A stretch of DNA of 64,000 nt from Sabellastarte sp. h YS-2021 (Eukaryota; Annelida; Polychaeta; Sabellida; Sabellidae). The stretch spans positions 56,535,816 to 56,599,815 of the forward strand of contig OZ024938.1 of the NCBI GenBank assembly GCA_964017235.1. The letters run 5' to 3'. Of the stretch, positions 1-64,000 are shown in pieces (positions within the stretch are counted from its first letter, which is position 1; each line of letters opens with the position of its first letter). The notes under the pieces were generated by a model. It was given only the letters and a program-made list of their open reading frames with translations. It had not been told where the DNA came from and did not search any database. Both the position numbers and the translations under genes were made by a program.

Positions 1-1006
1 GTTGTACATACAGGCTGGGGTTAAAACAGAGCAAAAATATACTGTGTTTAAAAAGTTTATTAAGCACATACATTTGTTTTGTATGATACACGATTAGACA
101 TATGGTAACTTAAAATTCAGTAAGCATGGATACATGTAGTAACTCCAAAAAAAAAGAATAGAAATACAGTTTTATTGAAATTGACCTAATTGTTACCAAT
201 AACATATAACACATAAATGTGACTAGTAAACCAAACATACAAAACAGTGAAAACAACACAGCTATACAAATTTTAACACACCTCAGGCTTCATTGTATAT
301 CATCTGATTTACTTTTGAGTTTTACTGTCACTGTATATATAAATATTTAAGTAATATCTCCGACTTATTTATGAAGAATATTAAGAGTAAATTTTCTTTG
401 ACAAAAAGTACAATAACATTTGGTGTAACTCATTTTTTTCAACAAAATGTAATAACAAAACACACATTTTTGATTGAGTTCTGTGAAATTCAGTAGACTT
501 GGTCTACCCAGAAAATATTAAATAACCAACAAATGTGTAAGACACAACAATCAAAATCATCATAAAACCATCCATAATTCAGAGCAAAATAGAAGTTGAG
601 GGGTTCTTAGTGATGATCATCACATTTTTCACTTGTCAAAGTTGGCATTTCACATCCCTTTCAATGGCTAATATCAGGATAGGCCATTAGTGGACCTATA
701 ATATTGACTGAATTGGATTTGAACCCAAACCACAGCTAGGTGGGAACCAAAAGATTCAGTGTGTCAATCACTAGGTCATCGAGGCATTCTTCCTACTCTT
801 CAAGGCAAATTCAAACTTTAAGTTAATGTTCAGCATTCCACTAAACAGCTAATGTCAATTTGGGACAGGTCCTTGGCACCTGTGACAGTCAAGCCTGTAA
901 TTAAATGACAAATTTGCCAAACAGTAGCTCCACCTGAGGACTCTTTACGGCAAATTGCAAAGAATAAAAAAATTTAATAGTACATGTAATTTAAATTTTT
1001 ATTAGA
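1..1006. other. AT-rich non-coding stretch
   Basis: No reading frame here resembles a known protein. The only structured piece I can see is the tRNA-like SINE near 700-795. It lies downstream of the GALNT stop codon at 9992, but too far away to call it 3' UTR with any confidence. Confidence 0.5.
700..795 (-). mobile_element. tRNA-like SINE head
   Basis: Read on the minus strand, the segment has an A-box-like TGACCTAGTGATTGAC at about 783-768 and a good B box, GGTTCAAATCC, at about 727-717. That is the order and roughly the spacing of an internal RNA polymerase III promoter. There is no tRNA cloverleaf, so a tRNA-derived SINE fits better than a tRNA gene. The full extent of the element is not clear. 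Confidence 0.45.
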
Positions 1007-1258
1007 AATACTTGCCATTTCCTAACAGTAGCTATTTGTTGGAGCCATCCAATTCCCAAATACGTCCTCACTGTTGATGGCCAACAAAACAACAAAGTAA
1101 ACAATGTGGTCATCTGACCTAGTTGGCGGGAGGACAGACTACTGTTACTCAATGGCCTGGTCAAGGTTGTTATATAACCTTAAATTCGCATCTCTGCGTT
1201 GGTCATTGGGCTGAATGGCTACAACAAATAGCTACTATTAGGAAATGGTAAGGGTATT
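1007..1258. mobile_element. MITE with about 35-bp terminal inverted repeats
   Basis: The left end (AATACTTGCCATTTCCTAAC, then AGTAGCTATTTGTTG) is matched in inverted form by the right end, with a few mismatches. The element is about 250 bp and has no coding capacity. It is a non-autonomous DNA transposon of unknown superfamily. Confidence 0.7.
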
Positions 1259-1571
1259 TCACCATAAAATCACTGCGTTAATCAAGATGTCTAAAACTAT
1301 TGGTCGATACACACCTTTGAACTAAGTGGATTTCTTTTGGGACATAACAAAATATTAGAAATATGTCTTAGAAACATAACACAAGACACAGAAAAATAAT
1401 ATGTGTAACAACATAAATATACACAAGTACAAAAATAATGGCAAGTTCTTGTCAGTGTAATTTCTTTTAGCATCAAGAAATCACAATAACGAGCAAGAAA
1501 TGGAAAATCACTGAGGCTATCCTTTCAAGTTCAAGGCCAATGTTGGGCTTTACTAACGTCATATCAGGATT

Positions 1572-1800
1572 AGAGTAGGGAATCTAAAATTTGCCACAAA
1601 TCAATACTTTGCCACCTCTAAAAGCCTTAGTTAATTATTTAAAAAAAAAAGAAAAGATGTTTTGTCTTAGGCTTGGTATTTTTCAGTTCAAAAGACTTAA
1701 TTTACTACACAGTCAACAAATCTGACAATTCATTTATTTTATTAGTGTTTCCACATGTGGTGAATTTCAGGTATGTATCAAACTTTACATTTCTTATTCT
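1572..1800. mobile_element. MITE family B, copy 1
   Basis: The ends are AGAGTAGGGAATCTAAAATT and a degraded inverse at about 1780-1800. The whole unit is a diverged relative of the element at 5703-5930, sharing internal segments such as TTGGTATTTTTCAGTTCAAA and ATTCATTTATTTTATTAGT. It has no coding capacity. Confidence 0.65.
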
Positions 1801-1885
1801 AACCCTTTTTGAATCTCACCTTTTACAATGCTCTGGATTTGAATCCACAAGCGAAAGCCAGTTGACCAAATGCCAAACTTGTGGA

Positions 1886-2224
1886 ATAATCCCTCACAAA
1901 CCATAGTATACGCAGAATTTTGCCATGGTTTGAGGTTATAAACCCCCGAAGACGCAGCCTGAGGAGGGGTTATTGCCTCAAACCATGGTAAAATTGTGCA
2001 TTTACCATAGTTTTGGAGGGGGTTAGTCCTATTCTAACATCACAAGTGTTTAAATTTTACAAATGTCATTTATTATTTGCATTTTTATGATGAAATTGGA
2101 TTAATTGTCAAGACAGCCTTAATAAGCGATAACAGAAACCACAAGTTATGCCGATTTTACCGATGAAGTTTTTCCTCGATTAGCCAATCAAAATCGCAAA
2201 CACAGCCATGTCAAGTTGGAATAA
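1886..2224. repeat. Interspersed repeat family C, copy 1
   Basis: The segment is matched by 15423-15724 over nearly its full length, including the ends GCAGAA(A)TTT and TTTTTCCTCGATTAGC. Its 5' part holds an inverted repeat: CCATGGTTTGAGG is followed about 50 bp later by CCTCAAACCATGG, which can form a hairpin. It is non-coding. Confidence 0.65.
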
Positions 2225-3098
2225 TTAGTCAACCGCTGAGGCACAGTGGACTGAACATATTAGCCTAAAATTGTTATAAAAATTGATAACACCTAGAGTG
2301 TTTTCTTAATGGTGAATTGCATAATGCTATGGAGAATTTTAAATTCCTTGTTGCAACTACAATCAACAGCAGGGGCAGTATTTGCAAAAGGGACAAGTGA
2401 AAAATTAGTGTTAATCCAAAAATTGGATTAGGATTACAGTTTGTATTCACAGAAGAGGTAAGCTAATTTTCGCATTAACTTTTGCATCAACTTCATTTGA
2501 TCCATCAAAATGGATTCAATTTTGGATAAAATATAGTTGAATATGCTGCACTAAATCCAAAAATTAGTTTTAACATTAGATATACTGATATAATTTATTC
2601 ATTTTACTACAAAAGTAAAGCTAAGTTCAGCTTAACCTAATCCTTTTGTGAATATGGTCCAAGAATATTAAAAAGTTTTAACTTTTGCAAACAACTTTTT
2701 CAACAAACAACAAGAATATTTGATAATTCACAGTAAGCCATGCAGTATTCCTTCCATGTTGTGGAACATTGCTCCTGTTGGAAAAATGTCACAAAAATCT
2801 TTCCCAACCATTACATAAATTGCTGGATCTATCAAAGGAAAAGTCCCTGGGGTTATACATTTAAATCCAGAGAGGAATAGTTTTGGAGACATTTGAACAG
2901 TAATTGTTTAACTATTTGATACAATAATCCCTGGGACTTAACGTTGTAATCATTGAAAAGAAAAAAAAAATTTTTTGTGACAATTTACAATATAAAAAGA
3001 ATGAGATTTGATAATATAGTATGATATGCTATTTTTCAATACACTCATTAAGTTGTACAAAATCACAGTTCACAGACTAAAGTAAATATAAGAAAATA

Positions 3099-4455
3099 GC
3101 ATCAGTCTGAGAGATGCCCGTACCCCACAGCCTTGGGAAATATTTTTAACACCATGAGATACAGAAGTACTGTATCAGTGCAAAGTTCAGGATACTTTCA
3201 GAGCACTGTCAGTTATATAAAGGTCCAAACAATGTTTAAATAGCGAAAATAATGTCGTAAGAGAAAGATAATGCATGTACTCTTTATCTACATCTGGCAT
3301 GGCCGAATTATGGTTTAGATGTTTTGAATATTACCATGCATACAGAAGTGGTAATACATTCAATGAATGCTTATGTGTGGTGTTGGAGCAAAATCTGTGA
3401 CTCACTTGATGAAATTTCATCTGTTACAATGGGAAGTTTTAAAAATAAATTTCTTAATGAATTCTAATACGACTTTAACAGTGCTTAATCTGCATCAAAA
3501 GACAGACCCAAAGGTGCAACAAGATTTTAAAGGTCAAGGTCACTACGACAAGGTGAAATCAAGGTCACACCATGATGCTGCACACCTACAACGCCTAACC
3601 AATATCCCTACCACGCATCAACTTCCTACACCTTATGGTTTTCGAAATATAGCCCGGACAAGATTTTATAGGTCAAGGTCACTACTGCAAGGACAAAGGT
3701 AAAATCAAGGTCAGACCATGATGTTGCACACCTACACCCCCTAACCAATGTCCCTACCAAGTATCAACTTCCTACACCTTACAGTTTCCAAGATATAGCC
3801 CGGACAAGATTTCATAGGTCAAGGTCACCACAGCAAGGTCAAGGGTCAAATCAAGGTTGGACCATGACGTTGCATACCTACACCCCCTAACCAATGTCCC
3901 AACCAAGTATCAACTTCCTACACCTGACGGTTTCCGAGATACAGCCCGGACAAGATTTTCAAACTCAAAGTCACTACGGCAAGGTCAAATCAAGGTCAGA
4001 CCATGACGATGCACACCTACACCCCCTAACCAATGTCCCTACCAAGTATCAACTTCCTACACCTGACAGTTTCTGAGATACAGCCCGAACAAGATTTTCA
4101 AACTCAAGGTCACTACGGCAAGGTCAAATCAAGGTCAGACCATGACGATGCACACCTACACCCCCTAACCAATGTCCCTACCAAGTATCAACTTCCTACA
4201 CCTGACAGTTTCTGAGATACAGCCCGAACAAGATTTTCAAACTCAAGGTCACTACGGCAAGGTCAAATAAAGGTCAGACTATGACATTGCACACCTACAC
4301 ATCCTAACCAATGTCCCTACCAAGTAACAACTTCCTACACCTTACAGTTTCTGAGATACAGGCCGGACAAACTTTTTCCTGCCACCCGCCCGCCCATCTG
4401 GACACCATGGGGGAAAACAATACCCGGACAGCCCTTAAGGGCTGTGGGGTAAAAA
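3099..4455 (+). mobile_element. Satellite-bearing non-autonomous element, family 1, copy 1
   Basis: The element starts with a GCATCAG..GAGATGCCCG segment followed by TACCCCACAGCC at 3121-3132. It carries about six tandem units (period 139 or 146 bp) and ends with the perfect palindrome ACAGCCCTTAAGGGCTGT at 4428-4445 followed by GGGGTAAAAA. The inverse of the 5' motif (GGCTGTGGGGTA) is at 4440-4451. A second copy with the same 5' and 3' ends is at 57448-62270, split by a LINE. Subterminal inverted repeats, a 3' hairpin and a central satellite resemble Helentron-associated or mollusc 'pearl'-type elements; that class assignment is inference. The short apparent ORFs inside are satellite translations. 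Confidence 0.75.
3563..4380. repeat. Tandem array, 139/146-bp unit
   Basis: The anchor AATGTCCC (first copy AATATCCC) recurs at 3601, 3747, 3893, 4032, 4171 and 4310, giving periods of 146, 146, 139, 139 and 139 bp. The 7-bp difference lies in a block of AAGGTCAAA-type heptamers. Each unit carries AGGTCA half-sites, most units with the extended form TCAAGGTCA. Confidence 0.9.
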
Positions 4456-5702
4456 TGATGCTATGAACCAAAGACTGTTGTATAATTACAATATTGTGTA
4501 TTCTCTGCATGGATAGCTGGTTTCTTTACTGCAAATCTCACATGAAGTAGTTTGAAGAAACAATGTATCAAAATATCTTGTGATAAAGACTAACATTGTC
4601 ATTTACAACAAATGGTATACTGCTGGAACCAAGCGGGCTTCCCTCCTCTCGGGACATATACAGTGTGCTAGATATCTTGGGAATCCACTGGTATCGAGGT
4701 AAGCCCTTAATTTAACAATAATATAATTCAGAGACTCTTGTGTCAGGTTATTAATAACACAGTCAGCCTTGAATATGGGAGACTTTCTGGTATTACTAGG
4801 GTACAAACATTTATAGACTTCTTGTGACACTTTGTAATAATCCTAGCAGTCAGTCTCCAGTACTTAATTGCTTTAATGTTGGGCAAGAATGCTGTATAAG
4901 TGGAAATTTTTACTGGACATTAATTTCAGCCATTTTAATTTATGAGCTTGAACAGTTAAAATCAATTCCTGGTGAAATTTTGAATCTATTAGTAGAACCT
5001 AATCATTAGTGAACGTTAATTAATTCTGGTGAACATCTCAAAAAATTGGAAATGAGTGAAATTTTCTTCTTGTTAAAATTGCCACTTATACAGTATTACA
5101 TTTTTTGTGACCACACACAATTCAACTTGTGACCTAGATTTGTAAATTTCTGCACAAAACACTATGATCCCTTAAGATCTGACTCAAGAGTTTCTAACTG
5201 TGCATCACTGTAATAAATAAATCACAAATACTTGCTACAAAAGTACAATACAAGACTGACAATTTGCATAGTAAAAACATACATATAAAATATGTACACA
5301 ACAGCATTGTGACCGCATTTTCATGTAACTATGAATTTATTTATAAATATATATATGGACCCAAGAATAAGACTTGCACAATATATAAATACTTTAAGCA
5401 AGAAAAGATCCACAGTTGTAATTCATTTGGATCAAGTATCGCCATCCCATGGAAAAATCCTTTTGCAAGAGAGGGAGAAAATGGACAAAAGATGTTGAAA
5501 TTTTATCCCAAAAGTCATGGATCTCTTACTTTGAAGCTCTATACATAGAAAACAGACTGACACACTGATCCAGATGGCATGAACAATCTTTCAGTCAGTT
5601 TAATAAGCTATCAGAAAAACAAAACAAACATTAGCACCTCTGTGGGTGTTGTCTGCTCAAAAATATGCGACAAAACTTTATTCTTCCGATTTAATAAGTA
5701 AT
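4456..5702. other. Non-coding stretch
   Basis: AT-rich sequence with several short open frames on both strands (for example 4603-4830 minus and 5264-5548 plus). None shows a recognisable domain or splice context, and no repeat of another part of the window was noticed. Confidence 0.4.
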
Positions 5703-5930
5703 AGAGTAAGAAATCTAAAATTCGCCAGGAATCTAAAATTCGCCACCTATAAAACCTTAGTTAATTTTATGAAGAAAATTATGTTTTTGTCTAAAAATTG
5801 GTATTTTTCAGTTCAAAAAGCCTTAATTTACTATACCTTTAACAAATCTCACCACAATTCATTTATTTTATTAGTATTTTCACATGTGGCGAATTTCAGA
5901 TATGTGGCGAATTTTAGATTTCTTACTCTA
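5703..5930. mobile_element. MITE family B, copy 2
   Basis: The left end AGAGTAAGAAATCTAAAATT continues into CGCCA. The right end GGCGAATTTTAGATTTCTTA continues into CTCT and is its inverse. On both sides the CGCCA segment is partly duplicated. It is the better preserved copy of the element also seen at 1572-1800. Confidence 0.75.
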
Positions 5931-8900
5931 ATTGTTTTAATCCAGTAAACAGATGGACTATGGCATTGAAGTGTGATGAAAACATAAATATACAGCCTTA
6001 GTAGAGTTAAAAATATATAATATGTGGAACCTGAACCAATTCAGAAAACAAAAGTTGCAACGTAATGGTTAAAACCATAAGAAAATTTACAATGAAATTA
6101 TAGAGTTATACATGTGAAGATAATTATTTTAAAGGAACAAATGTTAACAAACTTGATGTCATTATTAGACATATCAAATATATATGATTAATACTAACAC
6201 AGAGTGCAAATAACGAATGTCAATCTCATTTTAAAAGTAACCTGTGCAACATTTTATAAACAAGCAAGAGTAAGATTAAAGTTAATATTAATGCCACTTC
6301 CAAGATAATTTATGAAAGAGACTGTTAAAATACCAAGTTTTTTGCAGGAAAGGCCAGTTTTTAAAGTTCAGATATGGAGAGCCTAGTTATTGAAGGTCAA
6401 GTATATGGATAAGAAATTAACTCAATATATCCTCATCAATTGGTGAGCTGACAACCTATGTGGCATCATAATAAAGCGTAAATAAAGATAAATTTAGTAT
6501 CAAACAATCTGAATCAAAGCAGAATGACTTAACACAAATCCATGAATATGCAAATATATTCAAATGACAAACACAACTTGTGTGAATAACTTAAAATACA
6601 AACATAAAACAGTTATTTCTGTTTAAACAAAAAAAAACTTGCATTGCTAGCTTGTTTTATTGCCAAAAAAAGTTGAAGGAAAATTTAAAAGCATTATCAA
6701 TATCATAAAGTCTCTTAATTCAGTATAGTGATTACAAAATTTAAAGATGTGCAAATAAAACATACAAATATATGATCCATGTATAAAATATTATGTTCTA
6801 CATATTTTTACTCACTGCTATTCCAAATTCTCAAATCTGTATATTTGCATAAACATTTTTTTGTGTTTTCTAGGATATGGCCCTACTACAAACAAGAATT
6901 TAAACTACCCAGCATACTGTGTCAAGGAATAACATAGCACTGAAGTCTTTGTTATTCCAACATTTTAAAAGAGTTTAAAATATGCGGTCATCCAATTTCT
7001 ATGCACCTTCTATTATCCAGAAAATCTTTTCATCCCACCATGTTCATATAAAGGAGGAACTGCTTTACACAAAGTATTTTCTGCTTCAATCTAAATTTCT
7101 TTCAACAGTTTTGCCTAATACTACATACTAAGTAACGTGATACCAATACAACTTTACAAACTTAAAAGCATAACAAAAACTACATGGAAGTGACTGTCTG
7201 GGCATGACTGTTGAAATAGTGAATAACATGCTAAAATAACAAGTACAGATATGCTAACAAATTTGTTTTAAAGACACTGGAATGGCATGATGTATAGGAC
7301 ATTATTATGTGAGAAAACATTTTGTATAATATACAGTTACAGTACAATAGAGTAATTGTTAAAACAACTTTCACCTTCAAACTATCTTGAAGATAATACT
7401 ACTTTGTGTCTAAATTTGACACACAAAAAAAGTTTAGTTTTTACAAGCGTATTTTAAGAGAACAAAGATTACAAACAACCCTTCTGATAATCTCAGATGA
7501 TGATTCATAAAACTTAAATAAAAATTTCCTAAAAATATCATAAAGGGACTGGGTGCAAAACTTGGCATGTTACATTTGTTGTATCAAATTAAGGCAGCAG
7601 TTAAAGACTGCAACAATTTTATTAAGATATCAGTGTATATTTACCCAAGATTGTCACACAATATGTATTGCGTGGAAGTTGGGACATTTGATTATATCCA
7701 CATTCAGTTCACAGAAAACTACTGTCTGAACTTTAAAAGCAAAAGCTACATGAAGTAGTATGTAACTCCTGCAAACAGCCAGTGTAAATTCAGGTTTCAA
7801 TTTTGATTAACACCTCAGAACAACTCTGGTTGATGTGTAAGGATTCGAATGGAAATGGAAAACAACAAGAATAGTAAAGTGCCCTCTGGGCACTGTATCA
7901 GCTGACATTTTCAGGTGTTGGCTTAAATTAGAATATGCCTGCACCACTATAGATATTAAAATGAACTACACATAACTTTATCTCTGACCATTTCTGATAG
8001 GCCTTATCTTCCACCAATAGTGCAAAGCTGAAAAATCCAAGATATCGGATAAATATGATATGCAAACAGGGAGAAATTATCCCAAACAAACAGAAATTTT
8101 CATAAAATGTACTTATACCCAGAAGCTGTAATGATAATAAGCTGAAGTGCTACTAGTCTATTTTTCATATATTTTCAATAAATTCCCTTCCACAGACAAG
8201 GAAGTCTAACTACATACACATTTTGGATCCAGGATATTAAGCCATTGGATAATACCGTGAGCATCTCTCTTACTGTTGTAGTTTCATCAGAAAAGTTAAT
8301 GATACATATGCAGATTGCAGCAAACCCATGACAATATGTCAGTAGTTGTGTCAACTGACATAACACATTGGTGTCTCAATTGAATGTAAGCAACAATAGC
8401 AGATATGAAATGAAACGATACAAAGACCAACAGTAACTTAACAAAATCACATTTCCCTTCTGAGAACACAATGTCTCATTTGATTTGGTCCACAAACAGA
8501 AGATATTTACATTTTTACACAATACATATAATTTGTTATTTTTACTACACAGAACCAAACAACATTTAAGAGGCTGGTGACACTATGAAATCTCTTTGCA
8601 ACAGATATGCTGTCATAATTGTCCCTTGAAAGCAACAGATATGACCTACCATAATGCTTAATCACTTTGTGGGCACTTGGTTCTAATAAAACCAGGGACG
8701 GATCTGTAGCACTGGTATGTCAATATTAAGACCATTTCATTGAAATAGCAAATGGAAATGTTATAACTTATCATGACTGTACACACGAAAAATGACTGGG
8801 CATCTGAATAGTGCAGAAAACCACAATAACTATGAAGAAATAATGACCATTTATCATACATCTTTTTCAGATATTTAGCTTTCAAAAATGTACTGGGAAT

Positions 8901-9991
8901 AATGTATCAATATCAACCAAATCCACTTTAAATTCTAAAACAATTGGAATGCCACCACTTGTGTTTGATTGTGACTTGTATCCATTATAGCAATTATACC
9001 CTGTAACCAACCAGCCCACCAAATCTGTATGCTTTGAAGTTTCTCCACATTCAGGTCCCGAATCTCATGTGTGGAGTATAATTTCAACAACACCTCCACA
9101 TCACTAACTTCCTTTCTTAATAGATCATACACATGCTTTAAAATCTCTTTTAGATTCATCAAATATAGATCAATATAACCTGATGTCTTGTGTTTAACTT
9201 CCCATTTAACAATTAGAGTCACATCGTAACAGGACCTTAGTGATTCCCAAATGCTGCCAATTTGAAAATGGATTTGTACTAGAGACGGGTCGGTAGGCTC
9301 GGTATCGAGAGCATTTCACTGAAATACCATGATAAGATTTTAAAACCACCACTTCGCTTGCCAACAGATAATATGGAAGGAAAAGTTTCAAAATTTTAGA
9401 AACATAGCCAAAAACTGAAAAAATTGTAAGCTTTTAGCCCATCTTTTTGTGCATTGCAGACTTTTATAGCGATATGTGGCTGCCATGTTTTGGTTACAAC
9501 ACTTTGTAACCTCAATCTCACTTATCAACATGTGTAATGGAAGGAAAATATTGTACACAAACCAGAAATATGAAGATATTCCATGCTTTTATCCTATATT
9601 TTGAGCATTTGGGGACTTTTATTGCGATTCCATTGACAAGAAACAACCATGTTCGTTTGGGGTGTACTAAAAACACGTAGTCTCAGAATCAGAATTGTTT
9701 TGCATTGGCAACCTCCGAATGTACACATTTTTGATACCAAATCATGTGCTTACATCAATAGTACATGTAGATATCACAGCCAAGAGATAAAGTGCCAAAC
9801 TGGTTAATCACTTGGTTACTGAGACCTGAATACACCCTAGAAGGGCACTGGGATGCTACTTTATAAAAATAATAACTGAACATTCAAGTCCCTTAACCCT
9901 GTGGAAACCCACTACTACAGATACACTCCCATGACACAGCCTCTTTGTACTTTGGTCCTCACGTTACCATGGACATATTTACGATGCCCCG
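5931..9991. other. Non-coding stretch downstream of GALNT
   Basis: Very AT-rich sequence. Its upper part (about 9400-9991) is probably 3' UTR of the minus-strand GALNT gene that ends at 9992. One unrecognised minus-strand open frame is listed separately. No RNA gene or repeat array was seen. Confidence 0.4.
8935..9222 (-). CDS. Unrecognised open frame (95 codons)
   Basis: Minus-strand frame with a mixed, protein-like composition: it contains IDLYLMNLKEILKHVYDLL and EVSDVEVLLKLYSTHEIRDL. I do not recognise a domain. It lies in the putative 3' region of GALNT on the same strand and could be a relic of a transposon ORF or chance. No splice sites were assigned. Confidence 0.2.
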   Translation of the reverse strand: MTLIVKWEVKHKTSGYIDLYLMNLKEILKHVYDLLRKEVSDVEVLLKLYSTHEIRDLNVEKLQSIQIWWAGWLQGIIAIMDTSHNQTQVVAFQLF

Positions 9992-10144
9992 CTAGCTGTT
10001 TGCTTGTTTCTTTGCATCTGGATCCCGGCGTTTCCACTGCCAGATCTGACGGTCTATTCCTGTACAAGGTTTCATCTCCACCTTACTGCCATCTTGTGTG
10101 AGCTCCATGCACAGGTTGGTGTTACGATGACGCAGCGAGTTATC
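9992..10144 (-). CDS. GALNT: GALNT terminal exon: lectin gamma repeat and stop
   Basis: Last coding exon of a polypeptide N-acetylgalactosaminyltransferase, the Golgi type II membrane enzyme that moves GalNAc from UDP-GalNAc to Ser/Thr and starts mucin-type O-glycosylation. The acceptor ..AATTGTAG precedes GAT at 10144 (phase 0), and 50 codons run to TAG at 9994-9992. The peptide starts DNSLRHRNTNLCMEL and contains VEMKPCTGIDRQIWQW, which is the C-L-x .. C .. Q-x-W pattern of the third ricin-B-type (gamma) repeat. The C-terminus is basic and short (KRRDPDAKKQANS). It joins in phase to the exon at 11163-11288. No larger alternative frame competes. Confidence 0.93.
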   Translation of the reverse strand, partial: DNSLRHRNTNLCMELTQDGSKVEMKPCTGIDRQIWQWKRRDPDAKKQANS

Positions 10145-10409
10145 CTACAATTTTACGGCAAATCCAGAATGAGAAATTCGGTCATTTATTGTCAACTATG
10201 CAACATATTTTACTGAAATACCAGTGCAAATTTCACTTATTAGTATGTTATTGGATAAAAGCCCTAGTTTAAATCAGAACAAAATACTTTAAAATTCATT
10301 TATTTATTTTATTGGTCCTGTTTGATGGTGATCACAATTTTTGGGGGGTGTTTACCAAGGGAACTAATACCGCTAACCTAGATGCTGTGATCTTCAACCA
10401 GTCAGGATT

Positions 10410-10500
10410 CGAATATTTCCTTGTGAGTATCAGCTTGACCTCTCTGCTGGTGGCATCCTCACATTCTCACACTCTAGGTTCAAACCCCAGACCAGTTTAG
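10410..10500 (+). mobile_element. Possible tRNA-like SINE fragment
   Basis: TGACCTCTCTGCTGGTGGC at about 10437 is followed by AGGTTCAAACCCC at about 10477, resembling A and B boxes of a tRNA-derived SINE. There is no cloverleaf. The boundaries are uncertain. Confidence 0.3.
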
Positions 10501-10780
10501 ACCATTACAACTAAGCTGAAATCTCATGTGAAGCCTTTCCATATTTTAACTCCAGTGGGTTCACTGTTTATTGATATAGGCAATAACTATAGTTTTGGGT
10601 CAGGGTTGCCGATATCGAGGTCTAAAGACATATATCAACATCGCCACTTTAAGTAAAACTAAACTTACACTGCAAATATTTGAAATAAAGCCTAAATCTG
10701 AAGAAATTGTAGACTTTTATCTCTATTTTTGAAGTTTTCAATGCGCTTTTGATGAAAACTGCAATGTTTTGATTAATTTG

Positions 10781-10881
10781 GCTTTTCTGTTAGCAGTTGG
10801 GGATATGCTAGAATAAAATCATTTTTAATTTGGCTTCCTGTTAGCAGTTGGGGATAAGCTAGAATAAAATCATTTTTGGTA
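10781..10881. repeat. Direct duplication, about 51 bp x 2
   Basis: Two adjacent copies of a segment containing TTAGCAGTTGGGGATA.GCTA and GAATAAAATCATTTTT, differing at a few positions. It lies within the last GALNT intron. Confidence 0.85.
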
Positions 10882-11162
10882 TCCCAGATACAGACTATTT
10901 GGTACATTGGTAGACAATATAAACCCCCCGATATTGGCTGATATTGAAATATTTTTACGTTCAATATCGATGTACACACAGCCAAACGATTTGCCCACTA
11001 TCTAACTCTGTGTATATATGGACAAATTTTAAATCAAAAGTTCGATAACATTTCTGGAAACACTGCAGCCTTGAAAAGGGCAAATAAAAATAGGAGAAGG
11101 AAAATTCACTGATCAATGGTAACTGGTGCAACTGAACATCTGATACTGGTAAGTGAACTTAC

Positions 11163-11288
11163 TGGGCCATATACCCACTCCTGGTTCCCTTTCATGCCAT
11201 GACAAGGGTAGATCATGACAAACTGGCCCGCATAATCCATGCAGCCCTCATCACGCCGGATCTCTCCATTCTTAGACATCATCCAGTA
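11163..11288 (-). CDS. GALNT: GALNT exon: lectin beta repeat
   Basis: This internal exon of 126 nt (42 codons) is phase 0 at both ends. The acceptor ..TTTAATGTAG precedes TAC TGG ATG, and the donor is GGCCCA|GTAAGT. The peptide begins YWMMSKNGEIRRDEGCMDYA and contains YPCHGMKGNQEWVY. The C-M-D motif and the CHGMxGNQxW signature mark the second ricin-type repeat of GALNT lectin domains, which bind GalNAc already on the substrate. Either alpha-repeat exon upstream, at 13016-13120 or at 16079-16186, can splice to it in frame. Confidence 0.94.
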
Positions 11289-11961
11289 CTACATTAAACA
11301 GATAAAATAAATGAAAAAACAGACTGAAATATATAATTAGATTTTTTTTAAGATTAGATGCAAGCAGCTAATCTCTAATATTTTCAAACATCTTAAATAA
11401 CACAAGATAAGAGAGAATACATATAAATAATTTTTTTTTATCAATTTATAAAAATACCAAAAATTTACATCAAAATTATCCAGAACTTAGATTCTTTTCA
11501 AGGTTAATTTAAACAGTAGTTATTTTCTTAATAAATATCAGCCACTGCTTCAAAATTTAATTTATATATCAGTGGTTTTTATACTAATTAAACACAAGAT
11601 CTCTACATTTATTGACAATAAACATAAAAAATAAATGGAGGATTATTGTGAAAAATGGTCTACCCTTACCTACATTATCATTATAAGGAATACTCATTAA
11701 ACAGTAATAATGGTGAAATATCACTTTGTTTTGAAGTAAATTGAGTCCATGGGTAAACAGTAACAATGGTGGATGGCGGACACAAGATATTAATCCATAA
11801 GGGAGTAGTAAGATAATAATGTTAAGTAAGAAATGAATTTAAAATAAGAACTGTATGTTTAAATCTGACATTGTTAGTGGGTTAAGAATTGTTGGCTCAC
11901 TGAATTCTAATTATTAGACACATTATAGCAAAACCTAAGTTAAAGCTTGAGTTATAATCTA

Positions 11962-12306
11962 CCGTAAATGACCTATTTAGCGCATCCGCCCTTGTAACCG
12001 CACCCTACCTCTTTTTCCCGATGACAGTCCACAATATCCACATATTTTTTTATATATTGTACGTATTTTTACTTAATAAATTGACATTTTTATCACGACT
12101 TTCGAGTTTGTTTTCATCTACCGCCATATTTACAGGAAGTGGGTATTTCTAAATGTCGAAACACCGTTTTCCTACCGGATTAACCAAAACTTCATCCCGG
12201 AAAGTGTTTCATGATGGGTGCGCTAAAAGGGACATTTTTTCCCAACAAATATTGAATAAAAATAGACTTTGCTTAGCGCACTGTGCGCTAAATAGGTCAT
12301 TTACGG
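11962..12306. mobile_element. MITE with perfect 23-bp inverted ends and TA target duplication
   Basis: The left end begins CCGTAAATGACCTATTTAGC and the right end is its exact inverse over 23 bp. TA flanks each side (11960-11961 and 12307-12308). At 345 bp and non-coding, it fits a Tc1/mariner-type MITE. It sits in a GALNT intron. Confidence 0.88.
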
Positions 12307-13015
12307 TAAGTTATAACATTGAGCTACCCTAAGTTCCCTATTTTGGCTCACCAACAGACATCTTGTGACAACACGTGGCCCAACAGAGGCCATATCTAGA
12401 GGTGGAACCTAAAGGAAGGAATCCAGTGGTTGGTAAGTTTGAAACAATTACCATAGGGACTGAATATAAGGCTATCAAAGCACTAGCTGAAGCCAATACT
12501 GTTGTACCAGTTAACAGTTTTCTTATTTCATTGTAGGTTACGTGATTGTTAGATGAATTAATATTGACTTAAAACCTAAAAAGATGACCGTCCTAAATTG
12601 AAGTATTTTATCTCTATTTTATGCTAAAACTATAAAATGAGACTTGCATTTGCAGTTTATTCAACAATTTGCATGACCTTTCTAGTTTTCTAGCACCTCA
12701 CAGGGTGCATGCAGGTGACGTTTTTCCGGTCTTTCATTAGGCTGGTTCCCAGTCCATACATTTCCTTTCTCCAATGATATTATATATAAAAAATGGTTAA
12801 CTGGTTAGTCAATGGTTAAGTCCAGAAGCAACCCTGGTTACCGAATTATGCTAATCATTTCTGCCATACAGGTTGACCAACACCTGTGCAATACCAACAA
12901 AAGTCTGTTCACCAACATCGGTCTGAGACATTGTCTCAGTACTCCTTTCTTTTGAAAGTACTTGAGTAATCTTTACACACCCAATAACTTTCATTTTCTT
13001 TAAATCGGTGTTTAC

Positions 13016-13120
13016 CTGATTTCCACCCTGGTTATGACACGGCCACATTTTGATGGGTTTTTGCATGGAATGTGAATCTACCGGCGAATCAAGGCACTGT
13101 GGTAGTACTTTATTGCGGAT
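13016..13120 (-). CDS. GALNT: GALNT alternative exon B: lectin alpha repeat
   Basis: This exon of 105 nt (35 codons) is phase 0 at both ends. The acceptor ..CTGTTATTAG precedes ATC CGC AAT, and the donor is AATCAG|GTAAAC. The peptide runs IRNKVLPQCLDSPVDSH.., with PIKMWPCHNQGGNQ at the end. That gives the C-L-D carbohydrate-contact motif and the CHNxGGNQ end of the first ricin-type repeat. Joined to the upstream exon it restores the usual GALNT linker (..GE|IRN..). It encodes the same protein region as 16079-16186 with a different sequence, so the two are probably mutually exclusive. After C-L-D it has K, K and H against one D, so it is neutral to basic. Both exons are open, so neither looks like a dead duplicate. 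Confidence 0.92.
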
Positions 13121-15422
13121 CTAATAACAGAATAAACAAAATACATACCAAACACCAAACTAAAAGTAAAAACATCAAATATTTTGTGAAAACATTTTAC
13201 CTGAAATAAGCGCAATGAGAAGCCAGCTAAACTGAGCATTGAAATAAAAATCTAATTCAATTACAACTTAGTCCACCCAATAATGTCTTCAGCCTAGTCT
13301 ACCCAAAATGTCACTAAAAAGAAAAATTAGACAGCCAAAATGGCAACATTAATAACTTTGAAGTTCATCACAGACTATGAAATTTGCCACAATGGGAATA
13401 GGAATCAAACTTGTGTCAATTTTGCATCAGAACAAATCCGAGGCATAATGTGGTAACAAAAATCGCAAAAGTGCATTTGGCACATGGCTTACTCATTGGC
13501 AAAGTTCATACACTATGGTGAATATTATTACATTATCTCAGTCCAATAAAACTGAAAAAAAATGAAGATCTAAAACACAGACTAAGCAGTGTTGATTCTA
13601 GGAATTTCAAAAAGTGGGGGCGATCCCCCACCACTACACAAAATGTGGGGGAGGGGCTAAAAATTCTGGGGGACGACTTTATGATAAGTTTAAACTAATA
13701 AAAAATACATTTTCAGTTTATTTAGGCATTTTTAACAGTGGACTTCTATTAATTAGTGGTCAATTTTTATTGTCTTGCCCAATAAAAATAAACTTCAAGG
13801 CTAGTGATAGAATTTAAAAAAAATACTGAAAATGGTTATTTACATCAAAGTGGCTCCTGTCATGGCATTATGGTTTTACGTTTTCATCTGAAGTCATGGC
13901 ATCACAAATTCAGTCATTACACCATGAATTCATACAAATATGTTGGAAAACCCCACAGAATACCATGACCTCATGAATAGTAATGAGTAGTCCACAAATT
14001 CTTCAAGTAAAATATTGCTAAAAAATCCAATGGAATCGTCAAATATTTTTTACGCATACATGAGCTCTGTAGTTCTTCTAGTATTTGATCTTAAATCAGA
14101 AAATATTAAGAATTAAAACCACCACGAAAATCTGTGACCTCATTAATATTAATGAGTTGTCCGTGAATTTTGATCCAGTAAAATATTTTTCTAGGGAATT
14201 CCGACAGATATGTAGTAGCTTTCTACCAGTGAACGCCCGCCTACCAGTGAACGCCCGCCTTATATATCTTTATTAGAGGTCAAGGACAAATGCTTCTATT
14301 TGCAAACAAAATGGGCGTTCACTGGTATTTCCGGTTAGCGGTAAACACGGTCGATAATAGAGATATATTGTCAAATTACATCACTTTCAAAGAAATGTTC
14401 CCCAGCATATTTAAATCATTAATTATTTTGAATGTCATTGGATAATTTGGTTGAAGCAGAACATAAACTAAACCTCCAAATATAAGATCAATGCTAAATG
14501 TTATCTTAAACACGGGCGTTTACTGGTAGAAAGCCACTACGCCAATAGGGTCACCACCGGCTTCACTGCCATGGCCTGTTGTGGTAACAATCCAGTCTAC
14601 TGTAAGTTTCGTTTTTCTTGCAGCCATTTTTTATATAATCATCCACTTTCAGCTTAATTTTATATTTTTGGGTATAATATGTCCAAATACTGCCTGTACC
14701 TCATAATATATTTGAGTTTGTAAACGATCACGAAACCAAAATCATCTACAGGCATTATTCGAAGAACGTTTCGACGGAAAAATCAAAACCTCGACAAACT
14801 CTCGTTCCACGCATCGTTTCGATTTCTTTGATCTCTCGTCTTTTCGCTTCTTATATATATCCCGCATTGCCTTGTGCTGAATGCGTTCTTTTACAATCTT
14901 GTCCCTGCATACTTCGATGAAATCCACGAGCAAAAGCAAATTAATGCGAGATATCGCAGAAAACGCATCCTAGAAGCAACTCTGGACTAATGTCTAAAAC
15001 TATGGCAAATAAAATTGCGGAAATCTAAAAAAGACTAAAAACTCCGCTAGACATAATGCCAACTTATTCTACAATAATCTACAACAAAAATTTAACTGAC
15101 AAGATCATTTACTAAATAAAGGAATAGTTACAATTGTGTGTAAAGTTTTGGGACACTAGAACCTCTATTACCTGACTTTCTTTTATCCATACATATTCAT
15201 TTTTTATGACTCATTTATTATTTCTGAGAGCTTGTTGCAGAATTACTATTAATTCCAGTTCACAAATCTTCTGTTTTTCAAATTAAAAAAATTTTATGAT
15301 TGTTATTCCAAATTTTGATTAGATCTATTTAATATAATTTCCTAACAATATCTATCTGGAGGACAGACATAACTGCTATTTACCGCCCTGGCTATGGCTA
15401 TTGAAAAAATCATAAATTATAA
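13121..15422. other. Intronic stretch between the two alpha-repeat exons
   Basis: It contains the MITE at 14211-14547 and short chance frames such as 13614-13817 and 14085-14276. No coding exon was recognised. Confidence 0.4.
14211..14547. mobile_element. MITE with inverted ends and a duplicated left-end motif
   Basis: The left end GTAGTAGCTTTCTACCAGTG is answered by an inverted right end (CTGGTAGAAAGCCACTAC) at about 14530-14547. The motif CTACCAGTGAACGCCCGC is repeated twice at 14222-14258, and an inverted internal copy (GGGCGTTCACTGGTA) lies near 14311. It is non-coding. The small frame reading LPVNARLPVNARL is just this duplication. Confidence 0.7.
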
Positions 15423-15724
15423 GAATAACCCCGACAAAACAATGGTATATGCAGAAATTTACACTGGTTTGAGGTTATAAACTCCGAAGGCAATGCCAGA
15501 GAGGTTTATTGTCTCAAACCATGGTAAAACTATTCTAACATGACAAGTATTTAAATTTTATGAATATAATTTATTATTTGTATTTTTAATGGCAAAATTT
15601 GATTAATTGTTGAGACAGCCATAATGATCAATAATACAAACCACAGGTTATGCTGGGTTTACTGATGGGATTTTTCCTCGATTAGCAAATCAGAGTCGCG
15701 GACACAGCCGTGTCATGTTAGGAT
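15423..15724. repeat. Interspersed repeat family C, copy 2
   Basis: A diverged copy of 1886-2224 in the same orientation. It shares GGTTTGAGGTTATAAAC, the inverse CTCAAACCATGGTAAAA, and TTTTTCCTCGATTAGC near the 3' end. It lies in the GALNT intron separating the alternative exons. Confidence 0.65.
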
Positions 15725-16078
15725 CAAATTTAAATTTTAACTTTCAATACCAGTAACAATTTAGAATTTTAACACGGAAAAATAAATGAGTCAGAGGGTT
15801 TTAGCCCAATTTTAAGTTTAAGGAGGCCATAGCATGTCTGCTTTTGCCAATGGGTAGGACAGCTCTCACAAATACCTATGACTGTCAGGAAATGATATTT
15901 TGCTGTGAAAAGAGAAGTCAGATTATGTCTTTGACACAGAAATTCTGAGATCAGGGAAAACCAGCTAGGGGACGACCAGTCTTTAACTAAGATGACCTGA
16001 ATGACAAAAAAAAATCCAATACCAAATCCAAAGCAATGTGGTATTCTGACAATTGGGATTGTGGGTGTGTATTTGTAC

Positions 16079-16186
16079 CTGGTGACCTCCCATTTGATGA
16101 CAGCCATAACCTATCACCTTGGCACTCCCATCAGGCTCTCCTGTGTCTGCATCTAAACACTTGTTTAATGGACTCCCATTTTTTAC
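16079..16186 (-). CDS. GALNT: GALNT alternative exon A: lectin alpha repeat
   Basis: This exon of 108 nt (36 codons) is phase 0 at both ends. The acceptor ..CAATCACACAG precedes GTA AAA AAT, and the donor is CACCAG|GTACAA. The peptide has VKNGSPLNKCLDADTGEPDG and then YGCHQMGGHQ, i.e. a complete first ricin-type repeat with C-L-D and the CHxMGGxQ end. The loop after C-L-D is acidic (D, E, D with one K), unlike the alternative exon at 13016-13120. Upstream it joins the catalytic/linker exon 17058-17186, and downstream the beta-repeat exon, in frame in both cases. A retained pair of paralogous exons is the simplest reading. Confidence 0.92.
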
Positions 16187-16699
16187 CTGTGTGATTGGTG
16201 GATTTTTCAAAAAATTACACAACAAGAGTTGGGTAAAATGGCACTCTATTTGCTGGACAATATTTTTTGGCTATTAAGTACGGTAAAAGGACTACTCATA
16301 AAAAATATAGCAATTGTTAAAGAGTACTTCAACAACAAAAATGATATCCAAAACTTGGATATCTTTGTATAGCACAATCATCATACCATACTATTTAGAT
16401 AATCTGGTACAGCACTATTTGGACCTTCTGTCAAAGCATCATCAAAGCACCAATGGGACACTTTGGTAGCTTACCATGTGGATATTTTGGTTTTGGGTCT
16501 CTGTTGACCCTCTAAAACACAGCACTAACTGGATACCTTAGTACAAACTAATTGGATATTTTGGTACACCACTAATTGAATTTACAGCACACATTGGGTT
16601 CTTTGATCAAAAATAATCATGCAAGTGGATAAAAAGTAGCTTGCAAATATATTAAAGTTATGTTTTTATGTCTGCGATTGTTTGGACAGGCATCAGTAT

Positions 16700-16770
16700 T
16701 TCCTACATGTTTTCAGTAGCTAGATTCAAACCCACTACCACAGAGGTGATGGGTGAGTATAGGTCTAATG
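16700..16770 (-). mobile_element. Possible SINE fragment
   Basis: A minus-strand B-box-like GGGTTTGAATCTAG near 16744-16730 is the only signal. The A box is weak, so this is a low-confidence tRNA-like SINE remnant. Confidence 0.2.
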
Positions 16771-17057
16771 AAAACGGTGATGTCAAATCGATACTGAAGT
16801 GCCTGTACATACAAAAGTAAATCTTTCTGGGGAAAAAATGTCAACAATATATACCACAAAGGTGCTGCAGGGCCATTTATCAGAAACAAAACTGAAATTG
16901 ATTCAAACCAATATAGAAATTTGTGAATTTTTATGAATCAATCCTGTATTATTGACACATGGGGCCTGTTCTATATACTCAAGAAACACTTTAATTAAGT
17001 GTCTGATATTAAAATAATAAAACTTGAAAAAGAAAACATGTGCCATCTAGTACTGAC

Positions 17058-17186
17058 CTCTCCTGAAGCCACGGCTTCCCCTGGTATAAAGAGATCAGGG
17101 AAAATATTTTCTATGTACCACTTGAAGCTCTTACAATTTAGTCGCTGCCTTAATTCTTTTCTGGCAGTAACATCTCCATAATCTCC
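17058..17186 (-). CDS. GALNT: GALNT exon: end of catalytic domain and linker
   Basis: This exon of 129 nt (43 codons) is phase 0 at both ends. The acceptor ..TATTTTTCAG precedes GGA GAT TAT GGA, and the donor is GGAGAG|GTCAGT. The peptide starts [18 protein letters not shown] and continues [19 protein letters not shown]. The YGD .. R..LR..L.CK.F.WY.(E/D)N..P pattern is the conserved C-terminal end of the GALNT catalytic domain, followed by the flexible linker to the lectin domain. It ends with ..ASGE, so either alpha-repeat exon can follow. Confidence 0.95.
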
Positions 17187-17242
17187 CTGAAAAATACAAA
17201 AGTAAATAAAACTAGAGGATCGCTCGCAAAAAAAAAGATAAT

Positions 17243-20041
17243 GGCAAAAACAAAGCGTCCCGAAAAGGATATAAAAGTGAGTGCTAAAGTATTAAGAAAA
17301 TGTTCCATTTCTAGCCTTATACTGTTGTGGCAACCAAAGTCAGCGCAATCTGCTCTATCTAGCACGGTTTTCAAGATATAAGCATTTTTGTGTTTTGCAA
17401 TTTTTGCAAAAAATTCAAAATGGCCGCTATATTTGGCGCGACAAAAATATTTTGAAAATTGGCATGGCTACTCTGCACAGATATCCAGCAGGTCAAAAAT
17501 TTTGTTGAATTCGCTCCATCTAGCACAGTTTTCGAGATATAAGCATTTTTGTGTTTTGCAAAAACTTCGAAAATTCAAAATCGCCACCATTTCTGGTGAG
17601 ACAAAAATTTTTGAAAACAAGACCACTGCTGCAGTGTGTATCTCCCGCCGAGCATTAAAGGAGAAGAAATAGCTTTTCCGAGATTTTCACAATTTTTCAT
17701 TTTCGTGTGTGAAAGCTCTTCCAAACGTAGGTAAATGAGTTATTTGAGAAAAATTGGCTATCTGCAATACTTTTAAGAGATAATACGCATTTACTCCCAA
17801 AAGTAGATGAATGAGTTATTTGATAAAAATTGGGTATCCGCAATACTTTTAGAAATAATTAGCATTTACTCATTTTGAGTAGGTGAATAATTAGCTATGG
17901 GTCTGAAACTTCACCAAGTGAAAGCTCTCCCAAAAGTAGGTGAATGAGTTATTTGAGAAAAATTGGCTATCTGCAATACTTTTAGAGATAATTCGCATTT
18001 ACTCATTTTGAGTAGGTGAGTAATTAGCTATGGGTCTGAAACTTCACCATGTGAAAGCTCTTCCAAAAGTAGGTAAATGAGTTATTTGAGAAAAATTGGC
18101 TATCTGCAATACTTTTAGAGATAATTAGCATTTACTCATTTTGAGTAGGTGAGTAATTATCTATGGGTCTGAAACTTCACCATGTGAAAGCTCTCCCACA
18201 AGTAGATGAATGAGTTATTTGATAAAAATTGGGTATCCGCAATACTTTTACAGATAATTAGCATTTACTCATTTTGAGTAGGTGAGTAATTAGATACAGG
18301 TCTGAAACTTCACCCGAGTGAAAGCTCTCCCCAAAGTAGGTGAATGAGTTATTTGAGAAAAATTGGATATCTGCAATACTTTTAAGAGATAATTTGTATT
18401 TACTCCCAAAAGTAAATGAATGAGTTATTTGATAAAAATTGGGTACCCGCAATACTTTTAGAGATAATTAGCATTTACTCATTTTGAGTAGGTGAGTAAT
18501 TAGCTATGGGTCTGAAACTTCACCATGTGAAAGCTCTTCCAAAAGTAGGTGAATGAGTTATTTGAGAAAAATTGGCTATCTGCAATACTTTTAGAGATAA
18601 TTAGCATTTACTCACTTTGTAAGTAGGTGAGTAATTATCTACGGGTCTGAAACTTCACCATGTGAAAGCTCTTCCAAAAGTAGGTGAATCATTTATTTGA
18701 TAAAAATTGGCTATCTGCAATACTTTTTATGAGATAATTTGCATTTACTCATTTTGAGTAGGTGAGTAAATATCTACGGGTCTGAACTTCACCATGTGAA
18801 AGCTCTCCCAAAAGTAGATGAATGAGTTATTTGAGAGAAATTGGCTATCTGCAATACTTCTAGAGATAATTCGCATTTACTCATTTTGAGTAGGTGAGTA
18901 ATTTAGCTATGGGTCTGGAACTTCACCATGTGAAAGCTCTCCCAAAAGTAGATGAATAAGTTATTTGATAAAAATTGGGTATCTGCAATACTTTTAGAGG
19001 TAATCAGCATTTACTCATTTTGAGTAGGTGAATAATTAGCCACGGGTCTGAAACTTCACCAAGTGAAAGCTCTCCCAAAAGTAGATGAATGAGTTATTGA
19101 GAAAAATTGGGTATCTGCAATACTTTTAGAGATAATTCGCATTTACTCATTTTGAGTAGGTGAGTAATTAGCTATGGGTCTAAAACTTCACCATGTGAAA
19201 GCTCTTCCAAAAGTAGGCGAATGAATTATTTGAGAAAAATTGCCTATCTGCAATACTTTTAAGAGATAATTCGCCATCTAGCACAGTTTTCAAGATATTA
19301 GCATTTTTGTGTTTTGCAATTTTTGCGTAAAATTAGAAAATTCAAAATGGCCGCCATTTTTGGTGAGTCAAAATTTTTTTGAAACTTGGCATGGCTACTC
19401 TGCAGAGATACCCTGTGGGTTAAAAATTTCGTCGAAAACGCTCTATCTAGCACGGTTTTCGAGATATAAGCATTTTTATGTTTTGCAATTTTTGCGAAAA
19501 AATCAAAAATTCAAAATGGCCGCCATTTTTGGCGAGACAAAAATTTTTTCAAAATTGGGATAGCTACTCTGGAGAGATACCCTGTGGGTCAAAAATTTTG
19601 TCGAAATCACTCTATTTAGCACGGTTTTCGAGATATAAGCATTTTTGTGTTTTCCTTATTTGGAAAATTCATAATGATTAATTAATCCTTAATTACTCGG
19701 CCATTTCTAAACCAATCAATGCCAAAATCTAATGATTTCCAGATTTTAATAGCATGAATGTATTTGCCAAGTTTCAGGTGAATTGATAAAATCCCTTTCA
19801 AGTTATCATCCAGACAAGCTTCCCCATCGAAAAAAGACATTTTTGGTCATGTGACCTCTCTGATTGGTTGAAATGTCACTGCAGCATATTCAAAAAAATT
19901 CCCCAAGGCTACTGCATAAACCTGCCAAATTTGAAAAGAGTCCGCCTAACGGTTACAGAGTTATAAGGAAAACAAAATGCGGAGCCGGCGGAGCCTGAAG
20001 GTCTCCCATACACAAAAAAGCGTCCCGCAAGGGACGCTTAA
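17243..20041 (+). mobile_element. Satellite-bearing non-autonomous element, family 2, copy 1
   Basis: The 5' end carries AACAAAGCGTCCCGAAAAGG (core AGCGTCCC at 17254-17261). The 3' end is a perfect hairpin at 20018-20039 with arms AAGCGTCCC and GGGACGCTT around a GCAA loop. The 5' core is therefore repeated and inverted at the 3' end, as in family 1. Inside are direct copies of a block holding TCTAGCAC(A/G)GTTTTC (17356, 17518, 19266, 19446, 19612) that flank an array of about 133-bp units. A second 5' end of this type is at 63523. It lies in a GALNT intron. Assignment to a Helentron-like class is inference. Confidence 0.72.
17709..19260. repeat. Tandem array, about 133-bp unit with two 209-bp units
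   Basis: The anchor GTGAAAGCTCT recurs at 17709, 17918, 18051, 18184, 18318, 18527, 18662, 18796, 18930, 19063 and 19195. Spacing is 132-135 bp except for two steps of 209 bp, where about 76 bp of the unit is repeated inside it. Units share CTGCAATACTTTTAGAGATA and ATTTACTCATTTTGAGTAGG. Confidence 0.92.
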
Positions 20042-20439
20042 CTAAGAAATACTTTTGTACCAAATCTGTAACAGGTTTCTGATGAAACAAGCAGTAACTG
20101 AAATTGTGGCCATCTTGTTTTTTAGAATTTCCCGAACAATCAAGACCAAGAAGATTGTTGCTATACATGTGTATATTAAATCAATTTAAATGTACATCTG
20201 AAATTTGATTATGATATCTGCAATTGATTGTGTTACTTGTTTTCAACAAGTTATACTTGATGCATCACTGTGTAATACTGTATATTTATACCCAGTGCAA
20301 TATCTTTTACTCCAGGACTCAAAGCACTTGTTGACCTATCCTCTAGTACTCTATTGACTGACATTTCCCTAAATAAAAGAAAGGGTCTCAGGAATGGTAA
20401 CTTATCAATGTCCCAGAGGTAAGTTAGCTTGCCAGTGAG

Positions 20440-20600
20440 GATAGGAGCCAATGACAGGACTACAATTTTAAGTGGTCATCCGAGCCACTATGTATCTGCC
20501 TGTAACTGGCACAGAAGCCAGGTCCTCTGTACTTCTTGGCCAGTGTCTTACCCGCTAGGCCATAGTGTCCTATTACCACAGGTAGTTGATGGTGTGTTGG
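20440..20600 (-). mobile_element. tRNA-like SINE
   Basis: On the minus strand, TATGGCCTAGCGGGTAAGAC at about 20565-20546 is a close match to a tRNA A box (TGGCNNAGCGG). No clear B box follows at tRNA spacing, and there is no cloverleaf. It is probably a tRNA-derived SINE. Confidence 0.45.
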
Positions 20601-21265
20601 ACAGCAGTCCACACTAACTAACAAGTCCATAGGATAAACCATCAGGCTACTGACTTTCCAGAAAGGGTGTAAATGGACAATCAGACATATTGGTTGTTAT
20701 TTGGTCTTGACGTACATGTAAAGAACCAGCTTAATCCTTAATAAGTAAAGGATTTGCAATTGTAAACTACAGGCCATCTGTTACATGAACTGAAACTAAA
20801 GTGAATAGGCATGGTGGCCATCTTGTTTTTTTTTAAAAAAGGGCTTCAATTTATTAAAAGGCAAACTTTCACCACAATGATAATATCATTATAGTGAGTC
20901 TTTGGTGAAGCTAGACCAGTTTTCCTGTGAGACAGTAAATGAAGACAATTTTTATTTTTGGTGGCAAGTCAAACAATGTCAAAACCTCAAATAAAATAGT
21001 GAATATATCAGCATATAAATACATTATACCAAATGATTATGTGCTGATATTTCCATATTTAAAAAAATATTAAAGTCCAACATTTTATTTATAGTTACAC
21101 AATGAGCAAGACATTAAGTGCAAATTGACTTTAAGCAGCAAGATGTCAAAAGTTGCACAAAGTTTTCTGACTAACCACCTCCACAGATAATTAACACATA
21201 AAAAAACATTTCTTCAGCTCTTCCTTTAGTAATGCAAGACAACAAGACGATTACTTAGTACCTAC

Positions 21266-21360
21266 CAGGTCATTGTTGAATCTCTCATAGTAATAATGCT
21301 TGTATTCATCCATCCAGACTTCTGCAAGCCTAATAGAGTTTTTCTTCACAACATTGACTC
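21266..21360 (-). CDS. GALNT: GALNT exon: catalytic domain, most upstream exon found
   Basis: This exon of 95 nt has an acceptor ..GTGCATTCCAG preceding GA GTC AAT and a donor GACCTG|GTAGGT. It starts with two bases of a split glycine codon (previous exon must end in phase 1) and ends in phase 0. The peptide is VNVVKKNSIRLAEVWMDEYK and then HYYYERFNNDL. The N..RLAEVWMDEYK motif is diagnostic of the GALNT catalytic domain. The preceding exons with the Gal/GalNAc-T motif (WGGEN..) were not found between here and 25626, nor further up in the window. Confidence 0.94.
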
Positions 21361-24300
21361 CTGGAATGCACAAGAATGGCCTTTTAACAAAGAAAGTTAA
21401 ACAGAAAAGTTTTTGTCCAACGTTCTCTTGAACAGCCAGAGTCACACTGGCTTGGTACTGGATCTGAATACACATAGGGGAAAAGCTCAAGGCCATGAAG
21501 GTACACATGATACTGTTCGATAACCACTCACTACACACAATTATGCATCCTTCACAACATTTTGTGACGTTATTTCACATTTTTTGAATACGGTAAAATA
21601 ACAGTTTGTGAACCCCTGATTTTGGAGTGAACTTGTGTAAAAAAAATTACAGTGTGTACAATGAAGAGAAATCAGCAAATCTGAAAGCTGTTTCTTAGAT
21701 GTACCAGTCATAGAAAGTCATGTTAGAGGTCTTAGATGATTAAAATGAAATGAAACATTTAATCATAAACTGAAGGTGAACGATGGCTTTCTACCACACA
21801 TCTGAAGTCGTGTTGGGAGAGTAGTATTTCTGAAGTGTTGGTAAGCCTAAGAGAGGTGGCCATAACCTAACACAAGAAACCAGAATCCATTTGCCACAAC
21901 TGAAAACTACCGGGACACTAAGAGCCTGTTTGTACCAATGACAATACGTTACAATCTCATAATGAAGTCAGAACTAGCATCACATACCTTGTCTTTTTGC
22001 ACAAAAAATGACACGAGTTGATTTATTCTGAAGAATTTTCTAGTAACCTTCATCAGATTGTTAAGTATTGTTAGCATACATCATACATTGCTTTCCCATA
22101 AAAATGACCAGAACTTCCTTATTTCTTAGACTACATCTTTCTTATTGCTGGTTCGAGTTTGAAATTTCTTTTCACCATTTTCTTCAGTGTATTGACGGTT
22201 TGTATCTGAGCATGTCATATCATGTATTTAATATGTTTGGTTGGTATAGGGCTTAAGGCCCCTTAAAAATGCTTTTACCTAATATCCAGTTAGAATATTC
22301 AGAATGTTGAGACTTTGACAGGAACATGCTATATTATTTCACCAGTGGAAAATATATCTTAGAAAAAGGTTGCACAAGCATGAATTATTTTTCCAACAGA
22401 ATATCTGGGTTACTACTTTAAAAATCTTGTCAAGTATATGTAAAGAGAAACAGCCATATAATTTTCTTGACATTTACTTTTAACTTTTCCTGGGGTTGCT
22501 TCAAATGTTTAGAATTTTGTCACTGCCAAACCATAATATTTTTACAGAAGAGAAATCTAGATGTCACATTTGATTTCCTGAGCTTTTTGTGATGATCTCA
22601 GATTATCAATGTGGAGGGAAACCCTAGTAGTTCTGAGCTTAAAACCAAGCCCCTCTATCCACCCCCCACCCAACCCCACCCCTACCCCTCATCTGTGTGA
22701 AAAAGCCCCAAGAGTGTAGCTTTAACAAGTCCCTTCTATTAATTGCAGCAGTAGAAATGCCACAGATTATTAAGCTACAAACTGCTGTATTTCCTTAAGG
22801 GATGTTTTGTGTTAAACCATGCTTAAGTAAACACTTACAAGCCAAATCATGTGAAATTCTGTACCAAAATATGATGAACTAAGCTACTGATGCCATCAAT
22901 TAAAATTAAGGTGCAAACTTTACTGAATTCTGTAACAAATTACAGATATGAGATGGAATTGCTTTAGAAACCAAACATTTTAGAAGATTATGTGAGCTGA
23001 GTAAGAGCTGGTAAAATTTCTGTTTTGTCACAGCTCAGTCAAAATTTGAAGTTTCAAGATTTTTTGGTCTTGAATTCTATATATCTCTATCTTCAAATCA
23101 CTACCATGTGTAACCCTTTATTTTTCTGCAATAATTGATCATATGCTGATAAAGGTTTGAAACAATTGGAAATATTGTTCCTTTTTTGTGCATGTATGAG
23201 TAAACCCTTTCATAAAGAATTAGTAAGTTAAATATATTTAGGTTTAAGTCAAATTAGGGTTAATTCAGATTATTCAATGCTTTTCTTTTTTGAACAAGTA
23301 TGCTGGTAGTATTAACTGTGTAAAGTATAATCAAATGAAACATTAATAACATAACACAAACATTAAAACTAAAATGTAAAACATATACTTACACAATCAG
23401 GTATAATATTTAATAGGAGTTAAAACTCTATTATTATCAGTCTACTCAACTTTTGTAATTCACTTACAAGGTAGCCTTTTGATGTCGCTTCATCAGGAAA
23501 TGAAACCTACTAACTTTTCCTATGAACGTGTTTCAGGTACTGTTATAGGCCAGAATAATTGCTGCAAGTGTTTTACAGTTGAAAAATTAAAAGTCTGCAG
23601 AACATAGCTCAGTATAAACAAGATAAAATCCAACTATATTATACATGTTATGTAAACCTTGGAATTCATTTTATCTGGCCTGATATAAATTTACTAGGAG
23701 GGTTGTTTTCCATAAAATCATACATAACCTAATTGCATCAGGGATGAAATGTCTAAAGCCATTGAAATGCTTTCTATTGCAAAACTAAATAAGGAAATCC
23801 AGGCTTTTATTAAAGATGAGACACTGGCTTCTCTCATGTGCAGTTATTATACTCAGGATATGATATTTGGCAAGGGGTGAAATGTGGGGTTATGATGGTC
23901 TATAAAAAGGGCAAGAACTAGTTTAGACTGATGTTAGTTTGGATGGTCATCTGAGGTAGAGAATGGAAGGTGGATCACTGATAAATGAGGAACTAACATA
24001 CCAGAGAAACATGCAAAGACCATATTCAATCAATGGATTAGGGGGTGGGATACCAGACAATAATTCAGGTAAAATTAAATGAAATTTTTAAAAACTTACC
24101 ATCATGGAATTTAGGAAGCATTCTACATAATAATGCCAGTCAAAAAGGAAACAAATTTAGAAACTGGATAAACTGAAGCAGTTTTCTATTTAATATGTGA
24201 CTCACTTTGATGGAGTAATTTAGTCTGTAGTAAGCCAATATAACTAACTGTATTAGTATTATGTGATTAATGGGCAGGGTATAAATGTACAACATTTCAC

Positions 24301-25626
24301 TGTGGAAGAAATACAACGGGGAAAGAATATGAACCAGGTTTAACAGACAGCGATAAAAAGAAATGTTTCTGTGCATAGTAAAAAATACTAAAAACTTCTT
24401 GGGATAAAGCAAAAGAATTATATATATTAGGTGATATGATTTAAAGTTTCTGTGATAAAATTTCAAACAACATAAAATTTATAATATTATCAATTAAAGC
24501 TTTAAATTTTTACTTATAATTTCTACAATACTGACTATTAAGAAACAGAGCTAACAGTTTAAAGGTATGAACGCATATGATTCACTTTTACTGTTTAAGA
24601 TGCAACAGGTTTTTTTATTTTCCATTGGATGACTTATTGGAAGAAACAAAATATAAAAATATAAAAAATATTTGTCAAAGATAATTTGACTTCAAAGAAT
24701 TTATTTAACAAAAATAACGGAAATGATCAAACATGTTTAAATGTTTACAATTATAGTTAATGTGAATATGTACATAATTTCTGATAGGCTTTAAATATCT
24801 ATAAATCTGAATATTAGCTCAACTTATTATTTTGATTTTATTACATTTTAAAGATGTAAAAAATAACAAATGAGTAAAACAAACAACAAGTAACGGACAA
24901 TATATTCAAACTTTAAAAATTAAAATTTAAAGTCATTTGAACAAAAATTTCCAAAATTTAAAACTTTAAATTTAAAAAGAGATGTTTTATTCATCAGAGT
25001 TTTTTTAATGTTTTTAATATCTCAGGACACCACCAGATCATATTTTATATTAAATTAATTAATTTTAAATCAGTGTATTTTTTTCCTTAACCTTTGATGG
25101 TGATTAGCACCTCAAATTAACAAACTGAATACAAATTAAAAGACTACTTCGCATTACATACTAACATATTAACTTTACACAAGCAATTTGGAAGAATTTA
25201 ATTGTCTGTCAGTGTAGGATTTCAACTTCGATATTAAATTTTAACTTTTGCAGAGGGTTTGAAATTAAGGTATTTGACAGCTAGTAGTATTTCATTTACA
25301 AAGAAATACAGAGGATGTTGGAGAAAGATCATAAATTTAACATGATACTGCTGTACAAGTAATCAAGTTTAAAAATCTAAGAACAGATATTCCAACACGT
25401 AGCAATTGATTATAACAATAAATTTTAAAAGTAGTAAAAAATACAACAAAATCTTGAAAGCATGGTCTTACGAGCCATTTAATATGATATTGAAATTTAT
25501 TCTATTAGTACCAATACTAAAATTGATTAGGCTGTACCAAATATAACTTGATATTGAAATAATGATACATGATTTTTAACCTACTACTGATAGCAGTAAT
25601 TGTGTAGATATATTTCATGATTTAAG
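21361..25626. other. Intron/intergenic stretch, AT-rich
   Basis: I scanned this stretch on the minus strand for the missing upstream GALNT catalytic exons and saw none. A C-rich low-complexity patch lies at about 22645-22690. No repeat array or RNA gene was recognised. The first exon(s) and promoter of the plus-strand homeobox gene may lie here unseen. Confidence 0.45.
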
Positions 25627-25782
25627 AATATCCTCAAGCATTACAAGAAACCAAGTCAAGTGTTACAGAGACATCCCTCTGTGGACTTAGTCAGGTGGTG
25701 AATGAGACATTTGCAAGAAGCTTTCCAGAATCCAATCCACATGTAAGCAGCTATACCAACATCTATCCAGACCTAGGTAATG
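25627..25782 (+). CDS. Candidate upstream exon of the homeobox gene
   Basis: The open frame encodes a composition typical of a homeobox N-terminal region: SFPESNPHVSSYTNIYPDLG. It ends at a consensus donor, AATG|GTAAGT, in phase 1. The next homeodomain exon at 26869 begins with the two bases needed to finish the codon, giving ..[17 protein letters not shown]. The acceptor is weak: several AGs at 25626-25647 would all give the same phase. No start codon is assigned, so at least one further 5' exon is expected. Phase agreement and composition support it; I have no homology evidence. Confidence 0.55.
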
Positions 25783-26868
25783 GTAAGTTGAAGAGATTAT
25801 CAGTGTATACTTTCCCACACAAGAATTCCATCAGCATGAGATGTCGTGGCTTTCAATTTTTCGAAGATTATACCAGCAGAAACTCCATTTCCAGTTTTAT
25901 CTTATGGAATCCGTTAAATAATGGATAAGTCATAAGAGTCTCAAACAGTGGAGACTCTGATTGAGATTTCACCTGGGGGAATCACCAATTCCTCTGAATA
26001 GGAGTCTACCACTGTGGCATATATACAGTGGTGTAGTGAGTGAGAAAACAATATGAATGTTGTAACAAAGTTGCTCAATATCATAAAAATAATAGAAAAT
26101 TTATTCCGTGCTATAAAATGTATCCATTAATGCCTGAATAACAGGAAAAATTCAAAGGTATTTAAAATACTCTTAAATAATGGTGCACACAATTGCTATA
26201 AAAGAAAGTAAATCTCACAAAATATTTTAAACACATTGATACTAAAGATTAAAGTATAAAATAATTTAAAATCCATAAAAATATTTTAGAAATAGTACTT
26301 ATTGAGTTGGAAATGATATTGAAATCAATACTTTAAATTAATATCAATATTAAAATCGAGTGAGCTGTATTGATCGATATTGAAATATTAATATATAATC
26401 TTTTCAATAAGACAATATATTAAGTTAATCTATGGCAATTTTTAAAATTCCTAATTCTTGGATATTTTCAATATTCTTTGAATCTTTTTTTCTCAGAAAA
26501 ACCCTAAGGAAATTATTTAAATTATTTTAATAAGAGCTTTATGGAATGAAAATTTGCACATTCCCAAAGGGTCATAAGTTAAACTTAATAACTTAATGGA
26601 ACCGATAATTGTTTTTGCTTTTGGAAGATGACACATGAGAAAAATGAGGTTTTTTTAAAGTAAGTCAAACATATATTTGTGTGTTTATTGTGTTAGAATC
26701 GTAATAATCCATCACTTGTTGGACTTTGTGGTACCAGGCTGTGTATCAGACTATAATTCTAAATAATTAAGTCCACCAAGTGTGAGATTATTACTATTTT
26801 CTTGACCTTTGGAGGTTTTACTGTTACAAAGTCAACTGTATACATGGTATAAATGTTTCCACAAATAG

Positions 26869-27026
26869 GTCAGAGCATAAAACGGAAGCAGAGGCGATAC
26901 AGAACCACATTCACCACATACCAGCTGGAAGAACTGGAAAAAGCCTTTCAGAAAACTCACTACCCGGACGTGTTCTGTAGGGAGGACCTGGCTCTACATA
27001 TAGATCTCACTGAAGCCAGAGTTCAG
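26869..27026 (+). CDS. Paired-class homeobox gene (aristaless/ARX-like): homeodomain helices 1-2
   Basis: Exon of 158 nt, acceptor ..CCACAAATAG, donor GTTCAG|GTGAGA (phase 0). It encodes [20 protein letters not shown], then [12 protein letters not shown] and LTEARVQ, i.e. homeodomain residues up to 46. The [12 protein letters not shown] start is what I know from ARX and aristaless proteins, which act as nuclear transcription factors. The segment [17 protein letters not shown] departs from the usual [17 protein letters not shown]. The intron between homeodomain residues 46 and 47 is typical of paired-class genes. The continuation is at 29676. Confidence 0.93.
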
Positions 27027-27510
27027 GTGAGAAGTGAAGTGTTTGGGAAGGTATTCATGTTGATTTTATAGGTTTACGTGGGGGTATACTGGGACAGACC
27101 ATCAGCATTTGTCACATCACAAACTGGATATGAATACAACTAGGTTACAGTGCCCCTTCTAATGGATTCACACATTCTTATTCTAATAGTATTTTTATAG
27201 CACTTAATCTCCATCTAAAGACAGACTCTTAACAGAAAAGGCAGAAACTGATAATCATTGACCTGAGACATAGCAGGGGTCAGTACCAGGGAGAGAAAAT
27301 GGGAAAAACAGAAATTAGGGTGGATATGCTTGTGCGAGGAGATAGGTTTTGTTTTCTAAGTATATATTCGAATATATTCTCAGCAATTCCTAGGATGAAT
27401 CAGACAATTTGGATCTTACTTTAATACCTTCATCTTCCAAAGGGGGAGAAGTCTCGATATTGTAATTGTATTGCATTCCATGTGTGCCTGTTGGTCTGTA
27501 TGCATAACTC

Positions 27511-28250
27511 AAACAAGCAATCAGTGCCCGAGAACTGGCTCTGTGTCAGCTGACTGTGTGTTTTGAGTTTCAGAGTAGAAATGAAAGTGAGAACCTGAAA
27601 GTAGCTATTACTCAGCTATGCCATGACATACAGGTCTGCAATTTCACTAGGTTATACCTGACCCAAAAGTAGGTGAACAACACATTTAAAGAAAATACTC
27701 TAAATGCAATACTTTTCAAGTTACAACTGATTTACTCAACAGTAAGAACCTGAAAGTAGCTCTTACTCAGCTATGCAATGATGTACAGATCTGCAATTTT
27801 ATTATGTTTTAGCAGACCCAAAAATATATAAAAAACATGTGTAAACAAAAAATTGTAAACGAAATAGTTTTGAAGTTACAAGCAATTTATTCAACAGTGA
27901 TAACCTCAAAGTAGCTGTTACTCGGTTATGGCATGAGTGATAGGTCACAATTTTACTATGTTATAGCTGACCCAAAAATAGCTGAATGACGTATTTACAC
28001 AAAATTCTCTAAATGCAATAGTTTTCGAGTAACAAGTGATTTTACTCATAATGGAAGGTGCTGAAAAGTCAGAAAGTAGTCATTACTCACTTAGCTATTG
28101 GGATAGACACCCAAGTTACCACCATGGTGTAGGTATGGAAAAGTAGCTGAATAATATATGTTAACAAATGCTCTTAATGCAATACTTTTCAAGTTATAGG
28201 TGATTTAGTGCATGATTTCATGAATTTTAATGCATAAAAAAATTATCTAA
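27511..28250. repeat. Satellite-bearing repeat, about 154-bp unit
   Basis: It begins with AATCAGTGCCCGAGAACTGG and CTCTGTGTCAGCTGACTGTG, which recur at 63670-63705. Diverged units with (T)AGC(T/A)GACCCAAAA anchors follow at about 27660, 27815 and 27969 (154-155 bp apart). Units share TAAATGCAATA(C/G)TTTTCAAGT. They are distant relatives of the 133-bp satellite at 17709-19260 (CTGCAATACTTTTAGAGATA). It lies in the homeodomain intron. Confidence 0.75.
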
Positions 28251-29030
28251 AAAATTCATAAAAAAATAATTTAAAAAGATCCAGGCCTGATACTCAGACA
28301 AGGGAATCTACTAGTGGCCTAGTATATATAAACAAGATAAGTCAATGAGAAAATAGTCAATGAGAAAATAAGTGGTTTAGTGCATGATTTCATGAATTTT
28401 AGTGCATTAAAAATTTTAAACAAGATGGTCAGAAATGCCCCAAAAGTCGGGTTGCGCAAGCAGCAATAAGGTTAGTGACTGCTGTAGTAAAATTTAGAAA
28501 CAAGGAAAGAAATGTTAGGTCACCCAGTCAAGATAAATGTGTTAGACGTGCTAAAAAATGTAAAACTTGTAATCTAGGTTACATAATTGTATTTATGCTA
28601 TAAACGGACCAACAAACAGAGGGAATTACACCAATTCGAAAGCAACTTAGCTATGATGGTTATCTATCTCCCTGTCAAGTTTGAATTCAATTGGACAAAG
28701 CGTTGTCGAGTTAGAGTTCAGAAACGGAAATATCGACGGACAGACAGACGGACAGATCAAATAGGAAGTTGATTACATGCAACCCGCCTAAAAATTAAGA
28801 AAAACAGTTAAGACAGATCCGGGTCTGATACTCACACAAGGGAATCTACTTGTGGCCTAGTACATATATGTAAGATATGAGAGAAATCTCTGCAATAGTC
28901 AATGAGAAACCTGTGATAAAGTGTTGAAATTTTCACACTTTTGGTGGGGGTACCTCCCTTGTAATGGCTCTAGCAAACAGACGAACAGACAATGCCTAGA
29001 AGAATTTTTCATCCTCAATAGATAAGGTAT
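28251..29030. repeat. Non-coding repeat pieces in the homeobox intron
   Basis: Two related segments start at about 28290 and 28825. Both read CTGATACTCA(G/C)ACAAGGGAA followed by a TCTACT(A/T)GTGGCCTAGTA block and then GTCAATGAGAAA. They look like the 3' part of the satellite element before them. No gene was seen. Confidence 0.5.
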
Positions 29031-29229
29031 CTTTTAAAAAAAACAGCATGTCTCTAGGCCTGGTAGTTTTGGAGAAGTTGTTCACGCGGATGCGTACACC
29101 CATGCCGCAGAGTGACAACATAAAAGTATTCATCCGATCAAGGTCACATTTCCACACAGGGTGGAATCTCTTTGTGGGTTGGTCCTTCTCATGGATGATT
29201 TGTATCTACATAAGAACTCCTGAATGGGG

Positions 29230-29269
29230 TTTTTTTTTTTTTTTTTTTTTTGGGGGGGGGGGGGGGGGG
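29230..29269 (+). repeat. Homopolymer junction: T run followed by G run
   Basis: About 22 T are followed directly by about 18 G. The apparent frame across it (poly-Phe, poly-Gly) is not a gene. Homopolymers this long are prone to sequencing error, so the exact lengths are unreliable. Confidence 0.9.
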
Positions 29270-29675
29270 ATTTTTTATGAATATTTTAATTTAACGTTGG
29301 GGATGGGCATTTATGACAATGAAATCTAGCCGGGTGTTCCTAAAAAAAAAAAACCCAAATTTCGGTACTCACATTTTAGCATACACCAACTGGAAGTAAA
29401 GTGCAGTTGATAAACAAACCTCAACAAAATAAACTGTGAAAAACTACTAAAATAAGGAAAATTTTGTTGAAAATGGATGAAAAATAATAAAATTAGGCCA
29501 ACTTTTCTTTTTTAATGGAGAAATTTACCTCCAAACAACATATTAGCAATTTATTAGCAACAACATAAGATTGTGGAGGGGCTCTTACGAAAGCATGGGC
29601 AAAAGTGCAGCCTCAGTATATATAAGTCTTCAAGTGTACAATAACTTAATTAAACTATGAACATTTTTCCAACAG

Positions 29676-29760
29676 GTGTGGTTTCAAAACAGGAGGGCAA
29701 AATGGAGGAAGCAACAGAAGCAACTGCACACACAAAACATAGAAAAACAGCATCCTCAGG
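29676..29760 (+). CDS. Homeobox gene: homeodomain helix 3
   Basis: Exon of 85 nt, acceptor ..TTTTTCCAACAG, donor CTCAGG|GTAAGT, entering in phase 0 and leaving in phase 1. It encodes VWFQNRRAKWRKQQKQLHTQ and a short tail. This is the DNA recognition helix, with Gln at homeodomain position 50, as in Q50 paired-like proteins (not Ser50 Pax or Lys50 bicoid types). It joins 26869-27026 without frame change, completing a 60-residue homeodomain. Confidence 0.95.
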
Positions 29761-31142
29761 GTAAGTTGTACATAAACTAAAATTATTTAATTCTTTAAGT
29801 GCTCATAATTATATTCTATTTCATCCAATTCCTGCCAAAATTGGTTAACTGATTGCTTCATCTGTATATTGAATGGTTGTTTAAAGTACTTCCCCCAAAA
29901 CAGGTTAACTAATCATCTAAGTACTATTATATATACTAAACAGTTACTTAAAGTATTAACTTCTGTCAAGGACAGTATGTTTTAGATGGGTATTAACTAC
30001 TAAATTGTTTATCAATTTAAGGTTAAGTATGAAAAACTGGTTTATCATATTGTTTCAATCTAACCTTCTGTATGTTCAAGATTATTGCATACATTAACCA
30101 AATTGAGAAGCTGTATGCTTCATTTATAGTTTTTGGCAAAAACATTGAAGACTATGTTAATACATTAACGAACATTACTAAATCTGGTTTGTAACAGCTC
30201 ATCACTTGTTTTCAAACCAAACAATCATTACAGGTTTTGGAATATTGGAATGACTTGCAGCTCCAATTGTAAAATTATCCTCAGTGAACACAGTACTGCA
30301 CAGTGTACACAGAAACTCATAGTTGTCAGTGGTGAAATTTATTTGCAAATAGACAGGAATTAATTCATCAATTGTTATCTGCTAAAAGCACAAATAAGTA
30401 TACTAAGTGAATTAGTAGACTGATTTCTTATAAAAAAGTATATACAGTGTATATGCAGCAATAAGACAAGCCCAGAGAGGACCACAGTTTGTCACTGCTG
30501 CAATTACTTAGGACTAACACACAAAAAGCAATGGTTCACAGCTTACCACCAAAGAAAGTGGTTGCACTCATTTATGAGATGAAATGGTCCTTGATGACCC
30601 AGTAGTTAGCTAGTTTGACATCTCATTACAGGCTGCCACTTCTGTGTGGATTTGATTCATACAAGTAGCAATGCTAAGGGCCTGTTCTTATATGACCCTG
30701 GCTGCTGAACAGAATGTTAAACCCTACCTTTGAACATTAATGAGACTAAAAAGTGATACATGATAATGGTATGTGCACACTTCCCAGAGGGCTTCAATCT
30801 GAAGATTGTCTCAGGGTTCAAGGAACAAGGCAAAAAAGGTGGCGAATGTGGACAAAGGTGCCCTAACATTTTGAAAAGATTTAGGCTGTGACATAACACT
30901 GGAAACAGAAAACATTGAAGATCTAATGCAAGAGAATTGTACCACTAGCATTGGTGGAAAAGGTATAATGAAAAGTTTCTACAGCAGACCATCGCTGGTC
31001 CAAAAATATCTCTTCAAGACAATGCTGATAGATGTAGTTCATTGGCAACATCCCACACACGTTTAAATTTTGTTTATTATGTCCAGTGATGATGTAACAG
31101 ATGACCCAGTCAATGTATGTGCATAGCATTATCTTTTTTCAG
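29761..31142 (+). other. Intron of the homeobox gene
   Basis: AT-rich intron with one tRNA-like SINE at 30590-30720. Short minus-strand frames (30717-30899, 30923-31129) have no recognisable domain. No further exon is needed, because the phases of 29760 and 31143 agree. Confidence 0.6.
30590..30720 (+). mobile_element. tRNA-like SINE
   Basis: TGATGACCCAGTAGTTAGC at 30592 resembles an A box, and GTGGATTTGATTCATAC at about 30646 a B box. GAATGTTAAACCCTACC follows near 30711, a tail motif common in tRNA-derived SINEs. There is no cloverleaf. Confidence 0.5.
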
Positions 31143-31493
31143 TGCTACCTCCCAACAGTGTTACATCACCTGAGATGTCCACCAGCAGACCTTCACTCAT
31201 GACTGTCACTGCTGACAGTTCACCAGTCACCCACATGACCCACATGACTGCCTCCGGATCAATACAAACACTAAACAGCCCTCCTGCTGTCCCTCCGACC
31301 TTGAGTGGCCTTGGGTCAGTCCCTGGGATTGGAGGGGTGTCTCTCCCGAGCATGTACCTGCATGGCAACTTCAACATGGATTGGTCGCAAATGCTGAGTC
31401 ATCCTGTTGGGGGATTGGCCAGTCATTCTGCAGGGATTACACCATACTTCAACCCACATATGGGCCAGATCAATAGACGTCAAGGCTTACCAG
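31143..31493 (+). CDS. Homeobox gene: C-terminal region
   Basis: Exon of 351 nt, acceptor ..TATCTTTTTTCAG, donor TTACCAG|GTAAGT, entering and leaving in phase 1. The peptide is Ser/Thr/Pro/Gly-rich, for example NSVTSPEMSTSRPSLMTV, SLPSMYLHGNFNMDWSQM and SAGITPYFNPHMGQINRRQ. This low-complexity composition is usual for transactivation or repression regions of homeobox proteins. I see no octapeptide (eh1) motif here. The codon split across 29760/31143 (G|TG) restores valine in frame. Confidence 0.85.
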
Positions 31494-31787
31494 GTAAGTT
31501 TGAAAAAGTGTTTTTTTTTAAATGAATACTTCAACTTTTTTGTATAAATATCATTTTTATTACAAGATCAACAGAAGGCAACCACTGCAACATAAATTAA
31601 TTAAACTCAGGGTGGAAAAGTATTTATGTACTTAAAAGTTATAATTCAAGACTGTTGACAACAAAATAATCTAAAAAATCTTTAGAAATATATTAAATAT
31701 GAGTAAGATATTTAAACAATATTAAAGTTAAATATTTGGATCTATATTGAAGAATATCATTTTTTTCTTGGTTTTTCTTCCTCAAAG

Positions 31788-31843
31788 CTCCAAGTTTTGG
31801 AGGTGATGACAAGAATTCCTCTGGTGACAAGTTGAAAAGTTAG
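31788..31843 (+). CDS. Homeobox gene: last exon and stop
   Basis: Acceptor ..CTTCCTCAAAG. The remaining two bases of the split codon give Ala, then PSFGGDDKNSSGDKLKS and TAG at 31841-31843. The C-terminus lacks the OAR motif that ends ARX and most aristaless-type proteins. Either this gene has lost it, or an alternative last exon was missed. The pyrimidine-rich acceptor and phase match support the exon. Confidence 0.75.
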
Positions 31844-32126
31844 ACATCTAATTCACCCCAAAGTAAACCCACAGGCAGCAGTAACAGCCAATCACTGATG
31901 GAAGAGGAAAATGTCGAGACAGATCCATAAAAATGAATACTGTCAAAATATGACATCTGATGTTTGAAAATTTCCATGAGGTTTTAATGAAGTTGCTTAT
32001 TCTTGATACCCTATATTTTCTTCTTGAAAAAACAACAACAACAACACTATACTGCAAAGAAAAGTAATTGCATAAAATAAATCCATCAGAAATCTGTAAT
32101 GTGAAAGTGTGGAGTATGGACATCTA

Positions 32127-32190
32127 ATTCATTTTGTGCCTGGACAATTCGTACCCAGACATTTCGTACCCAGCCTAGGACATTCCATAA
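32127..32190. repeat. GTACGAAATGTC-type inverted end, left
   Basis: TTCGTACCCAGACATTTCGT and neighbouring GGACA motifs are matched in inverted orientation at about 44640-44705. Together they bracket the DIRS retrotransposon at 33606-44057 and may be ends of an older DNA element into which it inserted. Confidence 0.5.
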
Positions 32191-32229
32191 CCAATCTATA
32201 AATATTAGATTTTTTTGCCATGCTCTTAA

Positions 32230-33560
32230 CAAATTCTACATGCTATGAAGGTAAAACTAGACTTATGCCGCTCACTTTATTGTGAGCCGGCGGTGTATCA
32301 CCGAACATAGCAAACATGTAGAAGCAATAATAAAAGACATAGAGGCTGAAGATTCCTGAAGTTATAAGCATTTTTAATTTGCCTGTCCTCATTTAACCTT
32401 GAAGGAGGGGGTCCAAAGTCAAATTTGACCACATCAGAAGATTCCCTGTCCATGATTTCCTATAAGTTGGTTTCACATTGCAAACCTCTAGGACCAATAT
32501 TAAGACAGTTATAAGCACTATAAGCTTTGGCTATCATCGTTTGACCTAGAAGGAGGGGTCCTAGGTCAAATCTAACCACATCAGTAGATTCCTAGCCCAT
32601 GATTTCCTATAGGTAGGTTACACATTTCAAACCTCTAGGACCAATAATAAACGAGTTATAAGCACTATTAAATTTGCCTATCCTCATTTGACCTTGAAGG
32701 AGGGGGCCAAGGTCAAATCGGACCACATCAGAAGATTCCTAGCACATGATTTCCTATAAGTTGGTTTACCATCCCAAACCTCTAGAACCAAAAATAGGCA
32801 AATTACAAGCACTTTTAACTTTGGCTATCGTCATTTGACCTTAAAGGATGGGCCCAAGGTCAAATCTGACCACATCAGAAGATTCTTAGCCCATGATTTC
32901 CTATATGTTGGTTTCACATTGCAAACCTCTAGGACCAATAATAAGCGAGTTATAAGCACTTTTGCAATAGTTTTCAAGTTATAACTGATTTACTCAACAG
33001 TGAGAACGTCAAAGTAGCTATTATTCCACTGTGCAATGAGCTACAGGTCTGCAATTTTACTATGTTATAGCTGACTCAAAAGTAGCTGAATAACATATTT
33101 AAACAAAATTCTCTAAATGCAATAGTTTTCAAGTTACAAGTCAAATTTTTTGAGGTTTTTGACTCCCCAGAGCATAATTTTTACTCCTATTCTTAAAATA
33201 GCTACTACTCGCTTGATTTTGACCTCAGGCCTACAAAAAAGATAGGGTGGTGAGATGTCATACCCACCAACTCATGCACCAAATATAAAATAAATCTGAA
33301 AGAAACTGTGCCCTACAGCTTGAACACAAGCAATAATCAAAATTTTTGACATGTTTGACTCCCCAGAGCATACTTTTCACTCCTGGGCTACCAAAATAAT
33401 AGGGTGGCCATATCTCTGCTACAGCTAGCCACTTGTAAAGTTTAAAAGAAATCCCACAAGAAATGTGGCTTGTAGGTTGAACACAAGAAAATCTCTGCAG
33501 ATGCGGTCAATGACCGTGCATGATCTATAGTATCTTTCTTTTTGGGGATACAATTAGCAT
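32230..33560. repeat. Satellite-bearing repeat, 147-bp unit
   Basis: It starts with a hairpin, GCTCAC TTTATT GTGAGC, near 32271. Four units anchored on CTAG(G/A)ACCAATA lie at 32491, 32638, 32785 and 32932, an exact 147-bp period. Units contain GACCTTGAAGGAGGGG and CCATGATTTCCTATA. After 32960 it passes into a piece of the 154-bp satellite seen at 27511-28250, so the element is a mosaic of two arrays. It is non-coding. Confidence 0.8.
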
Positions 33561-33605
33561 ACATATATTGTTAAAAACCCTGTATTTTACCCTTGTGAAA
33601 AATTG

Positions 33606-33826
33606 GAAAATTTAATAGTAAATTAAATTTTTATAAGTTAATACCTTACCTAGTGGACAGATGCATTTGTCCGGCGCCTTGCCGGTCACGCCAAACGTTA
33701 GAAAAAAACGTCCTGAGCTGGGCTCTGGCCGGGACCGGTAGTGTCCTGTTCATTCGCCAGGTGGCTGTATAGCCAACCTGCTGGTATACTGCGCATGCTC
33801 GCGCATGCGCTCTTCCTCTTTTTGTT
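33606..33826 (-). repeat. DIRS right inverted terminal repeat, copy A
   Basis: It includes the terminal extension GGAAAATTTAATAGTAAATT and onward, plus about 180 bp (from TTACCTAGTGGACAGATGC to CTCTTTTTGTT). Those 180 bp are the inverse of the left terminal repeat at 43857-44036. It contains the self-complementary-rich GCGCATGCTCGCGCATGCGC. Confidence 0.85.
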
Positions 33827-33886
33827 GTCTACCTATGAATTTCCCCTTATACTAGAATAGCGGGGCAGGTAGGGTGGGAATCCCCT

Positions 33887-33982
33887 TGTCCACTAGGTAA
33901 GGTATTAACTTATAAAAATTTAATTTACTATTAAATTTTCCATTTTATTGCGTTAATACATCTTACCTAGTGGACAGATGCA
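33887..33982 (-). repeat. DIRS internal complementary region, copy A
   Basis: TGTCCACTAGGTAAGGTATT, running to TTAAATTTTCC at about 33951, is the inverse of the element's right outer end (33606-33660). The adjoining TTTTATTGCGTTAATACATC to about 33982 is the inverse of the left outer end (44022-44057). In the family this region joins the two ends and serves as template for a circular intermediate. Copy B has the same region at 37970-38065. Confidence 0.9.
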
Positions 33983-34311
33983 GAATAACTACCCAGTGGA
34001 AGGAGGGTAGCAGAAGAAGGGGAATTCCTGAGAACTCTAGATACTAAGGGGTGATTCCAGCCATGGTTAAATAAACCAGTCCTTAGGAAAAAACACCCCC
34101 CCCCGCCCCCCTTTTTTTGAAATTTCCTTGTACCAACTCAATCGAGGGTACAGAGGGAAGGAGAGAGATGAGTTCATCACGTAGTGAGGAAGACGAACAG
34201 GAACTGAATAACCTAATAATTCCCTGGAACCACTTAGGCTCGTGATAATCCAGGGGAAAACTTATTTATGAAATTATGTACACTATACACAATAATTCCC
34301 CAAGAGGGACT

Positions 34312-35559
34312 TTATTTGTCCGCCTGGACCTGTTGGGCAGCCACAATGGGCCCCAGATGGTACAGGTCCGAGTCGGCCCAAGCTAGGTCCTTCAGATAGA
34401 ACTGAGTAAAGGTATTGTGGGCTTTCCAATGACAGGCCGAGAGAATTTGTTCCAAGGACACGCCTCCCTGAAAAGCCTTGGAAGCCGCAAAAGCCCTGAC
34501 ATCATGTGCCTTGACTTGAAGCAACTTGTGGGAATCCTCATCGGATACTTGGTAGCACAAGAGCACTGTTTGTTTAATCCAAGAGGAGATAGTAGCCGGA
34601 ACAATATCTTTCTCAAAGCTCTTCCGGAAGGACACAAAAACCAGATCCTTCCCTTTGCGGAGATCCTTGGTTCTGTCTAGATAGTAACGTAGGGCCCTGA
34701 CTGGGCACAAGGACCTATCCTCCTTAAGCTCTTTGTCCAAGGAGGGTGCCAAGGCCGGGATCACTACTGGAGCCACAGATGCCGGGCCTTCTTTGGCCAA
34801 CTGATTCTTGGAAAGAAACATGGGAGATGGATAGAAAGACACCTGACTCCAGTTCTCTTGGTGCCGTATATTCTTGAATAGCCAAGCATGAATTTCACTT
34901 CTACGCTTGCCTGAACCTAGAGCTAGAAGAAAAACTGTCTTAAAGGTCAGATGCTTAAGGGAAGCCTTCCTCATTGGTTCAAAAGGAGGTTTAGTCAACT
35001 GGTGAAGGACAAGGGAAAGATTCCAAGAAGGAAGCCCTCGTCTGCCCTTGGGCTTATCCCTATGAAAACTGTCCAATAAACGGGTTAAGTTTTCATCTTT
35101 GCTGATGTTCACCTCCTGATTTCCCACCATGTCCGCAATAGCAGTTCTGTAACCGTCAATGGTGCTAGGCTGGAGTTTTCTTTCTTTGAACAGATAGAGC
35201 AGGAAATCAGCGATCTGGTTCACAGAGGGCGACCGGAAGTCCACCTTATGTGCGTCACACCATTTGATAAAAATGGCCCACTTTGACTTATAAACGGCTC
35301 TGGTTGAACTTCTCTGAGGAGCCTCAATTCTTGCTGCCACTTCATCAGTGAACCCTTGTTCTTGAATGCAGGAGGCTCTAGGAGCCACGCATGTAGATTT
35401 AAGTTGGCTAGGTTCTTGTGAAGAAGGCCATTGAGAGGCTGAGTCACGAGATCCTTGCGAAGGGGGAGCTGGAAAGGAATCTGCACGGACAGATTGACCA
35501 GATCCCAAAACCAAGGCATGTTGGGCCAACCTGGGGCAATTAGGACCATCCTTAAGCAT
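34312..35559 (-). CDS. DIRS tyrosine recombinase, copy A
   Basis: A 415-residue ORF from ATG at 35559 to the stop at 34312. The frame stays open further upstream, but that part is an off-frame reading of the RT ORF. The protein is the integrase of DIRS elements, which inserts a circular DNA intermediate without target-site duplication. An N-terminal SAM-like core-binding region (about residues 80-160) precedes the catalytic domain, with Arg at 219-220 (GSGKRRSEIHAW), His352-x-x-Arg355 (HDVRAFAASKAF), His377/Trp378 and the nucleophile Tyr388 (HNTFTQFY). All are present, so the protein looks intact. Its start overlaps the end of the RT ORF by about 340 nt. Confidence 0.92.
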   Translation of the reverse strand: MLKDGPNCPRLAQHALVLGSGQSVRADSFPAPPSQGSRDSASQWPSSQEPSQLKSTCVAPRASCIQEQGFTDEVAARIEAPQRSSTRAVYKSKWAIFIKWCDAHKVDFRSPSVNQIADFLLYLFKERKLQPSTIDGYRTAIADMVGNQEVNISKDENLTRLLDSFHRDKPKGRRGLPSWNLSLVLHQLTKPPFEPMRKASLKHLTFKTVFLLALGSGKRRSEIHAWLFKNIRHQENWSQVSFYPSPMFLSKNQLAKEGPASVAPVVIPALAPSLDKELKEDRSLCPVRALRYYLDRTKDLRKGKDLVFVSFRKSFEKDIVPATISSWIKQTVLLCYQVSDEDSHKLLQVKAHDVRAFAASKAFQGGVSLEQILSACHWKAHNTFTQFYLKDLAWADSDLYHLGPIVAAQQVQADK

Positions 35560-37661
35560 CCCTGATCCATTACCTTCGACGTCACCTGATTGAGCAGTGA
35601 GACCGGAGGAAAGGCGTAAACATCCAGATTCCCCCATGGTATGCTGAGGGCGTCCACAGCCCAGGCTGCCGGATCCGGCACCGGTGACACAAACTGGGGA
35701 AGTTTGTGGTTGAACCGGGTTGCAAAGAGGTCCACCTGTGGGAGGTCCCAGTTGGAGAACAAGCGATTGAACACTGGTAGGGACAGGGACCATTCTGTCT
35801 GGATCACCTGACTGTGCCTGGATAGTTTGTCCGCTATCACATTCAGGCGACCCGGAATGTGCCTTGCCCTCAGGATTATTCCTCTGGGATGGCACCAAGC
35901 CAGAAGTCTCCACAGGAGGGCACAGAGAGAGCCTGATCTCATACCTCCTTGCTTGTTGATGTAGGCAACCACAGTTGTGTTGTCTGTGGCTATGAGAACA
36001 ACCTGATCCCTGCAGAGATGCTCGAAACTCTTGAGGGCCAGAAAGACTGCTTTCAGCTCTAGAAAGTTTATATGGAGGTGACTTTCTGGTTCTGACCAAA
36101 CACCTTGCGCTATAGCCTCTCCTAAGTGAGCGCCCCAACCTTCGTTTGAGGCGTCTGTAAAAACTTGTAGAGCGTGACGTAGGGCATGTAGGGGTTGCCC
36201 TCGCAGTACATTCTTTTCGTCCAACCACCAATCCAGATGGGGGTGCAGGGACGGGGGAACCGGAATCACTTTTTCCAGGACCTCCGGTACATGCCAATGC
36301 TGTTTGAGATGCCACTGAATTGGTCTCATGCGGAGGCGACCCAGCCAGACTTGCTTCTCTGTGGCTGTCAAGAGACCTATGAGGGACATAAACTGCCTGA
36401 CCGTGCAGGAGTCCCTGTTCTTTACCAAGAGAAGTTTTGCCTTTAATGTCTCCCAGCGCTCTGACGTGGGTAGAACCCGTCCCGTCAGGAGATCGAACCG
36501 GTAGCCTACGAAATTGAACACTTGCTGGGGTACCAGTTCTGACTTCTCCAAGTTGACCACCCAACCTAATTCGCGGCAGAGGGCCAAGAGGGTCTGGGTA
36601 TTTCGTTGGCAGGTTTCCGGGCACGGGGCTCTGAGCAACCAGTCGTCTAGGTACTGGTGGATTCTTATACCCTTTGTTTGAGCCAACAATTTCACCTCCT
36701 TTACCACCTTGGTAAATTCCAACGGAGCCGTGGCTAGTCCGAATGGAAGGGCTGTGAACTGATATGCCTTGCTGTTCAAAAAGAACCTGAGGTATTTTCT
36801 GGATCTGGGATGGATGGGGATATGAAAGTAAGCGTCGCTGAAATCCAGTGACGTGACCCATTCCCCTTTTTGTAAGGAGACCCTTATGGTTTCCGGTGTT
36901 TCCATCTTGAAAGTGTTTGTTTGGAGATAAAGGTTTAACTGGCTGAGGTCCAAAATGGGTCTCCACTTTTTGTTGGGTTTTGGGACCAAGAACAACCGGT
37001 TGTAAAAGGACAGGGAGGTCCGTACAACCACCTTTTCGACTACCAACTTTTTTCTTAGTGCAACCAAGGCCTCTGACAGAGCCCGGCTTCTTACCGGATT
37101 TGCATAACCACTTGTGATGAGAGGAAACCGTGTCAAAGGGGGCCTCATTTTGAACGGTAGGGTATAACCCTCCTTCAAAATGGAGACTACCCTGGGATTT
37201 GCCCCTAGTTCTTGCCACTTTGGCCAAAAGGTCTGTAGTCTCCCCCCTACACCCAACTCTTTGACAACATTGGGGACATTTGGAACAGGTTTGGCAGAAA
37301 GACAATGATTTACAAAAGAAGCACCTTTGACAAGCTTTATTTCTGTCTTTTTCACCACGGGTCTTATACCTTTCTTTTGCGGAAGCCCTTTTGAAATTGC
37401 ATACTGAGCATGAGTTGCAACATGACAAGATACAAGAGGATTTGAAGGTTTTGGAACAGTGTTTAAAGAAGGAACTTTGACTATTGTCTGAACATTTAAA
37501 CTGTCCTGAACCACAGGTTGTACAGTCTGCTTTACTAACTTTGACGTTTTCCCCACCTTTACTGATTTCTGAATGGGAGGAAACATGCTGTAATTGTCAT
37601 TTAAAACCTTTATATCCCTTGGAACGAGAGAAACGAGGGTTAGAACCCCTTCCTCTGCCAC
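35220..37661 (-). CDS. DIRS RT-RNaseH-methyltransferase-like polyprotein, copy A (5'-truncated)
   Basis: An open frame of about 813 codons with no internal stop. In order it shows a reverse transcriptase with RLFLVPKPNKKWRPILDLS, TSLDFSDAYFHIPIH and the YLDD active site; an RNase H with FTDASNEGWGAHL, the FLELKAV segment and ATDNTTVVAYINKQGG; and a C-terminal region starting at VDLFATRFNHKLPQF, with DALSIPWGNLDVYAFPP. That C-terminal region corresponds to the Dam-like methyltransferase domain known from DIRS elements, whose role is unknown. The natural N-terminus is missing because the copy starts inside the duplication, and the GTG at 37661 is only the first possible codon. Confidence 0.88.
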   Translation of the reverse strand: MAEEGVLTLVSLVPRDIKVLNDNYSMFPPIQKSVKVGKTSKLVKQTVQPVVQDSLNVQTIVKVPSLNTVPKPSNPLVSCHVATHAQYAISKGLPQKKGIRPVVKKTEIKLVKGASFVNHCLSAKPVPNVPNVVKELGVGGRLQTFWPKWQELGANPRVVSILKEGYTLPFKMRPPLTRFPLITSGYANPVRSRALSEALVALRKKLVVEKVVVRTSLSFYNRLFLVPKPNKKWRPILDLSQLNLYLQTNTFKMETPETIRVSLQKGEWVTSLDFSDAYFHIPIHPRSRKYLRFFLNSKAYQFTALPFGLATAPLEFTKVVKEVKLLAQTKGIRIHQYLDDWLLRAPCPETCQRNTQTLLALCRELGWVVNLEKSELVPQQVFNFVGYRFDLLTGRVLPTSERWETLKAKLLLVKNRDSCTVRQFMSLIGLLTATEKQVWLGRLRMRPIQWHLKQHWHVPEVLEKVIPVPPSLHPHLDWWLDEKNVLRGQPLHALRHALQVFTDASNEGWGAHLGEAIAQGVWSEPESHLHINFLELKAVFLALKSFEHLCRDQVVLIATDNTTVVAYINKQGGMRSGSLCALLWRLLAWCHPRGIILRARHIPGRLNVIADKLSRHSQVIQTEWSLSLPVFNRLFSNWDLPQVDLFATRFNHKLPQFVSPVPDPAAWAVDALSIPWGNLDVYAFPPVSLLNQVTSKVMDQGCLRMVLIAPGWPNMPWFWDLVNLSVQIPFQLPLRKDLVTQPLNGLLHKNLANLNLHAWLLEPPAFKNKGSLMKWQQELRLLREVQPEPFISQSGPFLSNGVTHIRWTSGRPL

Positions 37662-37688
37662 GTCCTCTATTCCTAGGCCTACTAAATG

Positions 37689-37909
37689 GAAAATTTAATA
37701 GTAAATTAAATTTTTATAAGTTAATACCTTACCTAGTGGACAGATGCATTTGTCCGGCGCCTTGCCGGTCACGCCAAACGTTAGAAAAAAACGTCCTGAG
37801 CTGGGCTCTGGCCGGGACCGGTAGTGTCCTGTTCATTCGCCAGGTGGCTGTATAGCCAACCTGCTGGTATACTGCGCATGCTCGCGCATGCGCTCTTCCT
37901 CTTTTTGTT
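37689..37909 (-). repeat. DIRS right inverted terminal repeat, copy B
   Basis: Same sequence as 33606-33826, 4083 bp away. It separates the full copy from the truncated one. Confidence 0.85.
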
Positions 37910-37969
37910 GTCTACCTATGAATTTCCCCTTATACTAGAATAGCGGGGCAGGTAGGGTGGGAATCCCCT

Positions 37970-38065
37970 TGTCCACTAGGTAAGGTATTAACTTATAAAA
38001 ATTTAATTTACTATTAAATTTTCCATTTTATTGCGTTAATACATCTTACCTAGTGGACAGATGCA
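37970..38065 (-). repeat. DIRS internal complementary region, copy B
   Basis: Identical in layout to 33887-33982. A C homopolymer at about 38176-38193, downstream of it, is longer than in copy A, where a G interrupts it. Confidence 0.88.
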
Positions 38066-38394
38066 GAATAACTACCCAGTGGAAGGAGGGTAGCAGAAGA
38101 AGGGGAATTCCTGAGAACTCTAGATACTAAGGGGTGATTCCAGCCATGGTTAAATAAACCAGTCCTTAGGAAAAAACACCCCCCCCCCCCCCCCTTTTTT
38201 TGAAATTTCCTTGTACCAACTCAACCGAGGGTACAGAGGGAAGGAGAGAGATGAGTTCATCACGTAGTGAGGAAGACGAACAGGAACTGAATAACCTAAT
38301 AATTCCCTGGAACCACTTAGGCTCGTGATAATCCAGGGGAAAACTTATTTATGAAATTATGTACACTATACACAATAATTCCCCAAGAGGCACT

Positions 38395-39642
38395 TTATTT
38401 GTCCGCCTGGACCTGTTGGGCAGCCACAATGGGCCCCAGATGGTACAGGTCCGAGTCGGCCCAAGCTAGGTCCTTCAGATAGAACTGAGTAAAGGTATTG
38501 TGGGCTTTCCAATGACAGGCCGAGAGAATTTGTTCCAAGGACACGCCTCCCTGAAAAGCCTTGGAAGCCGCAAAAGCCCTGACATCATGTGCCTTGACTT
38601 GAAGCAACTTGTGGGAATCCTCATCGGATACTTGGTAGCACAAGAGCACTGTTTGTTTAATCCAAGAGGAGATAGTAGCCGGAACAATATCTTTCTCAAA
38701 GCTCTTCCGGAAGGACACAAAAACCAGATCCTTCCCTTTGCGGAGATCCTTGGTTCTGTCTAGATAGTAACGTAGGGCCCTGACTGGGCACAAGGACCTA
38801 TCCTCCTTAAGCTCTTTGTCCAAGGAGGGTGCCAAGGCCGGGATCACTACTGGAGCCACAGATGCCGGGCCTTCTTTGGCCAACTGATTCTTGGAAAGAA
38901 ACATGGGAGATGGATAGAAAGACACCTGACTCCAGTTCTCTTGGTGCCGTATATTCTTGAATAGCCAAGCATGAATTTCACTTCTACGCTTGCCTGAACC
39001 TAGAGCTAGAAGAAAAACTGTCTTAAAGGTCAGATGCTTAAGGGAAGCCTTCCTCATTGGTTCAAAAGGAGGTTTAGTCAACTGGTGAAGGACAAGGGAA
39101 AGATTCCAAGAAGGAAGCCCTCGTCTGCCCTTGGGCTTATCCCTATGAAAACTGTCCAATAAACGGGTTAAGTTTTCATCTTTGCTGATGTTCACCTCCT
39201 GATTTCCCACCATGTCCGCAATAGCAGTTCTGTAACCGTCAATGGTGCTAGGCTGGAGTTTTCTTTCTTTGAACAGATAGAGCAGGAAATCAGCGATCTG
39301 GTTCACAGAGGGCGACCGGAAGTCCACCTTATGTGCGTCACACCATTTGATAAAAATGGCCCACTTTGACTTATAAACGGCTCTGGTTGAACTTCTCTGA
39401 GGAGCCTCAATTCTTGCTGCCACTTCATCAGTGAACCCTTGTTCTTGAATGCAGGAGGCTCTAGGAGCCACGCATGTAGATTTAAGTTGGCTAGGTTCTT
39501 GTGAAGAAGGCCATTGAGAGGCTGAGTCACGAGATCCTTGCGAAGGGGGAGCTGGAAAGGAATCTGCACGGACAGATTGACCAGATCCCAAAACCAAGGC
39601 ATGTTGGGCCAACCTGGGGCAATTAGGACCATCCTTAAGCAT
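38395..39642 (-). CDS. DIRS tyrosine recombinase, copy B
   Basis: A 415-residue ORF that appears identical in protein to copy A (34312-35559). It has the full R .. HxxR .. H/W .. Y set: Arg219-220, His352, Arg355, His377/Trp378 and Tyr388. It overlaps the 3' end of the RT ORF in another frame, a common arrangement in DIRS elements. Confidence 0.92.
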   Translation of the reverse strand: MLKDGPNCPRLAQHALVLGSGQSVRADSFPAPPSQGSRDSASQWPSSQEPSQLKSTCVAPRASCIQEQGFTDEVAARIEAPQRSSTRAVYKSKWAIFIKWCDAHKVDFRSPSVNQIADFLLYLFKERKLQPSTIDGYRTAIADMVGNQEVNISKDENLTRLLDSFHRDKPKGRRGLPSWNLSLVLHQLTKPPFEPMRKASLKHLTFKTVFLLALGSGKRRSEIHAWLFKNIRHQENWSQVSFYPSPMFLSKNQLAKEGPASVAPVVIPALAPSLDKELKEDRSLCPVRALRYYLDRTKDLRKGKDLVFVSFRKSFEKDIVPATISSWIKQTVLLCYQVSDEDSHKLLQVKAHDVRAFAASKAFQGGVSLEQILSACHWKAHNTFTQFYLKDLAWADSDLYHLGPIVAAQQVQADK

Positions 39643-41876
39643 CCCTGATCCATTACCTTCGACGTCACCTGATTGAGCAGTGAGACCGGAGGAAAGGCGT
39701 AAACATCCAGATTCCCCCATGGTATGCTGAGGGCGTCCACAGCCTAGGCTGCCGGATCCGGCACCGGTGACACAAACTGGGGAAGTTTGTGGTTGAACCG
39801 GGTTGCAAAGAGGTCCACCTGTGGGAGGTCCCAGTTGGAGAACAAGCGATTGAACACTGGTAGGGACAGGGACCATTCTGTCTGGATCACCTGACTGTGC
39901 CTGGATAGTTTGTCCGCTATCACATTCAGGCGACCCGGAATGTGCCTTGCCCTCAGGACTATTCCTCTGGGATGGCACCAAGCCAGAAGTCTCCACAGGA
40001 GGGCACAGAGAGAGCCTGATCTCATACCTCCTTGCTTGTTGATGTAGGCAACCACAGTTGTGTTGTCTGTGGCTATGAGAACAACCTGATCCCTGCAGAG
40101 ATGCTCGAAACTCTTGAGGGCCAGAAAGACTGCTTTCAGCTCTAGAAAGTTTATATGGAGGTGACTTTCTGGTTCTGACCAAACACCTTGCGCTATAGCC
40201 TCTCCTAAGTGAGCGCCCCAACCTTCGTTTGAGGCGTCTGTAAAAACTTGTAGAGCGTGACGTAGGGCATGTAGGGGTTGCCCTCGCAGTACATTCTTTT
40301 CGTCCAACCACCAATCCAGATGGGGGTGCAGGGACGGGGGAACCGGAATCACTTTTTCCAGGACCTCCGGTACATGCCAATGCTGTTTGAGATGCCACTG
40401 AATTGGTCTCATGCGGAGGCGACCCAGCCAGACTTGCTTCTCTGTGGCTGTCAAGAGACCTATGAGGGACATAAACTGCCTGACCGTGCAGGAGTCCCTG
40501 TTCTTTACCAAGAGAAGTTTTGCCTTTAATGTCTCCCAGCGCTCTGACGTGGGTAGAACCCGTCCCGTCAGGAGATCGAACCGGTAGCCTACGAAATTGA
40601 ACACTTGCTGGGGTACCAGTTCTGACTTCTCCAAGTTGACCACCCAACCTAATTCGCGGCAGAGGGCCAAGAGGGTCTGGGTATTTCGTTGGCAGGTTTC
40701 CGGGCACGGGGCTCTGAGCAACCAGTCGTCTAGGTACTGGTGGATTCTTATACCCTTTGTTTGAGCCAACAATTTCACCTCCTTTACCACCTTGGTAAAT
40801 TCCAACGGAGCCGTGGCTAGTCCGAATGGAAGGGCTGTGAACTGATATGCCTTGCTGTTCAAAAAGAACCTGAGGTATTTTCTGGATCTGGGATGGATGG
40901 GGATATGAAAGTAAGCGTCGCTGAAATCCAGTGACGTGACCCATTCCCCTTTTTGTAAGGAGACCCTTATGGTTTCCGGTGTTTCCATCTTGAAAGTGTT
41001 TGTTTGGAGATAAAGGTTTAACTGGCTGAGGTCCAAAATGGGTCTCCACTTTTTGTTGGGTTTTGGGACCAAGAACAACCGGTTGTAAAAGGACAGGGAG
41101 GTCCGTACAACCACCTTTTCGACTACCAACTTTTTTCTTAGTGCAACCAAGGCCTCTGACAGAGCCCGGCTTCTTACCGGATTTGCATAACCACTTGTGA
41201 TGAGAGGAAACCGTGTCAAAGGGGGCCTCATTTTGAACGGTAGGGTATAACCCTCCTTCAAAATGGAGACTACCCTGGGATTTGCCCCTAGTTCTTGCCA
41301 CTTTGGCCAAAAGGTCTGTAGTCTCCCCCCTACACCCAACTCTTTGACAACATTGGGGACATTTGGAACAGGTTTGGCAGAAAGACAATGATTTACAAAA
41401 GAAGCACCTTTGACAAGCTTTATTTCTGTCTTTTTCACCACGGGTCTTATACCTTTCTTTTGCGGAAGCCCTTTTGAAATTGCATACTGAGCATGAGTTG
41501 CAACATGACAAGATACAAGAGGATTTGAAGGTTTTGGAACAGTGTTTAAAGAAGGAACTTTGACTATTGTCTGAACATTTAAACTGTCCTGAACCACAGG
41601 TTGTACAGTCTGCTTTACTAACTTTGACGTTTTCCCCACCTTTACTGATTTCTGAATGGGAGGAAACATGCTGTAATTGTCATTTAAAACCTTTATATCC
41701 CTTGGAACGAGAGAAACGAGGGTTAGAACCCCTTCCTCTGCCACGTCCTCTATTCCTAGGCCTACTAAATTGCCTCCATGGTTGTTGTTCTTGTTCCGTA
41801 CCGGTAGACCTTTGATCCCTTCTGTCATAAGGCCGGTATCTGTTGGCTGTCCTCCAACCGGACTGCTGTGAAGCAC
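39303..41876 (-). CDS. DIRS RT-RNaseH-methyltransferase ORF, copy B, interrupted by one stop
   Basis: The frame runs 710 codons from 41876 to a TAG at 39743-39741, then continues in the same frame to 39303. At the stop, copy A has TGG (Trp in DPAAWAVDA). It is a single C-to-T change on the plus strand. The stop falls after RT (YLDD at residues 381-384) and RNase H (FTDAS 545-549, ATDNT 602-606) but inside the Dam-like methyltransferase region, so RT and RNase H could still be made. The first about 65 codons overlap the gag ORF in another frame, which suggests expression by frameshift or internal initiation. Confidence 0.88.
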
Positions 41877-43743
41877 CCGGACCGGGTCTCAGAGCAGAAC
41901 CGGAAGCCTCATGCTTGATGATATCCTGTTCAGCAGTGGCAATGACTGCGTCGGGAAAGAGGCCATAGCCAAACATTGGAGCATTTCTAAGATGTAACCA
42001 TGTATCTTGCTTGACACCAGGCTTCATATGTTCTAGATAAGCATCACGTCGGATCAAGATAAGATTAGCAAGATGCACAAACACACTGTCCGCGAGATGT
42101 TGCAAAGCCGTGCCCATGGCAACAGAGACACTTTGGTGAAAGGCCATAAGATCCTTGAGGTCGTTCAGGGCACCAGACACTTCCTTAGGGGCTTTGCCCT
42201 TGTTGATGCGGGAACATAACATGGCAACATGACTAGACATTTTATCTTGCAACTCACTAGCGCACCGGTTGAACCCTGCAGCATTGTTAACGATATATGA
42301 GTTCTCCCTAGCGCACTTCTCCCACCTTCTGAGGTATTCCTGTGAAATGGGCCTAGAAGGAGGGCCTGCAGCTGGATAGGCCGAAGCCTTAGTAAGCCTT
42401 GGAAACTGAGAATTGAGTTTCGCTTCTGTATTATGCCAACTGAAGAGTTTTCTACCCGGTCTGTGGGGGCCATCTTGTTTAATGGTATACATCTGATACC
42501 ATCTTGCCTGTGACTTGGGGATCTTCACAAACTGGTCTTTTTTCAGTCCGGCCGAGTCTTGGGCCCTTGAAGGGTAGCCTTCTGCCACAACTGTATTGAG
42601 TCGCTCCAACTTCTGGCAGAGCCAGTCATCCGGCGGCATTTCAACTGAAATACGGGCAGGCCTTTTAGGATTCTTACCCTTCCAAGGGTTATTGGATTTA
42701 TCCGGCTCATTCAAGTCACTTTCAAAGTCCGGTATGTGAGTCCACCCCATGAAGGAACGAACCGACCTTACAGTTTCTCTGTAGTTCATCTCTTCGGTTT
42801 GCTCAGGGTGTTCCAGAGTATCAGAGGAAATCTCACCTTCGTCAGAGTCAGAGTGCACAGACGACACATCAGAACCGGCCAAAGGGTCATCAAAATCAAT
42901 GTCGTCCGGTTCCGGTGGAAGATTGAATGTACCGGGGAAAGCAGAAGCTGAAGATGAAGTTGTAGGCTTAGCTAAAAACAGGTCACCAGCAGAACCGGCT
43001 TGGTCATCTTCCGGTGTAAGGGTGACTGAAGATGCCGGAGGGGCTTTCTTCTGTACTGTAGCCTGCGTTACACTCTCCGGACCGGAGGTGCCCAAAGCAG
43101 GAACCGGCTTATCCAAGGGAACCGGTTTATCAGCTATCTTGACTGACTTCTTATGTTTTTTGTCTTTAGTTTTCTTAGGTTTATCCTCCCCAGATTTAAC
43201 AACGGCCTCCTGCACTGCCGGGGACTCCACCGGACCGGTGGGCCGGGCAGCCGGGGCAATAAAGGGGGATTCAGAAGGCACAGCTTTTGAACTTGAAGGG
43301 TTCACCGCCATCTTGGGGGTGGAGAAAACATTGCCTCTACTCAACAAGGCTTCTACACGTGCAAATTGCTCTGCCCATTTATCATTCATCAGAGAAAACT
43401 GTTCTGCTGTAACAAAAGTGGCAGGATGAGATGTACTCTGAGGAGGGGCAGTAAAAGTTGGCTCCGCAGAAGAATCCACGGAAGCAATGACTTCAACTTC
43501 TTTAGGGGAAACTAAAATACCTGCTTTACGGTCTTTTCTGATTCTGTAAGAAGGGGTAGAAATCAACTCCTTTTGTTCATCAGAGAAGGAATCGCACACA
43601 CTACACTGTTTGTCTTTAACACAAGGGTCATCCCCAATGCCTTTATCGTGACAACGCGCGCATTTCTTGTGCAAATCAAAGGCGGCCATAACGTGGCCAC
43701 AAGACCCCCGCCTTTGTCCTTTCTTTTCCCCTGGTGAATCCAT
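41680..43743 (-). CDS. DIRS gag-like ORF1
   Basis: A 687-residue ORF starting at the ATG after the left terminal repeat. Near the N-terminus is a Cys/His cluster (GSCGHVMAAF, KKCARCHDKGIGDDPC, QCSVCDSFSDEQ; Cys at about 15, 28, 31, 41, 47 and 50), which could bind zinc. The middle is Pro/Ser/Glu-rich and acidic, and the C-terminus is Arg/Gly-rich (RPRNRGRGRGRGSNPRF), suited to RNA binding. The second DIRS element at 45969 has the same N-terminal cluster. The role as the particle/RNA-binding protein is inferred from position. Antisense frames inside it (such as 42899-43429) are shadows. Confidence 0.85.
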   Translation of the reverse strand: MDSPGEKKGQRRGSCGHVMAAFDLHKKCARCHDKGIGDDPCVKDKQCSVCDSFSDEQKELISTPSYRIRKDRKAGILVSPKEVEVIASVDSSAEPTFTAPPQSTSHPATFVTAEQFSLMNDKWAEQFARVEALLSRGNVFSTPKMAVNPSSSKAVPSESPFIAPAARPTGPVESPAVQEAVVKSGEDKPKKTKDKKHKKSVKIADKPVPLDKPVPALGTSGPESVTQATVQKKAPPASSVTLTPEDDQAGSAGDLFLAKPTTSSSASAFPGTFNLPPEPDDIDFDDPLAGSDVSSVHSDSDEGEISSDTLEHPEQTEEMNYRETVRSVRSFMGWTHIPDFESDLNEPDKSNNPWKGKNPKRPARISVEMPPDDWLCQKLERLNTVVAEGYPSRAQDSAGLKKDQFVKIPKSQARWYQMYTIKQDGPHRPGRKLFSWHNTEAKLNSQFPRLTKASAYPAAGPPSRPISQEYLRRWEKCARENSYIVNNAAGFNRCASELQDKMSSHVAMLCSRINKGKAPKEVSGALNDLKDLMAFHQSVSVAMGTALQHLADSVFVHLANLILIRRDAYLEHMKPGVKQDTWLHLRNAPMFGYGLFPDAVIATAEQDIIKHEASGSALRPGPGASQQSGWRTANRYRPYDRRDQRSTGTEQEQQPWRQFSRPRNRGRGRGRGSNPRFSRSKGYKGFK

Positions 43744-43856
43744 GATATATAAAGCACAAAACTACTAACACACTTTAAACAAATATCCAATCTAACACTA
43801 GTAAAAATTAAAAAAGTTTCTCTTAAACTTCAAGCGTTAACAAAATGGACGCGCCA

Positions 43857-44057
43857 AACAAAAAGAGGAAGAGCGCATGCGCGAGCATGCGCAGTATACC
43901 AGCAGGTTGGCTATACAGCCACCTGGCGAATGAACAGGACACTACCGGTCCCGGCCAGAGCCCAGCTCAGGACGTTTTTTTCTAACGTTTGGCGTGACCG
44001 GCAAGGCGCCGGACAAATGCATCTGTCCACTAGGTAAGATGTATTAACGCAATAAAA
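43857..44057 (-). repeat. DIRS left inverted terminal repeat
   Basis: About 180 bp, from AACAAAAAGAGG to GTCCACTAGGTAA, are the inverse of the right terminal repeat. The outermost about 20 bp (GATGTATTAACGCAATAAAA) are unique to this end and are copied only in the internal complementary regions. Confidence 0.88.
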
Positions 44058-44639
44058 GTCTTTTTTAAATTTTACATGGTGTTTTGTGGGGTCTGAATCT
44101 CTGGGTTGTCTATAATTTGAGATCAATCTGTATCTTTAACATATCATAGGCATTTAAGGTATTAACTGTTAAAGTAGTTATTCTAGAGGAGAAATTATCA
44201 ACACTAAAATTATTTAACTTTGTTTTATTCATTCAAAACCAATCTAGTTATTTTCTTTTGCTATGAAGCCAAAGTCAATGCCATTATTGAGAATCTGTTT
44301 GTCAGTGAAACTCAACTCTATTACCATTAATCCCCTGATTATTTTTTACAAAAATATAAAACAGAAGTTAAAGTCCTCTTCTAATTGAAACACTTTAACA
44401 CCACATAGACAATGGACTTGAAATCCAACCCCTGTTTTGAAACAAAAACCTGACAATTTCTACTCTCCCCAATAAATTGAGTGAACTATTTTGTTTTATT
44501 TTTTAAAAATTTTTGTTCAATTTTAACATCTTTTTGGTGTTTTATATTCCAGTGAATTATATTATAGTTTAACTTGAAAAATTACACTATATGCATATAA
44601 GAAAGTGCTTCCAGATATCAATACAAATTCATCAATTTT

Positions 44640-44705
44640 AAAATTTTTGCTACGAAATGTCTGGATACGAATTATCCCGGTAGAAAATGTCCTGGTACAA
44701 AATGT
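44640..44705. repeat. GTACGAAATGTC-type inverted end, right
   Basis: CGAAATGTCTGGATACGAAT and following GAAATGTCC motifs are the inverse of 32127-32190. Confidence 0.5.
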
Positions 44706-44709
44706 CCGG

Positions 44710-44850
44710 GTATGAAATGTCCTACCGGGATGTTTGCCCACTGGACCATTGCCCACACAGACCTATGCCCACAGGACCTTTGCCCACAGGTACCTTTGCC
44801 TACAACAAAGTTTAAGGGGTAGGACATTTGCCCACAATACTAATAAATAT
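44710..44850 (+). repeat. Inverted repeat flanking the second DIRS, left arm
   Basis: A run of TTTGCCCAC(A/T)GGACC-type motifs ends in GGGGTAGGACATTTGCCCAC and AATACTAAT. It is inverted with about 130 bp similarity at 51840-51970. The two arms point towards each other around the DIRS copy at 45636-51736. Confidence 0.75.
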
Positions 44851-45968
44851 TTTTAGGAATGTATAAACTTTGTCTGGTACAAAAATAAGTTATTTTTTAG
44901 TACAATTACTGTTCAAAAACTGCTTTAGAAGTTTTCAGTTTTAAAAGAGACCAAGTATAAAATGCACTTTACAAAAGGCATCCCTTCAGCCTTTGATGTT
45001 TCTTTTGTAACATTTAAACAATGTTTAGATATCTTCTTAAGATACATACATTTAAAACATCAGTAACTGCTTTTTATCAAAAGGTTCTTTTTTATTATTA
45101 CAATTAGTATTGCCTTAGATATCTTCTCAGGTCACATAGTTGTAAAATAGATCAAACATTCAAAAGATTTAACTAAAGGCTTCCTTTCCATTTTTAACAT
45201 TACAATTAGTACTGTCTTAGATATCTACTCAGGGCACTTAGTTGTAAAAGAGATCAAACATACAATAGAGTTCAACAAAGGCTTCCACCCTGCCTTAGAA
45301 GTCTTCTTATTACAATCAAAGCACCCCTTTAAAAACAGCTCAGGATAGATTGCTTTCTTTGTGAAAATCATTAATTGCACTTTGCCAAAATTTAGCTTTT
45401 TCCACATAAGACAGGCCAAACATTAATTGCATTTTGTAAAAAGTATTATAAGGTTAATTATATTAATTAAATGCAGTGCACTAAGGTGCTTAAGAAATAT
45501 TGCTTAAAATTACTGATTGTGATTCAACTAAAAACTTGACAAAGACAATAATAAAATGCAGTAAACCAAAGTGCTAAAGAGTTTTTGTTTAAAAGTTAAT
45601 GATTGTGCTTCAGAGATATTGCTTAAAAGTTACAGTTTTATTGCGCTACAATAGCTTACCATGTGGAACTGAATGCTAATCTCGGATGGCAGCAGGCATC
45701 CGGTCAACGTCCAAGAAAAATAAACACTTTTAGTTGGCTGTAGCCTCAGGTTGTACTCTCGTGGAACTCTTCTCAACTCTTCCTCATTTTCTCGTTGGCC
45801 GTGTGATTTGGAAGCATTTGATTTTTGCTTCATATTTCATATATATCTCAGTATTTACATATTGTTGGATGTTTTTATTTAGCCAGTTTTTGTAATTAAT
45901 GATATAGCATATTCTGTAAAAGTTTTACTTCGACAGGATAAGACTAGTATTTCTTAACTTTCAAACTT

Positions 45969-46409
45969 ATGAGTTTTATGGTTCGGCTTGTACGGTCCTT
46001 TTATTGCTGTAAAAATGTCCCACCAAGCAAAGACAAGCCTAGATCCAGCAAATGTCGTCATTTCTGTCTACCCTTTGACTCTCAAAATTACTGCCCCGTC
46101 TGTACGGAAGCTAACAAGGGAGATGATCCTTGTGTTACCTTAGAAAAGCCATGTGAAATCTGTTTGGGTTTCTCTGAAGAACAACTACTTAAGATTAAAA
46201 ATAGGTATGTTCGGAAACAGAAGGCAACACACACATCCAAAGACGACGACTTGGATCTGTTGGGAGATGAGTATGTGGTATCCTTTTCTGGTTCGCACGC
46301 AGACCTTGAGGGTGCTGCTGACAATTTATTTGCATCACCTCCACGCCCCCAACCCCTGCGTCTGAGGCTGTCCCACCAACCCCAGGTACAGCTTTACAAC
46401 AAAAGATAG
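45969..46409 (+). pseudogene. gag-like ORF1 remnant of the second DIRS
   Basis: The first 146 codons are open. They contain YCPVCTEANKGDDPCVTLEK and PCEICLGFSEEQ, matching the Cys cluster of ORF1 at 41680-43743 (C-x2-C .. GDDPC .. C-x2-C). Later gag pieces appear in other frames at 46519-46854, 46919-47266 and 47227-47931. The gene is therefore broken by several frameshifts or stops. Confidence 0.75.
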
Positions 46410-47998
46410 AGTCTAGACTTAAAAAATCCCTCGGTTCCCAATTTAACATCCAACTTCAGCAACAAATGGGGGCTTTCCAGGCTTCTATGCTTGAAGCAAT
46501 GAAGTCTCTCAGACACTTGTGAAGTTGGATCAGAGCTTCACTTCTGCTTCAAAGCCTGGCCCCAGTGAACAGTCTGATAATTTGCCCCTGAAGCCTGCTC
46601 CGAATACTCATTCCGAACGTACTGATGAAGCCATGGAGTTGGACGTGTATGGTCCTTCTCTGCCTCCATGGTTCGGAGATGCTCAGTCTGAACATGGCTC
46701 AGATCCAAACCACAGTTTGGATCAGCACTCAGATGTATCCAAACAACCTGAACAGGTGTGTTTGTCTAGAGCCAAAAAACATTCCGACAAACGCAAACAC
46801 AAGGTTCGGGCCAAATGTATTTCTCAGTCGTCATCCTCAGAGGAGGATCAGTAGTCTGCTCACAAGAAAAGGTTTTCTCAGCCCCCTAGGGCCCCTTCTG
46901 AACTAGACCACCCTCAACATGACCCAGATCCCCTTTATTTATACGGAAGTAGCAATGGCTGACTTACCCTTTCAATATGCTGAAGAAGTGGCGACCTTCA
47001 GGCATATATTAGATCTCCCTGACCCCAGGGAAACTATGCCTAGGTCTTCCACTTCTGTTCTGGGCCTGGATGACCAAAAAGTCCAACAGGAGCTTAGGCC
47101 AAGAGGCCCTTCAGCTATGCTCCCTCTCAGCTCTAATATTAAAGATGCTTTGATAACTTCCCTGGCCTCTAATGTACCTGAGGGAAATACATTAAACCCC
47201 CTCCCTCCACTGCAAAGTGGTACAAGGTGGGACAGCCTTGCTTTGAAGATAAAATGCAAGAATTAAGCACAGATTTTTCTAAAATCTGTATCTTTTTCAA
47301 GCCCTCTGGAGCCCCTATGGGCAAAGTTCCCCTACAAGTTCTTAAGGAACTGGAACATCAGGCTAGGCAGAATCTCTTTACTATCAACTTCACAGCTGCT
47401 TTTGCCAAAACTTCTTCTTCTTGTAACACTACTATGGAGAAGTGTCAACACAGTTTGAAGTTGACCTTTAAAAAGGTCAAAACTCAGATTCAAAAAGGTG
47501 CCAATCCTGAGAAAGCAGCCAGGCATGGTTACAACAATGCCTATGATTATTTTGAAGTGCTGAATAAGACCATTCTTATTCAACAAAGAGCTCTTGCCTG
47601 CATAAGTAAATCTCTGGCCCATATACTCCAGAGGGAACTCTATTCTATGGGCAACACTGGCCTGCTCAGGCGCGAAGCCGAAATGACCCTCTTAAAACCA
47701 CACTTAGGGAATACGAGACGTCAAGAACTGAGGCATTCGACCTTTTGGCCTTCCTCATTGTTCAAGTCTCAGCTAGTAAAGGAGAGAGAAGACTTCCTCC
47801 TCAAAAAAGGCACCTCTAAAGACACAGGGTTTTGCACCCTATCAAAACAAGCGCTTTTGTGGTCCCCACAACAAGAAAAGAGGCTCCTACAGGAAACGCC
47901 CCTGTGGGGGCAACTCCTCCCAAAGCAATAATCAATCATTTTCCTCAGTCAGGGGAAACTGAACAACAGAGGCTCCAGAGGTCCTCATCTGACTCATT

Positions 47999-50042
47999 TT
48001 GACCTCATCCCAGGGGGCGAGGGCGTGGAAACCCTCCCCCCCCAATGACTCCTCAATAGCCTCCGTCAGTCCACCAGTAGGAGGTCACCTCCGTTCTTTC
48101 AGAAGAAACTGGCAAATGAACAAATGTTCAGACAGCTTATTAAACATAATCACCAATGGCTACGTTCTGCCATTCATCTCAAAACCAAAATTGGTCAGAG
48201 CTCCCCTGATTCATTCAGGCTACAAGGCCCTTCACAAAGAACAAGCTCTAACCTCTTGCATCCAGTCTCTTCTGTCAAAGAACGCAATAGAAAGGGTGGA
48301 AAATGTAAAATCTCTCGTGTTTTACAGTCGCCTGTTTCTAGTCCCCGTGCCTCACCAAAGGTGGAGGCCAGTGATAGACCTAAGCAGGCTCAACACCTTC
48401 CTACTAGTAGAAAGGTTCAAAATGGAAACACCATAGTCCATCAGGGCCTCTCTTATTCTAGGGGAATGGGTGTCGTCGATAGACTTATCAGACGTTTACC
48501 TTCACATCCCATCCATCCAAACTCAAGGAAGTATGTTTTTGCCACAGGTCACAGGTGTTCCAGTTCACTTCCCTTCCTTTCGGACTGGCCACAGCCCCAC
48601 AGGTCTTTACAGCGCTTGTAAAGGAAGTGAAGTTGATGGCCCTCACAAGGGGCATCAGGCTTCACCAGTACCTGGACAACTGGCTGATCAGGGCCCCGTC
48701 TCAGGAAGAAGCCCAAGTGAACATTCAGACAGTGGTAGACCTGACTCAGTCCTTAGGGTGGATAATAAATCAGGAGAAATCCGAACTAAAACCTGCTCAA
48801 GTGTTTTTGTTCGTGGGTTATGAATATCATCTAGATTTAGCCCTTGTAAAACCCACTCAAGAGAGATGGCTCAAACTTCAGGATTTGATCCAACGTCTCA
48901 AATCAAAACATATTTTGACTGCAACTGATGTTTGATGTTGCTAATTGGGTTGCTTGCCTCAACATAAAAGATGGTCCTGGAGGGACGCCTTCACACGAGG
49001 CCCTTTCAGTTTCACCTCAAGGAGCACTGGAGATATCCTCAGTCGTTGGACAACCTCCTTCCTTGGACAGAAACCATTTCAGCACACCTAGACTGGTGGC
49101 AAAATCCCACAAACGTGATGAAAGGCTAAGACCTTCATCCCAAAGACCACAGTATCCAACTCTTTACAGACGCCTCAAATGAAGGCTGGGGCGCTCACTT
49201 AGAGCAAACCTCCACAAAGGGTCTGTGGTCAGACAGGGAAAAAGCCTACACATAAATGTTCTAGAGCTGAAGGCGGTTTCTCTGGCCCTTCTGAGGTTCA
49301 AGGTCCAGTGTCAAAACCAAAAGTGCTGGTTGCTATGGACAACTCAACAGTAGTAGCCTACATAAACAAACAAGGAGGAACCCACTCGGCGGAGATGTGT
49401 GCTCTCCTGTGGAAAATCATGACCTGGTGCCATCCTTACAAGATAACATTAAAAGCCAGACACATTCCAGGGTGTCTGAAAGTGATGGCCAACCTACTGT
49501 CCAGGTCAAACCAAGTCCAGTCAACAGAATGGTCACTGCATCCGCAGGTGTTCAAACAGATTTGTCACAAGTGGTTCACCGCTCATCTATTTGCCACTCG
49601 TCTGAACCACAAACTGCCACTGTACGTGTCTCCAGTCCCAGACCAGAATGCTTGGGACATAGATGCTCTAAACATAAACTGGTCGGGTCTCACAGTTTAT
49701 GCTTACCCTCCAACAGCTCTCCTTCACAGGGTGATCCAAAAGATCGGACAATGCAATCGCCTGATCATTGTAATAGCCCCAAGCTGGCCAGGGCTACCAG
49801 TGTCAACAACCCTTCTTAAACAGTCCCACAACTATGTGTTTCATAGCAATCCACAACATCTCAACCTCCACGCCTGGTGTCTAGGAGTGGACAACTCCAA
49901 GAACAAGGCTTCTCTGTGGAGGTGGCTGAGAGAATTGCTGCCCCTCAGAGGTCATCAACAAGAACCATCTATACATCAAAGTGGGCCCTATTTGAAAAAT
50001 GGTGCAGAGAAAACTTGGTGGATTTCTCCACTCCCTCTGTGA
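47999..50042 (+). pseudogene. RT-RNaseH-methyltransferase remnant of the second DIRS
   Basis: Domains are in the right order but in shifting frames. RT N-terminal motifs (FYSRLFLVPVPHQRWRPVID) are at 47999-48436; the palm with HQYLDNWLIRAP, where the active site reads YLDN instead of YLDD, at 48555-48935; RNase H (VLVAMDNSTVVAYINKQGG) and the Dam-like region (HLFATRLNHKLPLYVSPVPD, DALNINWSGLTVYAYPP) at 49308-50042. The loss of the second catalytic Asp and the frameshifts mean it is inactive. Confidence 0.8.
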
Positions 50043-51005
50043 AACAAGTCTCAGACTTTTTCATGTACCTGTACCAAGACCTAAACAGGCGCTCTGCGAC
50101 CATTGATAGTTATAGGACTGCTATTGTTGACACCCTGGGCCCAGCTGGGCCCAGCTCAGACCTCAACAGGTTACTCTCCAGTTTTCACAGGGATCATCCC
50201 AAAAGTTCCAGGAATCTTCCAAAATGGAACCTCTCAGTTGTTCTTAATGAGCTCACCCAAAGCACCCTTTGAGCCTATGAAAGACACAAACCTCAAACAT
50301 CTTACTCTAAAAACTGCTTTCTTGCTAGCGTTGGCCTCCGGCAAGTGCCGCAGTGGAATTCATGCCTGGATTGCAAACAAAATATCTAATCTAGGCCAAT
50401 GGGAAAAGGCTGCCTTGTTCCCTCCTTCTGATTTCATAGCCAAAAACCAACTAGCAAGAGAAGGTTCTCACAGTGTGTCTCTGGTGACTATTCCTGCTTT
50501 GACTAACATTGTAGATAGACATTTCAAACAAGACAGGACCTTGTGTACGGTACGGGCCCTGAGGTATTACTTTGATTGAACTAAAGACCTGAGAGGGTCT
50601 CGATCCCTACTCTTCATTTCCTTCAAGAAAGGATATACCTCAGACATCAGACTCGCTACGCTCTCTACTTGGTTGAAACAAACCATCCTACTTTGTTATA
50701 AACAAGCAGACCAACAAGCCTTGGACTTGGTCCAAGTTAAAGTGCATGAGATCAGGGCCTTCGCGGCCTCTAAGGCCTTTTATGGTGGGGTATCGGTGGA
50801 CCAAATCATGCAAGCCTGTGACTGGAAAGCTCACAACACATTTACAAATTTTTACCGAAAAGACCTTACTTGGTCAGACACCAACAACAGTAGTGGCACA
50901 ACAAGTCCTAGACCCTTCTCCTCAGACCAGTTACCCTCAGAAAGAAAAGAAGGCGGGGGGGGGGGGGGGGGGGAATCTACTACAACCAAGTCTTCAAGAG
51001 TGTAA
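49877..51005 (+). pseudogene. Tyrosine recombinase remnant of the second DIRS
   Basis: The N-terminal part (APQRSSTRTIYTSKWALFEK) is in one frame to 50272. The catalytic part is in another from about 50265 (ALASGKCRSGIHAW). A TGA at about 50577-50579 interrupts it, and the rest (HEIRAFAASKAF, CDWKAHNTFTNFY) lies at 50673-50890. The catalytic residues R, H-x-x-R and Y are still visible, but the frame is broken twice. A G homopolymer of about 19 follows at 50955. Confidence 0.8.
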
Positions 51006-51808
51006 TCCCAGGCTCTGGGTATATGTTTACCTCCTCAGGATGTCAGGATGTTGGGTAAGGTCTTTATCCTTATTAATGTGTTTTTGTATAATGTTTAAGG
51101 ACTTATTAAGGTTGTCATTTAATCTCATATAAGGGTGGCTTAGATTTATAAGATTTTCAGGCCTTGGGCTTGTTTTCACCATGGCTAAGCCCTAGGGCTT
51201 TTACTTCTCAAGTGAGCATAGGCTGCACTTCTCTCCTCCATTCAAAACATCCTGACAGTTTTTTAGCACTGTCATTTATTATTTTTGGTTTTTGGCTTAT
51301 TACAGACTCAGCCCCCGTGACTGGGCTCTATAAACAGGACTCAGACTGGCATTTTCAAAACATTCATTCTATCTATTAATTCAAATCCAAGAAAAATTGA
51401 CTACTTCTCCCAGTCTCAGCTATAATCCCTCCACCGGACGGTTGGATTCAGCATTCAGTTCCACATGAAAAGCTATTGTAGCGCAATAAAACTGAAAATT
51501 TTAATTATTTCACTATGTAGCTGTATTACAGCTGAGGGGTATGGTTCAAAATTGCAACAAGAAAAGGAGGAAGAGTTGAGAAGAGTCCCACGAGAGTACA
51601 ACCTGAGGCTACGGCCAAATATAAATGTCTTTCTTGGACGTTGGCCGGATGCCTGCGGCCATCCGAGATCAGCATTCTGTTCCACATGGTAAGCTTGTAG
51701 CTTATAAAAGCTACATTTAAGTAATTAAAATTTTCAAATTGTTTTGATCGGTCATTATACTAACCAAAGGTTGATCTAAATGTTGTAGATTAATGTAATG
51801 TAATAATA

Positions 51809-51833
51809 TATATATATATATATATTACAGACC
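51809..51833. repeat. (TA)n microsatellite
   Basis: About 11-12 TA units between the right end of the second DIRS element and the right inverted arm at 51840. Confidence 0.85.
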
Positions 51834-51839
51834 TTATTT

Positions 51840-51970
51840 TATTGGTATTGTGGGCAAATGTCCTACCCCATAAAATTTGCTGTGGGAAAAGTTCCCTGTG
51901 AGCAAAGGTCCTGTGGGCCTAGGTCTGTGTGGGCAAAGGTCCTGTGGGCAAACGTCCGTACAACCATTTC
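51840..51970 (-). repeat. Inverted repeat flanking the second DIRS, right arm
   Basis: ATTGTGGGCAAATGTCCTAC through GTGGGCAAACGTCC. It is the inverse of 44710-44850, with roughly one mismatch per eight bases by eye. Without the DIRS copy the two arms would bound an element of about 1.2 kb. Confidence 0.75.
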
Positions 51971-53515
51971 CCCAATAATTATGCCAAAAGTTGATTTGTA
52001 ACTCTAAAATTATGACCAGTTATAAGGAGCTGATTTTAGAATTTTTCCACAGGATTGGTTACACATAATAAAACAATGTCAAAATTGTTACATGGCAAGT
52101 AGTATTTAGTGACAATTTATTTTACGCTAAAATCAATAAATCATAGATTTACTATGTTACAATGCAGTAGCGATAGAAAAGAATAGAAAAATATGAATTA
52201 TTATCACAGAAAAGATAAAGAAGGTTACACTCTTCGAGAACAGTTCATAAGAGTAAAAGCCATAATTAAAGGCCAAAACTACAGCGTTAGTTGAACAAAG
52301 TGACAACATGTGAACAAAACACTGTGGAGGAACTTGAGGGAGTATTTGCTATTTGTCCTAACTTAGTTATTTGTGGCATTTTTCGATTAGAGCAATATGA
52401 CAACATGAAATTCACAAGGTGGTGGGAGGGGAGCATACTGTGGTTTAACATTTCTCACTCTGCATCTCCAAAATTACAAAATGAACCATGACTGGTAGAC
52501 AGTGGTTTCATTTCCTGTCACAGGATAATTATCATTTACTACAAAATGGTAATACACCACCCACCAGCTTCTAATTTATGAATGCAGGACACCATTCAAG
52601 TTGACAATACCCCAGAGATATATCAAAGATATATCAATCCCCAGGGTAGGGTGAAGCCCTGGAGTTATAAAATCTTTTTACTGTACAATATGTGGACTGC
52701 TGATAATTCAGTAACTGCTTAACTTTCCTAATCATCCTTCTGGTTTGTGAAAGCTAATGGCTCACATATTTAAAAAAATTATACATCCAGTCTCCCTATT
52801 CTTGCTAGACTAGTGTTTGAACTTTAAGGGCCCTGGGAAAAAATTAACTTTTGTTCAATCTATATTATGCAGTAGACCCACAATTATCCAACCTTCTACC
52901 ATAACTTTCTGAAATCATTTTGATTCTCAAAAAAGTTGTTTTTCTTCACCAAAATATCTCTTTCCTCTGTTTTATCCGAATCCGATCTAACTCTCCCAGC
53001 ATGATCAGATTGATGAGGCTGAGCTCTACATCCTGGTATATACCATAGTGATTGTATTCAGGATTACTCCTCACGAGTTTCATTAGTGTTTTTATTTCTG
53101 AGCTTTCGTATGACTGACATCCTGCATTGTTATACAAAAACGTCTATTATTTATGAAGTAGTCTTTTACCAAACAGTTAATTGCGAATATCACAATTTTC
53201 ACTGACTGGTCTGTGGAACACTGAAGGATTGGTAACTTATATGACATCTATTTTCTAGTGTTCCATGAAATAAGCTCCCATAAAAGTTCTCTTTTACCTA
53301 TGTCTATTTTTTATTTATCTGAAAAAATCGTTATATACCAAAAACATACTTCATATAATATATGATATATGTTATTTAACTATACTTTGTAATTCTTAAA
53401 TAATCATATAGCAACAAGAAAAGCAAATAATATCTCAATGTAGATTGGTAGCATTCTTCCGAAACTTATTTCACAGTTAAATTTAATTAATGTTACACTA
53501 GAACTCCATAACATC
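51971..53515. other. Non-coding stretch with one unrecognised frame
   Basis: AT-rich sequence downstream (3') of the minus-strand PPxY gene; part is probably its 3' UTR. No repeat was recognised apart from scattered short motifs. Confidence 0.4.
52946..53137 (-). CDS. Unrecognised frame, possible exon
   Basis: The minus-strand frame reads GCQSYESSEIKTLMKLVRS and IYQDVELSLINLIMLGELD, then stops. It is preceded by an acceptor-like TATAACAATGCAG. The composition is protein-like, but I do not recognise it. It could be a terminal exon or part of the 3' UTR of the gene at 53516-54277. Confidence 0.22.
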   Translation of the reverse strand: MYNNAGCQSYESSEIKTLMKLVRSNPEYNHYGIYQDVELSLINLIMLGELDRIRIKQRKEIFW

Positions 53516-54277
53516 TCAAATTACATTGCCTTCAGAATTGTTCATAGCATCTTCATAAGAAGGTGGATTCACTCCTTGGTGTATTACAGAGTCATAAGCG
53601 GGTGGCTGATCAGGCCTAACATACATCAAACCTGTTGTTTCCTTGTGTCCATTTACTCCACCGCAGGTTATTCTGTCTACACTCTCCCTCAAAAGCAAAG
53701 TGTCCCCATTATTCACTAGCATGGTGTCCCGAGCTCCCAACAAGCCTCGAGTATTAATATTCCCATTGCTGTCACTGTGTAACAGAAAATTCATCACCAT
53801 GGGACTATTTTCTGGACCAATATTTTGCAGGATTCTAGCCTCAGTAGCCTGATTGTGCTGAGCATATGAATCAGCCGATTGGCGAAGCAAGGGAATGTGT
53901 ACCGACCCATTGGATTTGGCTCTAGTTCTAGAAATTCTTCGATTTCCAATCGTTGCTGGTTTCACATGTTTACGATGGTACTCCATGCCATAGTAACTCA
54001 CAGACACCACCACAATTATCACCATGCCAACACTGAGCAATCCTAGCCGACTTCCTCCAGGGCTTGCGATCATATAACCGACAACTGCAATGGCAAATCC
54101 CAGCAGTACCACCAATAAGGCTCCTATACGACAAGAGTTGTGTACTTTATAGTTACTGTGGATACTAGTTGATGCACTATTATCGCCCATAGTTACTGGT
54201 TGTTGTTGTTGTTGTTGTTCAGAAGATGGTGGATTCAAAGATGTTAACAACTCAGGGATACTTTGTCTCATGCTCAT
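53516..54277 (-). CDS. Two-pass membrane protein with PPxY motifs
   Basis: A single open frame of 253 codons from ATG at 54277 to TGA at 53516. The N-terminus is polar with a run of six Gln (residues 21-26). Two hydrophobic segments at about residues 51-71 (IGALLVVLLGFAIAVVGYMI) and 77-98 form a helical hairpin with a short Gly-rich turn. A basic segment follows (RNRRISRTRAK-like, about 102-121), which would favour both tails being cytosolic. The C-terminus carries two PPxY motifs (PPAY at 225-228, PPSY at 238-241), the ligands of WW domains such as those of NEDD4-family ubiquitin ligases. I do not recognise an ortholog. A second in-frame ATG lies two codons downstream. No intron is needed, but upstream non-coding exons cannot be excluded. 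Confidence 0.82.
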   Translation of the reverse strand: MSMRQSIPELLTSLNPPSSEQQQQQQPVTMGDNSASTSIHSNYKVHNSCRIGALLVVLLGFAIAVVGYMIASPGGSRLGLLSVGMVIIVVVSVSYYGMEYHRKHVKPATIGNRRISRTRAKSNGSVHIPLLRQSADSYAQHNQATEARILQNIGPENSPMVMNFLLHSDSNGNINTRGLLGARDTMLVNNGDTLLLRESVDRITCGGVNGHKETTGLMYVRPDQPPAYDSVIHQGVNPPSYEDAMNNSEGNVI

Positions 54278-56427
54278 TTGTTCTGTGCAAAATTTTGTCT
54301 AAATATTTTCTTTCTCTCTTCTTAATGACTGTACAATAATTATTACAGCTTCTTTGTACAATGCACAAACACTAAAGGAATATGTCTTTTCTATCTTATC
54401 AGAGACAAATTTTGTTAGCTGTGTTATTTCATAAGGTTTGAGGTTGCACAGATATCTACAAAGCTTTCCACTCACATGGTGTCCATTAATTTTCTACTTT
54501 AATGTAATTTTGTCTGTGTTTAGTTATATAAGGTTTCTCTTGCAATGGTTTTTTATGGAAATGTCAAGCACATGCTGCTAATTAATTGCTTCCCTTAACT
54601 TTAATCTCGAAGGTTGTACAATGCAAGAGTAGCTCAAAAATATTTATTTTTTATGTTGTCAAAAACACATTCATACTGTAACTTCGCTTACTTTAGAGGT
54701 TTTGTCACTGAAAATGCAATATTGTGTCCATGTCCTGTCTATTCCTGTATTATTACCGATTACCTGTATGCAGCTGTCTATTCATTGATCTTTTGAAAGC
54801 TTTTATAGAACATTGTCCAAGTTTATCTGTTATCTCCTCAATATTTCACATTCATTGACATCATTTTTCATGAAAACTCATACAATCCAAAAGTAGTCTC
54901 TGAACAGTAAATATTCCTTCCTATTTTCAAATATTGTAACAGTATATTGGAACTGTTTTGATGCTTGTCAAGGAATGATCACCCAGAAATGACACTGAAT
55001 TAGTCTGACTTAAATTTCTGATTTTTCTTTAACTTTTATCATGATTCTTTACTTCCAACATCCAACTCAAGTCTCTGTATCAGATTACGTGCAAAAACAT
55101 GCTACTGCAATATAAATCTGATTTCAATTGCTTCTTTGTTTTATGAAACTTCAATTATTCAAACCAAGTCCTCATATCCTAACAGGTGCACAACATAGAT
55201 ATAGTTGCGATAAAAACTGCAACCAGGTGATGTGCTGAGATATTCTTTGATGATAGAAATTTAAATATGTTCTATAATATATAATGCACACACAGATATA
55301 TATTTACATAGAGAGCAAGATCAGCATTTCGTTTAATTTTAAATAACCTGAATCAGAGTACTGTAATGCACTGGCACAGACATGTAGCAGAGTCAAAGCA
55401 ATGGTTTGTCATCTTTACAAACATGAAATCTGGCTCATGTGGACTGTTTGGCACAAATATTATTTTAATCCATAGTTTTGTGCATTCATCAGTTATTAGA
55501 ATTCTTCTTAATTCTCCAACAACTGCTGCCACAGCTGAGATCACATCCAAATATTTAGCAGTCAAATGAGGAGAAAAATACAATAACAATGCTCTGGATA
55601 TGTACTGTTAATCCACAGTCAACACACTAAGCATAAAATGCAATGAAATATTCAAGACTCATATTCTGCTCACTGGATCAATACCAACAAGCTACAATTA
55701 CTCAAAGTATTGATCGGGTAATTCTGGACTTCAACCGAGCAAAATGTCTTGCCACTGGAAACTTCCATAACCATTGTAAAATATAAACAAAGCATTTACA
55801 TCATGGTGAGTCATCATCAATCACAGTTCAATGTTGTGTTTTACACTAGTGTTTGTTCATTCATTTGTGTCAGGCTTACTTAGCAAACTATTTTCACTAG
55901 ATTACGATATTGGCTTGTCTAGACTTCAATTGAGCCAAATGTCTTACATACACAGAACTTTAAACTGGCAACAGCATTACAAACAAAATATCTATATCAT
56001 GAACAGTCAACTCCAACAATAGCCAGAGGTGATGGTTTCTGGTTTGTTTTTTGGTAGTTTGTTAAAGCATGAGGGTAGGCGAGAAGGAAATGTGAGCTGG
56101 AAACAATTTTTTACTACAAACTAAGAAGGGGGTAAGACAAGGTAAGAATACGGAAAAATAAATGGAGAATGTACGAAGGCCAATAAAAACAGACATAACA
56201 TCTTGGTGACTGCTCCAGCGAGGGACTTAAGAGATCAAAGAAAGAGCTACCTATTGCTATAAATTGTCATGGCAAACTTCAAAGGTAAAGAAAAACCATG
56301 ACAATTTTTAACAGCTGACTGTTGTCTTAGTGGTAGGGAGAATGATGAAGAGGGTCAAAGACAATATGGAACTAAAGAAGAGGCTGCCACAAAATTCAAA
56401 GGATCTTCTATTTGCAAATACTGGTCT
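54278..56427. other. Non-coding stretch upstream of the PPxY gene
   Basis: AT-rich. It probably contains the promoter or 5' UTR of the minus-strand gene, but no specific site was assigned. One unrecognised minus-strand frame is listed separately. Confidence 0.4.
55353..55589 (-). CDS. Unrecognised frame, possible exon
   Basis: The minus-strand frame contains TAKYLDVISAVAAVVGELRR and VPNSPHEPDFMFVKMTNHC, a balanced protein-like composition, and ends in TGA. It starts at a TTG, so a spliced start would be needed. No domain was recognised. Confidence 0.22.
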   Translation of the reverse strand: MLLYFSPHLTAKYLDVISAVAAVVGELRRILITDECTKLWIKIIFVPNSPHEPDFMFVKMTNHCFDSATCLCQCITVL

Positions 56428-56960
56428 TCACAAATCACCACTCTCTAACCTGATCATAAACAGTATGGGGTAGTCAATAGGCAGCAAGCGTAGTTTATGT
56501 AACATTGAGACATGACTGAACTCTTTCAGCCTACACACACTGCTACATAAAGCATTCTGAACTCTCTGGAGTCTACAGATTTTTGGCTTTATTGTGTGAT
56601 AGAGCAATGGATTGCTGTAGTCTAAGCTACTACTGACCATGGTATTCACCTTCATCACAGCCATTTGTGGAAAAGATACCTACAGTCTCTACAGAGTTCC
56701 GAGAGGGCAGTGGCATACATAACAAAGATTAGTGACATGTCTGCCCATTGAATTGTCTGCATCCAGAGTGACATTTGGGTTTTTCATGACTCAGCTGGCT
56801 CTAGCATATTGTGAAGGAGAACTGCAGGGAGTGAGAATTTAAAGAGGAATCTCTGATACGATCTTCACCAAGTAGAATGAATTCAGTATTGTCAGAATTG
56901 AGCATTAGCATTGTCCATCCACACCTGAAATGCCTCCAGGAATTTAGCAATTGCTTTCCC
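56428..56960 (-). pseudogene. LINE fragment (CR1/L2 group), 3' part of ORF2
   Basis: The minus-strand frame 56428-56664 contains SSLDYSNPLLYHTIKPKI, then RLQRVQNALC and LRLLPIDYPILFMI. This is the conserved segment after the RT domain of CR1/L2-type LINEs (compare SSRIDYCNSLFASL and LKRLQGVQNSLC at 57660-58382). Sequence up to about 56960 still shows the TEFILLGEDRIRDS-type motif in another frame. It is a decayed fragment separate from the LINE at 57506-61037. Confidence 0.65.
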
Positions 56961-57659
56961 CGTGATTATAGAATTATAGCCGAGATCAGACGATTAGTTT
57001 TAGACAGTATTTCTTTTAAGGCCAGCCTTCTGGCAAACTGTTATAAGATCAGATGGGGTTTACTTTAATTTTGCCTGTTAGACTGTGGCAAAATCACTGG
57101 TCCAGAAATTAACTGACTCTAATGATTCATGCGTATTGAACTATAAAATTGTACAAGCACAGACTTATTCAATACTTTATCTGTCTGCTAGCAGTCCAGA
57201 GCAAATTGTATTCATCAGAGCCCTATCTGTCTGTGGGATAATAATTGACAATCAGACACCCTTTTATTTTCCTTTGGCACTGTGTAAATTAAACTTTTGT
57301 TTTATTGGAATTTATTGTTTACAAGAGTCTGTGTAAAGACATTCTGGATGAAGATCTTGTGTGTTTCAAATTTTAGCAACTTACACTCTCTGCAAGGCTT
57401 ATACTATTCCATTGGTGGCAAAGCGGAAAAATACAAAGAAAAAAATTGCATCAGAGATGCCCGTACCTCACAGCCTGGGGATATAATTTTCAACACCATA
57501 AGATAAATCTAAATCTAAATCTACTGCTTTGCAGGCGCAATATCTTCCCCGAAGGGGAACTCAGTGCGCTAACTAATCATATATAATTTCCAAGTCATAG
57601 TGGGGGACGTGTCCAGGTCTGTATTCCGATGGTTGTGGGTGTGAACGTGGGGAAGAAAT

Positions 57660-58971
57660 CTAGGTCGGAAAAGCAGATTTGAAAAGGTGGGTTTTCAGGT
57701 GCTTCCTGAAGGATGTGACAGATGGACTGGTTCTTACATGGACAGGAAGTGAGTTCCAGAAAGCAGGTGCATGATGGCTGAAAGATTTGGTAAGATACTT
57801 ATGAGACTTATGTATTTTAGAGTCAAAAGAAGGAACTTGAAGGAATTTGTATTTTGGACTGCTACGTCTGGTGTTCCTTGATGAGGTATATGGATGAAGT
57901 TTGTCCTTGAGGTACACAGGTTGACCATACTTAAGGACCTTATATGTGATCAACCCAATTTTGAAAAGAACCCTGTATTTGACTGGTAGCCAATGTAGTT
58001 TTTCCAGATTTGGAGTTGCATGAGTGTACCTCGAGGATCTAGTGACTACTCGACAGAGGGAGTTCTGAACACCCTGCAGCCTCTTGAGCTCAGAAAGAGT
58101 GAGTGAGGCAAAGAGGGAATTACAGTAGTCAATTCGGCTACTGATGAGAGCATTTGCAAGGAGTATTGCTGTGTTAAGGTCAAGGAGATGGCGAATCCTA
58201 TATAAATCTCTTATATGGAACCGAGTAGACTTAATGACTTGGGAAATGTGATCTGTGAAGGTCAGGTTGGGGTCGAACACCACTCCTAGGTTTTTGACAT
58301 TTGAGGCAGGTGCCACTTTATTCCCAAGAATATCAGTGGGAAAAAGCGAGAAAAAGTTGTTTACGACTGTATTTTGAACCAATCAGGATGAATTCTGTTT
58401 TGTCTGGGTTTAATTTGAGTTTATTTGCAGCCATGAAATTTTGTATATCATTTAGGCAGTCCGTTAGAGCTGTCATTGACTGACTGAAATTTGATGGTGA
58501 AAGAGTAATGTATAACTGAGTGTCGTCTGCATAAAAGTGGTGTTTGATACCCTTATGAGATCGAATAATTGAACTGAGTGGATTTGTGTACATGGAAAAA
58601 AGGAGTGGCCCCAGGACCGAGCCTTGAGGGACACCAAATTTCAAATCCATGGGATGTGACAGTACAGAGCCTACCTTGACTGATTGAGTCCTGTCCGACA
58701 AATAAGACCTGAACCAACTCAGAGCCAGTCCATTGATGCCATAGCATTCATGTAATCTGTGGAACAGGATCGAGTGGTCAATGGTGTCGAAGGCTGCAGA
58801 GAGATCAAGGAGGGTTAGGGCTGTTGTACTACCTTCAGACATATTGAGGAAAAGATCATCCTGTATATTTAGGAGGGCACTTTCCGTAGAATGGAACCTT
58901 CTATAGGCAGATTGGAAACCAGTCAAAAGACAGGACTCGTCCAGGTGAGACAGGAGTTGGGACGACACCAC
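57660..58971 (-). pseudogene. LINE ORF2: reverse transcriptase and C-terminal part
   Basis: 58333-58971 encodes the RT fingers and palm: FQSAYRRFHSTESALLNI, TLLDLSAAFDTIDHSIL, GVPQGSVLGPLLFSMYTN and the catalytic HFYADDTQLY, then LKLNPDKTEFILIGSK. After a frameshift near 58380, 57660-58382 continues with NVKNLGVVFDPNLTF, SRIDYCNSLFASL and WLPVKYRVLFKI, the conserved C-terminal region. The order and motifs place it in the CR1/L2/Rex1 group. The frameshifts make it a pseudogene. Confidence 0.88.
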
Positions 58972-59066
58972 TCTCTCTAAGATCTTTGAAACAAAGTTTA
59001 AATTAGAGACAGGCCAGTAGTTTTTAAGGACTTCTCTATCAAGGGTTGATTTTTTTAGGAGTGGAG

Positions 59067-60707
59067 TTACATGAGCCTGTATTTAGGGCAGCTTCCTTCA
59101 CGGAGTGATGCATTAATTACTGATGTGATAGGGGTGATGAGGATATCTAAAAATTCTATTACAAGAAATGTTGGCCAAGGATCAAGCGAGCAAGATTTGC
59201 TAGGGGAGTTTTTGATGATCTTAGCTACCTGATCTTCTGAAACAGAGGAAAAAGCTGAGAAAACAGGAGGTGTGAGATCAGAGTCAGTGTATTTAGGAGG
59301 ATTAGAGTTGGCGAAGGATTGACGAATGTTTGTGATTTTTTCTGTGAAAAATTCAACAAATTTGTCAGCTAAAAATTGAGGAGAATTTACTGAGGGAAGT
59401 ACCTTTGCAGCAGATCTGTGGAGTACATCGTTTAAAGTTTGCCAAAGTTTGTGAGGATTGTCTTGGTTGTCATCAATTCTGGATTTGAGGAAGTCAGATT
59501 TCGCTTTCATGCAGATTTTATTATACATATGAACCTTTTTGATATATTGTGATCTGTTGAAACTGGATTTATTTTTGCGCCAAAGGCGTTCAAAGAGACG
59601 TTTTGTTTCTTTTGCCGCAATAACACTGTCATTTACCCACCCAGGGATATATTTGGACCTGACGTGTTTAGTGATGGAAGGAGCATGTTTGTCAATGAGA
59701 GTTGTTAGAGTGGAGTGGTACCTTGAGTACAAGGCATCAGAATTATTTTTCGGATAAACAATTCCATATTGATTTTATGGTATTTTCTGAAAGTGACGGT
59801 GTCTCCAGAGATTCGTCTTTGGGGGGTGATATTGACCTTGAAAGTTATGGAGAAATGATCGGAGAAGGCCTCGGTGGCATGGACGTGTGAAATGTTGTCG
59901 TTTCTAGATTTGGTGAGAACTAAGTCAATGGTGTGTCCGAGGATATGGGTAGGAAAATTTACCTTTTGAAGGAGGTCAAAGGACCCTAAAAGAGCACGAA
60001 ATTTTTTTGAGTCGTTGGAATTTGTGTCCATGTGAATGTTAAAATCACCGATGATTACCAAATTGTCTGTAGTAGGGTAAATATTTTCGAGAAGTGCATT
60101 AAACATAGAAGGTTGCAGGGCTGGTTGATGGGGGTTTGTATATATTGAGAAAAAGGCAGGATTCATTTTGTAAGGAGATTTTAATAAGGAGGTTTTCAAA
60201 AGAGGAATAAGTATCTGTAGGTATGCGGCTGGTTTGCAGTTCATTTTTCACCAGGAAAGCTACTCCGCCACCCCGTCGTGACTCCCTTGGTCGGTGAAAA
60301 AGGGTATGACCCGGTGGGGAGATATCACTGAGATACGCCTGTGAAGCGTCTGGGCGAATCCAGGTTTCTGACATGGCAAACACATCTGTATTATTGTCCA
60401 AGATAAACTTTTGTATGGATGAGTATTTGTTTGAGAGGGATCTAACATTGGCAAAAGAGAAATTTATGCAATCAGAAGGACCAAGGTTTGGATTAATATC
60501 ACCAGCTAGTAGTAGAAGTGTAAGGAGGCTGAGAGGTGGAATATGGACGTTCTTTTTGAACAAAAAATGTAGGCAAGAGGCGGTTGGTGTACACGGAGGC
60601 TGAAAGAAACTGACAACTGGGGGACAGACAATCTGAGTAATGCCATAGTGGCGAAAACCAGATATGGCAGGCAAGAAAAACAACAGAAATTGTAAAAATA
60701 ACATCAT
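59067..60707 (-). pseudogene. LINE ORF2: endonuclease and linker
   Basis: 60099-60707 contains the N-terminal AP-endonuclease-like motifs: INFSFANVRSLSNKYSSI, DVFAMSETWIRPDAS and RRGGGVAFLVKNEL. 59705-60244 continues in another frame with NLVIIGDFNIHMDTN, HTIDLVLTKS and SDHFSITF, completing the endonuclease. 59067-59732 covers the linker (PGWVNDSVIAAKETKRLFER) before the RT. At least two frameshifts lie in this part. Confidence 0.85.
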
Positions 60708-61239
60708 ATGTGGGAAGGAGTACTTTATAAGTTGTTTTAAATAGGAAGATAGAATGGGGAAGTGTTTAAAATTTAAAGGAAATGTGTAAGAAGGTAGTAT
60801 ATTATTGGGCCGATAACGGGGAATGCGGGCGAAATTAGGGGATTGTAGTGATATTTAAGTAATATGTCTGGATAGAAAAGATTTGGTTGAAAATTTAAAG
60901 TATATGACGAAAAATCAACTGTTTTAGGGAATAATAGTTTGGAGAGGCAGATTGTTGTATTTATGGTGAGGTTTACAACGAGAAACGGATTAATTTCAAA
61001 AACGCTACTTCCCTCGACGGACACACGCCACAAAAATATAAGATATAGAAGTAGTGAAACAGTACAAAGATCGGGACACTTTCAGAGCAGTGTCAGTTAT
61101 ATTAAGGTCTAAATGATGTTTAAGTAGAGAAAATAACATCTAAGAGAAACAAAATATATGCAAAGATAAAGTATTAAAACAAGACAATTCAATAGGAAGA
61201 TGACAGCATTAATCAGTAAACTAAAAACTATCATGCACA

Positions 61240-62190
61240 CCTACAACCCCTAAGCAATGTCCCTACCAACTATCGACTTCCTACACTTTCCAGTTTCACA
61301 GATATTGCCTGGACAAAATTTTAAAGGTCAAGGTCACTATGGCAAGGTCAAATGTCAAATCAAGGTCACACCATGACATTGCACACCTATAACCCCTAAC
61401 CAATGTCCCTACTAAGTATCAACGTCCTACACCTTACGGTTTCTGAGATATAGCCCGGACAAGATTTTATAGGTCAAGGTCTCTACGGCAAGCTCAAAGG
61501 TCAAATCAAGGTCACACCATGATGTTGCACACGTACACCCACTAACCAATGTCCCTACCAAGTATCAACTTCCTACACCTTACAGTTTCTGAGATATAGC
61601 CTGGACAAGCTTTAATAGGTTAAGATCACTACAGCAAGGTCAAAGGTTAAATCAAGGTCACACCATGATGTTGTACACCTCCCCCCCATTAACTAAGGTC
61701 CCTACAATTTATCAACGTCCTACACCTTACGGTTTCCGAGATATAGCCCGGACAAGATTTTATAGGTCAAGGTCACTACGGCAAGGTCAAATCAAGGTCA
61801 CACCATGACGTTGCACACCTACACTCCCTAACCAATGTCGCTACCAAGTATCAAATTCCAACACCTTATGCTTTCTGAGATATAGCCCAGACAAGATTTT
61901 ATAGGTCAAGGTCACTAAGGCAAGCTCAAAGGTCAAATAAAGGTCACACCATGACTTTGCACACCTACACCCCCTAACCAATGTCCCTACCAAGTATCAA
62001 CTTCCTACACCTTACAGTTTCTGAGATATAGCCCGGGCAAGCTTTTATAGCTTAAGATCACTACAGCAAGGTCAAAGGTCAAATCAAGGTCACACCATAA
62101 TGTTGCACACCTACACCCCCTAACCAATGTCCCTACCACAAATCAACTTCCTACACCTTACAGTTTCTGAGATACAGGCCAGACAAACTT
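61240..62190. repeat. Tandem array, 139/146-bp unit (second array)
   Basis: The anchor AATGTCCC (variants AAGGTCCC, AATGTCGC) lies at 61256, 61402, 61548, 61695, 61834, 61980 and 62126, with periods of 146, 146, 147, 139, 146 and 146 bp. The units are the same as those at 3563-4380 and carry TCAAGGTCA motifs. Confidence 0.9.
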
Positions 62191-62270
62191 TTCCCGCCGC
62201 CCGCCCGCCTATCCGAACACCATGAGTGAAAACAATACCACGACAGCCCTTAAGGGCTGTGGGGTAAAAA

Positions 62271-62668
62271 AACTATAAATAATTTAATATAATTAGGAGT
62301 CCCATTCAACAACAGCAGGATCTTATGTTTTCGCAAGTTGTTGTTAGTTTGGCTAGTTGTTAGTTTGTTATCACTCTTACCTGTAAGGCAGATCATGGTG
62401 CTAATTGCAAGTTTTGAATTCAACTCAGTATCATATCTCACATATAGAGGGAAATATAAACAAAGGTTACCATCACAAAGCAGTGCTGTTAACGGTATTC
62501 TCTTATATGGTATATTATTTTGTTTTAGTAAAAACAAATAAAGCTGCAAAGAATATTTGGAAACCGGTTATTGTAGACATCATTATTGAAGGCTTTCTAA
62601 TGGCTGATAATTCATTAAAACAACAAAAGCTGTAAATATTTGGTGAAATATGTCACAATTTTACTTTA
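62271..62668. other. Non-coding stretch
   Basis: AT-rich. The short frames on both strands (62250-62549 minus, 62338-62635 plus) have no recognisable domain. Confidence 0.4.
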
Positions 62669-62670
62669 TA

Positions 62671-63358
62671 CAGTCTAACCCACTTATCCCGATCTCGGAA
62701 ATATTGACTTCCTGTTTATCTCGAGGTTACATCCTCAGTCCCAACTGATTTAGAATAAAATATATAAGAAAATTAAAGGTTATTTCGATATAAAATGCTA
62801 GTATTTGCACTTATTTCGAGGCTATTTGCCATTTTACACACCGTGTTTTGTTGATATTTAGTCCGGTGGAAAGTATTCATTTGTAAGAAAAACAAACAAA
62901 CACATCCAGCGTGTGTTACAAGAGGCAATTTACCCAGTAAAGCTGAAAGTCAAACAATAATATGGCCATCTCTGAAGATTACATCTACTAGCAACACTTA
63001 CAAGCCAAATTGTTTTTTTTCCCTCCCATTTCTGTCGGTACTGTCGTAAACTTATTTACACCGAGATTATACGAGAGATTATATTTCAAAACTGTAGTAA
63101 TGCATGTTTTGTTGGATATTCCTGGAGGAATAAACTAAATTAAAGGTATTTACTAGTTCATTTACAGTATACCCAACGGACATTGCTTGAAACAACATCT
63201 TCCAGCTATTTGGCTAACATCATTCATTATCGCCCATACACTCGGTAGTTATTTTGACAAGTTTAGTCTCTCAAAAGCTTGAATGTATATTTCGACTTTT
63301 GGATAAGTCGAGGTGATTGGAATGTTCCCTTAAAATTCGAAATAATGAGGTTAGACTG
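62671..63358. mobile_element. Tc1/mariner or pogo-like MITE, TA target duplication
   Basis: The left end CAGTCTAACCCACTTATCCC is matched inversely by AATAATGAGGTTAGACTG at the right. TA flanks both ends (62669-62670 and 63359-63360). Internal copies of the motif (TTATTTCGA, GATAAGTCGAGGTG) are present. 688 bp with no transposase frame. Confidence 0.8.
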
Positions 63359-63522
63359 TACTATGGAAAATGAATGCGTACAAAATAGCGGATTTCGTTC
63401 GTTTCAAAGCCCCGGTAACCGGTTTTGAATTTTGCAAATGATGTCACCACTGCCATAAGGTGTTTCATCTGGAATTATAATCATTTCTACTTGAGGTATT
63501 AAACTAGAAAAATGTTTTTGCT

Positions 63523-64000
63523 AACAAAAACAAAGCGTCCCCAAAGGTTAAATGTAATATAATATAGAAAAAGGTTTCTGAAAATAAAAACATGCAGCGC
63601 TAAGAGAAGAAGTGAAAGTTAAGCAGACAATGTAGAGGTCTATGCATTAACATGAAAGAACAAACAATCAGTGCCCGTGAACAGGCTCTGTGTCAGCTGA
63701 CTGTGTGTTTTGAGATTCTGAGTAGAAGTGACAGAAGGACACAACTGATTTACTCAACAGTGAGAACCTGAAAGTAGCTATTACTCAGCTATGCAAGAAG
63801 CTACAGGTCTGCAATTTTACTATTTTATAGCTGACCCCAAAGTAGGTTAATAACATATTTAAACAAAATACTGTAAATGCATAGTTTTCAAGTGACAAGT
63901 CAAAATTATTGATGATTTTGACTGATTTACTCAAGAGTGAGAACCTGAAAGTAGCTCTTGCTCAGCTATGCCATGACCTACAGTTCTGTAATTTCACTAT
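63523..64000 (+). mobile_element. Satellite-bearing element, family 2, copy 2 (runs off the window)
   Basis: It starts with AACAAAAACAAAGCGTCCCC (core AGCGTCCC at 63534-63541), as at 17243. It then has AATCAGTGCCCGTGAACAGG and CTGTGTCAGCTGACTGTG, as at 27511, followed by 154-bp-type satellite units to the window end. The 3' hairpin is outside the window. It links the 5' end of the 17 kb element with the satellite of the 27 kb element. Confidence 0.65.

Follow-up and report, generated by a model that had tools for sequence, protein, structure and literature searches.

A PGANT9-type GalNAc-transferase gene with two candidate alternative exons for the lectin alpha repeat

Gene and exon layout at the locus

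The window analyzed here, i.e., the whole stretch of 64,000 nucleotides at C19:56535816-56599815, contains the 3′ part of a gene encoding a polypeptide GalNAc-transferase (GALNT, CAZy GT27), recognized by DxH and WGGEN motifs and by a C-terminal ricin-type lectin domain of three repeats. Our searches covered the genome in which it lies (1,785,957,881 bases in 647 contigs) and located the remainder of the gene upstream, outside the window, where six exons between C19:56622672 and 56605696 match PGANT9A residues 1-309. These outside exons carry the catalytic motifs LDSHCEC, WGGENLE and SHVGH, and an intron of approximately 48 kb separates them from the following exons within the window:

21266..21360, minus strand: last catalytic-domain exon within the window (GVNVVKKNSIRLAEVWMDEY...NNDL), 95 nt, ending in phase 0; found by tblastn with PGANT9A at 62% identity, borders read
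17058..17186, minus strand: constant exon 5′ of the alpha unit (catalytic end and linker), 129 nt, ending ...ASGE in phase 0
16079..16186, minus strand: exon A, alpha repeat version 1 (VKNGSPLNKCLDADTGEPDGSAKVIGYGCHQMGGHQ), 108 nt (36 codons), phase 0-0; weak pyrimidine tract (8/18), donor CAG/gtacaa
13016..13120, minus strand: exon B, alpha repeat version 2 (IRNKVLPQCLDSPVDSHSMQKPIKMWPCHNQGGNQ), 105 nt (35 codons), phase 0-0; strong pyrimidine tract (14/18), donor CAG/gtaaac
11163..11288, minus strand: beta repeat exon (YWMMSKNGEIRRDEGCMDYAG...EWVYGP), 126 nt, phase 0-0, single copy found
9992..10144, minus strand: gamma repeat exon including the stop codon (DNSLRHRNTNLCMEL...KKQANS stop), borders read

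Re-reading the sequence reproduced what an earlier, sequence-only reading of this DNA had described for A and B, namely their coordinates, minus-strand orientation, lengths of 36 and 35 codons, flanking AG and GT, and phase 0 at either end. It also reproduced the loop residues, which are D, E, D, K for A and D, H, K, K for B. The same reading had proposed that either exon fits between 17058-17186 and 11163-11288, and the borders, phases and open frames agree with this.

Placement in the PGANT9 subgroup

Sequence comparison places the gene in the PGANT9 subgroup and not with GALNT1. For both isoforms, the best two PDB sequence matches are fly PGANT9A and PGANT9B (179 and 175 bits with B; 169 and 164 bits with A), followed by GALNT1 (120 and 115 bits). 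In trees built without the alpha unit, which are small and use rows assembled manually from exon matches, the window gene, fly PGANT9 and a paralogue at C19:26.13-26.19 Mb form one group both with 7 rows (95/95) and with 9 rows, two of them long-branched genes (85/92), and mouse-type GALNT1 pairs in both trees with the gene at C19:21.35-21.41 Mb (99/99). Placement of the window gene with the GALNT1 pair was rejected (p-AU 0.018); holding it together with PGANT9 as a pair gave p-AU 0.275.

Two alpha units were found only in the window gene among the five GALNT genes whose whole alpha region was readable, with one unit each in the genes at 21, 26, 39 and 54 Mb; four GALNT genes on C5, whose alpha unit the profile does not recognize, fall outside this count. 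This restriction of the pair to a PGANT9-type gene mildly favors a link to the PGANT9 lineage.

A and B as alpha repeats

The proposal that A and B each encode a complete first ricin-type repeat held up in searches that used neither exon. A blind profile made from nine other alpha units, with A and B left out, was run against the 2284 open reading frames of the window and recovered B (E 2.4e-11, 40.4 bits) and A (E 7.1e-5, 19.7 bits). The beta exon of the same gene reached E 2.1e-4 (18.3 bits), so nearly as good a score as that of A that we regard A as a divergent alpha unit. A scores 23.5 bits with an alpha profile vs 14.8 bits with a beta profile, and its branch in the alpha tree is long (2.2). 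After B, A and the beta exon, the next match among the 2284 reading frames was no better than E 1.9, and in three other leave-out profile runs on the window reading frames it lay between E 0.98 and 1.3. Neither these profile searches nor a six-frame pattern scan, which returned only A and B, revealed a third alpha-like unit in the window.

The Pfam ricin lectin family (PF00652, cut-off 29) matches the predicted protein over profile positions 2-126 with either A alone (89.6 bits) or B alone (94.8 bits). When both are included the match reaches 100.4 bits and spans only B, beta and gamma; when neither is included it drops to 61.4 bits over positions 38-126, and the first third of the domain is lost. 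In addition, A keeps seven invariant residues that were all kept in 0 of 20000 simulations of neutral decay from B to a similar identity, a simulation that assumes B as the starting point, a base make-up and the absence of indels. The gene, which groups with PGANT9, contains two open, constrained and correctly bordered alpha exons.

Splicing of the two exons

Since the lengths of A (108 nt) and B (105 nt) both divide by three and both exons are phase 0-0, transcripts with A, B, both or neither all stay in frame, and the reading frame does not enforce exclusion. One-at-a-time use is nevertheless likely, because the lectin fold has three repeats in Pfam and because tandem exons that resemble one another in length, frame and sequence are, as a rule, rarely constitutive. 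For example, of 16180 fly X-chromosome exons that are constitutive or differentially included, 90 are reported to resemble mutually exclusive ones (PMC3228551). We count against the exclusive reading that just 26 of the 65 exons predicted in the same WebScipio study were already annotated (PMC3228551). Compared with the criteria for mutually exclusive exons given in that source, A and B show lengths of 108 and 105 nt, AG/GT borders and phase 0-0, with homology that is seen through the family profile, the direct identity between A and B being only 10 residues.

Splice-site strength makes B the likelier default, as its acceptor (14/18 pyrimidines vs 8/18 for A) and its donor (7/9 vs 6/9 for A) are both stronger. 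We treat this as a hint only, since the constitutive gamma exon has an acceptor no stronger than that of A (8/18). Control of exclusion by RNA structure was considered and set aside: none of the 22 inverted repeats between 11163 and 17186 pairs with both exon neighborhoods, as judged by eye and without a random control. Two long-range inverted pairs, I3 and I5, have one arm in the intron preceding A (16820-16853) and the other in the intron following B (12051-12253), and in these positions they would bracket A and B and not choose between them. A search for a retrocopy recording a spliced form, using 345 bases of DNA around the gamma exon, found none, the query matching one place in the genome.

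Comparison with fly pgant9

The sequence-only reading had stated that fly Pgant9 changes this same alpha region by splicing, with opposite charge, and this agrees with published work on the fly gene (PMC6115407). There, exon 8 is reported to exist in two versions, giving PGANT9A a basic and PGANT9B an acidic alpha unit; the PGANT9B form predominates in the salivary gland, and the two forms prefer oppositely charged peptides (PMC6115407). It had also been proposed that a matching arrangement exists here, which is borne out to the extent that two alpha exons lie in a gene that groups with fly PGANT9 in trees and PDB matches. The window gene and Drosophila pgant9 (CG30463, exons 8A/8B, PDB 6E4Q and 6E4R) are alike in gene group and in the lectin unit that is swapped, and the stretch that varies between the two fly PDB chains is, as judged from these chains, consistent with the borders of the window gene (GE/I...Q/Y). 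They differ in that the charge contrast is much weaker in the window gene and in the GGHQ of its exon A, and in that splicing, tissue bias and substrate effect are established for the fly gene, whereas the window gene is known from its sequence alone. On these likenesses, the window gene looks like a second instance, in another animal, of the PGANT9 alpha-exon arrangement. Our full-text search of the open-licence literature found no report of such an alpha pair outside the fly, nor of the eleven-copy exon set described below.

Pairwise scores among the four alpha units are 47 for A-B (10 identities), 80 for B-9A, 73 for 9A-9B, 70 for B-9B, 65 for A-9A and 52 for A-9B. A recent duplication giving rise to A and B is not favored, as no other of the six pairs is so dissimilar. 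A simple match of acidic to acidic unit is likewise disfavored, since A scores higher with 9A than with 9B. In the alpha tree of 36 columns, none of the groupings A+9B, B+9A, A+B and 9A+9B was rejected (p-AU 0.26 to 0.46, with 0.26 for A+9B and 0.46 for B+9A); with so few columns, and with A as a long branch, this tree does not separate them. A one-to-one match of A and B with fly 8A and 8B was considered, and the alpha tree does not resolve it.

Loop charge and sugar pocket

The loops of A and B have charges of -2 and +1, respectively, compared with -3 for fly 9B and +4 for fly 9A. The loops of A and B are thus of opposite sign, by a small margin, and this is weak as evidence for a switch. 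Among nine alpha units (A, B, 9A, 9B, those of the 26 and 21 Mb genes, GALNT1, GALNT2 and GALNT4), loop charge is of opposite sign in 20 of 36 pairs, which is why the sign carries little weight, and differs by at least 3 in 20 of 36 pairs. The difference of 7 between the fly units is the largest (1 of 36 pairs). Loop charge as proof of a switch was rejected as weak.

Alignment of the alpha units shows a second kind of difference. Exon A reads GGHQ at a place where B, 9A, 9B, GALNT1 (T1), T2, T4 and the 21 and 26 Mb genes all have N, in an alignment whose 54 Mb row, in the form used, lacks the motif, and B has W before the CH motif where most alpha units have Y or F. The asparagine of GGNQ and the aromatic residue before the CH motif are, as we take it, sugar contacts. 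The aspartate of CLD is kept in both A and B. Mutation of this residue (D444 in GALNT1, D515 in PGANT5) is reported to abolish GalNAc binding by the alpha repeat (PMC12776162). A change in sugar reading may therefore be as good a guess as charge for what distinguishes the A and B forms.

Proposed model and alternatives

We consider it probable, from the exon layout and the comparisons above, that in this PGANT9-type GalNAc-transferase gene the alpha-repeat exon of the C-terminal lectin domain was long ago duplicated in tandem, and that joining A or B would give two enzymes that differ in their substrates. Most likely, one of the two, A or B, would be spliced in between the exon at 17058-17186 and the beta exon, giving two products with a common catalytic domain and differing alpha repeats. 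Since the alpha repeat reads charge in the vicinity of the acceptor as well as GalNAc that the acceptor already carries, the two forms would be expected to favor different mucin-like substrates. B, with its stronger splice sites and GGNQ, would be the probable default, and A, with its weak acceptor site and GGHQ, the probable regulated form. We infer that both exons are used, one at a time, with an altered choice of substrate. If both are indeed used, splicing of a PGANT9-type alpha repeat would be no speciality of the fly, and it would become possible to ask whether it reflects common ancestry or two origins. The pair would also make it testable which part of the alpha unit matters, its charge or its sugar pocket.

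How the two forms would differ admits two answers. We tentatively entertain a switch in sugar reading, in which A, through its GGHQ, may bind GalNAc on pre-glycosylated substrates differently, with charge secondary. This is suggested by the histidine in A where the other full-length alpha units compared have asparagine, and by the intact CLD aspartate, needed for GalNAc binding by the alpha repeat, in both exons; on the other side, the contact between this asparagine and GalNAc is presumed, GGHQ also occurs in the beta exon of the 26 Mb gene, and B itself deviates, with W for the usual Y or F. A true electrostatic PGANT9 switch inherited from a common ancestor with insects, with A acidic for basic substrates and B basic for acidic ones, appears to us rather doubtful. 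It is consistent with the shared gene group and exchanged unit, with loop signs in the same sense as in 9B and 9A, with the low A-B score that speaks against a recent duplication, and with the presence of the pair in the PGANT9-type gene only, among the five. It is opposed by the charge difference of 3, which is met or exceeded in 20 of 36 alpha pairs, by the higher score of A with 9A (65) than with 9B (52), and by trees that do not discriminate (p-AU 0.26 for A+9B vs 0.46 for B+9A), and rapid change in A may also account for the low A-B score.

That both exons are in use at all may also be questioned. The long branch of A, its weaker donor (6/9), its pyrimidine tract of 8/18 and its altered pocket residue would fit a decaying or rarely used copy beside B as the working alpha exon, a reading that we consider quite unlikely given that A has an open frame, both splice sites and the seven invariant residues that none of the 20000 simulations kept. 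Non-exclusive use, by which some or most transcripts would contain both exons (a four-repeat lectin) or neither (a truncated lectin), is allowed by two phase 0-0 exons whose four combinations are all in frame, and we hold it to be decidedly unlikely, as the Pfam match leaves A outside the lectin domain when both are present and loses its first third when both are absent. Our preferred reading is that of two alpha exons joined one at a time.

Exon cassettes in other GALNT genes

Searching the genome with PGANT9A gave 87 exon matches, and among the genes so covered the PGANT9-like paralogue at 26 Mb contains an array that is more surprising than the alpha pair of the window. Between its exons at C19:26183193 and 26154900 there are eleven tandem copies of an exon encoding the acceptor pocket, a count that covers the DNA loci fetched in this interval; the window gene has a single counterpart of this exon, at 56612805-56613023. 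All eleven copies are open, with AG at the homologous acceptor and GT at a homologous donor; some copies offered several GTs, and for these the GT that follows AG or CG at the conserved position was taken as the donor. All eleven lengths (193 to 247 nt) are 1 mod 3, and the flanks fit, with the upstream exon ending one base into a codon and the first base of the downstream exon completing AGG or CGG. It follows from these lengths that one copy per transcript (or four, and so on) could be included without a frameshift, and that zero or two copies would shift the frame.

Pairwise identity among the copies ranges from 28 to 74% (median 37.5%), and the closest pair, with dN 0.14 vs dS 0.60, appears to be under purifying selection. 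Each array exon bears a GGFxW motif with Phe or Tyr at the Phe position and a variable middle residue; its Trp is replaced by Ala in 3 of the 11 copies (c4, c5 and c7). The Phe308 and Trp310 discussed in PMC6994419 are stated there to correspond to Phe280 and Trp282 of GALNT2. In our placing, the Phe and Trp of the array motif would correspond to these same acceptor-contacting residues of GALNT2. If the copies are used, eleven enzymes that differ in their acceptor pockets could come from this single gene. The arrangement resembles the exon clusters of arthropod Dscam, in that many homologous exons lie at one place and are frame-compatible singly; it is unlike Dscam in concerning the acceptor pocket of an enzyme and not a recognition domain, in having eleven copies in a single cluster, and in being known here as sequence.

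A third gene, GALNT1/13-like, has three exons for the catalytic loop, each of 181 nt and 1 mod 3, and two beta-repeat exons, at 21353875 and 21349320. The catalytic loop is the region reported to differ between PGANT5A and PGANT5B (PMC12776162), and tandem duplicated exons are described as being swapped in GALNT13, Pgant5 and gly-5 of vertebrate, fly and worm (PMC9741552), so the set of three loop exons is of a known kind. GALNT13, Pgant5 and gly-5 belong to the same enzyme family as the window gene; their swapped exon is catalytic, whereas that of the window gene lies in the lectin domain, and they are of another subgroup.

We lean slightly toward a wider pattern, read from gene structure, in which GalNAc-transferase specificity would be broadened by exon cassettes in three genes, at four sites in all, i.e., the alpha pair of the window, the three loop exons and the two beta exons of the GALNT1/13-like gene, and the eleven Dscam-like acceptor-pocket exons of the PGANT9-like paralogue. 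If this is true, such animals would have more enzyme specificities than a count of their GALNT genes suggests. For molluscs, a small number of broadly acting isoforms was put forward as a speculation in a 2019 paper on the only mollusc enzyme that had been studied by then (PMC6994419).

Tandem exon sets in other GALNT genes

On the contig that carries the window (C19), two further GALNT genes contain exons in tandem, and these sets are as follows.
C19:26158001-26177766, acceptor-pocket exon in eleven tandem copies, PGANT9-like GALNT gene
C19:21380763-21389410, catalytic-loop exon in three tandem copies of 181 nt each, GALNT1/13-like gene
C19:21349320-21354063, two differing beta-repeat exons, same GALNT1/13-like gene

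In the PGANT9-like gene at 26 Mb, all eleven copies of the acceptor-pocket exon are open, have AG/GT borders and are of a length that is 1 modulo 3, and the closest pair among them shows a dN/dS of ~0.24. Immediately upstream of the beta exon of this gene (fetched segment L040, positions 224-364) we also observed a beta-like extra fragment, EYWLYMPEGEIR..., which as read is incomplete as an exon. The catalytic-loop region present in triplicate in the GALNT1/13-like gene is the region that distinguishes PGANT5A from 5B in the fly.

Other GALNT-like loci in the genome

At C5:121995643-122034996 an ordered series of GALNT exon matches occurs three times, as if three GALNT genes lay there in tandem. 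At C19:64399362, C4:88905262, C19:6063387 and C19:6420175, the GALNT-like match lies within one long open frame (548-771 aa; 30-40% identity to PGANT9), as if these four were intronless genes.

Repeats and retroelement-like sequences in the window

3519-4370, tandem array, unit of 139 bases, near one window end
17721-19271, tandem array, unit of ~133 bases, intron preceding exon 17058-17186 of the window gene
34312-43761, two near-identical long-ORF sets, head-to-tail, ~4.1 kb apart, within the 48-kb intron of the window gene
57660-60854, minus strand, ORFs
61234-62186, tandem array, unit of 146 bases, near the other window end

The units of the two arrays near the window ends are related to each other. 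Judged by eye, the long-ORF sets look like retroelements with a reverse transcriptase and a tyrosine recombinase, and the minus-strand ORFs resemble a non-LTR retrotransposon.
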